NCBI GenBank assembly: GCA_017516745.1 | Contig: JAFXBF010000004.1 | Span: 1 to 64,000, forward strand | Source: Clostridia bacterium | GTDB taxonomy: Bacteria; Bacillota; Clostridia; Oscillospirales; Acutalibacteraceae | Direction: 5' to 3' | Length of the DNA: 64,000 bases | Shown here: positions 1 to 64,000 of the stretch, piece after piece | How the letters are laid out: each line of letters opens with the position of its first letter | Position numbering within the stretch: the stretch's first letter is position 1 | Notes under the pieces: generated by a model | The model's database searches: none | The model's input: only the letters and a program-made list of their open reading frames with translations | Told to the model about the DNA's origin: nothing | Position numbers and translations under genes: made by a program

Positions 1-137
1 ACGATTACGAGGATTTCAGCAATCCTGCATCATACGCAATGGAAGTCAACGGCGACGGCTTTGTCGATGATTCCGATATTGCAATGGTTAAGCGTTACTA
101 CGCTTACATCATTGATGATATTCCGCAGACCCGATAA
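1..137 (+). CDS. C-terminal end of a dockerin-bearing secreted protein (5' truncated by window)
   Basis: Only the last 44 residues are present; the reading frame begins at base 3 and ends with TAA at 135-137. The residues around VNGDGFVDDSDIAMVKRYY match the second calcium-binding repeat of a type I dockerin, which has D/N at the loop positions followed by a helix. In cellulosome-type systems a dockerin docks an enzyme onto a cohesin module of a scaffold or anchoring protein. The next gene downstream, and the gene at 12239, carry cohesin-like modules, so the context fits a docking system. The catalytic or binding part lies outside the window and cannot be named. Dockerin assignment is fairly sure; everything else is unknown. 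Confidence 0.75.
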   Translation, partial: DYEDFSNPASYAMEVNGDGFVDDSDIAMVKRYYAYIIDDIPQTR

Positions 138-170
138 GCAAAACGCATTAAGTTTTATTGTCTTATAATT

Positions 171-198
171 CACTCTCCGTGCTTCGGCACGGAGAGTG
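171..198 (+). terminator. Perfect 12-bp stem hairpin after the dockerin gene
   Basis: CACTCTCCGTGC, a TTCG loop and GCACGGAGAGTG form a perfect hairpin 33 bp after the stop codon. The T tract after it is poor (GTTAAAGG), so it may be a weak terminator or an RNA-stabilising hairpin in the leader of the next gene. Confidence 0.5.
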
Positions 199-234
199 GT
201 TAAAGGAAAAATATCACAGGAGGATTTCAGCTAA

Positions 235-3200
235 ATGAAACTCACAAAGAAAGTTCTCAGCATTATCCTCGCTGCGGCTCTCGTTCTTGGTTCAGTAGCA
301 GTAGCTGCAAACGCAGCAGATATTGTTTACGGCCTTGAAGGCTCCGTACTTACTATGAGCGTAACATCCGATAAGGATGTTGCAGACGGTAAGGCAGAAG
401 TCAAGCCCGGTGAGAAAATCACAGTCAGCGTTGCCTATACAACAAACTTCTACCCCGGTAGCGCCGGTGTTGACCTTTTTGTATGGACAAAGGGCGTTTT
501 TGATGACGCTGCTACAGTCGCTACAATGGTAGGCGCAGATGATTATTGGGATGTTCTTGCAAACTTTCCCCTTAAATCCGGTTACCCCTCCGACTACCCT
601 GCAACAAGCTACTCAGGTTATCTCAACACCCGTGGTGAGTTGACAGATTATGTTGGTGGCGAACTTGAAGTACTTGATAACGAAGTTTTCTACACATTCG
701 AGTTCACAGTTCCCGAGGATGCAGAAATCGGTTCAGTAGTTGATTTCGTTATTCCTCAGTCCAAGGTTTACGGCGGTACAGGCTCCACTCGTGGCTTCAT
801 CCGTCAGAACGTCAGTGATTCCAACATCTACGACGTTGTTGCTTCCAGCTACTGCGAGACAGTCAACGTTGACTCTCTCCAGATTACTGTTGTTGAAGAC
901 AAACCCGCAGAGCCCGAAAAACCCGAAATCGTTTACGGTCTTGAAGGCTCCGTTCTTACAATGGACGTAACATCCGATAAGGACGTTGCTGACGGTTTTG
1001 CAGAGGTTAAGCCCGGCGAAAAGATCACAGTTAACGTTGCTTATACAACAAACTTCTACCCCGGTAGCGCCGGTGTTGACCTCTTTGTATGGACAAAGGG
1101 CGTTTTTGATGATGACGCAACAGTCGCTACAATGGTAGGCGCAGATGATTATTGGGATGTTCTTGCAAACTTTCCCCTTAAATCCGGTTATCCCTCCGAT
1201 TATCCTGCAACAAGCTACTCAGGTTATCTCAACACCCGTGGTGAACTCACAGACTACGTTGGTGGCGAGCTTAAAATCCTCAACAAAGAAATATTCTACA
1301 CATTTGAGTTCACAGTTCCTGAAGATGCAGAAATCGGCTCCGTTGTCGATTTCGTTATTCCCCAGTCAAAGGTTTATGGCGGTACAGGCTCCACTCGTGG
1401 CTTCATCCGTCAGAACGTCAGTGATTCCAACATCTACGACGTTGTTGCTTCCAGCTACTGTGAGACAGTCAATGTTGACTCCCTCAAGATCACAGTCGTC
1501 GGTGAAGGCGGCGGCGATCCCGTTGTTGAGTACGCTGACCTTACAGCTCTTAAGGCAGCTCTCGACAAGGCTGCAGTTGCTGATACAGCAAATTGCACAT
1601 CCGCAACAGTAGCAGAATTCAACGCAGCTAAGGCAGCAGCTGAGGCTCTCAACGTTGAAGGCACACTCAAGGATCAGCAGGAAGCTGTTAACGCAGCAGC
1701 TCAGAGACTTGAAGATGCTATCACAGGCCTCAAGAAGCTTGACAAGGTTAACTACGAAGCACTTGAAGCAGCTAAGGATGCATACGAGGCAAAGGTAGCT
1801 GACAAGGCTAACTACAGCAACTGGGCTGCTTACGAAGCTCTCTACAACACAGCAGCAGCTATCGACACAACAGTTGTTTACGATGACGAAGCAGGTTCCA
1901 TCCAGGCAGCAGTTGATGCAGCAGCTTCCGCTCTTGCAGACTTCGCTCTCGTTGAGTACGGCAAGGTTAACTACACAGCACTTAACGATGCTATCGCAGC
2001 ATACGAAGCAAAGGTTGCTGATAAGGACAACTACAGCAACTGGGCAGATTACGAAGCTCTCTACAACGCAGCTAAGGCTATCGACCAGTCTATCGTTTAC
2101 GACAAGAACGGCGAGCAGGCAGCAGCTGACGAAGCAGCAGCAGCTCTCAACAACTTCGTTCTCGTTGAATACGCAAAGGTTAACTACGATGCACTTAACG
2201 ATGCTATCGCAGCATACGAAGCAAAGGTAGCCGATAAGGATATCTATGCTAACTGGGCAGATTACGAAGCTCTCTACAATGCAGCTAAGGCTATCGACCA
2301 GTCTGTCGTTTACGACAAGAACGGCGAGCAGAAGGCAGCTGACGATGCAGCAGCAGCTCTTAACGCATTTGTACTCGTTGAGTACGCAAAGGTTAACTAC
2401 GATGCACTTAACGATGCTATCGCAGCATACGAGGCAAAGGTAGCCGATAAGGATATCTATGCTAACTGGGCAGATTACGAAGCTCTCTACAACGCAGCTA
2501 AGGAAATCGACCAGACAGTTGTTTACGACAAGAACGGCGAGCAGGCAGCAGTTGATGCAGCAGCAGACGCTCTTGCTAACTTCCAGCTTGAGGAGAAGAC
2601 CCTCAGCTATGACAAGTGGAATGCAGCAGTTGATGCTATTCCTGCAGACCTCGCAGGCTTCAAGCCCGCTTCCGTAACAGCTTATGAGGCAGCTAAGGCA
2701 GCAGCAGAGGCTGACAAGGCAGCAGCAGTTGAGGCTCTCGACCAGGCAGCTCTCGACGCAGCAGCAGACGCTCTCACAGCAGCTATCGCTCTTCTTGAAG
2801 AGAAGGCTGACAACTCCGCTCTTGCAGCAGCTATCGCTCGTGCAAGCGCACTTCTTGAAGAAAACTACACACCCGATTCCTGGGTAGCAGCAGACCTTGC
2901 AAACGTTCTTGCAGCAGCTAACGTTGTTCTCGCTAACGGCGATGCAACAGCTGAAGAAATTGCAGAGCAGGTAGCAGCTATCGAAGCAGCAGAAGATAAG
3001 CTCGTTGTTAAGGCTGACAAGGCAGCTCTCCTTGAGGCTCTCCAGGCAGCTCAGGCTCTTGTTGAAAACGAAGCAGCTTACACACCCGCTTCCTTCGCAG
3101 AGGCAAACCTTGCAGCAGTTATGGCTGACGCACAGGTTGTTTATGACGATGACAACGCAACAGCTCAGGCTGTAGCAGACGCTATCACAGCCCTCAAGGC

Positions 3201-4740
3201 AGCAGAAGCTAAGCTCGTTCTCAAGGCAGACAAGACAGCTCTTGAAGCAGCTATCAACACAGAAGTAGTTCTTGAAAACGCTACAGCAGAAACACTCGCT
3301 GAGTATAATGCTAAGCTTCAGGCAGCTCAGGCAGTTCTTGCTGATGACAACGCTTCCGAGGAAGACGTTCTCACAGCTACAAACAACCTTCTTGCAGCTA
3401 TCGACGGTATCAAGTACCTCGGCACTTGTGATTATGACGAGCTCAACGCTGTAATCGCAGAGGCAGAAGCACTCAATCCCGACGATTACACAACAACATC
3501 CTGGTACTCACAGGCTTACCTCAACGCTTACCTTGACGCAGCTAAGGAAGTTGCTCCCGATATGATCGCTGACGAAGCAGGCGAAAACCAGGCTATCATC
3601 GATGCAGCAGCACTTGCACTCAGAACAGCTATCGATACTCTCGAGCTCAGAGCTAACCTTGCAGACCTCAAGGCAGCTATTGCCGCAGAGCCCAAGGTTG
3701 CTGAAGAGTATGCAACAGAAGACACATGGGCAGCTTACGCTGAAAAGCTTGCAGCAGCTCAGGCTATTGTTGACGAAGAGTACGCAGTCGGCGTAAGCCG
3801 TCAGGCTGAGGTTGACGAAGCAGCAGCAGCTCTCGTAGCAGCTAACGACGCTCTCGTTGAGGCAGACGCTGACTACACGGCAGTTGAAGAAGCTCTTGCT
3901 TACGTAGAGACTAAGGGCGAGCTCAATCAGTATACACAGGCTTCCGTTAAGAAGCTCCAGGCAGCTATCGATGCAGTAGTTTACGGTCTCGGTATCTCCA
4001 AGCAGGATGAAGTTAACGCAGCAGCAGAAGCAATCGTTAAGGCAGCAGACGCTCTCGAAATTTCCGAGGCAGCTGTTTCCAACGTTGAAATGCTCGGCGG
4101 CGAATACCTTGCAAGAGAGACAAGACAGTATGAAGTTACTGTTGCAGGTGCTCCCTCAAGAGTACAGTTCATCAACGAAAAGGGCGGCACAATTACATTC
4201 GACAGAAAGAACAGAAATGTTACTGTTGTTTCCTACGATGCAGAAGGCAACGTTGTTGACTACGCAGAAGTAGAACCCGCATACGAAGTATGGACAGTAT
4301 CCGCTTCTCTCGGCGAAGGCACATACCAGGCAAAGGCTAAGATCGGCTCCGCTTGGGAAGCATTCACCTACGAGTTCGAAATCGAGTTCGTTGACAAGGC
4401 AGATGACGAAATCTACTTCGTAGCAGCTCCTGCAGACGGTTCTGCAGAAGCAGGCAAGACTCTTGAGCTTAACGGCAGCGGTTCACCCGCAACTATTACT
4501 GTTGTTGTTCCCAACACAGTTGTTAAGGTTCAGCTTGCATTCTCCATCGGCTGTACAACAACTTACATTGAGACATCCGCTAACGCAACTGTTGTTGATA
4601 ACGGTGACGGTACATCCACATGGACTCTCATCCGTAACTTCTCCAACATCGGCACTTACGAAATGAGCCTCAAGCTCAAGGATAAGGCCGGCTGGTACGA
4701 TGCAGTTACAGAAGCTATCAACGTAACAGTTAACAAATAA
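235..4740 (+). CDS. Secreted cohesin-like / FIVAR-repeat surface protein, 1501 aa
   Basis: A signal peptide (about residues 1-27, MKLTKKVLSI... AANA) is followed by two nearly identical ~192-residue beta modules at about 30-222 and 233-424, joined by a Pro/Glu linker. Each has the layout of a cohesin-like sandwich: VKPGEKITVSVAY near the start, FYTFEFTVPEDAEIGS in the middle and DSLxITVV at the end. Residues ~430-1280 are Ala/Asp/Glu-rich three-helix repeats of FIVAR type, including four very similar ~71-residue units (AYEAKVADK...NWADYEALYN). Two Ig-like modules, also seen at the end of the protein at 12239, close the chain. There is no LPXTG signal, membrane anchor or dockerin, so attachment to the cell is unexplained. 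The start is fixed by AGGAGG at 218-223. The most likely role is a long stalk presenting cohesin-like receptors for neighbouring dockerin proteins; this is inference, since the N-terminal modules could bind another ligand. Confidence 0.8.
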   Translation: MKLTKKVLSIILAAALVLGSVAVAANAADIVYGLEGSVLTMSVTSDKDVADGKAEVKPGEKITVSVAYTTNFYPGSAGVDLFVWTKGVFDDAATVATMVGADDYWDVLANFPLKSGYPSDYPATSYSGYLNTRGELTDYVGGELEVLDNEVFYTFEFTVPEDAEIGSVVDFVIPQSKVYGGTGSTRGFIRQNVSDSNIYDVVASSYCETVNVDSLQITVVEDKPAEPEKPEIVYGLEGSVLTMDVTSDKDVADGFAEVKPGEKITVNVAYTTNFYPGSAGVDLFVWTKGVFDDDATVATMVGADDYWDVLANFPLKSGYPSDYPATSYSGYLNTRGELTDYVGGELKILNKEIFYTFEFTVPEDAEIGSVVDFVIPQSKVYGGTGSTRGFIRQNVSDSNIYDVVASSYCETVNVDSLKITVVGEGGGDPVVEYADLTALKAALDKAAVADTANCTSATVAEFNAAKAAAEALNVEGTLKDQQEAVNAAAQRLEDAITGLKKLDKVNYEALEAAKDAYEAKVADKANYSNWAAYEALYNTAAAIDTTVVYDDEAGSIQAAVDAAASALADFALVEYGKVNYTALNDAIAAYEAKVADKDNYSNWADYEALYNAAKAIDQSIVYDKNGEQAAADEAAAALNNFVLVEYAKVNYDALNDAIAAYEAKVADKDIYANWADYEALYNAAKAIDQSVVYDKNGEQKAADDAAAALNAFVLVEYAKVNYDALNDAIAAYEAKVADKDIYANWADYEALYNAAKEIDQTVVYDKNGEQAAVDAAADALANFQLEEKTLSYDKWNAAVDAIPADLAGFKPASVTAYEAAKAAAEADKAAAVEALDQAALDAAADALTAAIALLEEKADNSALAAAIARASALLEENYTPDSWVAADLANVLAAANVVLANGDATAEEIAEQVAAIEAAEDKLVVKADKAALLEALQAAQALVENEAAYTPASFAEANLAAVMADAQVVYDDDNATAQAVADAITALKAAEAKLVLKADKTALEAAINTEVVLENATAETLAEYNAKLQAAQAVLADDNASEEDVLTATNNLLAAIDGIKYLGTCDYDELNAVIAEAEALNPDDYTTTSWYSQAYLNAYLDAAKEVAPDMIADEAGENQAIIDAAALALRTAIDTLELRANLADLKAAIAAEPKVAEEYATEDTWAAYAEKLAAAQAIVDEEYAVGVSRQAEVDEAAAALVAANDALVEADADYTAVEEALAYVETKGELNQYTQASVKKLQAAIDAVVYGLGISKQDEVNAAAEAIVKAADALEISEAAVSNVEMLGGEYLARETRQYEVTVAGAPSRVQFINEKGGTITFDRKNRNVTVVSYDAEGNVVDYAEVEPAYEVWTVSASLGEGTYQAKAKIGSAWEAFTYEFEIEFVDKADDEIYFVAAPADGSAEAGKTLELNGSGSPATITVVVPNTVVKVQLAFSIGCTTTYIETSANATVVDNGDGTSTWTLIRNFSNIGTYEMSLKLKDKAGWYDAVTEAINVTVNK
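322..1500 (+). repeat. Tandem near-identical duplication of the cohesin-like module (606-bp period)
   Basis: The sequence starting GTTTACGG at 325 recurs at 931, and most of the intervening codons are the same at DNA level, including long identical stretches around the YPGSAGVDLFVWTKG and YGGTGSTRGFIRQNV residues. A small number of mostly synonymous differences points to a recent duplication or ongoing gene conversion. Confidence 0.9.
1744..2600 (+). repeat. Four tandem ~213-bp FIVAR repeat units
   Basis: Units begin at about 1744, 1963, 2176 and 2389 with AAGGTTAACTAC. Units two to four are nearly identical at DNA level. They encode helical alanine-rich segments of the stalk. Such arrays commonly change copy number by recombination. 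Confidence 0.85.
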
Positions 4741-4790
4741 TTGACCACATCTTATTATCATAAAATGTTTTTTTAAAACATTTATTCTCC

Positions 4791-4830
4791 GTGCCCCGGG
4801 TCCAAACAGCCCGGGGCACACCCCTTTTTT
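4791..4830 (+). terminator. Rho-independent terminator of the 1501-aa surface protein gene
   Basis: GTGCCCCGGG (4791-4800) pairs with CCCGGGGCAC (4810-4819), followed by ACCCC and a run of six T. Confidence 0.9.
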
Positions 4831-4906
4831 AAATGAAAAATGAAGAATGAAAAATGGAAATTCGGGTGCGGCTGTCCGGCCAATCATTCTTCATTCACCA
4901 TTTTCC
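4831..4906. repeat. Palindromic MITE-like repeat, family shared with 42434-42553
   Basis: The arms AATGAAAAATGAAGAATGA and TCATTCTTCATTCACCATTT are imperfect inverted repeats around a GC-rich core (TTCGGGTGCGGCTGTCC). The same core occurs in reverse orientation at 42464-42490, also between AT-rich inverted arms. There is no coding potential. From here to the promoter at 5091 I see only AT-rich spacer and a short GGTCGTC fragment of the GTAGGGG repeat family. Confidence 0.65.
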
Positions 4907-5090
4907 CTTTGGCGGCCTTTGGTCGTCTTTTTATATTTGTAATATGGAAAAATGGGTTGCTTTTTGTCGGTTTTGGGGCGAAAAAGACAATTAAACAAAA
5001 AGAAGTGCGGAATTATGTGACAAATGCACAAAAATGAAAGTTGAACATAATATTTTTACAAATTTATATATAAAAATAAAGTAAAATCAA

Positions 5091-5119
5091 TTGACTAATT
5101 GAAATATAAGTGATACAAT
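5091..5119 (+). promoter_or_regulatory. Sigma-A promoter of the dockerin metallophosphoesterase gene
   Basis: TTGACT (5091-5096), a 17-bp spacer and TACAAT (5114-5119). The predicted leader is about 90 nt and contains GC-rich inverted segments (5140-5190), but I could not match it to a riboswitch class. Confidence 0.8.
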
Positions 5120-5215
5120 TGATACACCAATAGTATAAGTGGCGGTGTCGTTAAAAACGGGGCACGCACGGGTACTAAAAGGGAAATCCCAAAAATTCGC
5201 AAGGAGGAATTAAGC

Positions 5216-8200
5216 GTGAGAAAAATGAATAAAATTCTCTCATTAGTTCTGTCGGTTGCAATGGTTATCGGTCTTGTGCCGATGATGACCATTTCATCAA
5301 GTGCGGCTTACAATCAGAAGTTCACTTTCGATGAAAATGGCGAATTCACCATTGTTCAGCTTACCGACATTCAGGATGACAAGGAAGTCCACGAGGACGC
5401 ACTTGCCCTCATCACCAAGGCCATGACAAGGTACAGTCCTGACCTGGTAGTTTTCACCGGTGATAACATTGCCGGTAAAATGAGCGCAAGCGACACCTGG
5501 TCATCAATCAGTCAGTTCCTGGCACCTATCATCAACGCAGGTGTCCCCTATGCAATGACCTTCGGTAACCACGACGAAGAAGATGCAACACTTGTCAATA
5601 CTCCCTCAAAGCAGGAGCAGTATGATTATGCAATCGGTCTTTCCGATTACGGTGTTGACTTCGACGTTGACAACCTCAGCGGTACAGGTACCGGCGGTAT
5701 CCCGATTTATTCACACGACGGCAGCACAATCAAGTTTGCTGTTTTCCCTGTTGACTCGGGTAACTACGACGAAAACGGTGACTACGACCACGTAAAGGCT
5801 GACCAGCTCCAGTGGTACGAGCAGCAGGTCGCTTCCTACGGCAGCGTTCCTCACCTCGTTTTCCAGCACATTATCGTTCCCGAAGTTTACACAAAGCTTC
5901 TTGTTAAGGCCGAGAGCACAACTCCCGGTGCTGTACAGGGTCACGGTAACTGGAGCAGCAACTACTATGTTCTCGACCCCTCTAACCCCACAATCACGGG
6001 TCAGATGAACGAGCAGCCCTGTCCGTCAGCTATCAACGGCGGCCAGTATGACGCAATGGTCAGAACAGGCTGTATGGTCGGTAACTTCGTAGGTCACGAC
6101 CACACCAACAACTTCGTTGGTACAACAGCAGACGGTATCACAATCGGTTATACCGAGGCTGTAACAATGCACTCCTACGGTAACCACGACCCTGCTTGCC
6201 GTGTCTTCACAGTTAAGGAAGACGGTACATACACCTCCAAGAACGTCCGCCTTTCCGAAATGGGCGTTGAGGATGCAGATGATTACGAGCACGACACAAT
6301 CGCAGGTACTCCCACAGTTCCTTCAAGACTTGTTGTCGGTGCAGCAGGTAACGGTCTTACCCAGCAGAAGCTCGGTAACGTTATCCAGCAGTACACAGTC
6401 AACCACAGAACACAGGCTCTCTACCCCAACGATATGGCTATCACCATTGACCTTGCGGCAGATATTACAGACGTTACCCTCACACCTCAGAGCGGTATCA
6501 ACGTAAGCGCCCCCACAGTCACAACAAGTGCTGACGGCGCAACAAAGACCTATAACTGGACTATCACGGGCGGTACTGCAACAGCAGGTACAGCTGCAGA
6601 GTTCAAGTTCACATACAAGAACGCTGCCGGTGCTGAGTTTGCTCAGTACGCTTACAGCTATGTTGACGATATCAGAACTCCCGCAGGCTACTACTTCTTC
6701 ACACGTAACTACCGTGGCGGCGACAGCTCAGGCAACTGGGTATCCCAGACATACGTTATGACCGTTCTCGGTGACACTGCTTACGGTGACGCACGTTCAC
6801 AGACTGACTCCGCACTCTACGGTTACGAGGGTAAGGAAGTCGGCTCCTGGACAAACGCTACAGCAGGTTACTATAACTACACCAGTCAGGATGACGCAGG
6901 CTTCACAGGTATGGGCGACAGCAACTACGGTCTTATCTATACCTCTCCCTCCCGTGGCAACTGCCGTACTCTTTACGACTTCCCCAGATTTACACAGGCA
7001 GGCAAGAGCCCCGTATCCACAATTTACGTAGATACAAGCGTTCACTCAACAATGGCTGACCTTCACCTGAGCGTCAACTATTGGAGACACTTGGTTCCCG
7101 ACCACGACCTTACAACAGATTTCAGCCTCTACTTCAAGATTGGTGACGTCGGCTACTCAACCGGCAACCTTCAGGAAGGCACAGCAGGCACAACTTCAAT
7201 TAATGCCAATATCTCCACAATCACTCTTGCAGCGGCAAGAGGCTCCAACAACAACTTCCAGATCAACGGTACTCTGCCCGCAAACGGCACACAGTACACA
7301 ATGATTTCCAGAGGTTACACATACTGGAACGGCAACTACTCAACAGATCATTACACTTATGCTCCCGTTCTCCTCTCCTTCGTTACCTACAACAAGGCAG
7401 CGCTTAAGGAGCTCGTTAACGCAGAGCGTACAGCAATGCGCCAGACAGAAGACGTTGTTTACCGTGCAGCCTTCAAGGAAGCATACAAGCAGGTTAACAA
7501 GATTAACACAACACAGGCTGATATCGATGCAGCTATCGTTCTTCTTAACTCCGCTATTGATGCTCTTACCTTCGACGGTACGGACGTTTCCAACAACGGC
7601 CAGTACGCAGGTAATTCAACTGTTCCTCCCGTTATCTATATCGCAGGCAACGGCTACGGCCTTGCTCAGCAGCCCACAGGTACAACAATCCAGAGCGGCG
7701 TAATCGACTACGGCTCAAACACAATTAACAGAGATTACTCCAGATTCTACTTCAACGCTCCTCAGGGCGCAACAGGCGTTTCCGTAACAGTTACGGAGTC
7801 CAACGGCAACCCCGTTGAATACACATGGGATGCAGGTACAAACTCCGGCCAGATTACAGGCGGTACTTCCGCACAGAACGCTTTCATCAAGTACGTATTC
7901 CAGTACACACTCGGCGGTAAGGTTTACGAGCAGGTTGAGGCTTCCGCTGTTCTTCCCGCTCCTCAGGCAGCAGGTTGGACATCAATGGTTAAGGGCTCAA
8001 CAACAATGAGCGCAACTGTTTACAGAACTGTTATTGAAACAGCCATCCTCTTCGGTAACGGCGGCGTTCTTCCGGCAGGTGCTTACTACACCGGTCAGGA
8101 CGTATTCAGCGGCGCTAACTACGGTATCAACCTTGACCCCGGCTCAAACAACAACTTTGTCGGCTACGGCTATCAGAAGGTTGCCGGTACAGGTATGGCT

Positions 8201-11200
8201 TGGTGGGAAGTTACAAGAGCCCGTCAGTCAGACGGTACAGACTGGCTTGCTGCTCACGACGGTCAGAGCGGTAAGATTGACTTCTGGTCAGATCCCGGCA
8301 GGGATATGGGCCACAGAGCACGCTTCGATATCACAATCGACAGCTCCGTTATCTCCAACCTGTCCTCAATCGGCACAGGCTTCAAGTATATCTCACTTCA
8401 GAACCAGAACCGTTCCTCTAACGGTACCTCCAACAACTCCAACCCGACGGTTCTTCAGGTTACAAACCACGCCTTCTTCAACGGCTTTGTTTCCTTCTCT
8501 GACGTTGTTAACGGCAGCAACAAGACAACCGCTGTCAGACTTGGTACATCCATCAGTGCAGAGGGTGCATCAGGCAAAAACACCTACGGTGTAAAGGCAG
8601 GCGACACGCTTTCACTTACCTACGGTTTTGAAGCTGATAACCTTCCCCCTGCAGGTAACTACTCCTACTGGACAGAGATAACCAACGAAGGTAACTACAA
8701 GACCTACGCCCACTATATGTGGAACTTCACAATCAACTACGTAGACAAGACAGCCATCCGTAACTACGTTGCAACTGAGGAAGAGAACTACCGCCAGCTT
8801 GCAGACGGCTACGACAATTCCGACGGCTCCTTCACAGCATTCCAGACAGCACTCGCAAAGGCTAAGGCTGCTATCACAGACGTTACCCTTAACGATGCTG
8901 AAACAGCAAATATTCAGACAGAGCTTCAGACAGCCATTGCTAACCTTAAGTATCTCCCGGCTGACTATACAAAGCTTCAGGCAAAGGTACTCGAGGTTCG
9001 TATTCAGAACACGGACGGCACATATTCCTACAGACCGCATCCGGCTAACGACCCCACATACTACAACACAGGCGATTACTATCCCTGGAACAACTTCAGC
9101 TCAACTAACGAAGTTGATATCGCCATCAAGGACATCAACTGGAACTACGACGTTCGTTACCAGAACAAGATTGATATGATGGTTGACGCTATCGATGTTG
9201 GTTGGATTAACGTTACACTTGTTAACGCAGATTACACCAACGTTGACAGATTCCTCACCTATAAAGAAGGTACAGGCGAAAACGGTGCAGCAGGCGGCGC
9301 AAAAATCAAGGCACCTGCAAAGTACGGCTACCTGATGCTTGCAGACCCGATGCTTCCGGCAGAGTACTACACAACAGACACCTACAACGCTTGGACAAAT
9401 GCTTGTGCAATCGGTCAGTCCGACCGTTCACTCAAGAAGCCTGACCAGCCCGTTGTTGACGGCTACGCAGCAGCTCTTGAAACAGCATATAATAACCTCA
9501 CTCTCCTTTCCGCTGATTTCAGTCCCCTTGACGAAGTTCAGGAAGCTGTTCAGGAAAGCTTGGATATGACAGTTGAGGTTGTTGACCCCTCCAACGCAGA
9601 AAACAACTACCCCATCTCCTACTACAGCCCCGAGCTTATCGCTCAGATAAAAGAGAAGCTTGCTCAGCGTGATGCAGGCCTCACAATTATCGAACAGGAT
9701 AAGGTTGAAGGTCTTGTTGTTGAAATCGACGCCCTCTATCAGGAGCTCAGCTCAACTCTTAACAAGGTTGATATGAAGTTCGCTAATGAGCAGAAGGCTA
9801 TCGAGGCAACCTACGAGGCAGAGGCAGAGAAGTACTACACAGCAGACAGCTGGCAGAGACTTGTCACCGCCCGTGCAGCAGCAAACGACAGACTTGCTTC
9901 CAGAGAGGCTGACAGCCAGGTAACAGTTAACGCTGTTGCTAAGGAAATCTACGACGCACGTAACGCTCTTGCTTACAACGCAGCAAATTACGGCACAGTC
10001 AACGAATACCTTGCTCTCATCCGAGCAGAAGAGGCAAACAAGGATTGGTACTCCAACTGGTCCGCTGTTGACGTTGCAGTTGCAGCCGTTGTAACAGACC
10101 TCGATATTACAGAGCAGGCAAGAGTTGACAAGATGGCAGCAGACCTCAAGGCTGCATACGAAGGCCTTACACTTAAGGATGCTAACTATGCAAACCTCAA
10201 GGCAGCTATCGACCTTGCAAACGAAAAGAACAAGGACGCTCAGTACTACACAACTGAAACATATTCTGCATTTGCAGACGCTCTCGCAGCAGCTAACACA
10301 ATGTACACAGACGGCCAGACTGCTCCCCTCAAGATTAACGAGCAGGCAAAGGTTGATGCTGTAGAAGCAACACTGCGTGATGCAATGGGCAAGCTCGCAT
10401 ATCAGGATGCTAACATCAATCCTCTTGTAGAGGCTATGAACACATACAACCAGACAGTATTCGGCGGTATGTACATGGGCGAGTATCCCGACGCTGACGA
10501 AGACGGCTACGAAGACATCCTCGACGGTGTCAGAAGCGCTTACGCTCAGGCAGAGCAGTGGATTGCAGCATACGAAGCTGATGAGCTCACAATCAAGGAC
10601 AACACAAGCATTGCCCTTGCAGCAACTAACCTCGAAACCCTCAGAGCAGCACTTCCTGCTTGCTATATGATGGTTTACGATGCACTTATCGATCCCTACA
10701 CAGGCGAAGCACTTTACAACTACGCTACAGACGGCAAGCTTTCCGCTTACATCTCCACTCTCGAGGCCAACCTCAAGAAGTCATACACAGATGAATCCGT
10801 CAAGGACGTTGTAAACGCTCTTAAGGCTATCAACTACAACTACAAGATTGACGACCAGGCTCTCGTTGATGAGGCTTCCGGCCCCGTTTACGAAACAGTC
10901 GCAATGCTCGAGTACAGACCTGCAAACCTTGACGAACTCAACGCCGCTATCGCAGCAGGTGATGAGAAGGTCGCAAAGGCAGAGTCCACAGACTGGTTCA
11001 CACCCGACTCATGGGCAGACTATGAGGACGCTTACAACGCAGCAGTTGACGTCCGTGATGCTGACCCCGCTTACACAGCACTTGAGCAGGATATCGTTGA
11101 CGAAGCAGCACAGGCTCTTGTAGATGCTACAGCAGCTCTCGAGTATGTAGACGCTGATTACGATGCACTCAACGCAGCTATCGCAGAAGCAGACGAACTC

Positions 11201-11854
11201 AACAAGAACGACTGGACACCCGAAACATGGGCAGACCTTGAAGACGCTCTTGCAGACGCTAAGGCAGTTGCAAAGAACCTTAAGATCGACAGCCAGGCTA
11301 CAATCGACACAGCAGCTCAGGCTCTTGTTGATGCTATCGAAGCTCTCGAGTCCGGCGTACTTGACCTCGTAGGTATCGGCGACACAGTCATCGACAACGA
11401 AAGAGGTTTCATCTACGGTCTTGTTGATGCAGACTTCGAGGAAATCACAGACCTTGTTGCTCAGGGCTATGCAGAGGTAGTCGGTAACGGTTATGTCAAG
11501 TGCACAGCTGTTAACGGTAACGCTAACCTCGGTACAGGCGCAAAGGTTGAACTCATCCGCGGTACAGACGACGGCGATGACACCAACAACGAAGTTGTCA
11601 AGACATACTACATCGTAATCTTCGGCGACCTCGACGGTGACGCATTCATCACAAACGATGATATCTACGACCTCACTCAGTACGCTGCATGGAACGATAC
11701 AGAGTACGATTACGAGTCACAGATGAATCTGCCGCAGGTATTCGCAATGGATATCGATGCTAACGGCGAAGTAACACTTGACGATGCTTACTATGTACTT
11801 GAATACGCTGCATGGAACATCGATTCCGTTAAGCAGACCTACACAGGCCAGTAA
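5216..11854 (+). CDS. Giant secreted metallophosphoesterase with FIVAR stalk and C-terminal dockerin, 2212 aa
   Basis: A GTG start follows AAGGAGG at 5201-5207. The signal peptide ends near residue 30. Residues ~35-345 form a calcineurin-like phosphoesterase of the Dcr2-like type, with its metal ligands visible: TDIQDD (51-56), GDN (82-84), GNHDEE (117-122), a His near 218 and GHDHTN near 292. Then come several beta modules and, from about residue 1190 to 2050, FIVAR-type helical repeats. Residues ~2135-2205 form a dockerin with two EF-like calcium loops, DLDGDAFITNDD and DIDANGEVTLDD. The enzyme is predicted to hydrolyse phosphodiesters or phosphomonoesters outside the cell, and the dockerin to plug it into a cohesin. 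Both neighbours carry cohesin-like modules. The substrate is unknown. A dockerin on a phosphoesterase is unusual, as dockerins are best known on plant-polysaccharide enzymes. Confidence 0.85.
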   Translation: MRKMNKILSLVLSVAMVIGLVPMMTISSSAAYNQKFTFDENGEFTIVQLTDIQDDKEVHEDALALITKAMTRYSPDLVVFTGDNIAGKMSASDTWSSISQFLAPIINAGVPYAMTFGNHDEEDATLVNTPSKQEQYDYAIGLSDYGVDFDVDNLSGTGTGGIPIYSHDGSTIKFAVFPVDSGNYDENGDYDHVKADQLQWYEQQVASYGSVPHLVFQHIIVPEVYTKLLVKAESTTPGAVQGHGNWSSNYYVLDPSNPTITGQMNEQPCPSAINGGQYDAMVRTGCMVGNFVGHDHTNNFVGTTADGITIGYTEAVTMHSYGNHDPACRVFTVKEDGTYTSKNVRLSEMGVEDADDYEHDTIAGTPTVPSRLVVGAAGNGLTQQKLGNVIQQYTVNHRTQALYPNDMAITIDLAADITDVTLTPQSGINVSAPTVTTSADGATKTYNWTITGGTATAGTAAEFKFTYKNAAGAEFAQYAYSYVDDIRTPAGYYFFTRNYRGGDSSGNWVSQTYVMTVLGDTAYGDARSQTDSALYGYEGKEVGSWTNATAGYYNYTSQDDAGFTGMGDSNYGLIYTSPSRGNCRTLYDFPRFTQAGKSPVSTIYVDTSVHSTMADLHLSVNYWRHLVPDHDLTTDFSLYFKIGDVGYSTGNLQEGTAGTTSINANISTITLAAARGSNNNFQINGTLPANGTQYTMISRGYTYWNGNYSTDHYTYAPVLLSFVTYNKAALKELVNAERTAMRQTEDVVYRAAFKEAYKQVNKINTTQADIDAAIVLLNSAIDALTFDGTDVSNNGQYAGNSTVPPVIYIAGNGYGLAQQPTGTTIQSGVIDYGSNTINRDYSRFYFNAPQGATGVSVTVTESNGNPVEYTWDAGTNSGQITGGTSAQNAFIKYVFQYTLGGKVYEQVEASAVLPAPQAAGWTSMVKGSTTMSATVYRTVIETAILFGNGGVLPAGAYYTGQDVFSGANYGINLDPGSNNNFVGYGYQKVAGTGMAWWEVTRARQSDGTDWLAAHDGQSGKIDFWSDPGRDMGHRARFDITIDSSVISNLSSIGTGFKYISLQNQNRSSNGTSNNSNPTVLQVTNHAFFNGFVSFSDVVNGSNKTTAVRLGTSISAEGASGKNTYGVKAGDTLSLTYGFEADNLPPAGNYSYWTEITNEGNYKTYAHYMWNFTINYVDKTAIRNYVATEEENYRQLADGYDNSDGSFTAFQTALAKAKAAITDVTLNDAETANIQTELQTAIANLKYLPADYTKLQAKVLEVRIQNTDGTYSYRPHPANDPTYYNTGDYYPWNNFSSTNEVDIAIKDINWNYDVRYQNKIDMMVDAIDVGWINVTLVNADYTNVDRFLTYKEGTGENGAAGGAKIKAPAKYGYLMLADPMLPAEYYTTDTYNAWTNACAIGQSDRSLKKPDQPVVDGYAAALETAYNNLTLLSADFSPLDEVQEAVQESLDMTVEVVDPSNAENNYPISYYSPELIAQIKEKLAQRDAGLTIIEQDKVEGLVVEIDALYQELSSTLNKVDMKFANEQKAIEATYEAEAEKYYTADSWQRLVTARAAANDRLASREADSQVTVNAVAKEIYDARNALAYNAANYGTVNEYLALIRAEEANKDWYSNWSAVDVAVAAVVTDLDITEQARVDKMAADLKAAYEGLTLKDANYANLKAAIDLANEKNKDAQYYTTETYSAFADALAAANTMYTDGQTAPLKINEQAKVDAVEATLRDAMGKLAYQDANINPLVEAMNTYNQTVFGGMYMGEYPDADEDGYEDILDGVRSAYAQAEQWIAAYEADELTIKDNTSIALAATNLETLRAALPACYMMVYDALIDPYTGEALYNYATDGKLSAYISTLEANLKKSYTDESVKDVVNALKAINYNYKIDDQALVDEASGPVYETVAMLEYRPANLDELNAAIAAGDEKVAKAESTDWFTPDSWADYEDAYNAAVDVRDADPAYTALEQDIVDEAAQALVDATAALEYVDADYDALNAAIAEADELNKNDWTPETWADLEDALADAKAVAKNLKIDSQATIDTAAQALVDAIEALESGVLDLVGIGDTVIDNERGFIYGLVDADFEEITDLVAQGYAEVVGNGYVKCTAVNGNANLGTGAKVELIRGTDDGDDTNNEVVKTYYIVIFGDLDGDAFITNDDIYDLTQYAAWNDTEYDYESQMNLPQVFAMDIDANGEVTLDDAYYVLEYAAWNIDSVKQTYTGQ

Positions 11855-11880
11855 TTAATCGTTCAGTCTAAACTCTATAA

Positions 11881-11907
11881 CCTGCCTCCCCCTCGCGGGG
11901 AGGCAGG
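11881..11907 (+). terminator. GC-rich hairpin after the giant phosphoesterase gene
   Basis: CCTGCCTCCCC and GGGGAGGCAGG form an 11-bp stem with a CTCGC loop. The T tract is interrupted (GACACAAAAACTTTTT), so efficiency is uncertain. Confidence 0.6.
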
Positions 11908-11927
11908 GACACAAAAACTTTTTCATC

Positions 11928-12162
11928 GTAGGGGCGGATATTATCCGCCCGAAAACGGCAAACGGATAATGCGTCTGATGAGGACGAATATTATCCGCCT
12001 CTGCGATTCGTTTCGCAAACCAAAACAAAAAACGTTTACCTTTAATTCGTCTTATTACCCGTTGGTAAAAACCCTGTCGGATAGGCAATCCGTAGGGGAG
12101 GGGTGACCCCTCCCGACGTTGCCGTGGGCTCCGCATAACGGGAGGGGAAACCCCTCCCCTAC
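11928..12162. repeat. Two GTAGGGG-family palindromic repeats filling the 384-bp gap
   Basis: The first is GTAGGGGCGGATATTATCC at 11928, which is itself palindromic. The second runs from GTAGGGGAGGGG at 12092 to CCCCTCCCCTAC ending at 12162, with inverted ends and inner palindromes. The rest of the gap holds no gene that I can support. The family recurs at 16671, 34666, 50931, 55158 and 57499. Confidence 0.75.
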
Positions 12163-12238
12163 AACAAAATGCGGAAGCGGCCGCGAAGGTGCTTTTACAA
12201 ATCGGGTTTAAGAATATACTAAACAGGAGGACTAATTA

Positions 12239-15200
12239 ATGAAACTCACAAAAAAGATTCTCAGTCTTGTCCTCGCCGTTGCTCTTGTTCTTGGCAGCAT
12301 AGCTGTTGCCGCTAACGCAGCAGATTATGACGGTCTTACCTATGAGGGCTCAGAGCTCGCATATAAGATTGAAGCCGACAAAACAGAGGTTAAGCCCGGC
12401 GAAACAGTTACATTCAGCGTTTATATGAAGAACAACTACTATATCGGTGCTTCCGGCGGTGAATTGTTCCTTTGGACAAGGGGCGTATTCAACGACATCG
12501 CAGAGGCTGATATAGTTGCTTATGGTATCGTTGCTAAAACATACAACGTTACCCCCAACTATGCTCCCCCTACAGCTATGTATCCCTCATCACACGCTTA
12601 TGATGATTGGGCAGGCTACCTTTCTTCCCGTAACGCAAACGCAGGTACAGTTCCGGAAATTATTTCTGACTACCAGCTTATCTACGAAATTACACTCACA
12701 GTTAAAGAAGATGCAGTACCCGGCACAGAAATTACATTTGAAATGCCTGAAGGCTCTCTCAAGTCTCCGGCACAGACAGGCCGTAAGGGTACTATCTATC
12801 AGGCAATGGCAAAATCTGTCGATAACGCCGCAACATCAATCGCTTACTCCGAATCCGTTGACCTTTCCGCAGCAAGCGTAACAATCAAGGTCGCTTCCGC
12901 TGTTGAATACTGCGATTATGCAGCACTTGAAGCAGCAGTTGCAAAGGCTCCAGAGCTTGCAGAAGAGTACTACGATGTTGACGAGTACGCAGCATGGGAA
13001 GCAGCTCTTGCAGCAGCTAACGAGCTTCTCGACGCAGAGCCCCTTGTAAAGGAAGGCGACAACCAGAAGACAATCGACGATGCAGCAGCACTCGTTGAAT
13101 CCACACTTGCAGCTCTTGATGCAAGATATGTTGACCTTGAAAACCTTACAGAAGCAGTTAGACTTTGCAAAACTCCCTCTTACGCAGAGGAGTACTACGA
13201 TGCAGCAGCTTACAAGGCATGGCAGGATGCTTATGCAGCAGCAGAAAAAGCTCTTGTTGATTACGAAGGCGCTCCCGCAACAAAGCAGGGCGAGGTTAAC
13301 GATATTAACAACGCTCTTGTTGACGCTTGGAACGACCTCGTTCCCGTATTTGTTGACCTCACAAAGCTCAACAACGCTGTTGATGCTTACGATGAGCTTG
13401 CTTACGGCAAGGACTACTACGATGCTGACCTCTACGCAGCATGGGAAGCAGCTCTTGCAGATGCAACAGCAGCACAGAAGACATATGACGGTGCTCCCGC
13501 TACAAAGCAGGCAGAAGCAGACAAGTTTGCTGATGACCTTCAGGCAGCATTCACAGCTCTCAATCCCTCTATCCTCGATCTCACAGCTCTCAATAACGCT
13601 ATTGAGGCTTCCGATGAAACGGAATACGCAGCAGAGTACTACGATGCAGCTGAATACGCAGCTTGGGAACAGGCTCTTGCAGATGCACAGGCAGGCGTAG
13701 CACAGTACACAGGCGCTGCTAACACAGCCGCTAACCAGCAGGCAGTTGCCGCTCTTGCACAGGCTCTTACAGATGCATTCGCAGCACTCGACGCACGCTT
13801 TGTTGATACTACTCCCATCACAACAGCTATTGAAGAATCCGTTCTTGAATATGCTGATGAGTACTACGATGCAGCAAAGCTTGCAGCATTCAGGCAGGCA
13901 GTTATGTATGCTAACCAGATTGTTACTTCTTACAGAACTGCTGCCGATACACAGCAGAACCGTGATGTAATTGCTTCATACGTTAACAACGTTCGTGAAG
14001 CTTATGCAGCACTCGATCCCCGCTTTGTAAGCCTTGATGAGCTTCACAATGCTATCAGTGATTACCACGATCCTATGATGGAGCCTGAGTGGTTTGATGC
14101 AAACGAATATGCAGCATGGGAAGCAGCTCTTGACGCAGCTAACGAAGGCTTAACAACCTACGAAGGCAAGGCTGACACAGAAGAAAACCGTGCAGCAGTT
14201 AAAAAGCTTGCAGACGACCTCATCGCAGCTTACAGAGAGCTTGATCCTCGTTCAGTTGATGTTTCCGACCTTGAAGCAGCTATTGCAGAATCCGTTCCCG
14301 CATACGGCGCAGAATACTACGATGCAGCAGCATACGCAGACTTCACAGCAGCAGTAGAAGCAGGTACAGCTATTGTTGATGAAATGGGCGGCGGTGCAGC
14401 TCCCGACACAGAAGCAAACCGCACAACAGTTGCTGATGCAGCACAGGCTATCCGTAATACATTCGCAAAGCTTGCTCCTCAGTTTGTAAGCTATGCAAAG
14501 CTTGAAGAAGCTATCGCTGCTTACGGTGAGGCACCTGAGGCAGAGCTCTACTACACACCCGATTCATGGGCAGCATATATTGACGCAAAGGCAGCAGCTG
14601 TTGAAGCTAACGACAACAGACCCGAGCCTCTCCCCGCAGCAAGCGAAGAGAACCAGGCAGCGGTTGACGCACTTGCAGATGCACTTGAAAAGGCATACAA
14701 CGAGCTTGAAGCAGCAGAGTGCCACGTTATCAGCGTAACTCCTCTCCAGGAAGTTTACGACGTTAACGATACAATCAACTTCGCAGTTCTTGTTGAAGGT
14801 ACAGCAGCTAAGATCCAGATGATTAAGGAAAGCGGCGTAACCTCCACATACGACAAGAACACAAGCGCAGCAGTTATCAGTGTTACAGACAATGGCGACG
14901 GCACAGAAACATGGGTTATCGCTCGTCGTATCTACGAAGAGAAGTACACCGAGTATGCAAAGGCAAAGGTTGGTAAGGTCTGGGATACAGGCGTTACTGC
15001 TTACAGCCTTGAGTGCACAGGTGAGGACGCAGAGGTTAAGAGCGTTGAAGTAACTCTCAACGGTGAGGTTGTTTCCACAGTTCTTCGTTCTGATCTTCCC
15101 ACACTCACAATCGTTACGGGTCCCGCAGCAAAGAAGGTTCGCCTTGTTGATCCTGTAACACGTGGCACAATCACACTTTCAACACCTGCTTCTGTCAATG

Positions 15201-15661
15201 AAGACGGTACAAAGGTCTGGACATACATCAAGAGATACAACGTTGTTAAGCTCTACGATCTCGATGTTTACTTCGTTGGTTCCGACGGTGTAAGCACGGA
15301 TTCCGGCTTCGACTTCGAGCTTAATGTTGTTGAAGAGCTTGAGTCTCAGCTTCCCTCAACCGATAAGGTTGAAGACGCTGTCCTCACAGCAGCAGTTGCT
15401 AAGAAGCGTATCGTAACAGGTGCAGCACAGACCTTCACATACACAACCGATAAGGCTGCTAAGGCTGTCCGCATCATCGACGCAAACGGCAAGATTCTCA
15501 CAACAATCAAGACCGCAACCGTTGAAGGCGATGTAGCAACATGGGTATATGAGTGCACATACAGCTCAATCGGCGACCGCAGCTACACTGCAGAGGTTCT
15601 CTACGGCGAAACATGGCTTGCAGACGCTGACTCCGCAGTAAGCTTCACAGTTGTATATTAA
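12239..15661 (+). CDS. Secreted cohesin-like / FIVAR-repeat surface protein, 1140 aa
   Basis: The start is set by AGGAGG at 12225-12230. The signal peptide is almost the same as that of the 1501-aa protein. One ~190-residue cohesin-like module follows (about 28-217: VKPGETVTFSVYMKNNYY, IYEITLTVKEDAVPG). Eight FIVAR-type units of ~75-80 residues follow (about 222-830), each opening with a D-L-x-x-L-x-x-A-I pattern and carrying a YYDAAEYAAW helix. Three Ig-like modules finish the protein (about 830-940, 943-1040, 1045-1140); the first two resemble the C-terminal modules of the 1501-aa protein. No wall anchor or dockerin is seen. It looks like a shorter paralogue of the 1501-aa protein with a single receptor module. 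Binding role is inferred. Confidence 0.8.
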   Translation: MKLTKKILSLVLAVALVLGSIAVAANAADYDGLTYEGSELAYKIEADKTEVKPGETVTFSVYMKNNYYIGASGGELFLWTRGVFNDIAEADIVAYGIVAKTYNVTPNYAPPTAMYPSSHAYDDWAGYLSSRNANAGTVPEIISDYQLIYEITLTVKEDAVPGTEITFEMPEGSLKSPAQTGRKGTIYQAMAKSVDNAATSIAYSESVDLSAASVTIKVASAVEYCDYAALEAAVAKAPELAEEYYDVDEYAAWEAALAAANELLDAEPLVKEGDNQKTIDDAAALVESTLAALDARYVDLENLTEAVRLCKTPSYAEEYYDAAAYKAWQDAYAAAEKALVDYEGAPATKQGEVNDINNALVDAWNDLVPVFVDLTKLNNAVDAYDELAYGKDYYDADLYAAWEAALADATAAQKTYDGAPATKQAEADKFADDLQAAFTALNPSILDLTALNNAIEASDETEYAAEYYDAAEYAAWEQALADAQAGVAQYTGAANTAANQQAVAALAQALTDAFAALDARFVDTTPITTAIEESVLEYADEYYDAAKLAAFRQAVMYANQIVTSYRTAADTQQNRDVIASYVNNVREAYAALDPRFVSLDELHNAISDYHDPMMEPEWFDANEYAAWEAALDAANEGLTTYEGKADTEENRAAVKKLADDLIAAYRELDPRSVDVSDLEAAIAESVPAYGAEYYDAAAYADFTAAVEAGTAIVDEMGGGAAPDTEANRTTVADAAQAIRNTFAKLAPQFVSYAKLEEAIAAYGEAPEAELYYTPDSWAAYIDAKAAAVEANDNRPEPLPAASEENQAAVDALADALEKAYNELEAAECHVISVTPLQEVYDVNDTINFAVLVEGTAAKIQMIKESGVTSTYDKNTSAAVISVTDNGDGTETWVIARRIYEEKYTEYAKAKVGKVWDTGVTAYSLECTGEDAEVKSVEVTLNGEVVSTVLRSDLPTLTIVTGPAAKKVRLVDPVTRGTITLSTPASVNEDGTKVWTYIKRYNVVKLYDLDVYFVGSDGVSTDSGFDFELNVVEELESQLPSTDKVEDAVLTAAVAKKRIVTGAAQTFTYTTDKAAKAVRIIDANGKILTTIKTATVEGDVATWVYECTYSSIGDRSYTAEVLYGETWLADADSAVSFTVVY

Positions 15662-15681
15662 TTATCCGCATTAACCAATCT

Positions 15682-15711
15682 GACCGTCGGCTTTAAGCCG
15701 ACGGTCTTTTT
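15682..15711 (+). terminator. Rho-independent terminator of the 1140-aa surface protein gene
   Basis: GACCGTCGGCT and AGCCGACGGTC form an 11-bp perfect stem with a TTA loop, followed by TTTTT. Confidence 0.9.
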
Positions 15712-15728
15712 AAAGAAAGAGTGATACT

Positions 15729-16481
15729 ATGAAATTTGATATTGCCGTACCGTGCTTTTTCGGCGGTGAGGATTTTTGCGAGGCTATCAAAAAAGTAAAA
15801 GCCCTTGGCTTTGATGCAGTTGAAACCTACGGCTGGAAAGACCTTGATATTGAAAAGGTTAAGGCGGTCTGCGAGGAAACAGGTGTTAAAATAGTCAGCC
15901 TTTGCACAACTTGCTTTGATTTGACGAAGGCTGAATGCCGTCAGCAATGGCTTGACGGGCTTGAAGAAAGCTGTGTTGCCGCAAGAAGCCTGGGTGTTGA
16001 CAAGCTGATTACCCAGTCGGGCCCCGATACGGGCGAGGCAAGGGGGATTCAGCACGCCAATATTGTAAACACGCTTAAATGTGCCGTGCCGATACTCAAA
16101 AAATACGGCGTTACGGTTATGCTCGAGCCGCTTAACACGCTTGTTGACCACAAGGACACCTATCTTTACTCGTCCTCGGAGGCGTTTGACATCGTGCGTG
16201 AGGTCGGCAGTGAGTTTGTCAAGGTGATTTTCGATATCTACCACCAGCAGGTCACAGAGGGCAATATAATTGCAAATTTAACGGCAAATATCGACCTCGT
16301 GGCGCATATCCACGCCGCAGGCACACCCGGCAGACACGAGCTTCAGAGCGGCGAATGTGACTATAAAAACATCTTTGCCGCTGTTGATAAAACGGGCTAT
16401 AACGGCTATTGCGGCCTTGAATACAGCCCAACCCGTCCGCCTGAGGAAAGCCTCTGGGCATTCAAGAAAATTTATATGTAA
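15729..16481 (+). CDS. hyi: Hydroxypyruvate isomerase-family sugar isomerase/epimerase, 250 aa
   Basis: Single TIM-barrel protein of the AP-endonuclease-2-like isomerase superfamily, at the usual family length. Hydroxypyruvate-isomerase hallmarks are MLEPLN near residue 131 (metal-binding Glu), FDIYHQQVTEGN near 167 (metal-binding Asp and following His), HIHAAGTPGRHE and the late CGLEY (Glu). Known family members interconvert hydroxypyruvate and tartronate semialdehyde, or act on related ketoses. The gene stands alone between terminators, so no pathway partner confirms the substrate. The ribosome site is weak (AAAGAAAGAGTG). Confidence 0.75.
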   Translation: MKFDIAVPCFFGGEDFCEAIKKVKALGFDAVETYGWKDLDIEKVKAVCEETGVKIVSLCTTCFDLTKAECRQQWLDGLEESCVAARSLGVDKLITQSGPDTGEARGIQHANIVNTLKCAVPILKKYGVTVMLEPLNTLVDHKDTYLYSSSEAFDIVREVGSEFVKVIFDIYHQQVTEGNIIANLTANIDLVAHIHAAGTPGRHELQSGECDYKNIFAAVDKTGYNGYCGLEYSPTRPPEESLWAFKKIYM

Positions 16482-16518
16482 AAAGTTGGATTTATCCGAG
16501 TTTGTTGTGTCAAAAGTA

Positions 16519-16547
16519 TTGACGGACACAATCTGTTGTGGTATAAT
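16519..16547 (+). promoter_or_regulatory. Sigma-A promoter with extended -10, apparently driving a small RNA
   Basis: TTGACG (16519-16524), 17 bp, TATAAT (16542-16547) preceded by TG one base upstream. The 13-base string GTTGTGGTATAAT also occurs in the promoter at 26932. No plus-strand gene follows; a terminator lies about 65 bp downstream. Confidence 0.8.
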
Positions 16548-16553
16548 CCATAT

Positions 16554-16640
16554 ATAGAGTGATTATTAGTTTTTTGTTTTTTGAAACATATTTGCGAATG
16601 GGAACACAAAAACGGCAACCGTTTCGGGTTGCCGTTTTTG
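16554..16640 (+). ncRNA. Candidate small RNA of about 87 nt
   Basis: Transcription from the promoter at 16519-16547 should begin near 16554 and stop at the hairpin AACGGCAACC/GGTTGCCGTT (16611-16636) with its T run at 16635-16639. The next gene is on the opposite strand, so this is not a leader. There is no ribosome site or usable open frame inside. No known family was recognised. The end points are predicted from signals only. Confidence 0.5.
16611..16639. terminator. Bidirectional terminator between the candidate sRNA and the minus-strand phosphoesterase gene
   Basis: A 10-bp stem (AACGGCAACC/GGTTGCCGTT) with loop GTTTCG has T runs on both strands, so it can end the plus-strand small transcript and the minus-strand gene ending at 16696. 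Confidence 0.8.
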
Positions 16641-16670
16641 CTTTGTAAAATTAAACAATAAATATTTCGC

Positions 16671-16695
16671 TGTAGGGGCGAACTTCGGCCGTCCG
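16671..16695. repeat. GTAGGGG-family palindromic repeat
   Basis: TGTAGGGGCGAACTTCGGCC followed by GTCCG; same design as the copy at 34666-34690. Confidence 0.7.
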
Positions 16696-17601
16696 TTAGA
16701 ATTGATATGTATAAATGAGGTCTTCTGACCATTCGCCGGTGATAAAGTTTCTTACTCTAACGATGAACTCGTTTTCATAAACCTCTACAACGATACCTTC
16801 TCCGGAATCGAACAGATTAATTTCGGTCGGACGGGTAAGGTTGATTGAGTTGATACCGCCCCAGTTGTAGAAATTGCTTGAATAGATGGGATGGTCGTGA
16901 TAGTGTCCGTGAACAAAAAGGTCTGCACCGTATTCGCTGAGAAGCTCGGCAAGTCTGCCGCCTGAGCCGCCTGTGAAGTTAAGCGGAAAATGGTTAAAAA
17001 CGAAAATCGGTGCATCAGCGGCCTGAGCCTCCTTAAGCGTACCTTCGAGCCAGGTGAACTGTTCTTCACTCATTACGAATTCCCAGGTGGAGCTTTCCTC
17101 CGAAATAAGCGATATGATGTAGCAACCGTTGAGAACTCTGCAGAAATAGCCCTTGCCAACATCTTCGCCCAGATAAAGCTTGTTGTTGCGGATATAGTTT
17201 TCAAGAAGTGTTTTATAATCGCCTGTGCTGTTGCCTAAATCGTGGTTGCCCGCAAGCACAAAGTTGTTTTCGGCAGGGCGCATAGCCTTGACAGCCGAGT
17301 AGAAAAAGATGTTTTCGAGAGTCTGGCCGTTCATAACGTTGTCGCCGGTATAAATTACAGCGTCAACATCCTGGCCTGCCTTGATACCTTCAAGCAGTTT
17401 GTAAAGGTTGTTATAGGCTTCAGGCTGATTGGTTTCAACATGAATATCCGAAACCACGGCAAAGCTTGTGATGAGTTCATTGGGTCTTGTTGCTTCGTAC
17501 GCTACACCGTCGTTGCCGGAAAAAGGTGATATCATCGTAAGAAGAACCATAAACGTTGCAAAAAGGTCCTTGAGATAATTGATTACGGTCGTGATATCCA
17601 T
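16696..17601 (-). CDS. Membrane-anchored or secreted calcineurin-like metallophosphoesterase, 301 aa
   Basis: A hydrophobic segment at residues ~13-27 acts as signal or anchor. The catalytic domain shows the dinuclear metal-site motifs in order: SDIHVE (Asp52, His54), GDN near 86, GNHD near 118, NHFPL and GHYHDH. It therefore should hydrolyse phosphate esters, probably outside the membrane; the substrate cannot be read from the sequence. The start follows CAGGAGG. It is a stand-alone gene with its own promoter at 17660-17689, and is not close in sequence to the dockerin-bearing phosphoesterase at 5216. Confidence 0.85.
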   Translation of the reverse strand: MDITTVINYLKDLFATFMVLLTMISPFSGNDGVAYEATRPNELITSFAVVSDIHVETNQPEAYNNLYKLLEGIKAGQDVDAVIYTGDNVMNGQTLENIFFYSAVKAMRPAENNFVLAGNHDLGNSTGDYKTLLENYIRNNKLYLGEDVGKGYFCRVLNGCYIISLISEESSTWEFVMSEEQFTWLEGTLKEAQAADAPIFVFNHFPLNFTGGSGGRLAELLSEYGADLFVHGHYHDHPIYSSNFYNWGGINSINLTRPTEINLFDSGEGIVVEVYENEFIVRVRNFITGEWSEDLIYTYQF

Positions 17602-17659
17602 ATTTTTTCCTCCTGTGATTGATACACCGTAACTTCAAAGCGGTGTTTTATCTTTACTG

Positions 17660-17689
17660 ATTATAGCACAAAATAAATAATTTGCAAAT
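17660..17689 (-). promoter_or_regulatory. Promoter of the metallophosphoesterase gene
   Basis: On the minus strand TTTGCA, 17 bp, then TATAAT (complement of 17660-17665). Confidence 0.6.
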
Positions 17690-17690
17690 T

Positions 17691-17725
17691 GAAAACAGCC
17701 GGGTGCCCGAAAAGGCACCCGGCTG
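17691..17725 (-). terminator. Terminator of the ceramidase-like gene
   Basis: On the minus strand CAGCCGGGTGCC and GGCACCCGGCTG form a 12-bp stem with a TTTTCG loop, followed by TTTTC. Confidence 0.85.
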
Positions 17726-17742
17726 AGTTATAGTTTTTTTAA

Positions 17743-19674
17743 TTAGTCGGTAATCTTGATAAGCTCCTCAAATGCAGCCATGAGGTTTGAACCGGAGCTG
17801 CGGCTGAAAGCGATTGTTTCCTGATAGTGGTCGCCGAAGGGCTCCATATCATCGAAGAAAATCATGCAGTAGTCGTTATCGTTGAGGATGTAACCGATTT
17901 CGTCGTTGCAAAGGCCGAAGCAAAGGAGAACGTCGTCCTCTGTTGTGCCGAGGGCTTCTGCGCAGGATTTGCCGGGGAAGTCACAGCCGGAGAAGGAGTT
18001 TTCAGCGTCCATTGTAACGCCGCCGTAGATGAGCTCGGGGCTGATTTCGCCGGGCATCATTGCAACCTTGATGTTGGTGCCGAATTCAGCATAGCCAACC
18101 TCTGTGGGTGTGCTGTATGTGCCGTTCTTGTTGTCAAGAATTCTGTGGTTAACAAGACCCATCTTGCCGACAAGCATAAGAACGGGGTTTTCAACCGTGA
18201 TGATAACTTCCTTGGCAGCAACATTGAGTATGGGCTCAACCTCTGTTTCTTCAACAGGCTCCCAATCCTTGTACCAAAGCGTGTAGTGCTCGCCTGCGTT
18301 GGCAATCTCGTTCTGGAGCTTTTCGTTATCCTTTACATAGGTGCTTGCCTTGATTTCTTCTTCTGTCTTTGTCATGCTCATTGCAATGTATGCAAGCTCC
18401 TTGCCGTAGCGGTCAGCCTGCATCCAGCGCTCGTGCATTTCAACGTCATCGTTGGTCGGGCCTCTGTCGGAGTAGATGCCGAGAGTAGCACCGATGATGG
18501 GCATAAAGTTGTAGCCGTTCTCACCGAGAACCTGATTCATAGCGGCTGTGTAGTCGCCGGAGAGCTGCTTACCTGAGCTTTCATCAGTCTTAAGACCTGT
18601 GATGTAGGGGTGAGCAGGCTCGTTTACGATAAGTGTTTCGTCAACGCCGTCCTTTGCAGGGTCAAAGCGGAGAACGTAAAGGTTGCCGTCGTAGCCTGTG
18701 GGGTCACGGTCGTCGGAAAAGTACTCGGCGCAATCCTTCTGGCTGAAGTAGAGCTTGCCTTCTTCCATAGACTTTGTAGCGTCCTTGATGGACTGTGCGG
18801 TGCGCTCCTTGAGAAGGTTCATAAACTTCTCATCGGGGCCGGGCTTGGTCTTGAAAATAAACTGGTTTGTAAGAGCGGCAAGAGTGTTGTTTGCCATCTT
18901 GAGGAAGAAGGGATTCCAAAGGCCGAGTGTATCAATTTCGCTGTGGCAGTGTGTTGCCGTTACGTTGATTGAAACAATGTTGTTTTCCTTTGCGAAATCC
19001 TTAAGGAGATTACGGATGTCACGGATATCCTTGTTGGAGATACCGATGCTTTCGATTGTGCAGAATGCAACCTTGCCTCTGCCTGAGCCGTCGTCCATAA
19101 CTACCGTGTAAACGTTCATATCGTCGAGAACTTCTTCAACTGTGTTGGAGGGGAAGTTCTGGAGAAGATAGCCTGCAAGGTAGTAGGGTCTGTCAAGAAC
19201 ATCGTCGGGAACGAGGCTGGACTGGTCGTAGCCGAGGCTCCATACGCCGTTGGGGTTGGAGTTGATGAAGTTTTCGTGGCCGGGCATAAAGTCGGGGCTG
19301 TCGTACTTGTCAGCATCAACAAATGTTGTGTTGGCAACGGGAGCCGGAACTGCAAGGCAGTTGAGAATTGTCATAAAGACAAGTTCAAGGTATGTGTAGC
19401 CGATTGTTTCCTTTTCCTGCTCGGTATCGGCATGAATCATGGCAATAATAGCCTCAATGGGGTTGAGGAGGTTGTAAGCCTTGCCGTCGATTCTGACGTA
19501 AACGGGGTCAAGGAGCTTGCGGTTGCTTGTGATTGAGCTTGTGATGAATGATTTGTCGACTGTTTCGGTTTCGGTGTCCGCAGTCTTGGCTGTTGCACTT
19601 GATGCGGCTGCAACGCAACCGAATACCATGCAAAGGCTCAGAACAACGGCGATAACCTTTTTAAGAGCTTTCAT
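17743..19674 (-). CDS. Secreted neutral/alkaline ceramidase-like hydrolase, 643 aa
   Basis: A signal peptide (about residues 1-28) is followed by one large domain. Family landmarks of neutral ceramidases are visible as variants: NVTATHCHSEIDTLG (usual zinc His region, normally THTHSGP), EPAHPYITG, LSGDYTAAM (region of the catalytic Ser/zinc pocket) and MPGEISPELIYGG (late Glu region). Neutral ceramidases split the amide bond of ceramides. The departures from consensus mean the real substrate may be another N-acyl lipid or amide. The ribosome site is GGAGG. The gene has its own promoter and terminator and is divergent from the operon at 19928. Fold assignment is moderately sure; substrate is not. 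Confidence 0.6.
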   Translation of the reverse strand: MKALKKVIAVVLSLCMVFGCVAAASSATAKTADTETETVDKSFITSSITSNRKLLDPVYVRIDGKAYNLLNPIEAIIAMIHADTEQEKETIGYTYLELVFMTILNCLAVPAPVANTTFVDADKYDSPDFMPGHENFINSNPNGVWSLGYDQSSLVPDDVLDRPYYLAGYLLQNFPSNTVEEVLDDMNVYTVVMDDGSGRGKVAFCTIESIGISNKDIRDIRNLLKDFAKENNIVSINVTATHCHSEIDTLGLWNPFFLKMANNTLAALTNQFIFKTKPGPDEKFMNLLKERTAQSIKDATKSMEEGKLYFSQKDCAEYFSDDRDPTGYDGNLYVLRFDPAKDGVDETLIVNEPAHPYITGLKTDESSGKQLSGDYTAAMNQVLGENGYNFMPIIGATLGIYSDRGPTNDDVEMHERWMQADRYGKELAYIAMSMTKTEEEIKASTYVKDNEKLQNEIANAGEHYTLWYKDWEPVEETEVEPILNVAAKEVIITVENPVLMLVGKMGLVNHRILDNKNGTYSTPTEVGYAEFGTNIKVAMMPGEISPELIYGGVTMDAENSFSGCDFPGKSCAEALGTTEDDVLLCFGLCNDEIGYILNDNDYCMIFFDDMEPFGDHYQETIAFSRSSGSNLMAAFEELIKITD

Positions 19675-19735
19675 TTTGTTTCCTCCGTAGAAAAATTTGA
19701 AAGAGCGGCTTTTTACCGCTTTTTGGACAATTAAT

Positions 19736-19764
19736 ATAATAACACATTAATTCTTATAATACAA
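19736..19764 (-). promoter_or_regulatory. Promoter of the ceramidase-like gene
   Basis: On the minus strand TTGTAT (complement of 19759-19764), 17 bp, TATTAT (complement of 19736-19741). It lies in a divergent 253-bp intergenic region. Confidence 0.6.
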
Positions 19765-19849
19765 TTATCCTTATGTAGAAATTAAAGCGGAAATATTGGT
19801 TAATTTTACTGTATTTACTTTCAAATCAAGTATATTAATGTGTTAAGCG

Positions 19850-19878
19850 TTGACTATTTTTGATAATTTTGCTAAAAT
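19850..19878 (+). promoter_or_regulatory. Promoter of the beta-propeller / sufCB operon
   Basis: TTGACT (19850-19855), 17-bp spacer, TAAAAT (19873-19878). Confidence 0.75.
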
Positions 19879-19927
19879 ACACAATGGAATAGGTTGTACC
19901 TGTATCAGTTCAAAAAGGAGATAACTT

Positions 19928-20809
19928 ATGGATAAAATCAAAGCTGTAAAAACGCTTATGGATATACTCCGCTTTTTGCAGAAATATACTCCCGTGCTCA
20001 CGCCGCTGCTTGCGCTGACGCTTGTGCTGTCGGGCATATTTGAGCTTGCTACCGTTGGTGCAAGACCCGAGGAGGTTGCCAAAACAATGGTGCTCGGTGC
20101 GGATTCGTGGGAGCATTCGCAGGATATCACGACTGACGGAGAAAGCTACTATTTCTCCTGCAAGTACGGCATAATCAAAACAGAGCTTGACTGCAAAAAG
20201 GTTATCGTGCGCAATGCAGACGCCATTCCCGATGATTTCAAGGCTGAATACGGCTCGGCACACATCGGCGGTATCAGCTTTTATAACGGAAAGCTGTACT
20301 GCGCTGTTGAAGACAGCAAGGTGTTTGAGCATCCGCTGATTGTGGTTTACGACGCCGAAACGCTCGAATATACGGGCGAATATTACCACCTTGATGCCGA
20401 AAAACACACAAAAGGTCTGCCGTGGATAAGTGTTAACCCCGAAACGGGTATAATATACTGTGCCGCAAGAGATAATTCCACCGAAATTATGTGCTACGAC
20501 ACGGCAGCCGGAAAATATCTTGAGCCGATTGCGCTTGTCAACTCCGACCCCGATTTCAACATTCATAAAATTCAGGGCGGTGAGGTTAACGGCGGCGTGC
20601 TCTACCTTGCAACGAACGATTCAACGCAGGCTCTTTACACCGTTGATCTTGCAAGCGGTCAGGCGGACAAGCTTTTTGACCGCAACCTCTTTGAAGGCAG
20701 CGAGGGTGAAGGTCTGACCGTACTCAAAACTGAGGACGGTGCGTTTATTCACGCAATGGATATGAGCCCGATTTTCATTTCGGCTTATGTAAGACACTAC
20801 GCATATTAA
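19928..20809 (+). CDS. Membrane-anchored beta-propeller-like protein of unknown function, 293 aa
   Basis: A short cytoplasmic N-terminus and one transmembrane helix (about 24-42, TPLLALTLVLSGIFELATVG) precede an extracytoplasmic domain. That domain is made of repeated beta strands with blade-like signatures such as ISFYNGKLYCAVED, LIVVYDAETLEY, IIYCAARDNSTEIMCYD and LYLATNDSTQALYTVD. No catalytic motif is evident. It is the first gene of a run with sufC (14 bp gap), although nothing in it suggests Fe-S work. AAGGAG at 19915-19920 fixes the start. Function unknown; the propeller is inferred from the strand pattern. Confidence 0.7.
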   Translation: MDKIKAVKTLMDILRFLQKYTPVLTPLLALTLVLSGIFELATVGARPEEVAKTMVLGADSWEHSQDITTDGESYYFSCKYGIIKTELDCKKVIVRNADAIPDDFKAEYGSAHIGGISFYNGKLYCAVEDSKVFEHPLIVVYDAETLEYTGEYYHLDAEKHTKGLPWISVNPETGIIYCAARDNSTEIMCYDTAAGKYLEPIALVNSDPDFNIHKIQGGEVNGGVLYLATNDSTQALYTVDLASGQADKLFDRNLFEGSEGEGLTVLKTEDGAFIHAMDMSPIFISAYVRHYAY

Positions 20810-20823
20810 GAAAGGCAAAGTAA

Positions 20824-21546
20824 ATGTTAGAGTTAAAAAATGTTTCCTTCACCGTCGGTGGTAAGGACGGGCTCGATATTATCGACGATGTTTCCCTGAC
20901 TGTCAACGACGGCGAATTCCTTGTGGTAACAGGCCCCAACGGCGGCGGTAAATCCACGCTGGCAAGGCTGATTATGGGTATAGAGCAGCCCACGGGCGGT
21001 CAGATACTCCTCAACGGGCAGGATATAACGGGTCTGTCCGTAACCGAAAGAGCAAACCTTGGCGTTGGCTATGCTTTCCAGCAGCCGCCTCGCTTCAAGG
21101 GGCTCACCGTGCGCAGGCTGCTTGAGCTTGCCGCAGGCAGCACACTTCCCGAGGACGAGTGCTGCTCCTACCTTACAAATGTCGGTCTTTGCTCAAAAGA
21201 CTACCTCAACCGTGAAATTGATGCTTCCCTTTCGGGCGGCGAGGTTAAGCGGATTGAAATTGCTTCGCTTATGGCAAGAGAATTGAAGCTTGCAATTTTT
21301 GACGAGCCCGAGGCAGGTATTGACCTTTGGAGCTTTGCAATGCTTGTTGATACCTTCAAAACCCTCAGCCGCCGCAGGCACGACAGCGTAATCATAATCT
21401 CCCACCAGGAGAGAATAATGCAGCTTGCGGACAACATTGCCGTTATTGCAAACGGCAAGCTCAAAAGCCTCGGCACGAAGGATGAGATTTTCCCGAATCT
21501 GATGAAAGAGCTCAGTGCTGACTGCGGCTTCAGAGGAGGTAAGTGA
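20824..21546 (+). CDS. sufC: SufC-like Fe-S assembly ATPase, 240 aa
   Basis: ABC ATPase with Walker A GPNGGGKST (37-45), Q-loop near YAFQQPP, signature LSGGEVKR and Walker B LAIFDEPEAGIDLWSF. The LSGGE-KR-EI pattern and the D-E-P/E-AGID ending are typical of SufC rather than of transporters. SufC powers the scaffold (SufB/SufD type) on which Fe-S clusters are built in the cytoplasm. The following gene is the matching scaffold, one base apart. No sufS, sufU or second scaffold gene is nearby, so this is the two-gene minimal arrangement described as SMS (SmsC/SmsB). Confidence 0.88.
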   Translation: MLELKNVSFTVGGKDGLDIIDDVSLTVNDGEFLVVTGPNGGGKSTLARLIMGIEQPTGGQILLNGQDITGLSVTERANLGVGYAFQQPPRFKGLTVRRLLELAAGSTLPEDECCSYLTNVGLCSKDYLNREIDASLSGGEVKRIEIASLMARELKLAIFDEPEAGIDLWSFAMLVDTFKTLSRRRHDSVIIISHQERIMQLADNIAVIANGKLKSLGTKDEIFPNLMKELSADCGFRGGK

Positions 21547-21547
21547 A

Positions 21548-22471
21548 ATGTTTGATTATATACAAAAAAACCTTCTCTCGGCAATTGCCGATATGAGCGG
21601 CATTCCCGAATCGGGCGCCTTCAATATCCGCATTAACGGCGGCGGTGCGGCAAGGTCGTCCACCGAAACCGTAACCATTGAGCCTAAAACAGACAAACAG
21701 GGCATAGATATCAGGGTGAAGCCCTTCTCAAAGGCAGACAATGTCCACATTCCCGTTATCGTAACCGAATCGGGTGTGAGCGACAGAGTATATAACGATT
21801 TTTACATCGGCGAAGGTGCCGAAGTCAGAATTGTTGCAGGCTGCGGCATTCATAACGACGGCAACTGCGACAGCAGACACGAGGGCATACACCGCTTCTT
21901 TATCGGCAAAAACGCCAGAGTGACTTACATTGAAAAGCACTACGGCGACGGTGAGGGCACGGGCGCAAGAGTGCTCAACCCCGTAACCGAGGTCTATATG
22001 GAAGAGGGGGCCGAATGTGAAATGGAAACCGTGCAGATTAAGGGTGTCGATTCCACGGCACGCACAAGCACGGCGCACCTGGGCAAAAACGCAAAGCTCG
22101 TAATTACCGAAAGGCTTATGACCCACGGCGCACAGTACGCACGAAGCGATATGGTCATTGAGCTCGACGGTGAGGAGGCTTCGGCACAGATTATTTCACG
22201 TTCTGTTGCAAAGGACAGCTCCGAGCAGATATTCTACCCGAGAGCGGTCGGTAACAACCGCTGCCGTGCACACGTGCAGTGCGACTCCATTATTATGGAC
22301 AGCGCAAAAATCCGTTCCATTCCCGAAATTGCCGCAAACCACCCCGATGCACAGATTGTTCACGAGGCGGCAATCGGCAAAATCAACTCCGACCAGCTCA
22401 CAAAGCTCTGCACTCTGGGTCTGACACCCGACGAAGCCGAAGAAGTAATAATCGAGGGCTTCCTCAACTAA
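21548..22471 (+). CDS. SufB/SufD-like minimal Fe-S scaffold (SmsB type), 307 aa
   Basis: The start is ATG 21548, just after the sufC stop and preceded by AGAGGAGGT inside sufC. The protein is a short SufB/SufD family member: a right-handed beta-helix core and the family C-terminal signature ending HEAAIGKINSDQLTKLCTLG then EEVIIEGFL. At 307 aa it is much shorter than classical SufB (~470) and lacks the N-terminal extension, as in single-scaffold systems. It should pair with the upstream ATPase to assemble clusters. Which residues hold the nascent cluster cannot be decided here; Cys and His residues around CGIHNDGNCDSRH deserve attention. Confidence 0.85.
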   Translation: MFDYIQKNLLSAIADMSGIPESGAFNIRINGGGAARSSTETVTIEPKTDKQGIDIRVKPFSKADNVHIPVIVTESGVSDRVYNDFYIGEGAEVRIVAGCGIHNDGNCDSRHEGIHRFFIGKNARVTYIEKHYGDGEGTGARVLNPVTEVYMEEGAECEMETVQIKGVDSTARTSTAHLGKNAKLVITERLMTHGAQYARSDMVIELDGEEASAQIISRSVAKDSSEQIFYPRAVGNNRCRAHVQCDSIIMDSAKIRSIPEIAANHPDAQIVHEAAIGKINSDQLTKLCTLGLTPDEAEEVIIEGFLN

Positions 22472-22511
22472 GCGATTTATTTTCAAAATAAATTTAAAAG
22501 GAGAACCAACC

Positions 22512-24002
22512 ATGGCAAACGATTTCTTTTGTGCGCCCGGCGGTAAATTCAGCCGTAAGCGTACCATCCTCACAGGCTTCGGCTTCATGGCAAGCTCAAT
22601 AGCCTGGGCAATTTACGACCCCTATATCACAAAAATCCTCAACCGACTTCTTACCGAATCTGCAACAATTACGGCATGGAGCGCAAAGCTCAATGAAATG
22701 TTCCCCGTTCTTGCAAAGTTTGCGGAGGCACAGGGTGAAGATGTTAACCTTGCAGGCGGCGGTATCACACTTGTTCCGCTTTTCATCGGTATTATTATGA
22801 CCTTTGATAACATCTTCGGTGTTATCTTCCAGCCGACCTTCGGCAAGCTCTCCGACAACTGCCACTCCAAGCTCGGCAAGCGCCGTCCGTTCATCGTTTT
22901 CGGTGCTCCGATTTCGGCTTTCCTCTTCGGTGTTATTCCGTGGGTTGCTCTGAGCAATTCACTTCCGCTCACAATGCTCTTCATCATCCTCTTTGTTTTC
23001 ACAATGTCTCTCTGGAGAGCACCCGTTGTTGCACTTATGCCTGCCCTCACTCCCCCGGCAATGCGCAGTGAAGGCAACGCCATCATCAACCTTATGGGCG
23101 GTATCGGCTCGGCTATCGGTATGTTCGCAGGTACTATCGTAGGCGTTATCTATAAGCTCTTTACAGGCGTTACCGTTACGGCCGAAAACGAGCAGATTGC
23201 CTTCCCCTATGTTTTCCTTACCGGTTCAATCGTTATGATTATCGGTATGCTCGTTATTCTTTTCTGCGTCAAGGAGCCCTCAAGCAAGCTTGAGGTCAGA
23301 AGCGCACAGAACAGAGCGGCCGATGCTGCTGCAAGAGCAAAGGCAGAAAAGGAAGCCAAGAAGGCAGAGAAGGCCGCAAGAAAGGCACAGAAGCTTTCAG
23401 GCTCAGAGAGAAGAAGCCTTATCTTTATGCTCGGCGGTCTATTCTTCCTTTTCTGCGGCACAAACGCAATTACAACCTTCTTTGCTCTGTTTGCCGCTGA
23501 AATTCTCGGCAAGACAACAGCCGAAGCCACAATTATGACAACCGTATTTGCTGTCTGCTCCGCTATTGCCGCAATCCCCGCAGGCTGGCTTGGCAAGAAA
23601 ATCGGCAGAAAGAAGACTATCCTTCTCGGTCTTGCCGTATTTATGGCAGCCTTCGTTCTCTACCTTGCAACACGCACAAACGCAATTGTCTGGGCAGTTC
23701 TTGTTCTCGGCGGTTTTGCAAATATGTTCATCACCGTCAACACCCTTCCCCTTGTTCTTGAAATCGGCGGTAACGATAAGGTCGGTACCTTCACGGGCTA
23801 CTACTACACCGCTACCTTCTCCGCACAGATTGCTTCCCCCATCGTTTACGGCGTAGTCCGTATGCTTTCGGGCACATATATGTCCCTTTTCTACTACAGC
23901 CCCATTATGTTCGTTCTCAGCCTTCTCTGCATCCTCGTTGTCAAGCACGGCGAAGCCCTGCCCGACGAGGTTATCAAGGCTGCACAGGAAGAAAACGATT
24001 AA
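22512..24002 (+). CDS. MFS transporter of sugar-symporter (GPH/SLC45-like) type, 496 aa
   Basis: About twelve membrane helices with a central charged cytoplasmic loop (residues ~260-300, Lys/Ala/Glu rich). The first half has DNIFGVIFQPTFGKLSDN and LGKRRPFIVFGAPI, the loop 2-3 signature of MFS sugar carriers related to sucrose and GPH transporters. The second half has GWLGKKIGRKK. It is predicted to import a sugar or glycoside with cations. AAAGGAG precedes the ATG. It follows sufB by 40 bp and may be co-transcribed, although the functions are not obviously linked. Confidence 0.75.
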   Translation: MANDFFCAPGGKFSRKRTILTGFGFMASSIAWAIYDPYITKILNRLLTESATITAWSAKLNEMFPVLAKFAEAQGEDVNLAGGGITLVPLFIGIIMTFDNIFGVIFQPTFGKLSDNCHSKLGKRRPFIVFGAPISAFLFGVIPWVALSNSLPLTMLFIILFVFTMSLWRAPVVALMPALTPPAMRSEGNAIINLMGGIGSAIGMFAGTIVGVIYKLFTGVTVTAENEQIAFPYVFLTGSIVMIIGMLVILFCVKEPSSKLEVRSAQNRAADAAARAKAEKEAKKAEKAARKAQKLSGSERRSLIFMLGGLFFLFCGTNAITTFFALFAAEILGKTTAEATIMTTVFAVCSAIAAIPAGWLGKKIGRKKTILLGLAVFMAAFVLYLATRTNAIVWAVLVLGGFANMFITVNTLPLVLEIGGNDKVGTFTGYYYTATFSAQIASPIVYGVVRMLSGTYMSLFYYSPIMFVLSLLCILVVKHGEALPDEVIKAAQEEND

Positions 24003-24019
24003 TTCACACTTTAAATTTA

Positions 24020-24049
24020 TTACAGGAGAGGGTTTTCCCTCTCCTGTAA
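24020..24049 (+). terminator. Hairpin after the MFS gene
   Basis: TTACAGGAGAGGG and CCCTCTCCTGTAA form a strong stem with a TTT(T) loop. It is followed by ACAAAAAGG rather than T, so it may only attenuate or protect the message. Confidence 0.55.
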
Positions 24050-24069
24050 AACAAAAAGGATGATTTGTT

Positions 24070-24543
24070 TTGGCACAGAAGCTCACAAAAAAGCAGAACA
24101 TAGTCCAGACAGTTAAGTTTGTTATTTTTTCCACGGGCGCAGGTATTATTCAGACAGTTTCTTTCACACTTCTCAACGAGGTTTTAAAACTCGACTATTG
24201 GAAGGCATATCTGCCTGCTCTTATTCTTTCCGTGCTTTTTAATTTCACGGTAAACCGCAAATTCACTTTTAAATCGGCCGCCAACGTTCCCGTTGCAATG
24301 CTTAAGGTAGCAGGCTACTACTGCGTTTTCACGCCTCTTTCAACCTGGGGCGGCGATGCGCTAAAGGCTTGGCTTGACCTGACCTTTGCTTCTACCGCAG
24401 CGTGGAACGAGTATATAGTCCTTGCGCTGACAATGCTTCTCAACCTTTCAACCGAGTTCCTTTTCTGCCGCTTCGTTGTTTACAGAAACAACATAAACAC
24501 AAACGAGCTGGGCAGGAAAGAACAGGAGAGGCTTGGCAAGTAA
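24070..24543 (+). CDS. GtrA-like membrane protein, 157 aa
   Basis: Four predicted membrane helices and the family motif FNFTVNRKFTFKS near residues 57-69. GtrA proteins help move lipid-linked sugars across the membrane or act with glycosyltransferases that decorate wall polymers. A TTG start is used, with AAAAAGGA 9 bp upstream. No glycosyltransferase is adjacent, so the substrate is open. Confidence 0.8.
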   Translation: MAQKLTKKQNIVQTVKFVIFSTGAGIIQTVSFTLLNEVLKLDYWKAYLPALILSVLFNFTVNRKFTFKSAANVPVAMLKVAGYYCVFTPLSTWGGDALKAWLDLTFASTAAWNEYIVLALTMLLNLSTEFLFCRFVVYRNNINTNELGRKEQERLGK

Positions 24544-24583
24544 AAGGAACGTTAAGTATTTTTAGTTTAAGGAAAATCTTTTT

Positions 24584-25552
24584 ATGAAAAAGCTTTTATG
24601 CATAAGTCTCTGCCTTGTGCTTGCCGTGACAGCCTTTACGGGTTGTTCCGCCGTGGGAAAAACCGTTCTCACGGTAGGCGAGGCAAAGGTGGACAGCGAA
24701 ATTTTTGCATATTATTTTGACGGGGTCTATGCCGCAACCGAAAGCGAGGGCGGTGACCTTCTTGACACCGAGAAAATTGTTGATGCGGCGGTGGACAAGT
24801 GCTGCGAGTATGTCGGAGCGGTTACGCTGTTTGCCCAGCTCAACCTAAGACTTTCGGTTGACGACAAAAAGGCAATAGCGGACGATACCGAGGATATATG
24901 GACACTTTATTCCGAGTATTACACCGCCGCAGGCATCAGCAAGCAGACGGTACACAAAATCAAAGAGGCTGAGTATATGCGCAAGGCGCTTCTGCTCCAC
25001 TATTTCGGTGAGGGCAGTGAATACGAGGTCAGCGAAGAGGAAATCGAATACTATTTCGACCTGACTTATGTTGAATTCTACGCCGTCAACGGCTATTTCA
25101 CAACCGTGGACGAAAACGGCAACACCGTTGAGCTGACCGAGCAGGCAAAGGCCGAGCTGAGAGCCGAGTTTGAAGCAAAGCGGCAGAAGGTCGTAAACGG
25201 GGCGGAGCTTTCCGAGGTCAACGGCGGCAACGCTGTTGAGCCCAACTTCGTTGCCGTTTCAAGCACGGCATATCCCGAGGACTTCCTTGCAAAGGTTGCC
25301 GAGCTTGAATACGACGACCCCACGGTTATTGAAACAACGGAATACATTTTCCTCGTTGTAAGGGCAGATGCCAAGGAAGGCGAAAACAGCAGCTACAGCA
25401 GCTACAGAACAAGCTATATCGAAGCTCTGCGTGGCGAAATGCTCACCGACCGACTTGTTCAGACGGGCAAGGATTACGGCGTTGAACGTGAGAATTCAAG
25501 GCTTGACCGCATAGCGGACGATGTTGTTGATGCCCGCAACGAAAGAAAGTAA
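24584..25552 (+). CDS. PrsA/SurA-like lipoprotein chaperone, 322 aa
   Basis: Lipoprotein signal with lipobox FTGC (Cys near residue 21). The mature protein opens with LTVGEAKVDSEIFAYYF, the start seen in many clostridial SurA-N/PrsA-like foldases, followed by long helices and a central region (about 150-280) where a parvulin-type domain would sit but without a clear active-site signature. It likely assists folding of exported proteins on the outer face of the membrane. The gene lies 40 bp after gtrA and 11 bp before the MATE gene, suggesting one transcript. Confidence 0.6.
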   Translation: MKKLLCISLCLVLAVTAFTGCSAVGKTVLTVGEAKVDSEIFAYYFDGVYAATESEGGDLLDTEKIVDAAVDKCCEYVGAVTLFAQLNLRLSVDDKKAIADDTEDIWTLYSEYYTAAGISKQTVHKIKEAEYMRKALLLHYFGEGSEYEVSEEEIEYYFDLTYVEFYAVNGYFTTVDENGNTVELTEQAKAELRAEFEAKRQKVVNGAELSEVNGGNAVEPNFVAVSSTAYPEDFLAKVAELEYDDPTVIETTEYIFLVVRADAKEGENSSYSSYRTSYIEALRGEMLTDRLVQTGKDYGVERENSRLDRIADDVVDARNERK

Positions 25553-25563
25553 GGTGTAGTGTT

Positions 25564-26919
25564 ATGGCTGTTTTTGTAAGGGAAAAGGCATTTTACAAAA
25601 CCTTCTTTTCAATGGTTTTCACCATTGCAATGCAGAACATAATCGTCTATGCGGTAAACCTTGCGGACAACGTTATGATTGGCGGCTACAGCGAGCTTTC
25701 GCTGAGTGCCGTTGCCGTTGTCAACCAGATTCAGTTTATGCTGCAAATGGTTGCCCTCGGTACTTCAAACGGTCTGACCGTGCTTTCCGCACAGTACTGG
25801 GGCACGAAGCGCACACAGCCGATAAGACGTGTGTTTACGGTTGCGCTTTGCGTGGGTGCGCTGCTCGGTGCGGTTATTTTCCTTGCCGTACAGCTTGCGC
25901 CTCACGGCGTGCTCACCCTGCTGACCGACCAGATGGCAGTAGTTGAAGAAGCAAAGCCCTACCTGTTTATTGTCAGCTTTTCCTACCTGCCCTTTGTCTT
26001 TTCGCAGCTTCTGCTTGCGCTTATGCGAAGCGTTGAAAAGGTTAAAATCGGCTTCGGAGTTTCCGTTGTTGCACTTTTTGTGAATGTTATTCTCAATTAT
26101 GTGCTCATCTACGGCAAATTCGGTTTTCCGATGCTCGGCATAAGAGGTGCGGCAATTGCAACACTTGTTTCAAGAATAGTCGAGTTTGCAGTTGTTGCGG
26201 TTTACGTTTTCGCTGCCGACAAGAATGTTAAGCTCAAAATTTCCGACCTTGTAAAGCTTGAAAAGAATTACATAAAGGACTACATAAAATACGGCTGTCC
26301 GCTTGTGCTTTCGGCAGGAAGCTGGGGTATTGCAATGACCGTGCAGGGTGCAATTCTCGGTCACCTCGGGTCTGAAACCGTGCTCAGCGCAAACAGTATT
26401 TCAAGTGCCGTTTTCGGAATTATGAGCGTTGTTGCCTACGCAGGCAGCAGCGTTGCAGGCGTTATTATAGGCAAAACCGTAGGCGAAAACAGAATCGAGG
26501 ATGTAAAGAAATACTCCAAAACCCTGCAGGCACTTTTCCTGATTATAGGCGTTGTGTCGGGTCTGCTGCTGTTTGTGTGCAAAAACGCCTTTATCTCGCT
26601 TTACGATGTAAGCAGTGACACCCGTGCACTTGCTTCAACCTTTATCACAATCCTCTGCGTAACGCTTGTGGGCACTGCGTATGAAGCGCCCGTACTCGGC
26701 GGAATTGTTGCCAGCGGCGGCGAAACGGATTTCGTTTTCAAAAACGACCTCATATTTATGTGGGGCATCGTGCTTCCCGTGTCGCTTCTTTCGGCTTTTG
26801 TGTTTCATTTTCCGCCTGCCGTCACCTTCGCCTGCCTTAAGGCGGACCAGGTGTTAAAGTGCGCCGTTGCGGCGGTAAAGGTAAACAGATACAAATGGAT
26901 TAAAAAGGTAACTAGATAA
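25564..26919 (+). CDS. MATE-family efflux transporter, 451 aa
   Basis: Twelve predicted helices in two homologous halves. MATE landmarks are VNLADNVMIGGYSELSLSAV and the following VNQIQFMLQMVALG in the N-half, and SANSISSAVFGIMSVVAYAG in the C-half. It should export drugs or metabolites by cation antiport; the substrate is unknown. AAGGTG precedes the ATG. Confidence 0.88.
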   Translation: MAVFVREKAFYKTFFSMVFTIAMQNIIVYAVNLADNVMIGGYSELSLSAVAVVNQIQFMLQMVALGTSNGLTVLSAQYWGTKRTQPIRRVFTVALCVGALLGAVIFLAVQLAPHGVLTLLTDQMAVVEEAKPYLFIVSFSYLPFVFSQLLLALMRSVEKVKIGFGVSVVALFVNVILNYVLIYGKFGFPMLGIRGAAIATLVSRIVEFAVVAVYVFAADKNVKLKISDLVKLEKNYIKDYIKYGCPLVLSAGSWGIAMTVQGAILGHLGSETVLSANSISSAVFGIMSVVAYAGSSVAGVIIGKTVGENRIEDVKKYSKTLQALFLIIGVVSGLLLFVCKNAFISLYDVSSDTRALASTFITILCVTLVGTAYEAPVLGGIVASGGETDFVFKNDLIFMWGIVLPVSLLSAFVFHFPPAVTFACLKADQVLKCAVAAVKVNRYKWIKKVTR

Positions 26920-26931
26920 AAATATTTACTG

Positions 26932-26960
26932 TTGACACAAAAAAACAGTTGTGGTATAAT
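26932..26960 (+). promoter_or_regulatory. Strong sigma-A promoter of the sortase-substrate gene
   Basis: TTGACA (26932-26937), 17 bp, TATAAT (26955-26960) with TG extension (TGGTATAAT). Near-consensus, suggesting high expression of the small wall protein. Confidence 0.85.
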
Positions 26961-27022
26961 TCAAAATGTACTATAGGTTAGTATCCTAATTCGCAAATTA
27001 TGAAAGGTTCGGTGTATTACTT

Positions 27023-27406
27023 ATGAAAAAAATATGCGCAGTTCTTCTTGCACTTGCATTCGTTTTTGCAACTGCATCCGTTGCTCTTGCAGCAGTCAGC
27101 CCTGTTGCTCCCACAATCGAGCATATCGAAACAACAACCAAGGCTCCCACAACTGTTGCTCCCACAACACAGGTAAAGCCTACTGACAAGCCCACAACTG
27201 CTCCCACAACACAGAAGGTTGACGTTGACGAGACAACAACTAAGGTTGCTGACACAACAACAAAGCCCGTTGAGTCCGACACTAACCCCTCTTCCCCCGA
27301 CACAGGTGTTGCTCAGACTCTCGGCAAGGCAAGCGCAGCCGCTGCTGTAGTTCTTGTTCTTTCCGCTGCAGGCGTTTACACAAGCAAGAAAAAGGTAACA
27401 GAATAA
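27023..27406 (+). CDS. Small Thr/Pro-rich wall-anchored protein with SPDTG sorting signal, 127 aa
   Basis: The signal peptide is residues 1-23. Residues ~30-90 are a low-complexity linker rich in T, P and K with TTTKAPTT/APTTQ-type repeats, probably extended and possibly O-glycosylated. The C-terminus has the three parts of a sorting signal: SPDTG (near 94-98), a hydrophobic helix AAAAVVLVLSAAGVYT and a basic tail SKKK. SPDTG departs from LPXTG at the first position. The next gene is a class B sortase, which makes it the natural enzyme for this substrate; pairing is inferred from adjacency. There is no folded domain, so it may be a spacer or scaffold on the wall. Confidence 0.75.
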   Translation: MKKICAVLLALAFVFATASVALAAVSPVAPTIEHIETTTKAPTTVAPTTQVKPTDKPTTAPTTQKVDVDETTTKVADTTTKPVESDTNPSSPDTGVAQTLGKASAAAAVVLVLSAAGVYTSKKKVTE

Positions 27407-27430
27407 TTCTGTAGCTTTAATAGCAAACAA

Positions 27431-27470
27431 AGCCCCGTTGTTCTGTTGAAAGAATACGGGGCTTAACTTT
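27431..27470 (+). terminator. Terminator or attenuator between substrate and sortase genes
   Basis: AGCCCCGT and ACGGGGCT form a stem around a long loop, followed by TAACTTT. It is likely partial, so the sortase may receive read-through from the strong upstream promoter. Confidence 0.65.
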
Positions 27471-27497
27471 ATAAAGAATCACAAGGAAGGATTCATG

Positions 27498-28346
27498 ATG
27501 GAAAACAATTCCAATAAGGGCTACGGCGTAATCGGTGAAAACAAGCCCGAAAAGAAGAAAAAGAGCAAATCGACACTTGTTGCCGTGCTGCTGCTCGTTG
27601 CGGCAATACTTTGCTGCTTAGGCTATATCGGTGTGCTTTTGTTTCAGCATTTTACAGCTCAGCAAAGCTACGGCGAAATTGAAGATATTGCAATAATAAC
27701 CCCACAGTCGGGTGAAGAAGCAACAAAGGTTGAGCCCGGTGAGCCTGCGGTCGGCACAAGCCCGATTGACCTGCCTGCCCTGCAGGAAATCAACAGCGAT
27801 GTTTATGCGTGGATTCGTATTCCCGGCACCTATGTTGATTACCCCATGGCACAGAGCAAGGTTGACGACAACTATTATCTCCACCGCTCAATCTACAAAA
27901 AATACCTCTTTGCAGGTATGATTTACACTCAGTCGTGCAATGCGCTGGATTTCAGCGACCCCGTAACGGTTGTTTACGGCCACAATATGCGAAGCACGAC
28001 AATGTTCACATCTCTCCACTATTTTGAAGACCCCGAGTTTTTTGATACGCACGATGTTTTCTATATCTACACGGCGGACAGAGTGCTGACCTACCACATT
28101 GTTTCGGCCTACAAGTACGATAACCGCCACATTATGAACGCCTTTGATTTTTCTGACCCTGAGGTGCTGGCAGATTATCAGGAGTATGTGCTCAACCCTG
28201 TTTCAACCCTGCGCAATGTACGCAAGGGCGTAACGCTTGATGAAAACAGCAAGCTCGTGGTGCTGAGCACCTGTATGTCAAACGACAAAAGCTCAAGATT
28301 TTTGGTAAACGGAGTGTTGGTAAGCGATGTCCCGATTGAACAGTAA
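27498..28346 (+). CDS. srtB: Class B sortase, 282 aa
   Basis: Two in-frame ATG codons lie at 27495 and 27498; the second has the better 7-bp spacing from GGAAGG (27485-27490). A basic N-terminus and one membrane helix (about 25-50) tether the enzyme. The extracellular domain shows the class B pattern: YAWIRIPGTYVDYPMAQ, catalytic His in VVYGHNM, catalytic Cys in LSTCMS and the Arg in SSRFLVNGVL. It joins proteins bearing a C-terminal sorting signal to peptidoglycan. The gene upstream encodes a candidate substrate with SPDTG, and the gene downstream an LCP ligase with 20 bp of overlap, so the three form a wall-assembly unit. Confidence 0.9.
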   Translation: MENNSNKGYGVIGENKPEKKKKSKSTLVAVLLLVAAILCCLGYIGVLLFQHFTAQQSYGEIEDIAIITPQSGEEATKVEPGEPAVGTSPIDLPALQEINSDVYAWIRIPGTYVDYPMAQSKVDDNYYLHRSIYKKYLFAGMIYTQSCNALDFSDPVTVVYGHNMRSTTMFTSLHYFEDPEFFDTHDVFYIYTADRVLTYHIVSAYKYDNRHIMNAFDFSDPEVLADYQEYVLNPVSTLRNVRKGVTLDENSKLVVLSTCMSNDKSSRFLVNGVLVSDVPIEQ

Positions 28347-29463
28347 AAAGAACAAATACGATTCTGACAAGGAAATAAACCTCAATATGGAAAAGGTGGA
28401 AAACTACAGCCTTGACGATGCCTTTAAGGAATATGTGCCGGCTGAAAAGCCGAAGAAAAAGAAGAAGGGCCTCAAAGTTCTGCTCATTCTTCTGCTCATA
28501 TTCTTCCTCATTATTGCCGTTGCCGCAGGTGCTTTCTTTGTGCTTCAGCTAAAGGGTAAGCAGATGGTTTCCTACGAGGATGCAACCATTCAGGCGGTTG
28601 AACAGGCAGAGGTTGAAAACGACGGCAAAACGGTTTATTACAACGGCAAAAAATACCGCCTTAACGAAAACATCACCTCAATTGCCTGCCTCGGTATAGA
28701 TAAGGAAGACCTTGGCACAAGGGGCGATATTATCGGTACGGGCGGTCAGTCCGACACGAATATGGTGCTTGCAATCGACACCGCCAAGGGCAAGGTTTCC
28801 GTTATTGCAATTCCCCGTGACATTATGGTTGATATCGACCTTTACACGGTAGACGGCGAATACGTCGGCAGCGGCAGAGAGCAGCTTTGCCTTGCCTACG
28901 CCTACGGCGACGGTAAGCACACAAGCTGTAAAAACGCAGTTGCTTCAATTCAGCGTGTCCTCTTCGGCATACCCGTAAACTCCTACATTTCACTTGATAT
29001 TGCAGGTGTCGGCCCGCTTAACGACTCTGTCGGCGGCGTAACCGTAGTGCCCAACGAAACCATTGAGGGCTTTGTTGCGGGTCAGGCGGTAACGCTCTAC
29101 GGCGAAAGAGCGGTCAACTTTGTTCAGGAAAGAAGCTTTGATACAAACGCCAGCCTTCGCAGAATGGAAAGACAGGTCACCTACATCAAGGCCTTTGCCT
29201 CCAAGGCAATCAAGACTGCGGTCAAGGATTTCTCCGTTATTTCAAAGCTTTACAAAACGGCAAACCGCTTTAGCTGTACAAATGTAGGCCTCGATAACGT
29301 GACCTACCTTGCAACCGTTCTTATGTCAAAGGGTGTCAGCGAAATCAACACCTATTCCGTGCCCGGCGAGATGAAAATGGGCGATAAGTACGCCGAATTC
29401 TATATGGATACCACCGCCGCATACGAAATGATACTCGAAGTATTCTACGATGAAGTGAAATAA
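28327..29463 (+). CDS. LytR-CpsA-Psr (LCP) family wall polymer ligase, 378 aa
   Basis: A cytoplasmic charged N-terminus (Lys-rich, ~1-48), one membrane helix (about 49-72) and an extracytoplasmic LCP domain. Conserved pieces are SIACLGIDKED, GQSDTNMVLAID, VIAIPRDIMVDI (Arg and Asp contacting the lipid pyrophosphate), GGVTVVPNE and the late RMERQVTYIKAFASK. LCP enzymes move polymers from undecaprenyl lipid to peptidoglycan. The start used overlaps the sortase gene by 20 bp; an alternative ATG lies at 28387 with AAGGAA upstream. Confidence 0.88.
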   Translation: MSRLNSKKNKYDSDKEINLNMEKVENYSLDDAFKEYVPAEKPKKKKKGLKVLLILLLIFFLIIAVAAGAFFVLQLKGKQMVSYEDATIQAVEQAEVENDGKTVYYNGKKYRLNENITSIACLGIDKEDLGTRGDIIGTGGQSDTNMVLAIDTAKGKVSVIAIPRDIMVDIDLYTVDGEYVGSGREQLCLAYAYGDGKHTSCKNAVASIQRVLFGIPVNSYISLDIAGVGPLNDSVGGVTVVPNETIEGFVAGQAVTLYGERAVNFVQERSFDTNASLRRMERQVTYIKAFASKAIKTAVKDFSVISKLYKTANRFSCTNVGLDNVTYLATVLMSKGVSEINTYSVPGEMKMGDKYAEFYMDTTAAYEMILEVFYDEVK

Positions 29464-29469
29464 AAACAA

Positions 29470-29509
29470 AACAGCAGAGAAGTTCAAACGAATTTCTCTG
29501 CTGTTTTTC
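29470..29509. terminator. Bidirectional terminator between the LCP gene and the minus-strand gene
   Basis: AACAGCAGAGAA and TTCTCTGCTGTT form a 12-bp stem with T runs on both strands. Confidence 0.85.
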
Positions 29510-29988
29510 TATATCATCATAATTTCTTTTTCAAGTTCTTTTGCGTATTTGAGGGTACGGGTTATGAGGCTGTTTTCTTCTCGGATAAAGAAAATTGTAA
29601 GGTCAGCTTTTTCAACCATTTTTTCGTTGCGCACAACGTGGGATGTTCGTTTGTCGCCGTTTTCACTGCCTTTGAAGCAAAGGTATTTGTCGTAAGCTGT
29701 ACGGTTTCTTGCAACGGTTTTATAATATTCCGTTTTACCCTCGGCAGAAAAAGGAAATACTTTTACTGCAATGTGCTTTGGTGGGTCTGTGTCTGAATTA
29801 TTTCTTGCGGCATTTACCGCCCAGTGTGCGAAAGAGTCGGATAAACTGTCCTCGCAGAACAGAAAGCGTATCGATTCGTGCTTTTCAAAAAGCTCTTCCA
29901 TAACGTCAAAAAGGCGAAAAAACGGCTGCGGTGCATTTTCCTCGGGAATGGTATCGGTAAAAACACTTACGGTAAAAGACTTTGACAT
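29509..29988 (-). CDS. Hypothetical cytoplasmic protein, possibly SLOG/YpsA-like, 159 aa
   Basis: I do not recognise this with confidence. It has alternating beta/alpha segments, an internal DSLSDSFAHWAVNAAR helix and a C-terminal ADLTIFFIREENSLITRTL followed by a helix and an IMMI strand. This is reminiscent of the nucleotide-binding SLOG fold, where a late glycine/serine loop and a final short strand are usual. No signal peptide or membrane helix. GAGGTG precedes the ATG. Single-gene unit facing the glycogen operon. Confidence 0.55.
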   Translation of the reverse strand: MSKSFTVSVFTDTIPEENAPQPFFRLFDVMEELFEKHESIRFLFCEDSLSDSFAHWAVNAARNNSDTDPPKHIAVKVFPFSAEGKTEYYKTVARNRTAYDKYLCFKGSENGDKRTSHVVRNEKMVEKADLTIFFIREENSLITRTLKYAKELEKEIMMI

Positions 29989-30009
29989 AGTTTACACCTC
30001 AAATTAAAA

Positions 30010-30161
30010 AAGTGCGCCCAAACAGGACGCACCGAAAAATGCCGTCCCGTTTGTTGCGACACAAACTAAAATATTCCTAAAAAGGGACAATTTTAAAAGG
30101 GACGCACTTTTACCAAAGTGGTTTGCCCTTTTTAGGAAAAAATATTTAATTTGTGTCGCAA
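30010..30161. repeat. Long inverted-repeat element upstream of the glycogen operon
   Basis: TTGCGACACAAACTAAAATA (from 30054) continues to CCTAAAAAGGG at 30086 and matches the complement of 30126-30161 over about 33 bases with few changes. A second shorter pair, AAGTGCG(C)CC at 30011 and GGGACGCACTTT at 30099-30110, is nested around it. There is no open frame. The element looks like a MITE or a folded RNA. The rest of 29989-30365 is AT-rich and holds only the glgB promoter. Confidence 0.75.
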
Positions 30162-30293
30162 GAATAGTTTACCACTTTTTCGTGTAATCGTCAACGCTTT
30201 ATCTTTATTTTATTAAATGACAAATTTTGTAACAAACTATACAAATAAATTTGATTTTTGTCGATTTTCTTGTAACAAAGTGCAAATAAACAC

Positions 30294-30322
30294 TTGAATT
30301 CTTTAAAAAAGTTTGCTATCAT
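30294..30322 (+). promoter_or_regulatory. Promoter of the glg operon
   Basis: TTGAAT (30294-30299), 17 bp, TATCAT (30317-30322), about 40 bp before the glgB start. Confidence 0.6.
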
Positions 30323-30365
30323 ATATCTGTATAATTACGTATAGGTGTGAAAGGAGAGGTTTCCT

Positions 30366-32267
30366 GTGGACAATGTTCCGCTTTATTTGTTCAACAAGGG
30401 CGAAAACGCTCGGGCTTACGAGTACCTCGGTGCACATTTCAACGCCGATAAGAGCGTTGTTTTCCGAGTGTGGGCACCTCACGCAGTCAGCGTGAGCGTT
30501 GCAGGCGATTTCAACGGCTGGAATAACTCCGCCAACCCGATGTACCGTGTTGACGGCAGCGATGTGTGGGAAGCCGTTATCCCCGATTTAAAGGTTTTCG
30601 ACACTTATAAATACTGTATCAGAACAAAAGACGGCAGAGAGCTGATGAAGTGCGACCCATACGCCTTCCACAGCGAAACAAGGCCTGCAAATGCCTCCAA
30701 GCTCTACGATATAGAGGGCTACAAGTGGCACGATGCAAGGTGGATGGAAAAGCGCAAGAAGGAGCCCGTCTACGACACTCCCGTAAATATTTACGAGGTG
30801 CACGCAGGCTCGTGGAAGCAGTATGAGGACGGCAACTTCCTTTCTTACAGAGCACTTGCGGACGAGCTTGTGCCCTATGTAAAAGAAATGGGCTATACTC
30901 ACATTGAGTTTATGCCGCTTAGCGAATATCCGTTTGACGGCTCGTGGGGCTATCAGGTTACGGGCTATTTTGCTCCGACCTCACGCTACGGTGAGCCGAA
31001 AGACCTGATGTACCTTGTTGACAAGTGCCATCAGGCAGGAATAGGTGTTATCCTTGACTGGGTGCCTGCCCACTTCCCCAAGGATGCGCACGGCCTTTAT
31101 GAGTTTGACGGTGAGCCCTGCTACGAATACGCTGACCCACGCAAGGGTGAGCACTATTCGTGGGGCACAAAGATTTTCGATTACGGCAAAACCCAGGTGC
31201 AGAGCTTCCTGCTTTCAAGTGCGGCAATCTGGATGGACAAGTACCATTTTGACGGTCTGCGTATTGACGCCGTTGCATCAATGCTCTATCTTGACTACGA
31301 CCGTAAGGACGGCGAGTGGATAGCAAACAAGAACGGCGGCAACGAGCACCTTGAAGCGATTGAATTTTTGCAGAAGCTAAACGAATCCGTTTTCCGTGAT
31401 TTCTGGGACTGCATGATGATAGCGGAGGAATCAACCGCTTTCCCGATGGTTTCAAAGCCCACGTTTATGGGCGGCCTCGGCTTTAATTTCAAGTGGAATA
31501 TGGGCTGGATGAACGACTGTATGCGTTACTTTTCGCTGGACGGCATTCACCGCAAGCACAACCACAACTGCCTCACCTTCTCGTTCTTCTACGCTTTTTC
31601 GGAAAACTTTGTTCTGCCGATTTCGCACGACGAGGTTGTTCACGGCAAGTGCTCACTTATAAATAAGATGCCCGGTACTTACGAAGAAAAGTTTGCAGGC
31701 GTGCGCTCCTTCCTCGGTTATATGTACGCTCACCCGGGCAAGAAGCTACTGTTTATGGGCAGCGAATTCGGCCAGTTCATCGAGTGGAAATACGACACGG
31801 GGCTTGATTGGCTGCTGCTCGATTACGAGGCACACCGCAAGCTGAAGGCCTACACTCAGGCGCTCAACACCTTCTACAAGAAGAATGCTCCGCTGTGGCA
31901 GATTGACTATAGCTGGGAGGGCTTTTCGTGGATATCGAGCGATGACAACACAAATTCAGTTATAGCCTTCCGCCGTATGGATAAAAAGGGCAAGGAAATC
32001 ATTGCGGTTTCCAACCTCACCACAGTCCACAGAAGCGGCTATGAAATCGGCGTTCCCGTTGCAGGAACTTACGAGGTCGTTTTCAATTCCGATGAAGACC
32101 GGTTCGGCGGTACGGGCAAGGGCACAAGTGGCAAAATTAAATCCAACCCCAGACCCATGCACGGCCACGACCAGAGCATTTCGCTCGAGCTTGCAGGTAT
32201 GAGCACGATTTATCTTAAGTTAGTACGCAAAGACCCCGTCAATAAAAAGAGCAAATCCGATAAATAA
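30366..32267 (+). CDS. glgB: 1,4-alpha-glucan branching enzyme, 633 aa
   Basis: A GTG start follows AAAGGAG at 30350-30356. An N-terminal CBM48 ([20 protein letters not shown]) precedes a GH13 catalytic barrel. Active-site regions are [13 protein letters not shown] (nucleophile Asp near 300), MIAEEST (acid/base Glu near 351) and [10 protein letters not shown] (third Asp near 421), the last being typical of branching enzymes. It transfers alpha-1,4 chains to form alpha-1,6 branches in glycogen. Length is normal for a bacterial GlgB. First gene of glgB-glgC-glgD-glgA. Confidence 0.95.
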
Positions 32268-32319
32268 TAATCATATAAATTACAGTAAATCTTTCTCTAA
32301 AAACAAGGAGGTAAACATA

Positions 32320-33534
32320 ATGTCAAAAAAAGCTGAATGTATAGCGATGCTTCTTGCAGGCGGTCAGGGCAGCAGACTCGGCATCCTTACCAAGAACATC
32401 GCAAAACCTGCCGTGCCCTACGGCGGTAAGTACAGAATTATTGATTTCCCTCTTTCCAACTGTGTAAACTCCGGTATCTATACCGTCGGTGTGCTCACGC
32501 AGTATCAGCCGCTTGAGCTCAACGACTATATCGGCAACGGCGCAGCGTGGGATCTGGACAGAGCCAACGGCGGTGTTCACATTCTCTCACCCTACCAGCA
32601 GATTAAGGGCAGCGAGTGGTACAAGGGCACTGCAAACGCCATTTACCAGAACATCAACTTTATCGACAGATATGACCCCGAATATGTCTGCATCCTTTCG
32701 GGTGACCATATTTACAAGATGGACTATGCAAAGATGCTTGCATACCACAAGGAAAAGAACGCAGACTGTACAATCGCAATGCTCGAGGTTCCGTGGGAAG
32801 AGGCATCCCGTTTCGGCCTTATGCTTGTAAATGACGAGGGTGAAATCACCGCCTTCGAGGAAAAGCCCGAAGTGCCCAGCAGCAACAAGGCTTCAATGGG
32901 TGTTTACATTTTCACCTGGAAAAAGCTTCGTGAGTACCTGCTTGCAGACGAGGCAGACCCGAACTCAAGCAACGACTTCGGCAAAAACCTCATCCCTGCA
33001 ATGCACAACGCAGGCGAAAGACTTTTTGCATATCAGTTTGACGGCTACTGGAAGGATGTCGGTACAATAGACAGCCTGTGGGAGGCAAACCTTGACCTTC
33101 TGCGTCCGAGCGTTGACCTTGATTTGTCCGACAATTCCTGGAGAATTTACTCCAAGTCACCCGTTTCACCGCCCCACTTTGTTTCCGACAAGGCAAGCGT
33201 TGAAAACTCAATGATTTCCGAGGGCTGCACAATCGACGGCAAGATTGATTACTCCGTCCTGTTTGCAGACGTTACCGTTGAAGAGGGTGCGGTTGTCGAC
33301 TCCTCCATCATTATGCCCGGCACGGTTGTTAAGAAGGGCGCAGTTGTTCAGTACGCAATCGTTGCGGAAAACGCAGTTATCGAATCAGGCGCAGTTGTCG
33401 GCGAAAAGCCCGAAAACGTTGCCAACCGTGATGACTGGGGCGTTGCCGTTGTCGGCGCAGGCGTAACAGTCGGCGCAGGTGCAAAGGTTGCTCCCAAGGC
33501 TATGGCAGGCGAAGATGTGCCTGCAGCAAAGTGA
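32320..33534 (+). CDS. glgC: Glucose-1-phosphate adenylyltransferase, catalytic subunit, 404 aa
   Basis: Makes ADP-glucose from ATP and glucose 1-phosphate, the committed step of glycogen synthesis. The nucleotidyltransferase motif [11 protein letters not shown] is intact near residue 11, with [16 protein letters not shown], the [10 protein letters not shown] metal site and FEEKPEVP. A left-handed beta-helix with hexapeptide repeats follows from about 290. AAGGAGG gives the start. It is followed 14 bp later by glgD, so a GlgC/GlgD hetero-oligomer is expected. Confidence 0.95.
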
Positions 33535-33548
33535 GGAGGTAAGAAGAT

Positions 33549-34664
33549 ATGATCAGAGCTAAAGAAGTTCTTGCAGTAATATATTCAAACGCCTATGACG
33601 AGGCTCTCCCCGAGCTTACGAATATGCGTACTATGGGCTCCGTGCCCTTTGGCGGCAGATACCGCCTTATCGACTTTGCTCTTTCAAACCTCGTTAACGC
33701 AGGTATCAGCAAGGTTGGCGTTATCACAAAGAGCAACTACCAGTCACTTATGGACCACCTCGGCACAGGTAAGCCGTGGGACCTTTCCCGTAAGCGCAGC
33801 GGTCTTTTCCTGCTTCCGCCTTTCCTGCTTGGCGATACGGGCACATTCGACAACCGTATCGAATCCCTCAAGGGCAATATGCACTTTATCGGCCGTGCAA
33901 GCGAGGAATATGTTATCATTATGGACTGTAACGTAGTTACAAACCTGAGCGTTGACGAGCTTATGAAATTCCACGAGGACAACGGCGCAGATATCAGCGT
34001 TGTCTGCAAGCACGGCAAAACGCCTGCACTTTCAAACCTTATGACCTTCGATATCGGCGAAAACAACCGTGTCAGCAAGGTCAGCGTCGGCGCACAGCCC
34101 GACGAGAGCGATTATTCTCTCAACATCTTCTTTATGAAGAAGGCTCTGCTTGAAAGACTTGTAAACGATGCCTATGCAATGCACAAGAAGAGCTTTGCAA
34201 CGGATATCTTCCAGGCAAATGTAGATACACTTAAAATCTGCGCTATGAAGAGCGACAATTTTGCCGTTTCCATCGACTCGCTCGACAGCTACTACAAGGC
34301 AAATATGATGCTTCTTGACAGCGCAAACAGAGCCTGCCTTTTCAACAAGTCCCGTCCCGTTTACACAAAGGTGCGTGACGATATGCCTGCACTCTACGCT
34401 ATTGACAGCTCCGTCAAGGGCAGCCTTGTTTCCGACGGCTGTGAAATCAAGGGCGAGGTTATCAACTCCGTTCTCGGCAGAGGCGTCAAGGTTGAGAAGG
34501 GTGCAGTTGTCAAAAACTGCGTAATCATGCAGGATACATTCATCGGTGCAGGTGCTCATGTTGAAAATGTCATTCTCGACAAGAATGTTGTAATCAAGCC
34601 CGGTAAGACACTTGTCGGCGCCGAAAACTTCCCCGTATTTGTCGGCAAGCGTATTGTTATATAA
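33549..34664 (+). CDS. glgD: GlgD, non-catalytic ADP-glucose pyrophosphorylase subunit, 371 aa
   Basis: Paralogue of GlgC that keeps the fold (VPFGGRYRLIDFALSNLVNAG, then hexapeptide repeats after ~290). It has lost the glycine-rich catalytic loop: where GlgC has AGGQGSRLG this protein has VIYSNAYDEALPELTNMRT, and the GDH metal site reads MDCNVVTN. Such GlgD subunits of Firmicutes modulate GlgC activity and regulation. GAGGAGGT precedes the ATG. Confidence 0.92.
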   Translation: MIRAKEVLAVIYSNAYDEALPELTNMRTMGSVPFGGRYRLIDFALSNLVNAGISKVGVITKSNYQSLMDHLGTGKPWDLSRKRSGLFLLPPFLLGDTGTFDNRIESLKGNMHFIGRASEEYVIIMDCNVVTNLSVDELMKFHEDNGADISVVCKHGKTPALSNLMTFDIGENNRVSKVSVGAQPDESDYSLNIFFMKKALLERLVNDAYAMHKKSFATDIFQANVDTLKICAMKSDNFAVSIDSLDSYYKANMMLLDSANRACLFNKSRPVYTKVRDDMPALYAIDSSVKGSLVSDGCEIKGEVINSVLGRGVKVEKGAVVKNCVIMQDTFIGAGAHVENVILDKNVVIKPGKTLVGAENFPVFVGKRIVI

Positions 34665-34665
34665 T

Positions 34666-34690
34666 TGTAGGGGCGACCTTTGGTCGTCCG
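34666..34690. repeat. GTAGGGG-family palindromic repeat between glgD and glgA
   Basis: TGTAGGGGCGACCTTTGGTC then GTCCG. It lies between the glgD stop and the glgA ribosome site, so it is transcribed within the operon and can fold as an RNA hairpin. Confidence 0.8.
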
Positions 34691-34706
34691 AAAAAAGGAG
34701 AATACT

Positions 34707-36128
34707 ATGAAAGTTTTATATGCAGCCAGTGAGGCTCTGCCCTTTATTGCCAGCGGCGGACTTGCCGATGTTGCAGGCTCGCTTCCGCAGGCTCTTCGCA
34801 AAAGGCTTATCGGTGCCCGTGTGGTTATGCCGCTTTACGACACAATAAGCCAGGAGCTCAAGGACTCAATGAAGTTCATTACACATATTTCCGTGCCCGT
34901 TGCGTGGCGCAGACAGTACTGCGGCATTTTTGAGGCACGTGCAGGCGGTGTAATTTACTACCTTATCGATAACCAGTATTATTTCAAGCGTGACCGTATC
35001 TACGGCCACTATGACGATGCGGAGAGATTTGCCTTCTTCTCCCGTGCAATCCTTGAAATTATTCCCCACATCGGCTTCAAGCCCGATATTATTCACTGTA
35101 ACGACTGGCAGACGGCCATGACTCCCGTTTACTACTCCACAATGTATGCCGACCAGCCCGGCTGGGAAAACATCAAGACCGTTTTCACAATCCACAACAT
35201 CCAGTATCAGGGTGTTTACGGTATGGAGCTTATCGGAGATGTTCTGGGTATGCAGCCAGGCACGGAGCACCTTGTTGAGTACAACGGCTGTGTCAACCTG
35301 ATGAAGGGTGCAATTGAAACCGCAAATATGGTTACAACCGTAAGCCCATCTTACGCAAACGAAATTCTTGATCCGTGGTTCAGCCACGGCCTTGACAATA
35401 TTCTTGCTCAGCGCCGTTTCAAGCTTATGGGCATACTCAACGGTATTGACGTTGAAAACTATAACCCCGAAACGGACAAGAATATTTTCGCAAACTTCAG
35501 TTCCGAGGATTTCTCCGCAAAGGCTGTCAACAAGGCAGAGCTGCAAAAGCTCTTTAACCTGCCCGAAAAGGCTGACACACCCGTTATCGGTATCGTCACA
35601 CGCCTTGTTTCCCACAAGGGTCTTGACCTTGTAAAAGCCATACTTGATGAGCTGCTTGCCACAACCGATGTTCAGGTTGTCGTTCTCGGCTCGGGTGACT
35701 GGCAGTATGAGGAATTTTTCAAGGAAATGGCAGGCAGATATCCTGAGCAGCTCGGTCTGCGCCTCGGCTTCGTGCCCGACCTTGCAAGAAAGATTTACGC
35801 CGGCAGCGATATGTTCCTTATGCCCTCAAAGAGTGAGCCCTGCGGCCTTTCGCAGATGGTTGCCCTGCGCTACGGCTCTGTTCCGATTGTCCGTGAAACA
35901 GGCGGTCTGAAGGACAGCATCTCCGACTCGGGCGACAACGAAGGCAACGGCTTCACCTTTGCCCGCTACAACGCACACGATATGCTCTACACAATCCGCA
36001 GAGCGGTCGAAGGCTATCAGAACAAGGAAGGCTGGGCAATCCTTGTCAAGCGTGCAATGGAGAGCAACAACTCCTGGAACCGTTCCGCAAACGAATACAT
36101 CAGAATGTATAAGAATGTTCTGAAATAA
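34707..36128 (+). CDS. glgA: Glycogen synthase, 473 aa
   Basis: The start is ATG 34707 with AAGGAG at 34695-34700; an upstream in-frame start would lie inside the repeat. GT5 glycosyltransferase with two Rossmann domains. SGGLADVAGSLP near residue 16 forms the ADP-glucose loop (the usual K-T of KTGGL reads A-S here), IIHCNDWQTAM follows, and SKSEPCGLSQMVALRYG near 370 carries the catalytic Glu. It elongates alpha-1,4-glucan from ADP-glucose. Last gene of the operon; no phosphorylase is nearby. Confidence 0.95.
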   Translation: MKVLYAASEALPFIASGGLADVAGSLPQALRKRLIGARVVMPLYDTISQELKDSMKFITHISVPVAWRRQYCGIFEARAGGVIYYLIDNQYYFKRDRIYGHYDDAERFAFFSRAILEIIPHIGFKPDIIHCNDWQTAMTPVYYSTMYADQPGWENIKTVFTIHNIQYQGVYGMELIGDVLGMQPGTEHLVEYNGCVNLMKGAIETANMVTTVSPSYANEILDPWFSHGLDNILAQRRFKLMGILNGIDVENYNPETDKNIFANFSSEDFSAKAVNKAELQKLFNLPEKADTPVIGIVTRLVSHKGLDLVKAILDELLATTDVQVVVLGSGDWQYEEFFKEMAGRYPEQLGLRLGFVPDLARKIYAGSDMFLMPSKSEPCGLSQMVALRYGSVPIVRETGGLKDSISDSGDNEGNGFTFARYNAHDMLYTIRRAVEGYQNKEGWAILVKRAMESNNSWNRSANEYIRMYKNVLK

Positions 36129-36144
36129 TAAAACAAAATATAAA

Positions 36145-36175
36145 TGTGGCACACTTCCCTGCGAAGTGTGCCACA
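36145..36175. terminator. Terminator between glgA and the minus-strand regulator
   Basis: TGTGGCACACTTC and GAAGTGTGCCACA form a 13-bp stem. The T-rich side is on the minus strand, so it best fits the regulator gene but can also serve glgA. Confidence 0.75.
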
Positions 36176-36191
36176 CAACAATAGTTGCTGC

Positions 36192-36857
36192 TTATTTTTC
36201 CTGTAACTCGTTGATTTTCTCGTTTGCGGTTGTGAGATATCTTGCGGTAATTTTTTCAACATAGCTTTCAACCGACTGAATGAGTGTGCTGAAAACCTCG
36301 GGAAACTGTTTCCCGTACTGCTCGTCAATCTCGCCGACAACCTGTGTGTCGTTTACATAAAGACCGTTCCAGATGATATCGACAAACTTCTGGAAAACAA
36401 AGTCGTCGTTTCTCATTTCAACGTCAAACCATTCCTTTTGCAGCTGACCCCTGTTGACACCGTAAACAACCAGCTTGTAAAGCGCAATTGCGGCGCTCCA
36501 CATCAGCTTGTCGCCGTAAACCTCATCCATGGGGCGCTTTACCTTTTCCGCAAAGAAGCTGACACACAGCATAACCAGCTGCATATCAATTTCATCAGTA
36601 GCGGTTTCAAGCAGGAGATATTTTTCCTCCTCGTTGATAAGGCCGTATTTACTGTCCTGCCTGCCCAGCAGGTAGTCGGTTGTAACGCCGAAAAAGTCGG
36701 CACAGCTTACAACAAAATCAAGACCGCATTCACGCACACCCTTTTCGTAGTGCGAAAGCAAGGCCTGCGACACGCCAAGGCTTATTGCGACCTCCTTCTG
36801 GCTGAGTCCCTTCTCTTTGCGCAGGGAGGTAATTCGGTTTGCAAATGCTGTTGACAT
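36192..36857 (-). CDS. XRE-family transcriptional regulator, 221 aa
   Basis: An N-terminal helix-turn-helix (about residues 7-62: RITSLRKEKGLSQKEVAISL, then SQALLSHYEKGVREC) is followed by a helical C-terminal domain of unknown fold, probably a ligand or dimerisation part. No membrane segment. It is convergent with glgA, so a role in glycogen control is possible but unproven. It has its own promoter and a GC hairpin downstream. Confidence 0.88.
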   Translation of the reverse strand: MSTAFANRITSLRKEKGLSQKEVAISLGVSQALLSHYEKGVRECGLDFVVSCADFFGVTTDYLLGRQDSKYGLINEEEKYLLLETATDEIDMQLVMLCVSFFAEKVKRPMDEVYGDKLMWSAAIALYKLVVYGVNRGQLQKEWFDVEMRNDDFVFQKFVDIIWNGLYVNDTQVVGEIDEQYGKQFPEVFSTLIQSVESYVEKITARYLTTANEKINELQEK

Positions 36858-36892
36858 ATATAAAAACCTCTGTTATCTGTAAATATACAAAT

Positions 36893-36921
36893 AGTATAAC
36901 AAGCGTTCCGACAAATGTCAA
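36893..36921 (-). promoter_or_regulatory. Promoter of the XRE regulator
   Basis: On the minus strand TTGACA (complement of 36916-36921), 17 bp, TATACT (complement of 36893-36898). The -35 lies two bases from the inverted-repeat element at 36924. Confidence 0.82.
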
Positions 36922-36923
36922 TA

Positions 36924-37082
36924 GGGCATCTCTGAAAACTCATCGTACAATCTTGCGTGTCCTTTTTCCGCCAGATTGTCCCAAAATACTCGTTAATACA
37001 CAAAGTATTGCCTGCGTTTTTGAGCCAATCTGACAAAAAAATTACTACGCAATTTTTGTACCCTGAGTTTTCAGAGCTGCCC
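36924..37082. repeat. 159-bp MITE-like element with terminal inverted repeats
   Basis: GGGCATCTCTGAAAACTCA at the left end and TGAGTTTTCAGAGCTGCCC at the right end are 19-bp terminal inverted repeats with two mismatches. Inside are GTACAATCTTGCG and CGCAATTTTTGTAC as subterminal inverted sequences. It has no coding capacity, as expected for a non-autonomous transposable element. No clear target duplication is seen. Confidence 0.8.
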
Positions 37083-37123
37083 AACATAGAAATATAAATT
37101 AACTTCAATTTTTGGTGATTTCA

Positions 37124-37819
37124 ATGAAAAGCTACAAAATCCACTTCATACGCAATGCTCTTACGCAGGAGAATTTAGACGGCAAGTACCTCGGTCACAC
37201 CGATGTACCGCTTTGCACACAGGGCATTGACCAGCTTGAGCAGCTTATAGAGGAGTACACCTACCCGTCTGCTCAGGTTGTTTTTTGCAGTCCCCTGCGC
37301 CGCTGTACGGACACGGCGAAAATGCTCTGGCCGGACAAGGAGCCCGTGCCCATGCCCGACCTTATTGAGTACGATTTCGGCGAGTTTGACGGCAAAACGG
37401 CGGAAGAGCTTGAAACACATCCGCTGTTTCCCCGTTGGCTTGCAGGTGAGCAGGGTATCGACCCTCCCTTCGGCGAGAGTCAGGATGCCTTTGCAAGGCG
37501 CATTTGTTCAGGCTTTGAAAAAATTGTTGACGGTATGCTCAAATCAGGTGTTGAAAGTGCCGCAATCGTAACACACGGCGGTGTAATTTCGGCGCTGATG
37601 TCCCGTTACGCTCTGCCCGAGGCTCAGCCGCACGAGTGGATAACCCCAAGCGGTTGCGGTTATACGCTCAGTATAACACCATCTGTATGGATGGGCGGCA
37701 GAAAGCTCGAGGCGCAAAAGGAGATACCCGAGCCCGAGCGGGATTTCGATTACGAGCGTTCGCTCTGGGGGCAGGAGCCCTTTGACGACAGCTTTTTTGA
37801 TGACAGCTATGAGGATTAA
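37124..37819 (+). CDS. Histidine-phosphatase-family protein with catalytic His replaced by Asn, 231 aa
   Basis: The start chosen is ATG 37124, preceded by GGTGAT; in-frame TTG and GTG lie 12 and 9 bases earlier. The fold is that of the phosphoglycerate mutase/CobC superfamily: IHFIRNALTQENLDG at the N-terminus, CSPLRRCTDTAKML, YDFGEFDGKTAEEL and VTHGGVISALM. In active members the first motif is RHG or RHA, whose His forms the phospho-enzyme; here the codons read CGC AAT GCT, Arg-Asn-Ala. The second His and the Arg residues are kept. The protein may thus be a phosphate-binding pseudoenzyme or use a changed mechanism. The C-terminal ~40 residues are acidic (Asp/Glu). Confidence 0.78.
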   Translation: MKSYKIHFIRNALTQENLDGKYLGHTDVPLCTQGIDQLEQLIEEYTYPSAQVVFCSPLRRCTDTAKMLWPDKEPVPMPDLIEYDFGEFDGKTAEELETHPLFPRWLAGEQGIDPPFGESQDAFARRICSGFEKIVDGMLKSGVESAAIVTHGGVISALMSRYALPEAQPHEWITPSGCGYTLSITPSVWMGGRKLEAQKEIPEPERDFDYERSLWGQEPFDDSFFDDSYED

Positions 37820-37843
37820 TTTTCTCTTTTTATAAAATAGTTA

Positions 37844-37872
37844 TGGACTATTTGTGCTTATATTGCTATAAT
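37844..37872 (+). promoter_or_regulatory. Possible promoter of the GPH transporter operon
   Basis: TATAAT at 37867-37872 with a weak -35 (TGGACT) 17 bp upstream, in an AT-rich gap. Confidence 0.45.
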
Positions 37873-37918
37873 AAAAATATTAAAATAATAAAACGGCTTA
37901 TGCCGGGTGGGTGAGAAA

Positions 37919-40318
37919 ATGCAGTTAGTAAACAAAGCAAAGGATATTTTCGGTAAGGTAAGAACGTATTGGCGTACTCCGCCTCTGGGCAACTATATGA
38001 ACTATAAGGAAATCTTTTCGCTGTCCGCAGGCGGCTTCGGCGTAAAGGCGATAATTACCTTTGTTCAGGCGGCAATCATTTCCGCAAACAATGCTTTTGT
38101 CGGCAACACCATAGGCATCAAGCCTATGCAGATGTATGCAATTTATGTTGCCAGCGTGCTCATCGGTTTTCCGCTGACTATGCTGCGTGCCAGAATTATC
38201 GACAATTCACGCAGCCGTCAGGGTAAGTACCGTCCGTACATAATCAGTATGGGTCTGCCAACGGTCATTTTGTCGATTGGTTATGTTTGGGCGCCGTATG
38301 AGATTATGGGCGACATAGGCAAAATTGCCACGGTTGTCTTCTTCAACATCGGCTTCCAGTTCTTCTACAACTTCCTTTACGATGCTTATGACAACTACGT
38401 TTCCGTTCTTTCCTCCAACACGCAGGAGCGCTCCAACGTTCTTGCCATCCGTGCGGTGTCGGATTCGCTTGCACCCACAATCATAAACGCCGTTGTTCCG
38501 ATTATAGGCGAACTGATTACAGGCAAAAGAGACCTTTACGATATCCGCATCTACCGCTATGTATGGACACCGATTCTCATTATCGGCTTCCTTATCAGCT
38601 TTATTCTTTATAAGAACACCAAGGAAAAAATCATTCAGGCAAAAACACACGTTGTCCGTATAAAGTTTATTGATGCGTTCCGTGCCGTTATCAAGAACAA
38701 ATATTTCTGGATTATTTCTCTTGCCGGCTGGATGGGCTTCCTTGAAAGTATGGCAAACAGCATTCTCGGCTGGCTCTACACCTACCAGAATGCCTGCAGC
38801 TCCGCACAGTTTGCGCTTCTTCAAACAATATACGGAAATGCTTCCTTCTGGGGTATGCTGTTAGCGCCGATTTGTATTTATAAATTCGGTAAGAGAAACA
38901 CCCTTATTTTCACAAACGTAATGAACATCTTTTTCATTGCATTGCTCTACCCCGTTGTAAAGCACGCAGACCCGTCCATTATGATATGGCTTGCAATGAT
39001 GTGCCTGTGGATGAACGCTCTTGTCGGCTCGTTCTCACATATTCTCACACCGAGCCTTAATGCGGATATCCGTGATTATCAGCAGTATGTCACGGGTGAA
39101 AGAATTGACGGTATGTTTGCCGCAGTCGGCCTTATCGGCAGTGCTGTAACAATGGCAACGACAAGTGTTCAGTCCGCAATTTATGAGGCTGTCGGCTTCA
39201 ACGAAGAAAAATATGCCGAGCTTCTGCCCGAGATTTTAGCTTCGGGCGTAGAGCTTCAGTACCCTGACAACGTTTACAATGTTCTTTACCACAGGCCGAC
39301 CTTTATCAGCATTTTCGCTGTTCTGATTATGACGGCTGTGCTCGGTGCGGCAATGAACGTTATTCCGTATTTCTTCTACGACCTTTCCGAGCTCAAGCAG
39401 AAGGGTATGGTCAAGGTGCTTCAGGTAAGAGCACTGTTTGAGGATTTCGGCAGAAACGTACTCAGCGACAGGGATCTTGTAAAGGCTATTGAGCTTGTGC
39501 GTGAGGCAAAGGAATATGTCGGCAAGACCGAGCTTCCCACAGACAAGGGTGCTATCAAGGCGGCTGAGAGCAAGGAAGACAAAAAGGCCGCAAAGAAGGC
39601 AAGAAGAGCCGCCCTTGAGCACAACGAGCTTATAAAGATTTCTCAGTTTGTTGTTGATGAGCTCAACCGCTTTAACACAGTTCAGGGCAAGGCTCAGCTT
39701 GAAAACGCAAAGCAGATTGTTGCCACAGGCTTTGATTATATCAATACGGTATCAAAGGCAGACCTTGGTGTGGCAAAGGTGCTTCCCACCTCAACTGAAG
39801 AAGAAAGGGCATTCCGCAAGGCTGAAATTTCAAGAGTAAAGGAATGTCTTTACGCACAGAAGGTTGCACGCAAGCACTTCCCCAACGGCATTAAGGAATT
39901 TGACTCGAGCGAGTTTGACAAGCTCTTTGTAGAGCAGGACAGCGTTGAAGAAAAGATAAACGCAGAGTATGCCAACTTCTACAAGGCAAGAGATGAAAAG
40001 GACAAGACTGCCGCAGAAGAGGCAATGGCTGTTATCAAGTCTCTCAAGGCACAGGCGAAGGAAATAGACAAAGCCATCAAAAAAGCTACGGACGACTCCT
40101 CTGTTTACAACCGTGCCGCAAAGCCCTACCTTGATGCAAAGAAGCTTCTCACAATGGCAGAAAATTACACACACTACGACGAAATTGACGCAATGTACGA
40201 CGAAGCTAAGCTGCGCTACGAAGAGTCTGAGCGCTTTGCCGCCGAAGAAGAGGCACGCAAGGAAGCCGCCGAAAAGGAACACGCAGCACAGCTCCGTGCA
40301 CAGAGAAAGAGAAAATAA
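37919..40318 (+). CDS. GPH/MFS-type transporter with ~300-residue charged cytoplasmic tail, 799 aa
   Basis: The start is ATG 37919 behind GGGTGAG; a GTG at 37907 is possible. The first ~500 residues contain about twelve membrane helices and GPH (sodium:glycoside symporter) features, for example DNSRSRQGKYRPYIISMG in loop 2-3 and LNADIRDYQQYVTGERIDG before a later helix. From ~500 to the end the chain is soluble, very rich in Lys, Glu and Ala and strongly helical (KAAKKARRAALEHNELIK, EEARKEAAEKEHAAQLRAQR), which suggests coiled coils. GPH proteins are normally 440-500 aa; some carry a short EIIA domain, but this tail does not look like one. A sugar or glycoside substrate is inferred. The next gene, 26 bp on, is a secreted phosphodiesterase. 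Confidence 0.78.
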   Translation: MQLVNKAKDIFGKVRTYWRTPPLGNYMNYKEIFSLSAGGFGVKAIITFVQAAIISANNAFVGNTIGIKPMQMYAIYVASVLIGFPLTMLRARIIDNSRSRQGKYRPYIISMGLPTVILSIGYVWAPYEIMGDIGKIATVVFFNIGFQFFYNFLYDAYDNYVSVLSSNTQERSNVLAIRAVSDSLAPTIINAVVPIIGELITGKRDLYDIRIYRYVWTPILIIGFLISFILYKNTKEKIIQAKTHVVRIKFIDAFRAVIKNKYFWIISLAGWMGFLESMANSILGWLYTYQNACSSAQFALLQTIYGNASFWGMLLAPICIYKFGKRNTLIFTNVMNIFFIALLYPVVKHADPSIMIWLAMMCLWMNALVGSFSHILTPSLNADIRDYQQYVTGERIDGMFAAVGLIGSAVTMATTSVQSAIYEAVGFNEEKYAELLPEILASGVELQYPDNVYNVLYHRPTFISIFAVLIMTAVLGAAMNVIPYFFYDLSELKQKGMVKVLQVRALFEDFGRNVLSDRDLVKAIELVREAKEYVGKTELPTDKGAIKAAESKEDKKAAKKARRAALEHNELIKISQFVVDELNRFNTVQGKAQLENAKQIVATGFDYINTVSKADLGVAKVLPTSTEEERAFRKAEISRVKECLYAQKVARKHFPNGIKEFDSSEFDKLFVEQDSVEEKINAEYANFYKARDEKDKTAAEEAMAVIKSLKAQAKEIDKAIKKATDDSSVYNRAAKPYLDAKKLLTMAENYTHYDEIDAMYDEAKLRYEESERFAAEEEARKEAAEKEHAAQLRAQRKRK

Positions 40319-40344
40319 AGACATAATAAAAGGGGAAATGCAGT

Positions 40345-41928
40345 ATGAAAAAAGTAATTTCCGTTATCCTTGTTGCTGTAATGGCCTTCGGATGCTTTGG
40401 CATTGTGGGTATGGCTGCACCTGTTCACAGCTTTACGACCGAGTCGGGTATAGAGGTTTTTATGGAAACAGTCCTCTACAAGTCAAACGTGTATAAAATG
40501 CAGTTCCCGAGTGTTGAAGACTACGCCACAAAGCTGGACAGCACAGAGGGGGATTATGCAATACCGGGTGAAATAAACGACCTGAGCTATGAATGCATTT
40601 TTCCGGCGGGTACAACAAAATTCTCGTGTATGCTTTCCCTTACGGGTGACGGTGATTGGTACGGCGTGAACGTTAACAGCGATGACCACGCCCAATATTG
40701 GGAGAAGGATGAGGACGGCAATATCGACTGGACTCAGCCCGTTTCCTTTGACCGCCCCGAAAACACAGCCGAGCAGGATGAGTACGGTCTGCTCTACAGA
40801 AATAAATTCTACGAAAAAGGTCTTGGCGGCTTCAGAGATTATGACAAACTTTACTGGCGTATTGAATATACCTGCAACGGTGAAAAGTTTACGGATATTT
40901 TCTCAATTACGCTCATAGATTTTGCCAATCCCGACCAGTTTACGGTTAAGATGCTCAACTATAATGTAGCAGGTCTTCCGTGGGCAGGCACAGCCGCTAA
41001 TCAGAAGCGCAATGCAGAATTTATCACCGAAAACGGATATGATATTGTTGCGGTGCAGGAGGATTTCGGCTACCATAACAGCCTTGTCGGCGGTCTTGAC
41101 GGTTACAGCTATCAGACCCACCACCTTGGCGGTATTCCCGGCGGTGACGGTCTGAATATCTTTACGAAAAATATGCCGATTTACAATGCCACACGAGTTC
41201 CGTGGAGTGAAGCCTTCGGCGTTATCGACCACGGTGCAGATTCAATGACCCCTAAGGGCTTTATCTACTCGGTAATTGATATCGGCGGCGGTATTTATGT
41301 CGATTTCTATAATCTTCACGCCGACGCTTATTCCGACGAGGGCTCGGTTCACGCAAGAGATGTTCAGTTCAGACAGCTTGCCGATTACATCAACGCAAAC
41401 TACGAAAAGAACAACCGCCCCGTAATCGTAACGGGTGACTTCAATGTTTATATGCACACTCACGAGGTCAACAGCGATTTGTACGGCATTTTCATTGAGG
41501 AATGCGGCTTCAAGGATGCGTGGGTAGAGGTTCTCAACGACAGCGACTATTACAATATGTACAAGTGGCACATCAGCGGTCTGAGCGCATGGGGGCATTG
41601 GGATTCCGTTGAAAGATTCTTCTATAAGGGCACGGACGGTGTAGCCGTTGTCGCAACAGATTTTGAGTTTATCGAAGTCCTTCTCGAAAACGGAAAGCCT
41701 GCTTCCGACCACTCCGCCGCAGAGTGTGAGTTTACCTTCTTCAAGACAGACAAGTTCGTAGCAGAAACCGAAGAGCTTGAGGTAACCGAACCCACAGACA
41801 ACGGTCTTATATACAAGCTGGAGTGGATTTTCAACGACCTTGTTAAGTTGTTCACCCATCTTCACGAAATTTTCACAGCACTCAACAGGGTATTCACCGA
41901 ATTTATTGAAGGCTTAAAGGCCGAATAA
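40345..41928 (+). CDS. Secreted sphingomyelinase-like endonuclease/exonuclease/phosphatase-family protein, 527 aa
   Basis: The signal peptide is residues 1-24. Residues ~25-200 are a beta-rich N-terminal domain. The catalytic domain (about 205-460) shows the EEP sequence of motifs: MLNYNVAGLPW, VAVQEDFG (metal Glu), NLHADAYS (His), VTGDFNVYM (Asp/Asn) and KPASDHSAAECEF (Asp-His). The NYNVAGLP and NLHADA forms resemble bacterial neutral sphingomyelinases and related lipid phosphodiesterases more than DNases. A hydrophobic or amphipathic segment near the end (VKLFTHLHEIFTALNRVF) may touch membranes. Substrate is inferred, not proven. It follows the GPH transporter closely and ends at a hairpin. 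Confidence 0.75.
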   Translation: MKKVISVILVAVMAFGCFGIVGMAAPVHSFTTESGIEVFMETVLYKSNVYKMQFPSVEDYATKLDSTEGDYAIPGEINDLSYECIFPAGTTKFSCMLSLTGDGDWYGVNVNSDDHAQYWEKDEDGNIDWTQPVSFDRPENTAEQDEYGLLYRNKFYEKGLGGFRDYDKLYWRIEYTCNGEKFTDIFSITLIDFANPDQFTVKMLNYNVAGLPWAGTAANQKRNAEFITENGYDIVAVQEDFGYHNSLVGGLDGYSYQTHHLGGIPGGDGLNIFTKNMPIYNATRVPWSEAFGVIDHGADSMTPKGFIYSVIDIGGGIYVDFYNLHADAYSDEGSVHARDVQFRQLADYINANYEKNNRPVIVTGDFNVYMHTHEVNSDLYGIFIEECGFKDAWVEVLNDSDYYNMYKWHISGLSAWGHWDSVERFFYKGTDGVAVVATDFEFIEVLLENGKPASDHSAAECEFTFFKTDKFVAETEELEVTEPTDNGLIYKLEWIFNDLVKLFTHLHEIFTALNRVFTEFIEGLKAE

Positions 41929-41942
41929 AAACAAAAAAGAAT

Positions 41943-41989
41943 AAAATCGCCATTCCTGCCTAAACTAACGGCAAGGGTGGCGATTTTTT
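41943..41989 (+). terminator. Terminator hairpin whose right arm also holds the spoVAC ribosome site
   Basis: AAAATCGCCA (41943-41952) pairs with TGGCGATTTT (41978-41987), with further pairing CCTGCC/GGCAAGG inside, and a T tract leads straight into the ATG at 41990. The only purine-rich site for that ATG, AAGGGTGG (41973-41980), is inside the stem, so folding should block translation. Confidence 0.75.
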
Positions 41990-42421
41990 ATGGATAAAAA
42001 AGAGTATCAGAAAAAGGTTTCGGCGGTAATGCCGCCGTCACCGAAAATTAAAAACACAATAAAAGCGTACCTCTTCGGCGGAGGAATATGCGTTATCGGT
42101 CAGGCACTAAACGAGCTTTACACCAACCTCGGTGCAAGCAAGGACGATGCCTCTGTTTTCGTTGCAATAACCCTTGTTGCGCTTTCCGCAATTCTCACGG
42201 GATTCGGCGTGTTTGACAAAATTGCACGCCACGCAGGCGCAGGCACAATTGTGCCCATAACGGGCTTTGCAAATTCAGTGGTTTCGCCTGCAATGGAATT
42301 TTCGCCGCAGGGCAGAATTCTCGGCACGGCGGCAAATATGTTTTCTATTTCGGGTCCCGTAATCGTCTACGGCACAGCCGCAGCGGCGGTGTACGGAGTA
42401 GTGTATTACCTTTTCAGATGA
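41990..42421 (+). CDS. spoVAC: SpoVAC-like spore membrane protein, 143 aa
   Basis: About four membrane helices. Family features are KIKNTIKAYLFGGGICVIGQ at the start, GAGTIVPITGFANSVVSPAMEF in the middle and RILGTAANMFSISGPVIVYG near the end. SpoVAC belongs to the channel that moves dipicolinate and calcium into the forming spore and out during germination. The usual spoVAD and spoVAE/AB partners are not adjacent, so this is a solitary copy. The start codon directly follows a terminator hairpin, hinting that the gene is translated only from a particular transcript. Confidence 0.85.
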   Translation: MDKKEYQKKVSAVMPPSPKIKNTIKAYLFGGGICVIGQALNELYTNLGASKDDASVFVAITLVALSAILTGFGVFDKIARHAGAGTIVPITGFANSVVSPAMEFSPQGRILGTAANMFSISGPVIVYGTAAAAVYGVVYYLFR

Positions 42422-42433
42422 AAAGGTAATATA

Positions 42434-42553
42434 AGTGCAGAATGCAAAATGCTAAATGCAAAGTTGTGGGCGGGACACCCGCACCCGAATTTTATTATAA
42501 AAACGGAGCGCAGCGACCCTTAATTTTGCACTTTGCACTTTGCCTTTTGCATA
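42434..42553. repeat. Palindromic MITE-like repeat, family shared with 4831-4906
   Basis: The left arm AGTGCAGAATGCAAAATGC and right arm TTTGCACTTTGCCTTTTGCA are imperfect inverted repeats. The core GACACCCGCACCCGAATTTT is the reverse complement of the core at 4856-4876. There is no gene in it. Confidence 0.65.
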
Positions 42554-42557
42554 TTAT

Positions 42558-42929
42558 TTACAGCTCAGCTATTACTTCAACTTCTGCCAATACGCCCTTC
42601 GGCAGGTCCTTTACTGCCACGCAGCTTCTGGCAGGCTTGGAGGTGAAGTATCTGCCGTAAACCTCGTTAAAGGCGGCAAAATCGGCGATTTCGGCAAGGA
42701 AGCAGGTTGTTTTGACTGCGTTGTCAAAGCTTGCGCCTGCGGCCTTTAAAACCTCGCCGAGGTTTTTCATAATCTGCTCTGTCTGCTCGACGATACCGCC
42801 TTCGACAACGTTGCCTGTTGTGGGGTCAATGGGAATCTGACCCGATGTGAAAAGCAGGTTGCCTGTTACCACAGCCTGTGAGTAAGGGCCGATTGCGGCA
42901 GGTGCGTCGGGTGTTGAAATAATTTTCAT
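42558..42929 (-). CDS. ridA: RidA family reactive-imine deaminase, 123 aa
   Basis: Full-length RidA/YjgF protein. Family signature AAIGPYSQAVVTGNLLFTSGQ at the start (given here in part as GPYSQAV and FTSGQIP), and ARSCVAVKDLPKGVLAEVE near the end with the substrate-binding Arg and late Glu. It hydrolyses 2-aminoacrylate and similar imines released by PLP enzymes. The ribosome site on the minus strand is AAGGAG. Monocistronic. Confidence 0.95.
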   Translation of the reverse strand: MKIISTPDAPAAIGPYSQAVVTGNLLFTSGQIPIDPTTGNVVEGGIVEQTEQIMKNLGEVLKAAGASFDNAVKTTCFLAEIADFAAFNEVYGRYFTSKPARSCVAVKDLPKGVLAEVEVIAEL

Positions 42930-42976
42930 CTCTATTACTCCTTATGATTTAAGATTACGGGTCAACGGTGTTGAGG

Positions 42977-43006
42977 TTGACAAGATACATAGTTTTTTTA
43001 TATAAT
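42977..43006 (+). promoter_or_regulatory. Strong sigma-A promoter of queT
   Basis: TTGACA (42977-42982), 18 bp, TATAAT (43001-43006). Transcription would start near 43013, which rules out any start codon before that point and leaves no room for a preQ1 riboswitch. Confidence 0.85.
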
Positions 43007-43042
43007 AGCATATGTATGCAGAAAAAGAAAGAGGGAAAAGCG

Positions 43043-43570
43043 TTGCCCAAGCAAAGAAAAAAAGCGTCTGTTTATATCACGCAGGCTGCAGTAATTGCCG
43101 CACTTTATGCCGCTCTTACATATCTGGCCTCGGTTTTCGGCATAGCCTACGGCAACGTTCAGTTCCGCTTTTCCGAGGCACTCACGGTGCTTGCCGTGTT
43201 CACGCCTGCGGCTGTTCCCGGGCTTACAATCGGCTGCTTCATAGGCAATCTCGGCAGTCCTTTCGGAATTATGGATATAATCCTCGGTACGCTGGCAACC
43301 TTTCTTGCCGCATATTTTACCTATGTCACACGCAAGGTCGGCGGTAAATTCGGCTATATTCTCGCACCTGTTTTTTCAACCCTGTTCAACGCCGTTATTA
43401 TCGGAATTGAAATCGCTGTTTTCCTTCCCGAGGGTCTCACCTGGGCAGGCTTTGCAATTTCCGCCTTGCAGGTAGGCGCAGGCGAACTGGCGGTTTGCTG
43501 TGTGCTGGGAATACCGCTGAGGATAATAATTGAAAAAACACCCGGACTAAAGAAACTATTTAAAATATAA
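43043..43570 (+). CDS. queT: QueT-type ECF transporter substrate subunit, 175 aa
   Basis: The start is taken as TTG 43043 with GAGGG at 43031-43035. An ATG at 43016 would sit at the 5' end of the transcript without a ribosome site. About six helices. QueT features are ITQAAVIAALYAALTYLA, NVQFRFSEALTVLAVFTP and GCFIGNLGSPFGIMDIILG. These proteins bind a queuosine precursor (preQ0/preQ1) and join the shared ECF ATPase/EcfT module, which is not in this window. luxS follows 14 bp downstream. Confidence 0.85.
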   Translation: MPKQRKKASVYITQAAVIAALYAALTYLASVFGIAYGNVQFRFSEALTVLAVFTPAAVPGLTIGCFIGNLGSPFGIMDIILGTLATFLAAYFTYVTRKVGGKFGYILAPVFSTLFNAVIIGIEIAVFLPEGLTWAGFAISALQVGAGELAVCCVLGIPLRIIIEKTPGLKKLFKI

Positions 43571-43584
43571 CGGAGAAAATCACA

Positions 43585-44049
43585 ATGAAAAAAATTGCAA
43601 GCTTTACAATAGACCACACAAAACTTCCCAAGGGTATGTATATATCCCGTGTTGACGGCGACGTAGTAACCTATGATATCCGCTGCCGCCGCCCCAATGT
43701 TGAGCCCGTTATCGAAAATTCACCTATTCACACGGTTGAGCATCTTTTTGCAACCTTTGTAAGAAACTCACCGCTGAGTGACGGCGTAATTTATTTCGGC
43801 CCCATGGGCTGCCGCACGGGCTTCTATTTCCTTGTGCGCAGCGGCGTAATCAGCCACGAGCAGGCAATTGAGCTTACAAAGCAGGCGTTTGATTTTATCG
43901 CCTCTTACGAGGGCGAAGTGCCCGGGGTCAGCGCAAAGGAATGCGGCAATTACCGTGAGCACGACCTTGAGGGTGCAAAGCATGAAGGTGCAATGATGGC
44001 AGAGGTTATGGAGACCGTCAGCGTAGAAACGCTTGCCTATCCCGTATAA
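43585..44049 (+). CDS. luxS: S-ribosylhomocysteine lyase, 154 aa
   Basis: Canonical LuxS: HTVEHLFATFVRN supplies metal ligands His49 and His53, KECGN supplies Cys120, and GPMGCRTGFY holds the catalytic Cys76. It splits S-ribosylhomocysteine to homocysteine and DPD, the precursor of AI-2. The gene lies 14 bp after queT, so both are probably on one message. No AI-2 receptor gene is seen here, so the role may be purely methyl-cycle recycling. Confidence 0.96.
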   Translation: MKKIASFTIDHTKLPKGMYISRVDGDVVTYDIRCRRPNVEPVIENSPIHTVEHLFATFVRNSPLSDGVIYFGPMGCRTGFYFLVRSGVISHEQAIELTKQAFDFIASYEGEVPGVSAKECGNYREHDLEGAKHEGAMMAEVMETVSVETLAYPV

Positions 44050-44092
44050 TTATGATATAATAATATGAATTTGTGCAAAGGAGGTAAGACCG

Positions 44093-46015
44093 TTGTCAGA
44101 GGAAAAAGAGCTTGAAATGCAGGCAGAAGAAGCAACAATTGAAGAAACAAGCGAAGAAATTACCGAAGAAGCGGTTGAAGCCGCCGACGATTACGGCATA
44201 TTTTCTTTCCTTGCGGATTTGCCGATTTTCGCTATAGAAAAGCAGATTTACACCGCACCCCCGAAAAAGAAAGAGCCCGTTAAAAAAGTACAGGTTGTGG
44301 ATTGCACGATACCCGACGTTGCACCGAGGGATACGGGAGCGGTCTACGACTGGATATATTATTTCGGTCTGCAGATAATACGCCGTGTGCGCCACGCAGG
44401 CCGGCTTGTCAAACGAATTCTGCGCAAACCTGTTCATGCGGTTGCCGTTTTTGCAAGCATACTGTTTTTGCTGCTCGACAGAATTGCACTTGACTCTGTA
44501 CGAAACGCAACCAACGATATCCGCAAGCTCCGTGCGGAAATCAGAATACTTTTTGCAACCAAAAACAAGCAGAAGCGAAAGGGCCTTTTCAAGCGCCATC
44601 CCAATGCGGTGCGTACCCTCGGCAACCTTGCCGCCCCGATTGCCGCCTTTGCCGTGCTTTTGGTAACGGTCGGCTACTGGACAAGCTCCACCTATGCGCT
44701 TGAGGTTGTTGTGGATAACAACGGCGAGCCTTGCTCACTCGGCTATATCAGCGACGAGTCTGTTTTCATTCAGGCACGGTCAATTGTCAAGGAAAGAATT
44801 GACTCGGGCGCAGCGGACGAGGACAAGGCACTCATCGCCAACCCCACCTATAAAATCACCCGTGTAAAGCTCAATGAATTAAGCGATGCACACGCAATCA
44901 GCGACAGGCTTATCGAAAATTCCGACTCGAAGCTGACAAATGCCTGCGGTGTTTATATCGACGGCGAATTTATCTGCTCGGTCAAAAACGAAACCGATGC
45001 ACGAAGTGTTTTCAACAATCTTCTCAGCGAGGCTGAGGAAAAATACAATATCAACGCAGAGGACCCCAATTCCTTTGCCGACTTTGTTGAAGATGTAGAA
45101 TTTGTGCAGGGTCTTTATTCTGACGATGCGGACAAAATGTGGGAAGCCTCAAGGCTTCTCGATGTGCTCACAAACCAGAAGAAGAGCGAGGCTCTGTATT
45201 ATACAATTCAGAACGGTGACACACCCTCCGGGGTTGCTTCCGAATACGATATTTCGTATTCCGAGCTGCGTGCACTCAACCCGAATGTTAATTTCGGTGT
45301 TTTCAAGGTGGGCACAAAGCTCCTGGTTTCGCAGGAAGTCAACTTTGTAAGAGTAAAGATTATCAAGATTGTCGAGCGCAACGAATCCACACCCTTCAAG
45401 ACGGAAAAAATTGAATCCTCAAAGCTCTTCCGTGGTGACACACGTACAATCCGCAAGGGTGTAAAGGGTACGGACAAGGTAACCTATCTTACCACATATA
45501 TCGACGGCGTGCAGGTTTCCGCCGAGGAAATCGACCGCATTACGCTCATAGACCCGATAACCGAAAAAATTCAGGTCGGCACAAAGAAAACGGGCTATTC
45601 CGGCGGCAGCTACGATGTAGTAGTAAAGGGCAAATTCGTCTGGCCTGTTTCGGGTCTTTATACGATTACTTCCTACTACGGCAACCGCAGAAGCGGTTTC
45701 CATACGGGTCTGGATATTTCGGGCGCAAGCGCTTCGGGCAAGCTCGTCCTTGCTGCCGAAAGCGGTACGGTTGAGCTCGTTAAGTTCAGTAACCGCAGCT
45801 ACGGCAACCAGGTTATAATCAACCACGGCAACGGCGTCAAAACAAGATATGCCCATATGCTCGACGGCTCAATTTCCGTTTCCGTCGGCCAGCGTGTCTC
45901 AAGAGGACAGCCCATAGGCCGTGTCGGCAATACGGGCAACAGCTCGGGCGCCCACCTCCACTTCGAGGTTATCGTAAACGGCAACACCGTCAACCCGATA
46001 AACTATATCAAATGA
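44093..46015 (+). CDS. Membrane-anchored LysM/G5/M23 peptidase, 640 aa
   Basis: A TTG start is supported by AAAGGAGGT at 44077-44085. A Glu-rich cytoplasmic N-terminus (~1-170) with amphipathic basic stretches leads to a transmembrane helix near 178-197. Outside are a variable domain, LysM (about 369-412, YYTIQNGDTPSGVASEYDIS), G5 (about 420-500) and a C-terminal M23 endopeptidase (about 510-640) with zinc ligands in GFHTGLDISG and GAHLHFEV. It should cut peptide cross-links of peptidoglycan or bind it as a scaffold. The long N-terminal cytoplasmic part is unusual for M23 proteins and could contact division or sporulation factors. Confidence 0.9.
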   Translation: MSEEKELEMQAEEATIEETSEEITEEAVEAADDYGIFSFLADLPIFAIEKQIYTAPPKKKEPVKKVQVVDCTIPDVAPRDTGAVYDWIYYFGLQIIRRVRHAGRLVKRILRKPVHAVAVFASILFLLLDRIALDSVRNATNDIRKLRAEIRILFATKNKQKRKGLFKRHPNAVRTLGNLAAPIAAFAVLLVTVGYWTSSTYALEVVVDNNGEPCSLGYISDESVFIQARSIVKERIDSGAADEDKALIANPTYKITRVKLNELSDAHAISDRLIENSDSKLTNACGVYIDGEFICSVKNETDARSVFNNLLSEAEEKYNINAEDPNSFADFVEDVEFVQGLYSDDADKMWEASRLLDVLTNQKKSEALYYTIQNGDTPSGVASEYDISYSELRALNPNVNFGVFKVGTKLLVSQEVNFVRVKIIKIVERNESTPFKTEKIESSKLFRGDTRTIRKGVKGTDKVTYLTTYIDGVQVSAEEIDRITLIDPITEKIQVGTKKTGYSGGSYDVVVKGKFVWPVSGLYTITSYYGNRRSGFHTGLDISGASASGKLVLAAESGTVELVKFSNRSYGNQVIINHGNGVKTRYAHMLDGSISVSVGQRVSRGQPIGRVGNTGNSSGAHLHFEVIVNGNTVNPINYIK

Positions 46016-46058
46016 TAAAGAAGAAATAATAAAGAATAAATAAGAAATAACAAATAAT

Positions 46059-46101
46059 AAAACAGAGCAGCTTCACAAAAAAGTGAGACTGCTCTGTTTT
46101 T
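46059..46101 (+). terminator. Terminator of the M23 peptidase gene
   Basis: AAAACAGAGCAG and CTGCTCTGTTTT form the stem, followed by further T. The ~110 bp between here and the hydrolase gene show nothing else. Confidence 0.9.
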
Positions 46102-46209
46102 GTATGATTATTAATTTGGTATGAATGGCAATAATGGAGTTTAGTACCCCACAATCAAATTTATGTGTCCTGTAAGACAGTTTCGTGCTGAAAGGCTGTG
46201 TGCTGTACG

Positions 46210-46932
46210 TTAAACAGAAAACTTTTCGACAAATTCTATAATCGGTGTATTATCTGAAAGTCCGTGAGGATGATGACCGCAGTTATCTTTGCCGATAGTA
46301 ACGATTGTTCCGCTGTTTTCCTTATAATATTTCTCAAGAACAGCGCCGTTTTCTTCGTAAGGCACAGTATCATCAGAAGCACCGTACACCAATATAACAG
46401 GGAGCTTGTTTTCTAACAGTAAATGCATTTTATCAATTGGATGCTCTCTGTAGCAAATCAGCTGTGAAAGCTCCATTCCTGTGGCCTCAATAAATTCGGG
46501 TAACATTTCGTCAGATGCTCTTCCGAGACCCGCAGGACACGAAAGTAAATTCATTACAGGTGCATCAAGATAGAGAGCCGAAACGCACTCAGGATATTTT
46601 GCAGCAAACTTAACCGCAACAAGTCCACCGCAGCTCATACCTACAGGAACACATTTTTTATAAAGTCCGTATTCCGAGGACAAAAAATCTGCAAAACGCT
46701 TCTTTATATCAAGATCCTCTTCAAGGCACCATCGGCTGATGTTTTTGATATAAGCAACATGCCAGCCTCTGTTAAGCATTTCAATTTCAAATTCCGGGAA
46801 AGCATTGAAATATTCGGTTTTCAGTAACCAGTTTTTGTTTTTATTTTCATTTTTCGGAAAAACAAGTATTGCTTCTTTTCCCTCAAACAAAAATTCGATA
46901 CACCTGTATCCGTTCCAGACTGTTTCTGTCAT
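46210..46932 (-). CDS. Alpha/beta hydrolase, 240 aa
   Basis: The start is set at the ATG complementary to 46930-46932, preceded by GGCGGTGG; a longer frame would begin upstream of the promoter -10. Catalytic triad candidates are Ser in GMSCGGLVAV (near 100), Asp in YGASDDTVPY and His in CGHHPHGLSD. An N-terminal strand VFPKNENKNKNW probably carries the oxyanion loop. A cytoplasmic esterase or lipase-like enzyme; the substrate is unknown. It stands at the left border of the tRNA-repeat-flanked region. Confidence 0.82.
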   Translation of the reverse strand: MTETVWNGYRCIEFLFEGKEAILVFPKNENKNKNWLLKTEYFNAFPEFEIEMLNRGWHVAYIKNISRWCLEEDLDIKKRFADFLSSEYGLYKKCVPVGMSCGGLVAVKFAAKYPECVSALYLDAPVMNLLSCPAGLGRASDEMLPEFIEATGMELSQLICYREHPIDKMHLLLENKLPVILVYGASDDTVPYEENGAVLEKYYKENSGTIVTIGKDNCGHHPHGLSDNTPIIEFVEKFSV

Positions 46933-46962
46933 TTTTCCACCGCCTTTGTTTTCTTGTGATGT

Positions 46963-46991
46963 ACTATAACACAAAACCATATAAATAACAA
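46963..46991 (-). promoter_or_regulatory. Promoter of the alpha/beta hydrolase gene
   Basis: On the minus strand TTGTTA (complement of 46986-46991), 17 bp, TATAGT (complement of 46963-46968). Confidence 0.65.
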
Positions 46992-47000
46992 GATTAACGC

Positions 47001-47035
47001 CGGACTGTTTTCTTAACGGGCTTTCGAATCCAACC
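47001..47035. repeat. Left copy of tRNA-associated repeat (half element)
   Basis: GGACTGTTTTCTTAACG and TTTCGAATCCAACC match 57046-57078 (GGACTGTTTTCTTAACG, TTTCGAATCCACCC). Only the right half of the element at 57015-57079 is present here. The TTCGAATCC string imitates the T-arm of tRNA. Confidence 0.75.
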
Positions 47036-47115
47036 AAATATAGAAACTTTTTCACTATTACTTATTACTTCCAAAAATCCTTGAAGCAGAGAGAGCAAGT
47101 GAAGAGGTAAAAAGT

Positions 47116-47159
47116 AAAAATCCCCGTTCTTAACGAACGAGGATTTTTGGTGGGCAGGG
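47116..47159 (-). repeat. tRNA-Tyr 3'-end fragment with its own terminator hairpin (left copy)
   Basis: TTTGGTGGGCAGGG at 47146-47159 is, on the minus strand, the CCCTGCCCACCA acceptor/CCA end of tRNA-Tyr plus AA. It is followed on that strand by a terminator hairpin (47116-47148, AAATCC.TCGTTCGTTAAGAACGGGGATTTTT). The rest of the tRNA is absent. The gap from 47160 to 47348 is AT-rich, with a TTGACA at 47244 but no clear -10. Confidence 0.75.
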
Positions 47160-47348
47160 ATAGTGTCAGCTGGTGTGCTTTTTGCTGTAAATAGTAAATA
47201 TACAGCGATTTTGTCGAATTTACCAACTCTTTTGTGTTAAGCATTGACAAAACATAAAGGTTAGTTAATTGTTTATTTAAGATTATCTCTAATCTATATG
47301 TTTGCTGACTATATGAACTGCATTTTAAAAGAAAGGTGAATTGGTAAT

Positions 47349-48572
47349 ATGTATATTTTTGAGTATGCTAATCTTTACGTTGAAAAGTATGCTGATAATA
47401 CTTTGGTGTTAGATTTTATTACAGAAAAAGAATTTATATATTTTAGAAATAACGGAGATTATACGGAAAACATGAAACTATCAGAATATTCTCCAACTAT
47501 GTTGCTTTTTCATAATGCAAAAAAGGTTAAAGTGTCTGAAGGAGATATTTTAACAGTTCCAATGAGAGAATTAATCAGATTTAAAAGGAACAATTATGAT
47601 TCAAAGCAAAGCAACTTTGAGGAAGCTCAACCCTATGGTGTGTTTTTTACTTTCAACGATAGCGAGTGGCTTGAAGTGTTGTTTTTAAATAGAGTAGCAT
47701 ATAAAAACAACAAGTTGAAAAGCAAACTCGTTGAACAAGTTGAGGGAACTTGGAAAGAAGGAAAGCCATGTGCTTTGCGTCGTTTAAGCAATAATATTTG
47801 TGTAGAGGTTGAAGATGTTGGACAAGGAAACACAAATTTGATTTATGACAGTGAGTCTTTGGCTATATTTGATTTTGGTGCAAATATGTTTGCGCCGGAA
47901 TATGAATTGAAAAGTATAGTTTATGATTTACAAGATAGATTTCATAATCTTCGTGGCGTATCGTTGATAATTAGCCACTGGGATTATGATCATTATTGCT
48001 TGCTTACCGTTATTGATGAAAACATATTAAGTAATATTTGTTGTGCATTTATACCCGAAAATGTAATTTCTCTAACTGCAAAGCAAACAGTAAATAAGCT
48101 AAAAAAATGCTGCAAATTTGTTCGCGCATTTTCATCGCCAACACCCAAAGATAAAAGAAATATAGGCATTAAGCCGGTTATCGAAGAAGACAGATATGTC
48201 TTATATATTGGAGAAAAATGCAAGGATAAAAACAAATCAGGATTATTATTAGCTGTAAAAGGGCGTGAAGATATTACTGTTATGGGCGCTGACCATACAA
48301 ACAGGCAGATTGAAAGCTGTATAAAATTCTTAATTAATTCAAATTACAAATACAAAGTATTAAATATCGTTGTTCCTCATCATGGCGGATACTCCGGAAA
48401 AATAAAAGCTAAAAAATTTTCTCAACTAACGCCCGGAATAGCTGCTGTTTCGGTAGGAAAAAACTCATACAAGCATCCGAATCAATCTACCTTGGATATG
48501 TATACAAATACAGGATTTAAAGTGTTGCGAACCGATTGGGAACGAAGAAATATAAAAATAAAAATGCAATAA
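47349..48572 (+). CDS. Stand-alone ComEC-like metallo-beta-lactamase-fold protein, 407 aa, AT-rich
   Basis: A ~150-residue N-terminal domain of unknown fold is followed by an MBL domain with the ComEC/Rec2-type pattern: VEDVGQGNTNLIYD, LIISHWDYDHY (HxDxDH metal motif), VMGADHT, IVVPHHGGYSG and a final SVGKNSYKHPNQSTLD. No membrane channel part exists, unlike true ComEC. It likely hydrolyses a phosphodiester, perhaps nucleic acid or a nucleotide. Codon use is markedly AT-richer than the neighbours, which suggests recent transfer. AAAGGTGA precedes the ATG. Similar soluble MBL proteins occur in mobile and defence-type loci, but no partner gene is adjacent, so that role is speculation. Confidence 0.72.
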   Translation: MYIFEYANLYVEKYADNTLVLDFITEKEFIYFRNNGDYTENMKLSEYSPTMLLFHNAKKVKVSEGDILTVPMRELIRFKRNNYDSKQSNFEEAQPYGVFFTFNDSEWLEVLFLNRVAYKNNKLKSKLVEQVEGTWKEGKPCALRRLSNNICVEVEDVGQGNTNLIYDSESLAIFDFGANMFAPEYELKSIVYDLQDRFHNLRGVSLIISHWDYDHYCLLTVIDENILSNICCAFIPENVISLTAKQTVNKLKKCCKFVRAFSSPTPKDKRNIGIKPVIEEDRYVLYIGEKCKDKNKSGLLLAVKGREDITVMGADHTNRQIESCIKFLINSNYKYKVLNIVVPHHGGYSGKIKAKKFSQLTPGIAAVSVGKNSYKHPNQSTLDMYTNTGFKVLRTDWERRNIKIKMQ

Positions 48573-48766
48573 CAATCCGCGCATTCTAAGACTTTTAATG
48601 AGTTTTTCGTTTGTTCTGCATAGTGATATTGCACAATTACATAAGACAGTATTTGTCGAAAACAGAGAAGATAAGAAAAACAGAAATTCTTGCGTAACTT
48701 TTTTGCCGTTTTTGTCATTTACATATAAAAGTTTATTTCTGTATTTTAAATGAAGAAGGTATTTTT

Positions 48767-49270
48767 ATGGATGCTTTAATATGTAATACGGCTCAAAAGG
48801 AAGCGACCAAAGCAAAGCTGATTGAGTTTATGGAGCAAAATGAAATTGCATATAATCTGCTTGAGTGTTGCGGTTGTGACAGGATTTGTATAGATTTTAC
48901 CGGTGAAGAAAGCACTTGTAAAAAGCATTGCTGCAATTCTGGAATTCCTGTGCAAACAAGCGATAAGGATGTTTGCAGGATTTATCCGCACGAAATTCTT
49001 TACATAGCAATCGAAGACAGAAAATCCGTGCTGTATCTGACCGACAGAAAAATTGAAACCAATTATCGCTTTGACCATTGGAAAGGCATTCTCGACCTAA
49101 AAGTCTTTGCCCAACCGCATCACAGCTTTATTGTTAATCTCAATTATGTTGAGGAGGTTACGAAGGATTTCGTGAAGGTGAAATACGGAGAGGATGAATA
49201 TTCGGTTTATACTTCTCTCCGCAAAATCGGTGCTTTCAAAAAAGCGTTCTTGAAATTCGGCAAGAATTAA
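48767..49270 (+). CDS. LytTR DNA-binding regulator with cysteine-rich N-terminus, 167 aa
   Basis: Residues ~70-167 are a LytTR domain (EILYIAIEDRKSVLYLTD, QPHHSFIVNLNYVEEV, VYTSLRKIGAFKKAF). There is no receiver domain. The first ~70 residues hold nine Cys, eight of them between 34 and 70 (ECCGCDRIC, TCKKHCC, DVC), a density and spacing suited to a metal or Fe-S site or a thiol switch. It may thus sense metal, oxygen or redox state and control nearby genes. The last 35 codons are repeated at 56702-56806 as a broken copy. A two-component system follows 93 bp downstream with its own promoter. Confidence 0.82.
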   Translation: MDALICNTAQKEATKAKLIEFMEQNEIAYNLLECCGCDRICIDFTGEESTCKKHCCNSGIPVQTSDKDVCRIYPHEILYIAIEDRKSVLYLTDRKIETNYRFDHWKGILDLKVFAQPHHSFIVNLNYVEEVTKDFVKVKYGEDEYSVYTSLRKIGAFKKAFLKFGKN

Positions 49271-49305
49271 TTTAACTCGCTGCAAGGCTGATAAAACATT
49301 CAAAG

Positions 49306-49334
49306 TTGAATTCTTTTGCGATAAGTGCTATACT
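49306..49334 (+). promoter_or_regulatory. Promoter of the two-component operon
   Basis: TTGAAT (49306-49311), 17 bp, TATACT (49329-49334). Transcription near 49341 excludes an in-frame start at 49325 and supports TTG 49364. Confidence 0.75.
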
Positions 49335-49363
49335 GTTTTCACTTGATTTATGGTGGTGAAAAT

Positions 49364-50023
49364 TTGAGCAGCAGAATTTTGCTTGTTGAAGATGATGTGT
49401 TTTTGCGTGAAGGTCTTTGCGAAATGCTCAGCGGTCAGGGTTACAACGTTACGGTAGCGGAAACCTTTGTAAAAGCAAATGAACTTATAAACGGCCATTT
49501 TGACCTGATGATATTTGACATTATGCTTCCCGACGGCAACGGACTCGACCTTTGCCGAAAGGTGCGCAGTATGGGCAGCACAGTGCCGATTCTGTTTCTG
49601 ACAGCGTGCGACGATGAGATTCAGATTGTCTGCGGACTTGATGCAGGCGCTGACGATTATGTTACAAAGCCGTTCAGGCTGCTTGAACTTCTTTCCCGTG
49701 TGCGTGCGCTGCTTCGCAGAAACGCAAGTGCCGTATATTCAAGCGGCAATGTTTCAATTGACCTTAAAACAATGACTGCATATAAAGACGGTGCTGCACT
49801 CAGCTTGACACCGACAGAGTTTATGATTCTTTCAACCCTTGTGCAAAACAGCGGCGTGATTGTCACCCGTGCAATTTTGCTCGAAAAAATATGGGACTGT
49901 GACGGCAGTTTTGTTGACGATAACACTCTTTCCGTTCACGTCAGCCGTTTGCGTGAAAAGCTCGGCACAAATCAGATTTCAACCGTGCGTGGCATCGGCT
50001 ACAGATGGGAGGACGGCAAATGA
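49364..50023 (+). CDS. OmpR-family response regulator, 219 aa
   Basis: The TTG start has GGTGGTGA upstream. The receiver domain has acidic residues EDD near 9-11, phospho-acceptor Asp in FDIMLPDG near 53 and Lys in VTKPFRLLE near 102. A winged-helix DNA-binding domain follows (SLTPTEFMILSTLVQN, VDDNTLSVHVSRLREKLG). Its stop overlaps the ATG of the kinase gene (ATGA). The likely target is the ABC exporter downstream, whose promoter carries paired CTTAA/GTAAG repeats. Confidence 0.93.
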   Translation: MSSRILLVEDDVFLREGLCEMLSGQGYNVTVAETFVKANELINGHFDLMIFDIMLPDGNGLDLCRKVRSMGSTVPILFLTACDDEIQIVCGLDAGADDYVTKPFRLLELLSRVRALLRRNASAVYSSGNVSIDLKTMTAYKDGAALSLTPTEFMILSTLVQNSGVIVTRAILLEKIWDCDGSFVDDNTLSVHVSRLREKLGTNQISTVRGIGYRWEDGK

Positions 50024-50925
50024 CCTCCCTTGAAACCGCATTAATTATTATTTGCTCCTGTTTATTTGTTGCTCTAATAATATTAACCGTTTTATATATC
50101 AAGAATAAAAAGGGCATTGAAAAGCTCTCGCAAAAGACGGATGCTTTTCTGAACAACGGAGAAAAAATAGGAATCAGCACTCAGGATAACAGCTTGGCTC
50201 AGCTACAAAACAGCATTGCTGACCTTGAAAACAGACTTATCCTTGAGCGTGACAACACAGTTTCGCAGTCAAAACGCAATGCGGATTTCATAGCCGATGT
50301 TTCGCATCAGCTTAAAACTCCGCTTGCAGGCTTGAAATTATATTGCGAAATGCAGCAGACACAGGACGAAAACAGCTATGCACAAAAGCAGCTGCAGCTT
50401 GTTGTAAAAATGGAAAGCCTTGTAAAGAGTCTGCTCAAGCTCGAAAAGCTGAAAAGCGATGCCTACACTATGGAGTTTAACGAGCAGAGAGCGGAAAACA
50501 TAATCGGCGAATTGGTGAGTGAATTCCGACACCTTTTCCCGAACAAAAGCATAACCGTTTCGGGCGAAGCCACAATGCGCTGCGATAAGCAATGGCTCAG
50601 CGAAGCGGTGGGCAACATCATCAAAAACGCAGGCGAGCATACAGCCGAAAACGGAAAAGTAGATATTAAAATTGAGCAGACCGATGCTTCAACTGTCATA
50701 ACTGTTGAAGATAACGGCGGCGGACTTCCAAATGACGAGCTGCAAAAAATCTTCGGCAGATTTTACCGCACAAGCAATGCTGCAGCAGACAGCGCAGGAA
50801 TAGGAATGTCTATTTCCAAGGCTATTGTTGAAAAGCACCACGGAACAATTTTTGCCGAAAACGGCAAAGAAGGACTGAAGGTTACAATCTGTCTGCCACG
50901 CTATGACGGCGGGTTAAAAATATAA
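50020..50925 (+). CDS. Sensor histidine kinase, 301 aa
   Basis: The start at 50020 overlaps the regulator stop, with GGGAGG 6 bases upstream. One N-terminal membrane helix (about 7-28) and almost no extracellular loop, followed by a short linker, H-box DVSHQLKTPLAG (phospho-His near 97) and ATPase boxes GNIIKNAGEHT, VEDNGGGLP and GIGMSISKAIV. Kinases with so little outside the membrane often sense through a partner transporter, which fits the FtsX-type permease encoded next. This links it to the BceS-like group by arrangement rather than by sequence proof. Confidence 0.92.
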   Translation: MTSLETALIIICSCLFVALIILTVLYIKNKKGIEKLSQKTDAFLNNGEKIGISTQDNSLAQLQNSIADLENRLILERDNTVSQSKRNADFIADVSHQLKTPLAGLKLYCEMQQTQDENSYAQKQLQLVVKMESLVKSLLKLEKLKSDAYTMEFNEQRAENIIGELVSEFRHLFPNKSITVSGEATMRCDKQWLSEAVGNIIKNAGEHTAENGKVDIKIEQTDASTVITVEDNGGGLPNDELQKIFGRFYRTSNAAADSAGIGMSISKAIVEKHHGTIFAENGKEGLKVTICLPRYDGGLKI

Positions 50926-50930
50926 TATTT

Positions 50931-51007
50931 GTAGGGGAGGGCTTCCATGCCCTCCCGTTATTTAATTTAGCAAGGAAATTCGGGAGGGGACAGAGCCCCT
51001 CCCCTAC
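50931..51007. repeat. GTAGGGG-family inverted repeat
   Basis: GTAGGGGAGGGC at the left end and CCCCTCCCCTAC at the right end, with inner palindromes GGGCTTCCATGCCC and GGGACAGAGCCCC. Very similar to 12092-12162. Confidence 0.8.
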
Positions 51008-51017
51008 GAAACAGAAA

Positions 51018-51057
51018 AAACACAGATGAATTTACCAAAAATTCACCTGTGTTTTTT
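51018..51057 (+). terminator. Terminator of the two-component operon
   Basis: AAACACAGATGAATTT pairs with AAATTCACCTGTGTTT (one mismatch), followed by TTT. It separates the kinase gene from the ABC exporter promoter. Confidence 0.8.
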
Positions 51058-51060
51058 GCT

Positions 51061-51117
51061 AATCTTACGAAATCTTAAGGTTAATGTAAGCTAAAAGTAA
51101 GATTGACAAATTACAAT
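51061..51117 (+). promoter_or_regulatory. Candidate response-regulator operator and promoter of the ABC exporter
   Basis: AATCTTAC (51061), AATCTTAA (51071), AATGTAAG (51083) and AAAGTAAG (51094) are two direct repeats facing two inverted partners with 10-12 bp steps. They lie directly upstream of a TACAAT -10 (51112-51117) that lacks a good -35. This is the usual layout of a promoter activated by an OmpR-type regulator bound to the repeats. Confidence 0.6.
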
Positions 51118-51144
51118 ATAACCAAAGAAAAGGAGTGTAAATAT

Positions 51145-51825
51145 ATGAACATTATTGAATGTAAGGATCTAACAAAGGAATACTTAAGCGGTGAAAACAT
51201 AGTCAAAGCGGTTGACAATGTAACAGTCGGCTTTGAGCAAGGCGAATTCTGCGCAGTAACCGGACCCAGCGGCTCGGGTAAATCAACCCTGCTTCACGTG
51301 CTCAGCAGCCTTGAAAACCCCACAAGCGGCACGGTCACCTATAACGGCGAGGTAATGTCAAACTACAACGATAATCAGCTTTCAATCCTTCGCCGCAGAC
51401 GCTTCGGCTTTGTCTTTCAGGCATATAACCTTGTGCAGGAGCTGACAGGCTATGAAAACATTGTTCTGCCCGTAATGCTTGACCGCAAAAAGGTTGATGA
51501 AAAGTACATCAAGCGTGTAATTGATATGCTCGGCATTGAGGACAGACTTGAGCACCTGCCGTCCGCACTTTCGGGCGGTCAGCAGCAGAGAATTGCAATT
51601 GCCCGTGCGCTTGCAAATAAGCCTTCAATACTTTTTGCCGATGAGCCTACAGGTAACCTTGACGGCAAAAGCGGCAGAGAGGTGCTTTCGCTTCTCAAAT
51701 ATGTCGGCAAGGAATTCGGCATCACACTTATTCTCGTCACTCACGATTTGCACGTTGCCGAACAGGCGGAAAGAATTATAACCATTGAAGACGGCAGGAT
51801 TGTAAGAGATTCAAAGAATCTGTAA
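51145..51825 (+). CDS. ABC exporter ATPase (MacB/BceA type), 226 aa
   Basis: The start is ATG 51145 with AAAGGAG upstream; an earlier in-frame start lies inside the promoter. Walker A GPSGSGKST, Q-loop FVFQAYNLV, signature LSGGQQQRIAIARAL and Walker B ILFADEPTGNLD. The DEPTGNLD ending and length are those of LolD/MacB/BceA ATPases, which work with FtsX-like permeases. The permease follows 37 bp downstream. Confidence 0.93.
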   Translation: MNIIECKDLTKEYLSGENIVKAVDNVTVGFEQGEFCAVTGPSGSGKSTLLHVLSSLENPTSGTVTYNGEVMSNYNDNQLSILRRRRFGFVFQAYNLVQELTGYENIVLPVMLDRKKVDEKYIKRVIDMLGIEDRLEHLPSALSGGQQQRIAIARALANKPSILFADEPTGNLDGKSGREVLSLLKYVGKEFGITLILVTHDLHVAEQAERIITIEDGRIVRDSKNL

Positions 51826-51862
51826 GTTCTAGAAAGAGAATCTTAAAAGTGAGGAAGAAACA

Positions 51863-54760
51863 ATGAAAAAACGTAAAACCTTAACCGTCAACCGACTGGC
51901 GGTCGGTAATCTCAAAACAAGAAAAAAGCAGTACACGCTGATGATAGTCGGCATACTGCTTGCAATGATATTTTCAAGCGGAGTGCTGTTCTTCCTGTCA
52001 TGTATGCAGTCCTCAAAGCAGGAGCAGGCACGCCGTGCAACAGGCGATTTTTACGGCTATTTCTATAACCCTAAAAATTATATTGACGTAGTAAAGGGAC
52101 AGGAAAACGGCTATATTGAATCCTTCGGCTACGGCTATATTCAAGGCTACGCATATACGGATGCCGAAAAGCAGGACAAAGGCACGGCAATTGCCCGCCT
52201 TGACGAGGAAGCAAAAAAGCTCTACTACGTCACCGTGCTTGAGGGCAGGTACCCCGAAAACAAGGGCGAAATTGCACTTGAAAAGGATGCCGCAGTACGT
52301 CTTGGCATTGAGCCTACCGTCGGCAGCAAAATTACACTTTCCGTCAAGGCTGCAAACGGCGAGGATTTTTCGAGTGAAGCGACTGAAAAAACCTACACTC
52401 TCGTCGGCGTTCTCAGCGACAAGCGCAGCAATATTGAGCGCGCATTGGACAGCAATAATCTTCCGCCCATACCTGCCGCTTTCGTAAGTGACAGCGAGAA
52501 AACAGCCGCAGGCGGGCTTGAAATCCCTGCTGTTTACTACAATCCCACCGAGGAAAGCATGAAGGAGAACATACCCAATACTGCCTATTACAATGACGGT
52601 GAAGTAGCCGACATTTATTACACCAGTGCCTTTTGGGAATACTTCATGCAGGAGGTTTACGACAACCTCGATATGCACCCCGACGACTCTATGGCACGCA
52701 ATAACCACCTGATACAGGTTAATGACCGTTACGGCTACACTATGGCGTTCATTGATAACACAACGCTGCTTGCCGTTGTTGCCGTTGTGCTTATGATAGC
52801 ATCGTGTATGGGTATCATAAACGCATTTACAACCAACCTTCAGGAACGCCGCAGGCAGATTGGTCTGCTTCGTGCCGTGGGCACAACAAAAAGGCAGATA
52901 ATTAATATTTTCGGCAGAGAGGCTTTTATAATCACGCTCATCTGTGCGCCGATAAGCGTTGCAATTTCCTATTTTGCCGTATGGCTTTTTGCAAGAATTA
53001 TGGGTGACAGCTTTATCTTTATGCCCAATATTATTGTCCTTGTGGGTACAACCGTCGTCAGCGTTGCCTGTGTTATGCTTTCTGCACTCATTCCATTGCT
53101 CCGTGCCGCAAGAATATCGCCTATGCAGGCAATACGCAATATCGATTTAAGCCGCAAAATGAAGCGTAAAAAAATCAAGCAGGAAAAGGAGTTCAACGCA
53201 CCGAAGCTCCTTGCAAAGCGCAGCATAAAATTTTATAAGGCAAAGCAAATCGGTGTCAGTATTATTCTTGCGCTCACAATTTTGCTCACCTGCTTCGGCT
53301 TTTCCGTTATCAGCGCTGAGCTTGAAAGCAGCTATTGGAACTACAACCAGACAGGCGACTATATTATTGTAAGGCAAAGCTACCCGGGTGTGAGCAATTA
53401 TATAAATATGTTCACGCTCGACAAGGGCTTAACCGCAAACGATATTCAGGATATATACGATTATCCTTTGTTTGAAAGCGCTTACGGCTACAAAACAGCA
53501 AAATCCTACATTATAGTGGACGAATATTCCGAGTATATGGATATGCTTTCAATGACCTGGCAGAGCATCCGCTACTATAACAACGTTTCGGGCTACACCA
53601 ACGCAGATTTTGAAATACAGGATATGACCTTTGAAAAGCTGAAAAAGCTCTGGCTCAACAAGGGTGAGGAGCTCAATTACCCGATATTAAAAAAGCAATC
53701 ACAAACCGACAAGGAAATGTTCCAGGTTGAAATCAAGGGCTATGACGAAAAAATGATAAAGGAAAACCTTGACCGCTTTGAAGTTGTTGATGGTAAAATT
53801 GATATAGATAAGCTCAATTCGGGCGAAGAAATATTGCTCGTTGCGCCGCCCGAAATCGGCTTCAGCGCAAGGTTCAACAAAAAAGGTGAAATTGAGCACT
53901 ACACCGTTTACGATATGACGAATTTGCCCGATTACTATTACCGTGAAAAATACAAGGCTTTTGCAACGGTAAAGCTTAACTACAAGGCAGGAGATACTAT
54001 TGACCTCAAAACTCTGTTTTCGGATGAAACCAATTTTGATTACGAGGAATACGGCGAGCACCCGAAATTTGTCGAAATGACCTCAACCGAAAAGCAGGTT
54101 AAAATCGGCGCAATCATAAAGCCCTTTGCCTTTGGCGACTGGATGTATTCGAGCACGGAGTTTGACGTAATAACAACCGCCGCCGGTGCGGACGCAATAA
54201 CGCTGACCGAGCTGCCTTATCAGGAATTAAATATCAACTTCAAAGGTGAGGTTGACGAGGAAACCGACAAAACCGCTATGGCTCACCTTGACGCTATCTT
54301 TTCGGGCACTCATTTCTGTGCACGCTCGGGCTTTGAAACCCAGCAGGAGAATATGAACAACCTCAAAATACTTGTAATCTGCCTTGTGTCAATAGTCATT
54401 CTCTTTTTCTCAATCTGCGCAAGCATTGTCAATAACTCCCTCACCGCAAAGATAAGAGAGAGCAAGCGTGAAATAGGCACATTGCGAGCAGTCGGTGCAT
54501 CCGCAAAAGAAATCACGCAATCGTATATCCGTCAGTTTCTTTCAATGTTCGGCTGGGGCTGCTCGGCAGGCTTTGCAGGTTATATAATAGGTCATCTCGG
54601 AATTATTGCGTATTTCAAAGACCCGAATTATCTCACCTTTGAAATATGGCAGGCAATACTGATTATCGCCGTCCTTTTCCTGATTTGCAGTATCAACCTT
54701 TACGCAAAAATCAAAAAGGAAATGAAGAACAGCATTGTTGAAAACATCCGTGAACTATAA
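51863..54760 (+). CDS. FtsX-like ABC permease, 965 aa
   Basis: Two FtsX modules: one membrane helix near 25-48, a large extracellular domain (~50-300), three helices around 300-420 (with TTKRQIINIFGREAFIITLI), then a second helix near 470, a second extracellular domain (~490-820) and three terminal helices with IRESKREIGTLRAVGASAKE. The large outer domains suit peptide or lipid sensing rather than a pore. With the ATPase it may expel antimicrobial peptides or drive an outer partner. GTGAGGA precedes the ATG. Confidence 0.9.
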   Translation: MKKRKTLTVNRLAVGNLKTRKKQYTLMIVGILLAMIFSSGVLFFLSCMQSSKQEQARRATGDFYGYFYNPKNYIDVVKGQENGYIESFGYGYIQGYAYTDAEKQDKGTAIARLDEEAKKLYYVTVLEGRYPENKGEIALEKDAAVRLGIEPTVGSKITLSVKAANGEDFSSEATEKTYTLVGVLSDKRSNIERALDSNNLPPIPAAFVSDSEKTAAGGLEIPAVYYNPTEESMKENIPNTAYYNDGEVADIYYTSAFWEYFMQEVYDNLDMHPDDSMARNNHLIQVNDRYGYTMAFIDNTTLLAVVAVVLMIASCMGIINAFTTNLQERRRQIGLLRAVGTTKRQIINIFGREAFIITLICAPISVAISYFAVWLFARIMGDSFIFMPNIIVLVGTTVVSVACVMLSALIPLLRAARISPMQAIRNIDLSRKMKRKKIKQEKEFNAPKLLAKRSIKFYKAKQIGVSIILALTILLTCFGFSVISAELESSYWNYNQTGDYIIVRQSYPGVSNYINMFTLDKGLTANDIQDIYDYPLFESAYGYKTAKSYIIVDEYSEYMDMLSMTWQSIRYYNNVSGYTNADFEIQDMTFEKLKKLWLNKGEELNYPILKKQSQTDKEMFQVEIKGYDEKMIKENLDRFEVVDGKIDIDKLNSGEEILLVAPPEIGFSARFNKKGEIEHYTVYDMTNLPDYYYREKYKAFATVKLNYKAGDTIDLKTLFSDETNFDYEEYGEHPKFVEMTSTEKQVKIGAIIKPFAFGDWMYSSTEFDVITTAAGADAITLTELPYQELNINFKGEVDEETDKTAMAHLDAIFSGTHFCARSGFETQQENMNNLKILVICLVSIVILFFSICASIVNNSLTAKIRESKREIGTLRAVGASAKEITQSYIRQFLSMFGWGCSAGFAGYIIGHLGIIAYFKDPNYLTFEIWQAILIIAVLFLICSINLYAKIKKEMKNSIVENIREL

Positions 54761-54789
54761 TTTATTTGTTATCAGTAAGGAGCAGTTTA

Positions 54790-54993
54790 GTGAAAATGAA
54801 TATTTTGAAATATCTGCTGTTTATTATAATTCCTGCTGTATCTGTCCTTCTATGTGTGACATTTGAACTTGCACAGGGAGAAAGAATAGAAGAAATTATT
54901 TTTGGTATTATGTCGGGAATTGTATTAGATTTGATTTATTTGATTGTTCTTTTGCTGATGAACAAGAAATCCGTTTATAACAAAAACAAGTAA
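54790..54993 (+). CDS. Small membrane protein, 67 aa
   Basis: GTG start at 54790 with AAGGAG at 54777-54782; ATG 54796 is an alternative. Two hydrophobic helices (ILKYLLFIIIPAVSVLLCV and IVLDLIYLIVLLLM) separated by a short charged stretch. It begins 29 bp after the permease and is probably an accessory of the exporter. Not recognised as any family. Confidence 0.6.
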   Translation: MKMNILKYLLFIIIPAVSVLLCVTFELAQGERIEEIIFGIMSGIVLDLIYLIVLLLMNKKSVYNKNK

Positions 54994-55022
54994 TCATATT
55001 ACAGTTTGACGAGCTCTTTTTA

Positions 55023-55118
55023 CACCTCATCCACCACCGTTCGGCGGTTAGCGTAACTGTTATATCTGAAGGCTTCCCCTTTGAGGGGAAGCTGTCACCG
55101 AAGGTGACTGATGAGGTG
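55023..55118. repeat. Palindromic intergenic repeat with CACCTCATC/GATGAGGTG ends
   Basis: CACCTCATC at 55023-55031 and GATGAGGTG at 55110-55118 bound the element. Inside are the palindromes GGCTTCCCC...GGGGAAGC and GTCACCGAAGGTGAC. It resembles short non-autonomous repeats common in clostridial genomes. Confidence 0.7.
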
Positions 55119-55157
55119 CATGCGGAGCATTAACCTTCTTTTCAAAGGAGGTTTTTC

Positions 55158-55183
55158 GTAGGGTCGATTCACGAATCGACCGC
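55158..55183. repeat. GTAGGG-family palindrome
   Basis: GTAGGGTCGATTCACGAATC followed by GACC; a perfect GGTCGATTC/GAATCGACC stem. A related string GGGCAATTCGTGAATTACCC lies at 55209-55228. Confidence 0.65.
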
Positions 55184-55279
55184 CGTAAAAGTGATATGTC
55201 GGTAAATTTTGGGCAATTCGTGAATTACCCATATAAGAGCCTACAAACCATAATTCGTACACCAAAAGGACTGAAAACA

Positions 55280-56566
55280 ATGAAACGATTATTACTGATT
55301 TTTAGTTTAATATTTATCTTTTCTTTCTCCGTTTTTGCCGAAGAAGTGCCGTCAACACCAAAGCTTATGGTGACCCAATACTCCGTTGACAGTGGTACGA
55401 TTAACGCAGGCAGCTCGGCAAAGCTGACGGTAAAGCTGACTAACACCCACCGCAGTATTGATATAAAAAACATCAAGCTCACCTTTTCCGACCCGTCGGG
55501 AGAGATAATCCCCGACGGCACGGGAACAGCCTATGTCAGCAAAATTTATTCAGGCAGAACCTACACTTGGGTGCTTGAACTCAAAGCAACAGAAAAGGCA
55601 ACCGACGGCAACCACGCTGTTACGGTTTCGGCTGAATATGAAACCGAAAACGGATCAAGCGGAAGTTCAAACGACACGCTCAACATAAATGTTAAGGGTA
55701 AAGCAGAGGAAGAAACCAAACAAAACAATTCAAGCCCAAGGCTTATGGTAACGGATTACAAAATTGAGAACGGTTTTATCTCTCCCGATAGCAGCGCAAC
55801 TTTGAAAGTAACTATCAAAAACACTAACCCCAATAAGGCCGTCAGCAACATCAAGCTGTCGCTCTCTGATGAAAGCGGCGAAATCAAGCCCGACGGAATG
55901 GGCACAAAATATGTGTCCGCTATTTCCGCAGGCGGCGAGTATGTGTGGACAGTCAAACTCACAGCCGCAAACACAGCCGCCGCAAACGAGCACAAGCTGA
56001 ATCTCTCAATGGAATATGAGGACGAAAACCACAGCCCTTATTCCGCAAGCGATACCTTGCTCGTTCAGGTACGGCAGGCTGCTTCACTTGATTACAGCGG
56101 TGCACAGCTACCGGTAAAGGTTATTCAGGGCAATGTTACCACCGTTACTCTTACGCTTATGAACACGGGAAAAAGCACACTTTACAACTGTATGTTCGAG
56201 TTTGATGTGGATGGCTTAAACGGTGGCGGAAGCACCTTTGTCGGTACAATAAACGCAGGCGAATCCGGCACAGGCAACGCTAACTTAAGAGTCAGCGAAG
56301 AATTTCTCGGCGAAGTAAACGGCACGCTCACAATCAGCTACGAGGACGATTACGGCGAGAAGTACACCAAAACAGTCGATGTCCAAACCGTTATCGAAGA
56401 AAAGGCAGAGCTGACCGACACACTTGGTGAAGAGGAAGAAAAACAGAACAACCTCTGGTGGCTCTTCCTGCTTATCGGTCTTGCTGTCGGCGGCGCACTC
56501 GGCTTTGGCATACCCTACGCCATACGCTCAAGCAATCAACGCAAAGAAGACGAAAAAAGGCTGTAA
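55280..56566 (+). CDS. Membrane-tethered CARDB-like beta protein, 428 aa
   Basis: The start is ATG 55280 with AAAGGA upstream. The signal peptide is ~1-20 (LLLIFSLIFIFSFSVFA). Two homologous beta domains follow (about 25-140 and 155-275), both starting LMVT-Y and containing AGSSAKLTVKLTNT or SSATLKVTIKNTN and a SD-SGEI-PDG-GT motif, which fits CARDB-type Ig-like folds. A third beta domain is at ~280-375. A transmembrane helix near 393-415 (WWLFLLIGLAVGGALGFGIP) and a short basic tail end the protein. It may be an outer partner of the FtsX exporter encoded upstream. Three-way link inferred from position only. Confidence 0.75.
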   Translation: MKRLLLIFSLIFIFSFSVFAEEVPSTPKLMVTQYSVDSGTINAGSSAKLTVKLTNTHRSIDIKNIKLTFSDPSGEIIPDGTGTAYVSKIYSGRTYTWVLELKATEKATDGNHAVTVSAEYETENGSSGSSNDTLNINVKGKAEEETKQNNSSPRLMVTDYKIENGFISPDSSATLKVTIKNTNPNKAVSNIKLSLSDESGEIKPDGMGTKYVSAISAGGEYVWTVKLTAANTAAANEHKLNLSMEYEDENHSPYSASDTLLVQVRQAASLDYSGAQLPVKVIQGNVTTVTLTLMNTGKSTLYNCMFEFDVDGLNGGGSTFVGTINAGESGTGNANLRVSEEFLGEVNGTLTISYEDDYGEKYTKTVDVQTVIEEKAELTDTLGEEEEKQNNLWWLFLLIGLAVGGALGFGIPYAIRSSNQRKEDEKRL

Positions 56567-56580
56567 ACAGTATAACAAAC

Positions 56581-56618
56581 AACCCCCGAAGTGAAATCTC
56601 ACTCACTTCGGGGGTTAA
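56581..56618 (+). terminator. Terminator after the CARDB-like gene
   Basis: AACCCCCGAAGTGA and TCACTTCGGGGGTT form a 14-bp perfect stem, followed by AATTTAT. Confidence 0.85.
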
Positions 56619-56680
56619 TTTATGCCCAAAAGAAGACAAAAACACGATTTTTGCTAAAAATCAGCCCACTTTTGGCAGAT

Positions 56681-56806
56681 GAGTTGAGCTTAAATACGAA
56701 AGATTTTGTGAAGGTGAAGTACGGTGATGAAGAGTATTAGATTTATACTTCTCTCCGCAAAATCGGTGCTTTCAAAAAAGCGTTCTTGAAATTTGGTGAA
56801 AAGTAA
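56681..56806 (+). pseudogene. Broken duplicate of the 3' end of the LytTR regulator gene
   Basis: Read in frame, the segment gives TKDFVKVKYGDEEY, a TAG stop, IYTSLRKIGAFKKAFLKFGE and a final K before TAA at 56804-56806. It matches the last ~35 codons of the gene at 48767-49270. The 52 bases 56742-56793 are identical to 49206-49257. There is no start or upstream part. Confidence 0.88.
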
Positions 56807-56815
56807 ATATAAAGC

Positions 56816-56862
56816 AAAATGAGCATCACTTTGACTGTAAAGACAAAAGTGATGCTCATTTT
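56816..56862 (+). terminator. Terminator hairpin after the LytTR fragment
   Basis: AAAATGAGCATCACTTT and AAAGTGATGCTCATTTT form a 17-bp perfect stem. Confidence 0.8.
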
Positions 56863-56888
56863 ATAACTGAAACTATATACAAACAAAA

Positions 56889-56951
56889 AATCCGAACGTG
56901 TCACCTGAAATGACAAAGTTCGGATTATTTGTGTTTGGTGGGCAGGGGTGG
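56889..56951 (-). repeat. tRNA-Tyr 3'-end fragment with its own terminator hairpin (middle copy)
   Basis: TTTGGTGGGCAGGGGTGG at 56934-56951 is identical to 57125-57142, the 3' end of tRNA-Tyr. On the minus strand it is followed by the hairpin AATCCGAAC/GTTCGGATT (56889-56927) and a T run. The remaining tRNA is missing. Confidence 0.8.
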
Positions 56952-57014
56952 TGATTAATAGTATATTTTCTGTGCTGACCCGCTTGGCACGGCTTGTTTG
57001 TTGAATTTATGTTG

Positions 57015-57079
57015 GCGGAATCCCACGGGCTAAAAACAGTCCACAGGACTGTTTTCTTAACGCCCTTTCGAATCCACCC
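57015..57079. repeat. tRNA-associated palindromic element
   Basis: GGAATCCCACGGGCTAAAAA, CAGTCC ACA GGACTG and TTTTCTTAACGCCC then TTTCGAATCCACCC: an inverted repeat whose outer ends imitate the tRNA T-arm (GGATTCGAA on the minus strand). Its right half recurs at 47001-47035. Confidence 0.75.
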
Positions 57080-57092
57080 TTATATGCAAAAA

Positions 57093-57125
57093 ATTAAGAA
57101 CCACACAAAAAGTGTGATTCTTAAT
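57093..57125 (-). terminator. Terminator of the tRNA-Thr/tRNA-Tyr unit
   Basis: ATTAAGAACCACAC and GTGTGATTCTTAAT form the stem; on the minus strand it is followed by TTTTTGC. Confidence 0.85.
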
Positions 57126-57126
57126 T

Positions 57127-57211
<85 letters not shown>

Positions 57212-57220
57212 ATATAAAAT

Positions 57221-57296
57221 TGGAGCTGGTGGACGGACTCGAACCCCCGACCTGCTGATTACAAATCAGCTGCTCTACCAACTGAGCTACACCAGC
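57221..57296 (-). tRNA. tRNA-Thr: tRNA-Thr (anticodon TGT), CCA encoded
   Basis: On the minus strand the acceptor GCTGGTG pairs with CACCAGC, discriminator T, CCA encoded. D-arm TAGCTCAGTTGGTAGAGCA, anticodon stem-loop CTGATTTGTAATCAG with TGT, and T-arm GGGGGTTCGAGTCC. Standard 76-nt cloverleaf. Confidence 0.97.
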
Positions 57297-57498
57297 GAAC
57301 TGAACGCTCGACTAATATATCACAAAAACACGGCATAGTCAAGAGAATTTTCAAAAATTTTTAAAATTATTTTGAAAAGGCGAAAACTATATTGTGCTTG
57401 TTCGGCAGAGTTCGGCTTGATGGGATGTTAAAACAGGTATAGCATCGTAGAGTCTATTCTCTTTCTTGACCGTAATTTACCGTTATATCCCTTTTACT

Positions 57499-57524
57499 GT
57501 GGACAATTCGTGAATTGTCCCTAC
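57499..57524. repeat. GTAGGG-family palindrome (reverse orientation)
   Basis: GGACAATTCGTGAATTGTCC followed by CTAC: the complement starts GTAGGGACAATTC, matching the family. 57297-57594 otherwise shows no gene. Confidence 0.7.
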
Positions 57525-57594
57525 AAATACAATCATCCCGATAAATCGCAATTTATCAAACGGTTTCGGTGAGAAGCTTTTTGTTGCTCGGGTA

Positions 57595-57623
57595 TTGAAT
57601 AATTTTTGCAATTATGCTAAACT
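57595..57623 (+). promoter_or_regulatory. Possible promoter of an untranslated transcript or leader
   Basis: TTGAAT (57595-57600), 17 bp, TAAACT (57618-57623), directly before the inverted-repeat element. Confidence 0.5.
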
Positions 57624-57627
57624 TATA

Positions 57628-57791
57628 GTTGCCAAACCAATTGAATATAAAAACAAGGGCGAATTCTTTTATTTTATAGGGATATTATACTCTTTTTTGC
57701 ACAAACATAGTTGTATTGTGAATTTGATAAAATGCAAATTCCATCAATACAACTGTGCTTAATTGCCCTTTATATTGAATTGGTTTGGCGA
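57628..57791. repeat. 164-bp inverted-repeat (MITE-like) element
   Basis: GTTGCCAAACCAATTGAATA (57628 onward) and the complement of TATTGAATTGGTTTGGCGAC (to 57791) are terminal inverted repeats of about 25 bp. An inner pair CATAGTTGTATTG and CAATACAACTGTG gives a second stem. No coding content. Confidence 0.75.
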
Positions 57792-57811
57792 CTGTCGGAG
57801 TTTGCGTTTTT

Positions 57812-57841
57812 GTGCGTCTGCTTCGGCAGGCGCACTTTTTT
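57812..57841 (+). terminator. Strong terminator upstream of the zinc-ribbon gene
   Basis: GTGCGTCTGC and GCAGGCGCAC with a TTCG loop, then six T. It lies 45 bp before the next ATG, so it ends or attenuates a transcript that contains no gene in between. Confidence 0.88.
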
Positions 57842-57886
57842 AATGCCCAAAAGTAAAACCAAAACAAAATAAAAGGAGAACAAAAA

Positions 57887-58792
57887 ATGGAAACTTTACT
57901 TACGTCAATGGCTGTTTATATCCCTGTAGTAGCGGTGCTGGAAATTCTGTCGGTGCTGTTTTCGCTGCTGTTTATGCATTATTCGGCGAAGTACAGAAAT
58001 CAGAAGCTCTCCGCAGGTTGGTATGTCTGCGGTATTCTTTTCGGGTTCTGGACGATTATAGTTTTTCTCATCAAGCGCAAGGATTTTCCGGGTGAGGATG
58101 CAAAAGTGTGTGCGCAATGCGGCGATGTTTATCTGAAAGATGCCGTGCAATGCCCCAAATGCGGCACAGACCTGCCCGAAGCTAACGCCGACGAAAAGAA
58201 AAAACAGAAAAAGCTCAGCCGCATATTCGGTGCGGCAATTGTTGTTACATTTATTGTCGCTGTTGCTGTGGGCATAATTTTTGGCGTTGTGTTCAGCGAA
58301 GGTGTTATTGACGACAAACTGCTCGATGAAAATTACAGAATAGCCGTAAACGGAGTTTATTATGACAAAATGGGCAACAGCTATGAGGACGAAACGGAAG
58401 TTCTGCTTTACGATGAGGAAGGAAGAATATATACATATACGCTTGAGGAAGTTGCGGACAAAGAAGACGATTTCTTTTCATACGAGGAAGAATATTATGT
58501 TCGTGACGACGGCAAAAAATATCTGATTTACGATTGCTACGTAACGCAGGACGGCTGGTTTTACTGCGACAAGGCCTATGAGCTTGAAATGTATTCACCC
58601 GACACAAGCACTATGACCGAGGAAGAGCTGGACGCTTATTACGAGGGCAATATGGAGCTGTATGAAGCGGATTACAAGTACTACGATTATCCGTATGCAG
58701 ACAAGGAAGGAAACCTTTATTACGATGCTTACGAAGCATCTTGGAACGAAAAAGGCGAGCTTATAACGGCGGAAAACGACCCGACAAAATAA
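57887..58792 (+). CDS. Zinc-ribbon membrane protein of unknown function, 301 aa
   Basis: Two N-terminal helices (about 7-32 and 42-64), then a cytoplasmic zinc ribbon CAQCGDVYLKDAVQCPKCG (two CxxC pairs near 76-94), a third helix near 113-137 (AAIVVTFIVAVAVGIIFGVV) and an acidic, Tyr-rich extracellular C-terminus of ~160 residues (EEEYYVRDDGKKYLIYD). AAAAGGAG precedes the ATG. A strong terminator upstream suggests transcription control, or a promoter that I could not place. Function unknown. Confidence 0.75.
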   Translation: METLLTSMAVYIPVVAVLEILSVLFSLLFMHYSAKYRNQKLSAGWYVCGILFGFWTIIVFLIKRKDFPGEDAKVCAQCGDVYLKDAVQCPKCGTDLPEANADEKKKQKKLSRIFGAAIVVTFIVAVAVGIIFGVVFSEGVIDDKLLDENYRIAVNGVYYDKMGNSYEDETEVLLYDEEGRIYTYTLEEVADKEDDFFSYEEEYYVRDDGKKYLIYDCYVTQDGWFYCDKAYELEMYSPDTSTMTEEELDAYYEGNMELYEADYKYYDYPYADKEGNLYYDAYEASWNEKGELITAENDPTK

Positions 58793-58810
58793 GCAACACA
58801 TTGCGGAAAA

Positions 58811-58827
58811 TCCGACACGGTGTCGGA
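58811..58827. promoter_or_regulatory. Perfect 8-bp palindrome
   Basis: TCCGACAC G GTGTCGGA. It could be the end of the previous transcript (no T run) or an operator next to the repeats at 58830-58868. Confidence 0.5.
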
Positions 58828-58829
58828 GT

Positions 58830-58868
58830 TTGTAACCAAATTGTAACTATTTGTAACCATTTTGTAAC
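58830..58868 (+). promoter_or_regulatory. Four helically phased TTGTAAC direct repeats
   Basis: TTGTAAC starts at 58830, 58841, 58851 and 58862, steps of 11, 10 and 11 bp, ending exactly at the -35 of the next promoter. This is the spacing expected when copies of a regulator stack along one face of the helix. Confidence 0.75.
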
Positions 58869-58896
58869 CGACATTTGAAAAATAAAATGGTATAAT
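58868..58896 (+). promoter_or_regulatory. Promoter of the M28-like peptidase gene
   Basis: CCGACA (58868-58873), 17 bp, TATAAT (58891-58896) with TG extension. The weak -35 abuts the TTGTAAC array, suggesting an activated promoter. Confidence 0.7.
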
Positions 58897-58928
58897 GTTT
58901 ACAAAGGAAAACAAAAAGGAGGATGAAA

Positions 58929-60413
58929 ATGAATTTTATAATTTCAAAAGAAGAAATGCTTGAAGGTATGCACAAGATGAATTCCTTCGGCACAAGGCTT
59001 ACGGGAAGCCGTGGTCACAACGGTTTTATCCGTTGGCTTAAAGAAGAAATCGCCAAAATGGAAATCCCGATTTATTCCGACCCGTTTTTTTTCAGGCGCT
59101 GGGAAGAAAAACGTTCGTCAATTGAAATTATTGACGGTGACGAGAAAATTGACATTCCCGTTTCCTCGGCATACCCCTATTCGGGCGAAACCGATGCCGA
59201 CGGAATAACCGAAGAGCTTGTGTATGTGAAAAGTGTGAAGGACATACCGAAAACAACGGGCAAAATTGCGGTTTTCAACGTGGCAAACATTAACTTTTTG
59301 CCCAGCGAAATTGCCTTTGACAAACGAACAAGCTACCCGGAGGACGTTGTGCTTGAAAAGAAGTACGAGGGCCCCGTCATCACGAGCTTTGTGCAATGCT
59401 TTTACGGTATTGTTTCAAAGCTTTCCAAGGCAAAGGCAGTCATACTGATTTGGAAAGGCCTGCACGACGATATGATTGAGGGACAGTACCTTTCCTTCAT
59501 TGCAGACTACCAGAACATACCTATGCTTTGGGTAAACGAAACCAACGGCAAGCGTTTGATTGAAGCGGCAAAGGAGCATAAAAAAGCAAAGCTTGTACTT
59601 GAGGCAGAGATTGAAGAACACGCATTTACAGAGAGCTTTTACTGTATAATCGAGGGCAGAAACAAGAGAGAAAACGTAATCGTAAACACTCACACCGACG
59701 GCACAAACTGCGTTGAGGAAAACGGTCCGATTGCGCTGCTGCAGCTGATGAAAAATATGAAAGATATGCAGCTTGAAAGAACGCATATTTTCGTTTTCAC
59801 AACGGGTCATTTCCGTCTGCCGCATTTCGAGGATATAAGAACGGGTGCGTTTCAGTCCGTTTCCCGTTGGCTGGCTATGCACAGGGATTTGTGGGACGGC
59901 AAGGGTGAGCATATGAAGTGTGTTGCCGACCTGACAATCGAGCATCTGGGCTGTAAAGAGTGGCGTGATATCGACGGCGAATACAAGTACACGGGCAAGC
60001 CCGAAATCGACCTCGTTTACACTGGCAACAAATTTATGGACAGGCTTTATATTGACACCGTCAAAGAAAGAAAAACCGTGCGCACGATGACGCTGCGAGG
60101 TCACAACGCTTTACATTTCGGTGAGGGTCAGAATTTCTTTACAATGGGTGTTCCGGAAATCAGCCTTGTGCCGGCACCCTATTATCTCTGTGTTGTAAGC
60201 GACAGCCACGAAATGGAAAAGTTCGACATCGACCTTATGACGGAACAGACCGAAACCTTTGCAAGGCTGATTGAAAAAATCGAAAAAATCTCCGCAAAAA
60301 CCTTGGGCAAAAGCGACGGATATTCTATTCTGAAAGCCAAAAGCGTTTCGGGCGGATACGATTTCAGCCTGAAGGGTCTGGCAGGCAAAATTTCATCAGA
60401 AATAAGGAAGTGA
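58929..60413 (+). CDS. M28-like metallopeptidase family protein, 494 aa
   Basis: ATG 58929 has a proper 6-bp spacing from AAGGAGG (58916-58922), whereas ATG 58923 touches it. No signal peptide. The N-terminal GTRLTGSRGHNGFIRWLKEE helix is typical of M28 peptidases, followed by a PA-like insert (about 90-220). VIVNTHTDGTNCVEENGPIAL near 257 carries the His-x-Asp metal motif, and FTTGHFRLPHFEDI follows. The classical Glu-Glu and second His/Asp positions are not clear, so activity is not certain. A cytoplasmic aminopeptidase-like role is inferred. The gene is monocistronic behind the TTGTAAC array. Confidence 0.68.
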   Translation: MNFIISKEEMLEGMHKMNSFGTRLTGSRGHNGFIRWLKEEIAKMEIPIYSDPFFFRRWEEKRSSIEIIDGDEKIDIPVSSAYPYSGETDADGITEELVYVKSVKDIPKTTGKIAVFNVANINFLPSEIAFDKRTSYPEDVVLEKKYEGPVITSFVQCFYGIVSKLSKAKAVILIWKGLHDDMIEGQYLSFIADYQNIPMLWVNETNGKRLIEAAKEHKKAKLVLEAEIEEHAFTESFYCIIEGRNKRENVIVNTHTDGTNCVEENGPIALLQLMKNMKDMQLERTHIFVFTTGHFRLPHFEDIRTGAFQSVSRWLAMHRDLWDGKGEHMKCVADLTIEHLGCKEWRDIDGEYKYTGKPEIDLVYTGNKFMDRLYIDTVKERKTVRTMTLRGHNALHFGEGQNFFTMGVPEISLVPAPYYLCVVSDSHEMEKFDIDLMTEQTETFARLIEKIEKISAKTLGKSDGYSILKAKSVSGGYDFSLKGLAGKISSEIRK

Positions 60414-60426
60414 AATATATAAAAAT

Positions 60427-60475
60427 ACCTCGTTGAGATTTACGGAAAACCGTAATCAAAACGAGGTGTTTTTTT
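60427..60475. terminator. Bidirectional terminator after the M28-like gene
   Basis: ACCTCGTT/AACGAGGT outer stem with inner ATTTACGG/CCGTAAT stem and a T8-type run on the plus strand; A-rich upstream gives T on the minus strand for the small convergent gene. Confidence 0.85.
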
Positions 60476-60480
60476 AAGTT

Positions 60481-60792
60481 TTATTCTGTTACTCTGTGGC
60501 CGTCCTTGAATTTGACCTTGCCGAGGAAGGGGATTTTGAGGAAGCCTGTGAATGTGTCGCCGTCGAAGGTAACGTTCAGGTCGGCGTCCTTGCCGAGCAT
60601 CGGAACGTTTACAACAGCCTTGATGGTGTTGCCGTCCTCTTCTACGGACTTGACCTCGTAATCGGGAATATCAATACCCGGAAGGTCTATTACAAAATCG
60701 TATTCGCCGTTTTTGTCAACAACGTTAAGCGCAACATCGCCGCTGAAAAACATTGTGTCAACGCTGCAGGCCCATTTACCTAAACCTATCAT
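60481..60792 (-). CDS. Small hypothetical protein, 103 aa
   Basis: Not recognised. It is predicted to be all-beta: alternating polar and hydrophobic strands with a repeated glycine pattern (VVNVPMLGKDADLNVTFDGD, FLKIPFLGKVKFKDG). No signal peptide, membrane helix or catalytic motif. AGGAGAG precedes the ATG and a near-consensus promoter lies upstream, so it is a real gene and probably well expressed. Confidence 0.7.
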   Translation of the reverse strand: MIGLGKWACSVDTMFFSGDVALNVVDKNGEYDFVIDLPGIDIPDYEVKSVEEDGNTIKAVVNVPMLGKDADLNVTFDGDTFTGFLKIPFLGKVKFKDGHRVTE

Positions 60793-60840
60793 AAAGCAAC
60801 TCTCCTAAAAATAAAATCTGCACAAAGTATGTACAAAATC

Positions 60841-60869
60841 ATAATAACAAGACGGCAGGTGTTTGTCAA
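60841..60869 (-). promoter_or_regulatory. Promoter of the 103-aa protein gene
   Basis: On the minus strand TTGACA (complement of 60864-60869), 17 bp, TATTAT (complement of 60841-60846). Confidence 0.8.
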
Positions 60870-60940
60870 CTTTTTTCCGTTTTGTCAAATACAGTTTATT
60901 GCAATGAATTTTTCAATTATGAGGCGGTGAATTTACCTTC

Positions 60941-60969
60941 TTGAACAATAACGCTGCTTGTGATATTAT
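60941..60969 (+). promoter_or_regulatory. Promoter of the 768-aa protein gene
   Basis: TTGAAC (60941-60946), 17 bp, TATTAT (60964-60969). It excludes an in-frame start at 60960. Confidence 0.7.
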
Positions 60970-61016
60970 TAATTCGGTTATCATCATTCTCATCAATACA
61001 TCAGGGGGAATTCATA

Positions 61017-63323
61017 ATGATAAAGAAGTTTAGCAAAATCTTATCTTTGATTTTTGTGTTTGTATTTTTATTCGGAACACAGGCAAGTGCATTTAATGAC
61101 GGAGAGTTTAAAAATCCTCTTGAAAAACCTGAAAATGAAGTTCGCTTTTCTACCGAACTTGTCGGCAGCATTTCCGAAGATATTGAGATTCTCAGTGTAA
61201 CGGTTTTGCCTCACACAAAATCGGGTAATGTTGAATTTAACTCGACCGACTCCAATTCAACAAATGAAAAAATCGGTGCGGTGATAAATGTTTTCATAAG
61301 AAACAAAACGAGCGAAGATATTTATCCGCAGGTTACACTTGGCGGAAAAACCGCTTGCGAATATCTTGACAGCATTCCGCAGCAGATAAGCTGGGCTTCA
61401 ACACCCGACACAAGAGCTTCACGCAAATACGACAAAGAACTCAGCAACGAGTTTGAGCATTTTATTCCTGCAACAACATATATTCCTGCAGGTGCGGTTG
61501 ACTGTTACTCGTTTAACATCACCGACGGCAGTCTTATCTATGACGGTGTTTCACTTGAAATTACAGCCAACGGAAAAAGCGGCAGTATGACTCTTTATGC
61601 CGATTATCAGTATGTGAGCATAGACAGAATTCAATGGAGTTCGTCATATAACGATAAATGCTATCCCGACACATTTGAATATTATCTCAACAATCTCTCA
61701 TCACAAGAAGCAACGGTAAATTATATTAAAGTCTATGACGGAACAGAAAGCTATTATCTTCACTACTGGAACGAATCAAAGACTGAAAACATTACCGACG
61801 GATTGATTAGTGTAAAAGCAAAGGATGTCGGCTTCGGCAAATGTAAACTCTCTTCTCCCGTGATTTTCAGAGAGCATCTGCTTGAGTTCAACATCACCAA
61901 CGGCGACAGAACATATTCTCTCATCTATAAATTCAAACCGTTTATTTATGATTTCGATATTTCGGTTGGCTGGGCAGGCGATGATATCGAAAAAGAAAGC
62001 TACATTAAAGCAATTTCTTCAATGCATTTCAACACGGTGATTGGCGCTTACGGCAGCAGTTATTATCACCGTGACGAAGCGTTCAGAAAACAGTATCCTA
62101 TCAAAATATTCGGCTATGTTGAAAGCGCACCCGTCAGCGATAAAATGACAGTTGAAAACGGTGTTATTACCTTTTACGATATTGACGATATTCATGCAGC
62201 ACTTCCCTTTGGTGAGCCGCAGTTAAGCGACTCCGAGGGCAAGCATCAGCCGATGAGAGTTTATAACAAGCTTCTGATGTATCGCAATTCACCTTATCCG
62301 ACAAATATCACTCTCACTCACGAGCCTGCTTTCTATCGCTTTGCAGGACTTTCGGATTTCTGCCACTATGATGCATACAGAGTTGTTGCTCCGTTTTCCG
62401 ATGCGTGGTTTAAATACACCTCATATGCACCGCAGAAAAAGTATGCTATCTATTGGGGTGCACCTCTTGAAACAACGGGTGACTATATGCGTTCACTTTC
62501 GGCGATGAACAGACCGAATCCCGTTGCCGCATGGACTCAGGGAGCAAACACATGGGATACATTTCCGAGATTTACAAAGCAAGTGGAATATATGGATTCA
62601 CCGAATCCTTATGAGCTTCGTGTTCAGGCATATCTGAATGTTGCCAACGGTGCAGCTTCTCTTTATTGGTTCAATATAGACGGCGAGGATCTTCTTTATT
62701 ACAAAGAGAGCAGCCTCGAAATGAAAGATGTCAACCGTGAGCTTTCGGTTATCGGTGATTATCTTGTGAAGCAGATACCCTATTGGTATGAAAGAAATGA
62801 AAACATTGATCTGAATGTAAACATCGGCTCGGATTATGCCGTTTTGTTTGCAACAGACCTCAATTACAAAATATCTGACGGACAGTACAAATATATCGGT
62901 ACGGATGAAGAAAAAATATTGAGCTTTGAAATTCCCGATTACCTTGCCGATTATACCGAAGTTGTAAAAATAACAAAAGACGGCGTTGCTCGCTGTGACA
63001 GCACATATTCCGACAACACAGTTACACTCAAAGACAAAGTGGACATGACGGCTGTTTATGTTTTGGGTTATGACGGACTTTATGAAAGAATAGCAGACAA
63101 CTACAAAGCAGTTACAGAACAAGAAACCTTCAATATCTATAGCGACGATTCACAGTATGATGAGCTTCAGAGCGAATACGGTTACAGCGATGATAACCCG
63201 TACAAACCCGAAAACACCGTCAGAAACAGATTGCTCTATGTTTTCTTTATGCCGCTTGTAAGAGTTCTGGAGAGCATAATCACTGTATTGGTTTCTGCGT
63301 TCTATGTGTTTTTCGGAAAATAA
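61017..63323 (+). CDS. Secreted, C-terminally anchored glycosidase-like protein of unknown family, 768 aa
   Basis: The start is ATG 61017 behind AGGGGGAA. The signal peptide is ~1-26 (ends QASAF). Residues ~30-310 are beta-rich. From ~315 a TIM-barrel-like region follows (VGWAGDDIEKESYIKAISSM, NTVIGAYGSSYY, ITLTHEPAFYRFAGLSDFCH, YAIYWGAPLETTGDYMRSL, AWTQGANTWDTFPRFTKQ), the order seen in glycoside hydrolases acting on cell-surface sugars. Possible acids are Glu in THEPAF and Asp/Glu in IDGEDLLYYKESS, but no family could be named. A last hydrophobic segment (MPLVRVLESIITVLVSAFYV) tethers the C-terminus. Base use is AT-richer than in the glycogen genes. Confidence 0.65.
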   Translation: MIKKFSKILSLIFVFVFLFGTQASAFNDGEFKNPLEKPENEVRFSTELVGSISEDIEILSVTVLPHTKSGNVEFNSTDSNSTNEKIGAVINVFIRNKTSEDIYPQVTLGGKTACEYLDSIPQQISWASTPDTRASRKYDKELSNEFEHFIPATTYIPAGAVDCYSFNITDGSLIYDGVSLEITANGKSGSMTLYADYQYVSIDRIQWSSSYNDKCYPDTFEYYLNNLSSQEATVNYIKVYDGTESYYLHYWNESKTENITDGLISVKAKDVGFGKCKLSSPVIFREHLLEFNITNGDRTYSLIYKFKPFIYDFDISVGWAGDDIEKESYIKAISSMHFNTVIGAYGSSYYHRDEAFRKQYPIKIFGYVESAPVSDKMTVENGVITFYDIDDIHAALPFGEPQLSDSEGKHQPMRVYNKLLMYRNSPYPTNITLTHEPAFYRFAGLSDFCHYDAYRVVAPFSDAWFKYTSYAPQKKYAIYWGAPLETTGDYMRSLSAMNRPNPVAAWTQGANTWDTFPRFTKQVEYMDSPNPYELRVQAYLNVANGAASLYWFNIDGEDLLYYKESSLEMKDVNRELSVIGDYLVKQIPYWYERNENIDLNVNIGSDYAVLFATDLNYKISDGQYKYIGTDEEKILSFEIPDYLADYTEVVKITKDGVARCDSTYSDNTVTLKDKVDMTAVYVLGYDGLYERIADNYKAVTEQETFNIYSDDSQYDELQSEYGYSDDNPYKPENTVRNRLLYVFFMPLVRVLESIITVLVSAFYVFFGK

Positions 63324-63409
63324 AGAAGATTTTTTATGCAATCAAAAGCGCTTATGTGACAGAGCTTTGATATGGCTATAGCCTGAAAATTTATACGGTC
63401 AAATTTTAT

Positions 63410-63439
63410 GAGATGTCTTGCCGGAAAGCAGGACATCTC
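63410..63439 (+). terminator. Hairpin after the 768-aa protein gene
   Basis: GAGATGTCTTGC and GCAGGACATCTC (one wobble pair) with loop CGGAAA, followed by CGTTTGCTTTTTG. Confidence 0.7.
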
Positions 63440-63467
63440 CGTTTGCTTTTTGTGCTTTTTCGTGCGG

Positions 63468-63496
63468 TTGACATTTTTCGCATTGAGTATTATAAT
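63468..63496 (+). promoter_or_regulatory. Strong sigma-A promoter of the polysaccharide gene
   Basis: TTGACA (63468-63473), 17 bp, TATAAT (63491-63496): a full consensus promoter. Confidence 0.88.
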
Positions 63497-63561
63497 AATT
63501 AGGTCTGTAAGTATTTTTAAATATTTTAGGGGTTACAAATATTACGAAAGGCGGCGTTTTT

Positions 63562-64000
63562 TTGAGCATCGAGTTTTCTAACGGTACAAAAACTCTCTCT
63601 GACCGCAAATCTCTTATTATTATCACCACACGAAGGCTGGCTCTCGTTGTGCTGGATATTCTGGCAGTCAACCTGGCTTTCCTTATTGTCAGCGCCATAA
63701 ACTATCCCAAAGAAGAGCTTTATTCAGTTATTTTCCCCGCTCTTATGGGCAGGGCATTATATACAAGTCTTATTTTTGTTCTTATTCACGGCTTCTTCGG
63801 GCTTTACAACAGCCTTTGGGAATACGCCGGCGTACACGAGCTTTTCCGTTGCGCAGGTGCTGCCGTGCTCGGCACGCTGACCTCACTGGGCATTGACACT
63901 GTTTTGGACAGGCTGGATATGTACAACGTTGTTGTTCTGCGTGTCAGCGTATATTTTACCGCCGTGCTTCTCATCACGGCGATGACGGGCTCGATACGCC
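63562..64000 (+). CDS. N-terminal part of a CapD/FlaA1-type polysaccharide biosynthesis protein (3' truncated by window)
   Basis: TTG start with AAAGG at 63547-63551. The 146 visible residues contain about four membrane helices (LALVVLDILAVNLAFLIVSA; YTSLIFVLIHGFFGLYNSLW; AGAAVLGTLTSLG; VSVYFTAVLLITAMTGS) and the family signature FGLYNSLWEYAGVHELFR, seen before the nucleotide-sugar dehydratase domain of CapD/PglF-like proteins. The complete enzyme would make an unusual sugar (UDP-4-keto-6-deoxy type) for surface glycans. The catalytic half lies outside the window. A full-consensus promoter suggests that it heads a glycan operon. Confidence 0.82.
   Translation, partial: MSIEFSNGTKTLSDRKSLIIITTRRLALVVLDILAVNLAFLIVSAINYPKEELYSVIFPALMGRALYTSLIFVLIHGFFGLYNSLWEYAGVHELFRCAGAAVLGTLTSLGIDTVLDRLDMYNVVVLRVSVYFTAVLLITAMTGSIR

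What the first reader, a model, noticed from the sequence alone, without database searches (positions are those of the whole stretch)
1..15661. Candidate non-cellulolytic cohesin-dockerin system built on FIVAR stalks
Directly seen: two adjacent secreted giants start with beta modules of cohesin-like layout (two copies at 235-4740, one at 12239-15661), while the protein ending at 137 and the 2212-aa phosphoesterase end in dockerin repeats with calcium-loop residues. Established: dockerins bind cohesins in cellulosomes, and FIVAR repeats form surface stalks. Inference: receptor and ligand genes side by side point to a surface complex carrying a phosphoesterase instead of plant-wall enzymes. If the N-terminal modules are true cohesins, this would be a docking system with a new cargo class.
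Basis: partly seen in the sequence, partly recalled or inferred. Interest (0 to 1): 0.78.

Follow-up and report, generated by a model that had tools for sequence, protein, structure and literature searches.

The report
Giant-protein docking cluster carrying a phosphoesterase
A gut bacterium keeps a run of genes for giant secreted proteins that look built to plug into one another through cellulosome-type docking modules, with a phosphate-cleaving enzyme as cargo instead of a cellulose-digesting one; the binding itself has not been shown.

Summary
P0001 (235-4740) and P0003 (12239-15661) begin with divergent cohesin-like modules: a modest AlphaFold2 model matches mainly cohesins (33 of 36 Foldseek hits at E<=1e-3), profile comparison gives 96.9% with bridging sequences and 63% without (100 column-shuffled controls at most 1.8%), and a relative's module passes Pfam Cohesin. 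The 2212-aa phosphoesterase ends in an X module plus dockerin; Pfam misses it, and 2 of 6 orthologues scanned reach the Pfam cut-off. The stump ending at 137 is cut by a contig end; another contig sharing 74 identical bases carries a cohesin-like+X+dockerin adaptor. The order dockerin giant, adaptor, P0001, P0002, P0003 recurs on one contig in three relatives. In 7 of 7 genus genomes with a full-length phosphoesterase orthologue a module gene follows it. None of 12 dockerin matches found in the genome lies on a glycoside hydrolase. Not shown: binding, anchoring, substrate. Non-cellulosomal cohesin-dockerin systems are known; new here are the phosphoesterase cargo and divergent cohesin-like tips on FIVAR stalks.

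The parts
3..137 (+). C-terminal stump (44 aa) with the later part of a dockerin; the rest of the gene probably lies on contig C6, whose last 74 bases equal the first 74 of the window and whose last ORF encodes signal peptide + cohesin-like domain + X + start of a dockerin
235..4740 (+). P0001, 1501 aa secreted scaffold-like protein: signal peptide, 2 cohesin-like modules, 11 FIVAR-like repeats, 2 Ig-like domains
316..900 (+). cohesin-like module A of P0001
922..1509 (+). cohesin-like module B of P0001 (nt 922-1500 is the stretch modelled)
1546..4044 (+). FIVAR-like repeat stalk of P0001
4072..4737 (+). two Ig-like C-terminal domains of P0001, same family as those of P0003
5216..11854 (+). P0002, 2212 aa secreted calcineurin-like phosphoesterase with FIVAR-like repeats and C-terminal X-dockerin
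5348..6280 (+). calcineurin-like phosphoesterase domain; TDxQ, GDN, GNHD, QHI, GHDH invariant in 6 of 6 sequences aligned (P0002, four orthologues, one paralogue)
9341..11335 (+). 7 FIVAR-like repeats of P0002
11366..11614 (+). X module preceding the dockerin, shared with the adaptor proteins
11615..11839 (+). dockerin of P0002 with two calcium loops
   Evidence: orthologues
12239..15661 (+). P0003, 1140 aa secreted protein: signal peptide, 1 cohesin-like module, 8 FIVAR-like repeats, 3 Ig-like domains
12320..12900 (+). cohesin-like module of P0003

Best explanation
The region is the downstream part of a conserved 5- to 6-gene cluster for an extracellular, non-cellulolytic cohesin-dockerin complex. 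Order: a ~1550-aa dockerin protein of unknown function; a ~365-aa adaptor (cohesin-like + X + dockerin; in RGIG2072 followed by a second adaptor with cohesin-like module + FIVAR + X + dockerin); P0001 (cohesin-like modules on a FIVAR stalk); P0002 (phosphoesterase with X-dockerin); P0003 (cohesin-like module on a FIVAR stalk). Most likely the phosphoesterase is held by its X-dockerin on the cohesin-like modules of P0001 and/or P0003, directly or through the adaptor; the FIVAR repeats act as rods, the Ig-like tails attach or orient the assembly, and the enzyme releases phosphate from extracellular phosphoesters near the cell. Shown: gene content, relation of the modules to cohesins, dockerin character (in good part through orthologues), conserved order, kept phosphoesterase motifs. 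Inferred: who binds whom, surface location, substrate.
For: Modules to cohesin: of 36 Foldseek hits at E<=1e-3, 31 name a cohesin in the title and 2 more (3kcp, 4fl4) are scaffoldin chains; best a R. flavefaciens ScaC cohesin (5lxv, E 1.1e-5). hhalign of the 19-sequence module set against 30 PF00963 cohesins 96.9%, E 1.5e-10 (one comparison); 100 column-shuffled controls at most 1.8%; Ig-tail control 0.16%. The G177 module matches our module profile (E 7.8e-4) and, over the same region, PF00963 (28.1 against 24.1 bits). Dockerin: PF00404 at or above its cut-off (22.9) in the phosphoesterase orthologues of G230 (22.9) and G148 (23.4), just under in G018 (22.5), and in the first-gene orthologue of G230 (24.4); loop residues kept in 5 of 5 phosphoesterase dockerins aligned; the mixed dockerin profile A2 retrieves solved dockerins such as 4dh2_B, E 1.7e-7. 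Linkage: in 7 of 7 genus genomes with a full-length P0002 orthologue a module match starts within about 0.5 kb downstream, same strand; two of the seven (G000, G250) had contributed to the profile. Five-gene order on one contig in RGIG2072/G250 (with one extra gene), G230 and G018. Non-cellulolytic: 0 of 12 dockerin matches of the genome lies on a glycoside hydrolase in Pfam. A second locus pairs a cohesin protein (PF00963 over cut-off, with a dockerin-like end) with a secreted phosphoesterase in G000, and PF00963 and P0002-like matches are neighbours also in G148 and G230.
Against: No binding test. The module model is weak (mean pLDDT 56.9; TM-scores by query 0.34-0.47 in the 36 hits). Pfam Cohesin is not reported for P0001 or P0003 at a limit of E 10, nor Dockerin_1 for P0002. 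Dockerin_1 is also not reported for the RGIG2072 orthologue or the G252 tail, and the G254 tail has 19.1 bits, so 2 of 6 orthologues reach the cut-off. hhalign of the genus modules alone against cohesins is only 60-63%, and some bridging sequences themselves hit PF00963. The X-dockerin model is poor (pLDDT 52.9) and finds no dockerin among its PDB hits. In G018 the first and second genes of the cluster show neither Pfam domain at E<=0.1. No anchor was identified on P0001 or P0003. The cohesins of this genome that pass Pfam lie elsewhere and could be the true partners.
Confidence: 0.6

Rival explanations
1. The N-terminal modules have a cohesin-type fold but do not bind dockerins; they bind glycans, host or wall ligands. 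The P0002 dockerin instead docks on another cohesin: the adaptor of the same cluster, the 195-aa cohesin with a C-terminal membrane segment (C11:67070), or the 309-aa cohesin+dockerin-like protein (C26:155698).
For: The modules are divergent, about 195 aa against 139 profile positions of PF00963, and not reported by Pfam; two cohesins over the Pfam cut-off exist elsewhere in the genome; the adaptor's cohesin-like domain is closer to the Pfam model (E 0.0043 in RGIG2072).
Against: Module genes and the phosphoesterase stay adjacent in 7 of 7 genomes, whereas the two Pfam-level cohesins lie about 140 kb away on the same contig and on another contig.
Confidence: 0.25
2. A tandem array of surface proteins that arose by duplication and shuffling of common secreted modules; the dockerin-like ends are stability or folding units and no complex forms.
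For: FIVAR, List-Bact, LRR and dockerin modules are shuffled over many secreted proteins of this genome; PF00404 matches are more widespread in the family than PF00963 matches (201 against 166 of 250 genomes).
Against: In the own genome, RGIG2072 and G230 every gene of the cluster bears a cohesin-like module, a dockerin-like end or both, and the order holds at 53-86% identity of the phosphoesterase.
Confidence: 0.15

Closest known systems
Clostridium perfringens cohesin (X82)-dockerin complexes of secreted glycosidases/toxins
   Same: Non-cellulosomal cohesin-dockerin pairs on large secreted proteins; C. perfringens cohesin structures (2jh2, 2w1n) are among the Foldseek hits. FIVAR modules next to the dockerin in that system are recalled, from no call.
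   Different: In the strain described in PMC12997984 (section 21 read) all five cohesin proteins also have a glycoside hydrolase domain; here the cohesin-like proteins are non-catalytic stalks and the cargo is a phosphoesterase.
Limousia mucinolysome (PMC12997984; outline, abstract, section 21 and passages read)
   Same: Gut Firmicutes; secreted scaffoldins without GH domains; dockerin-bearing enzymes including peptidases; the authors mark cohesins/dockerins that the Pfam models failed to identify.
   Different: Its cargo is mainly CAZymes (21 dockerin CAZymes and six dockerin peptidases in ET540); no CAZyme was seen on the dockerins here. FIVAR has 0 occurrences in that text.
Ruminococcus bromii amylosome (PMC5814915; listing abstract and passages only)
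   Same: Cohesin-dockerin complex of a gut bacterium that is not a cellulosome.
   Different: Starch enzymes as cargo; a scaffoldin with a sortase signal is described there.
Ruminococcus flavefaciens X-dockerin/ScaE/ScaC system (5lxv, 4wkz, 2zf9 by title)
   Same: X-module + dockerin dyads; a cysteine peptidase with X-dockerin binds ScaE (stated in a passage of PMC5590126). An adaptor scaffoldin with one cohesin and a dockerin is recalled for ScaC, from no call.
   Different: A cellulosome; different cargo; no FIVAR stalk known to me.

Membership tests
Cohesin domain (PF00963) | Pfam score over the curated cut-off in the proteins of the window | tested here: not met
   Not reported for P0001 or P0003 at a limit of E 10 (filters drop most matches above about 0.1).
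Cohesin domain (PF00963) | Homology through intermediates and profile-profile comparison | tested here: met
   G177 module: our profile E 7.8e-4 and PF00963 28.1 bits; hhalign 96.9% with bridging sequences, 63% without.
Cohesin domain (PF00963) | Cohesin fold | tested here: inconclusive
   Foldseek points to cohesins (33 of 36) but from a model with mean pLDDT 56.9.
Cohesin domain (PF00963) | Binds a dockerin | not testable with these tools
Dockerin type I (PF00404) | Pfam score over cut-off (22.9 bits) | tested here: inconclusive
   Stump 23.8, met; P0002 not reported; six orthologues: 23.4, 22.9 reach it, 22.5 and 19.1 do not, two not reported.
Dockerin type I (PF00404) | Two F-hand calcium loops | tested here: met
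   In P0002 and four orthologues both loops have D at 1, D/N at 3 and 5, D at 12 (the loop pattern itself is recalled).
Cellulosome | Dockerin-bearing plant-wall glycoside hydrolases | tested here: not met
   0 of 12 dockerin matches of the genome; three of the ORFs are cut: the stump, its probable other part on C6, and L036 at a contig end.
Cellulosome | Multi-cohesin scaffoldin with carbohydrate-binding module and cell anchor | tested here: not met
   Two cohesin-like modules at most (P0001); no CBM reported in P0001 or P0003; no anchor motif by eye.
Calcineurin-like phosphoesterase (PF00149) | Pfam score and metal-ligand motifs | tested here: met
   41.1 against 21.5 bits; motifs invariant in 6 of 6 sequences aligned. 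The first motif is TDxQ, where DxH is common (recalled).

The most novel reading that the evidence does not exclude
A dedicated phosphate-scavenging docking machine: a large, divergent cohesin type, nearly confined to this genus, at the tip of FIVAR rods collects phosphoesterases into a surface complex, extending the cellulosome principle from glycans to phosphate release. The genome has at least nine further matches to the phosphoesterase part of P0002 (listed rows) and a second cohesin-phosphoesterase gene pair.
Probability: 0.3. Interest if true: 0.75.

Novelty: new variant of a known kind. Interest (0 to 1): 0.55.

Why it matters
If the pairing holds, it shows the cohesin-dockerin principle serving extracellular phosphoester hydrolysis rather than polysaccharide breakdown, and adds a divergent cohesin type that the standard Pfam model does not report. 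It would also give a compact docking set (five neighbouring genes) in a gut lineage, useful for orthogonal protein pairs. In the open-licence PMC library no paper holds both 'dockerin' and 'metallophosphoesterase'; cohesin+dockerin+phosphoesterase gives one paper on alignment display, seen in the listing only.

Tried and rejected
Cellulosome: rejected as a membership, since none of the 12 dockerin matches lies on a glycoside hydrolase. X-dockerin fold search: uninformative, low-confidence model. PDB sequence search with the phosphoesterase part of P0002 (395 aa): no hit at 1e-3. PDB sequence search with module profile A3: best 5n5p_A, a putative cellulosomal scaffoldin, at E 0.066 only. Viral contigs was not searched. 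Sortase and SLH were not searched in the genome (the last genome searches went to linkage, the second adaptor and the Ig-like tails; the tails occur in two other long ORFs at E<=0.1). NCBIfam gave low-scoring rows on the FIVAR helices, far under their cut-offs (for example 24.2 against 204.3 and 38.6 against 3000 bits); I take them as chance repeat matches and did not follow them. Whether C6 and C26 are truly adjacent was not proved: 74 identical bases plus the gene order of three relatives; RGIG2072 has an extra 556-aa gene in between, for which the own genome shows X-dockerin and FIVAR matches but no N-terminal module other than that of P0003 and signal-peptide-sized matches.
Full report
What is there. 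The window is the first 64 kb of contig C26 of a 28-contig, 97%-complete genome. Three long same-strand ORFs occupy 235-15661. P0001 is signal peptide, two near-identical ~195-aa modules, 11 FIVAR-like repeats, two Ig-like domains. P0003 is signal peptide, one module, 8 FIVAR-like repeats, three Ig-like domains. P0002 is signal peptide, calcineurin-like phosphoesterase, a long middle part without a clear Pfam match, 7 FIVAR-like repeats, X module, dockerin (signal peptides by eye). The ORF ending at 137 is a 44-aa contig-edge stump with the later part of a dockerin.

Are the modules cohesins? Pfam Cohesin is not reported for P0001 or P0003 at a limit of E 10. Four other lines bear on it, with different weight. 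(1) AlphaFold2 on 7 sequences gave mean pLDDT 56.9, pTM 0.57. Foldseek against PDB still put cohesins first: of 36 matches at E<=1e-3, 31 name a cohesin in the title and 2 are scaffoldin chains (3kcp, 4fl4); the other three are 3lso and two integrin entries (first 50 of 1654 rows seen). (2) A homologue in family member G177 matches our three-module profile (E 7.8e-4) and PF00963 over its cut-off (28.1 against 24.1 bits, residues 122-266). (3) hhalign of 11 genus modules against 30 PF00963 cohesins of the family (the loci) gave 62.8%; adding 8 bridging sequences raised it to 96.9% (E 1.5e-10 for one comparison). Each query was also run against 100 column-shuffled cohesin alignments, maximum 0.9% and 1.8%. 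An earlier 9-module run gave 60.3% against a maximum of 1.8%. The bridging set contains sequences that themselves match PF00963, so the rise is partly by construction; the 11 modules against the bridging set alone give 98.6%. (4) The best PDB sequence match of profile A3 is a scaffoldin chain, but at E 0.066 only.

Are the C-termini dockerins? The stump passes PF00404 (23.8 against 22.9). P0002 is not reported. Of six orthologues scanned, G148 (23.4) and G230 (22.9) reach the cut-off, G018 has 22.5, the G254 tail 19.1, and RGIG2072 and the G252 tail are not reported. Loop residues are kept in the 5 of 5 aligned. The mixed profile A2 finds solved dockerins, and also calmodulins at weaker E (60 of 237 rows shown; the best rows, E 7e-10, are chains named serine protease). 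The X-dockerin model was too poor to use.

The missing half and the full cluster. Contig C6 of the same genome ends with a gene encoding signal peptide, cohesin-like domain, X module and the first part of a dockerin, and its last 74 bases equal the first 74 of the window. Upstream of it lies a 1547-aa protein with a dockerin-like end (found by profile A2, which contains its orthologue; Pfam does not report it; the G230 orthologue has 24.4 bits). In goat-colon MAG RGIG2072 (contig JAFQRA010000030.1; same coordinates as G250:C27) the order on one contig is 1548-aa protein, 363-aa cohesin-like+X+dockerin, 556-aa module+FIVAR+X+dockerin, then orthologues of P0001 (83% identity), P0002 (86%) and P0003 (74%). 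G230 and G018 have the five-gene order without the 556-aa gene. G256 has the first two genes at a contig end. Pfam scores of the adaptor family are all below cut-off: Cohesin 17.7, 16.7, 16.0 and 14.9 bits in four of five, none reported in G018; Dockerin_1 21.7, 16.0 and 13.6 in three of five.

Linkage. The genus set has 11 genomes. Modules are found in 8 of 11 (6 of 6 good-quality). In 7 of 7 a module match starts 0.17-0.5 kb downstream on the same strand; G000 and G250 had contributed sequences to the profile. The four others are 77-86% complete and show only short phosphoesterase matches, one of them (G255:C257) a contig-edge fragment at 53% identity that may belong to an orthologue. Three of the four have no module match; G256 has one, which is its adaptor's cohesin-like domain. 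At family level the first module profile matches 8 of 250 genomes, 4 of these in the genus, while PF00963 matches 166 of 250 and PF00404 201 of 250. Cohesins and dockerins are thus common in this family, but this module type is not.

Cargo. Profile A2 finds 12 dockerin matches in the genome, which include all 9 places found with PF00404. Pfam on all 12 ORFs found phosphoesterase, S8 subtilase, BspA-type LRR, lectin-like, List-Bact or GLUG repeats, FIVAR, cohesin, or nothing besides the dockerin, and no glycoside hydrolase. One of the 12 is the stump, one is its probable other part, and L036 is cut at a contig end. A second locus, C26:154375-156483, has a 383-aa secreted phosphoesterase next to a 309-aa protein with a cohesin over the Pfam cut-off and a dockerin-like end near it. 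Matches to PF00963 and to P0002 are likewise neighbours in G148 (C3) and G230 (C3).

How it most likely works. The dockerin-bearing phosphoesterase docks on cohesin-like tips of FIVAR rods, directly or through the adaptor, giving an extracellular phosphoesterase complex. Gene content, homology, conserved order and kept catalytic motifs are shown; binding, location and substrate are inferred. The main rival is that another cohesin is the true receptor.

Comparison with the literature. Non-cellulosomal cohesin-dockerin systems are known: C. perfringens and the Limousia mucinolysome (PMC12997984: outline, abstract, section 21 and passages read), the R. bromii amylosome (PMC5814915: listing abstract and passages). 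Peptidases and other non-CAZyme domains on dockerins are known (PMC5590126: passages; its abbreviation list includes LRR and a PHP phosphatase domain, context not read). PMC6030884 was read in passages for its reference to the Peer et al. survey. The C. perfringens FIVAR-dockerin structure paper is recalled; the two identifiers I tried are not held. Searches, seen as listings unless said: cohesin+dockerin+FIVAR (3 papers), cohesin+dockerin+phosphoesterase (1), noncellulosomal (47, 20 listed), perfringens (58, 20 listed), amylosome (13), cohesin+dockerin+phosphatase+gut (21, 20 listed), dockerin with metallophosphatase terms (283 holding two terms, 20 listed, none of these with dockerin), dockerin+metallophosphoesterase (0), Acutalibacteraceae (2), dockerin-containing+phosphatase+scaffoldin (10). 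I saw no description of this cluster, but only open-licence PMC papers were searchable and most were not opened.

Verdict. A real, conserved, probably functional docking cluster: new variant of a known kind.

Noticed in passing
L036, L037, L039 (dockerin proteins) and L042:8376-9524 (383-aa phosphoesterase): A similar C-terminal hydrophobic/amphipathic tail of roughly 25 residues, seen by eye only: a possible surface-retention tail.
   Followed up: no
own genome, G000 rows; window 16699-17601 (-): At least nine further matches to the phosphoesterase part of P0002 in the listed rows, and one more calcineurin-like phosphoesterase in the window itself (PF00149 66.6 bits).
   Followed up: partly
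L043:4855-5439 (G000:C11:67070): 195-aa protein: signal peptide, PF00963 cohesin, C-terminal membrane segment by eye; a possible single-cohesin anchor.
   Followed up: no
L035:4218-7385 (G000:C8): 1056-aa protein with List-Bact repeats, FIVAR-like part, a cohesin-like module and a C-terminal dockerin on one chain.
   Followed up: partly
L130:1518-11813, L131:7631-17545 (G252, G254): Phosphoesterase orthologues enlarged to about 3300-3430 aa.
   Followed up: no
window 40345-41925 (+): 527-aa Endonuclease/Exonuclease/phosphatase-family protein (PF03372 35.4 bits), about 25 kb downstream of the cluster.
   Followed up: no
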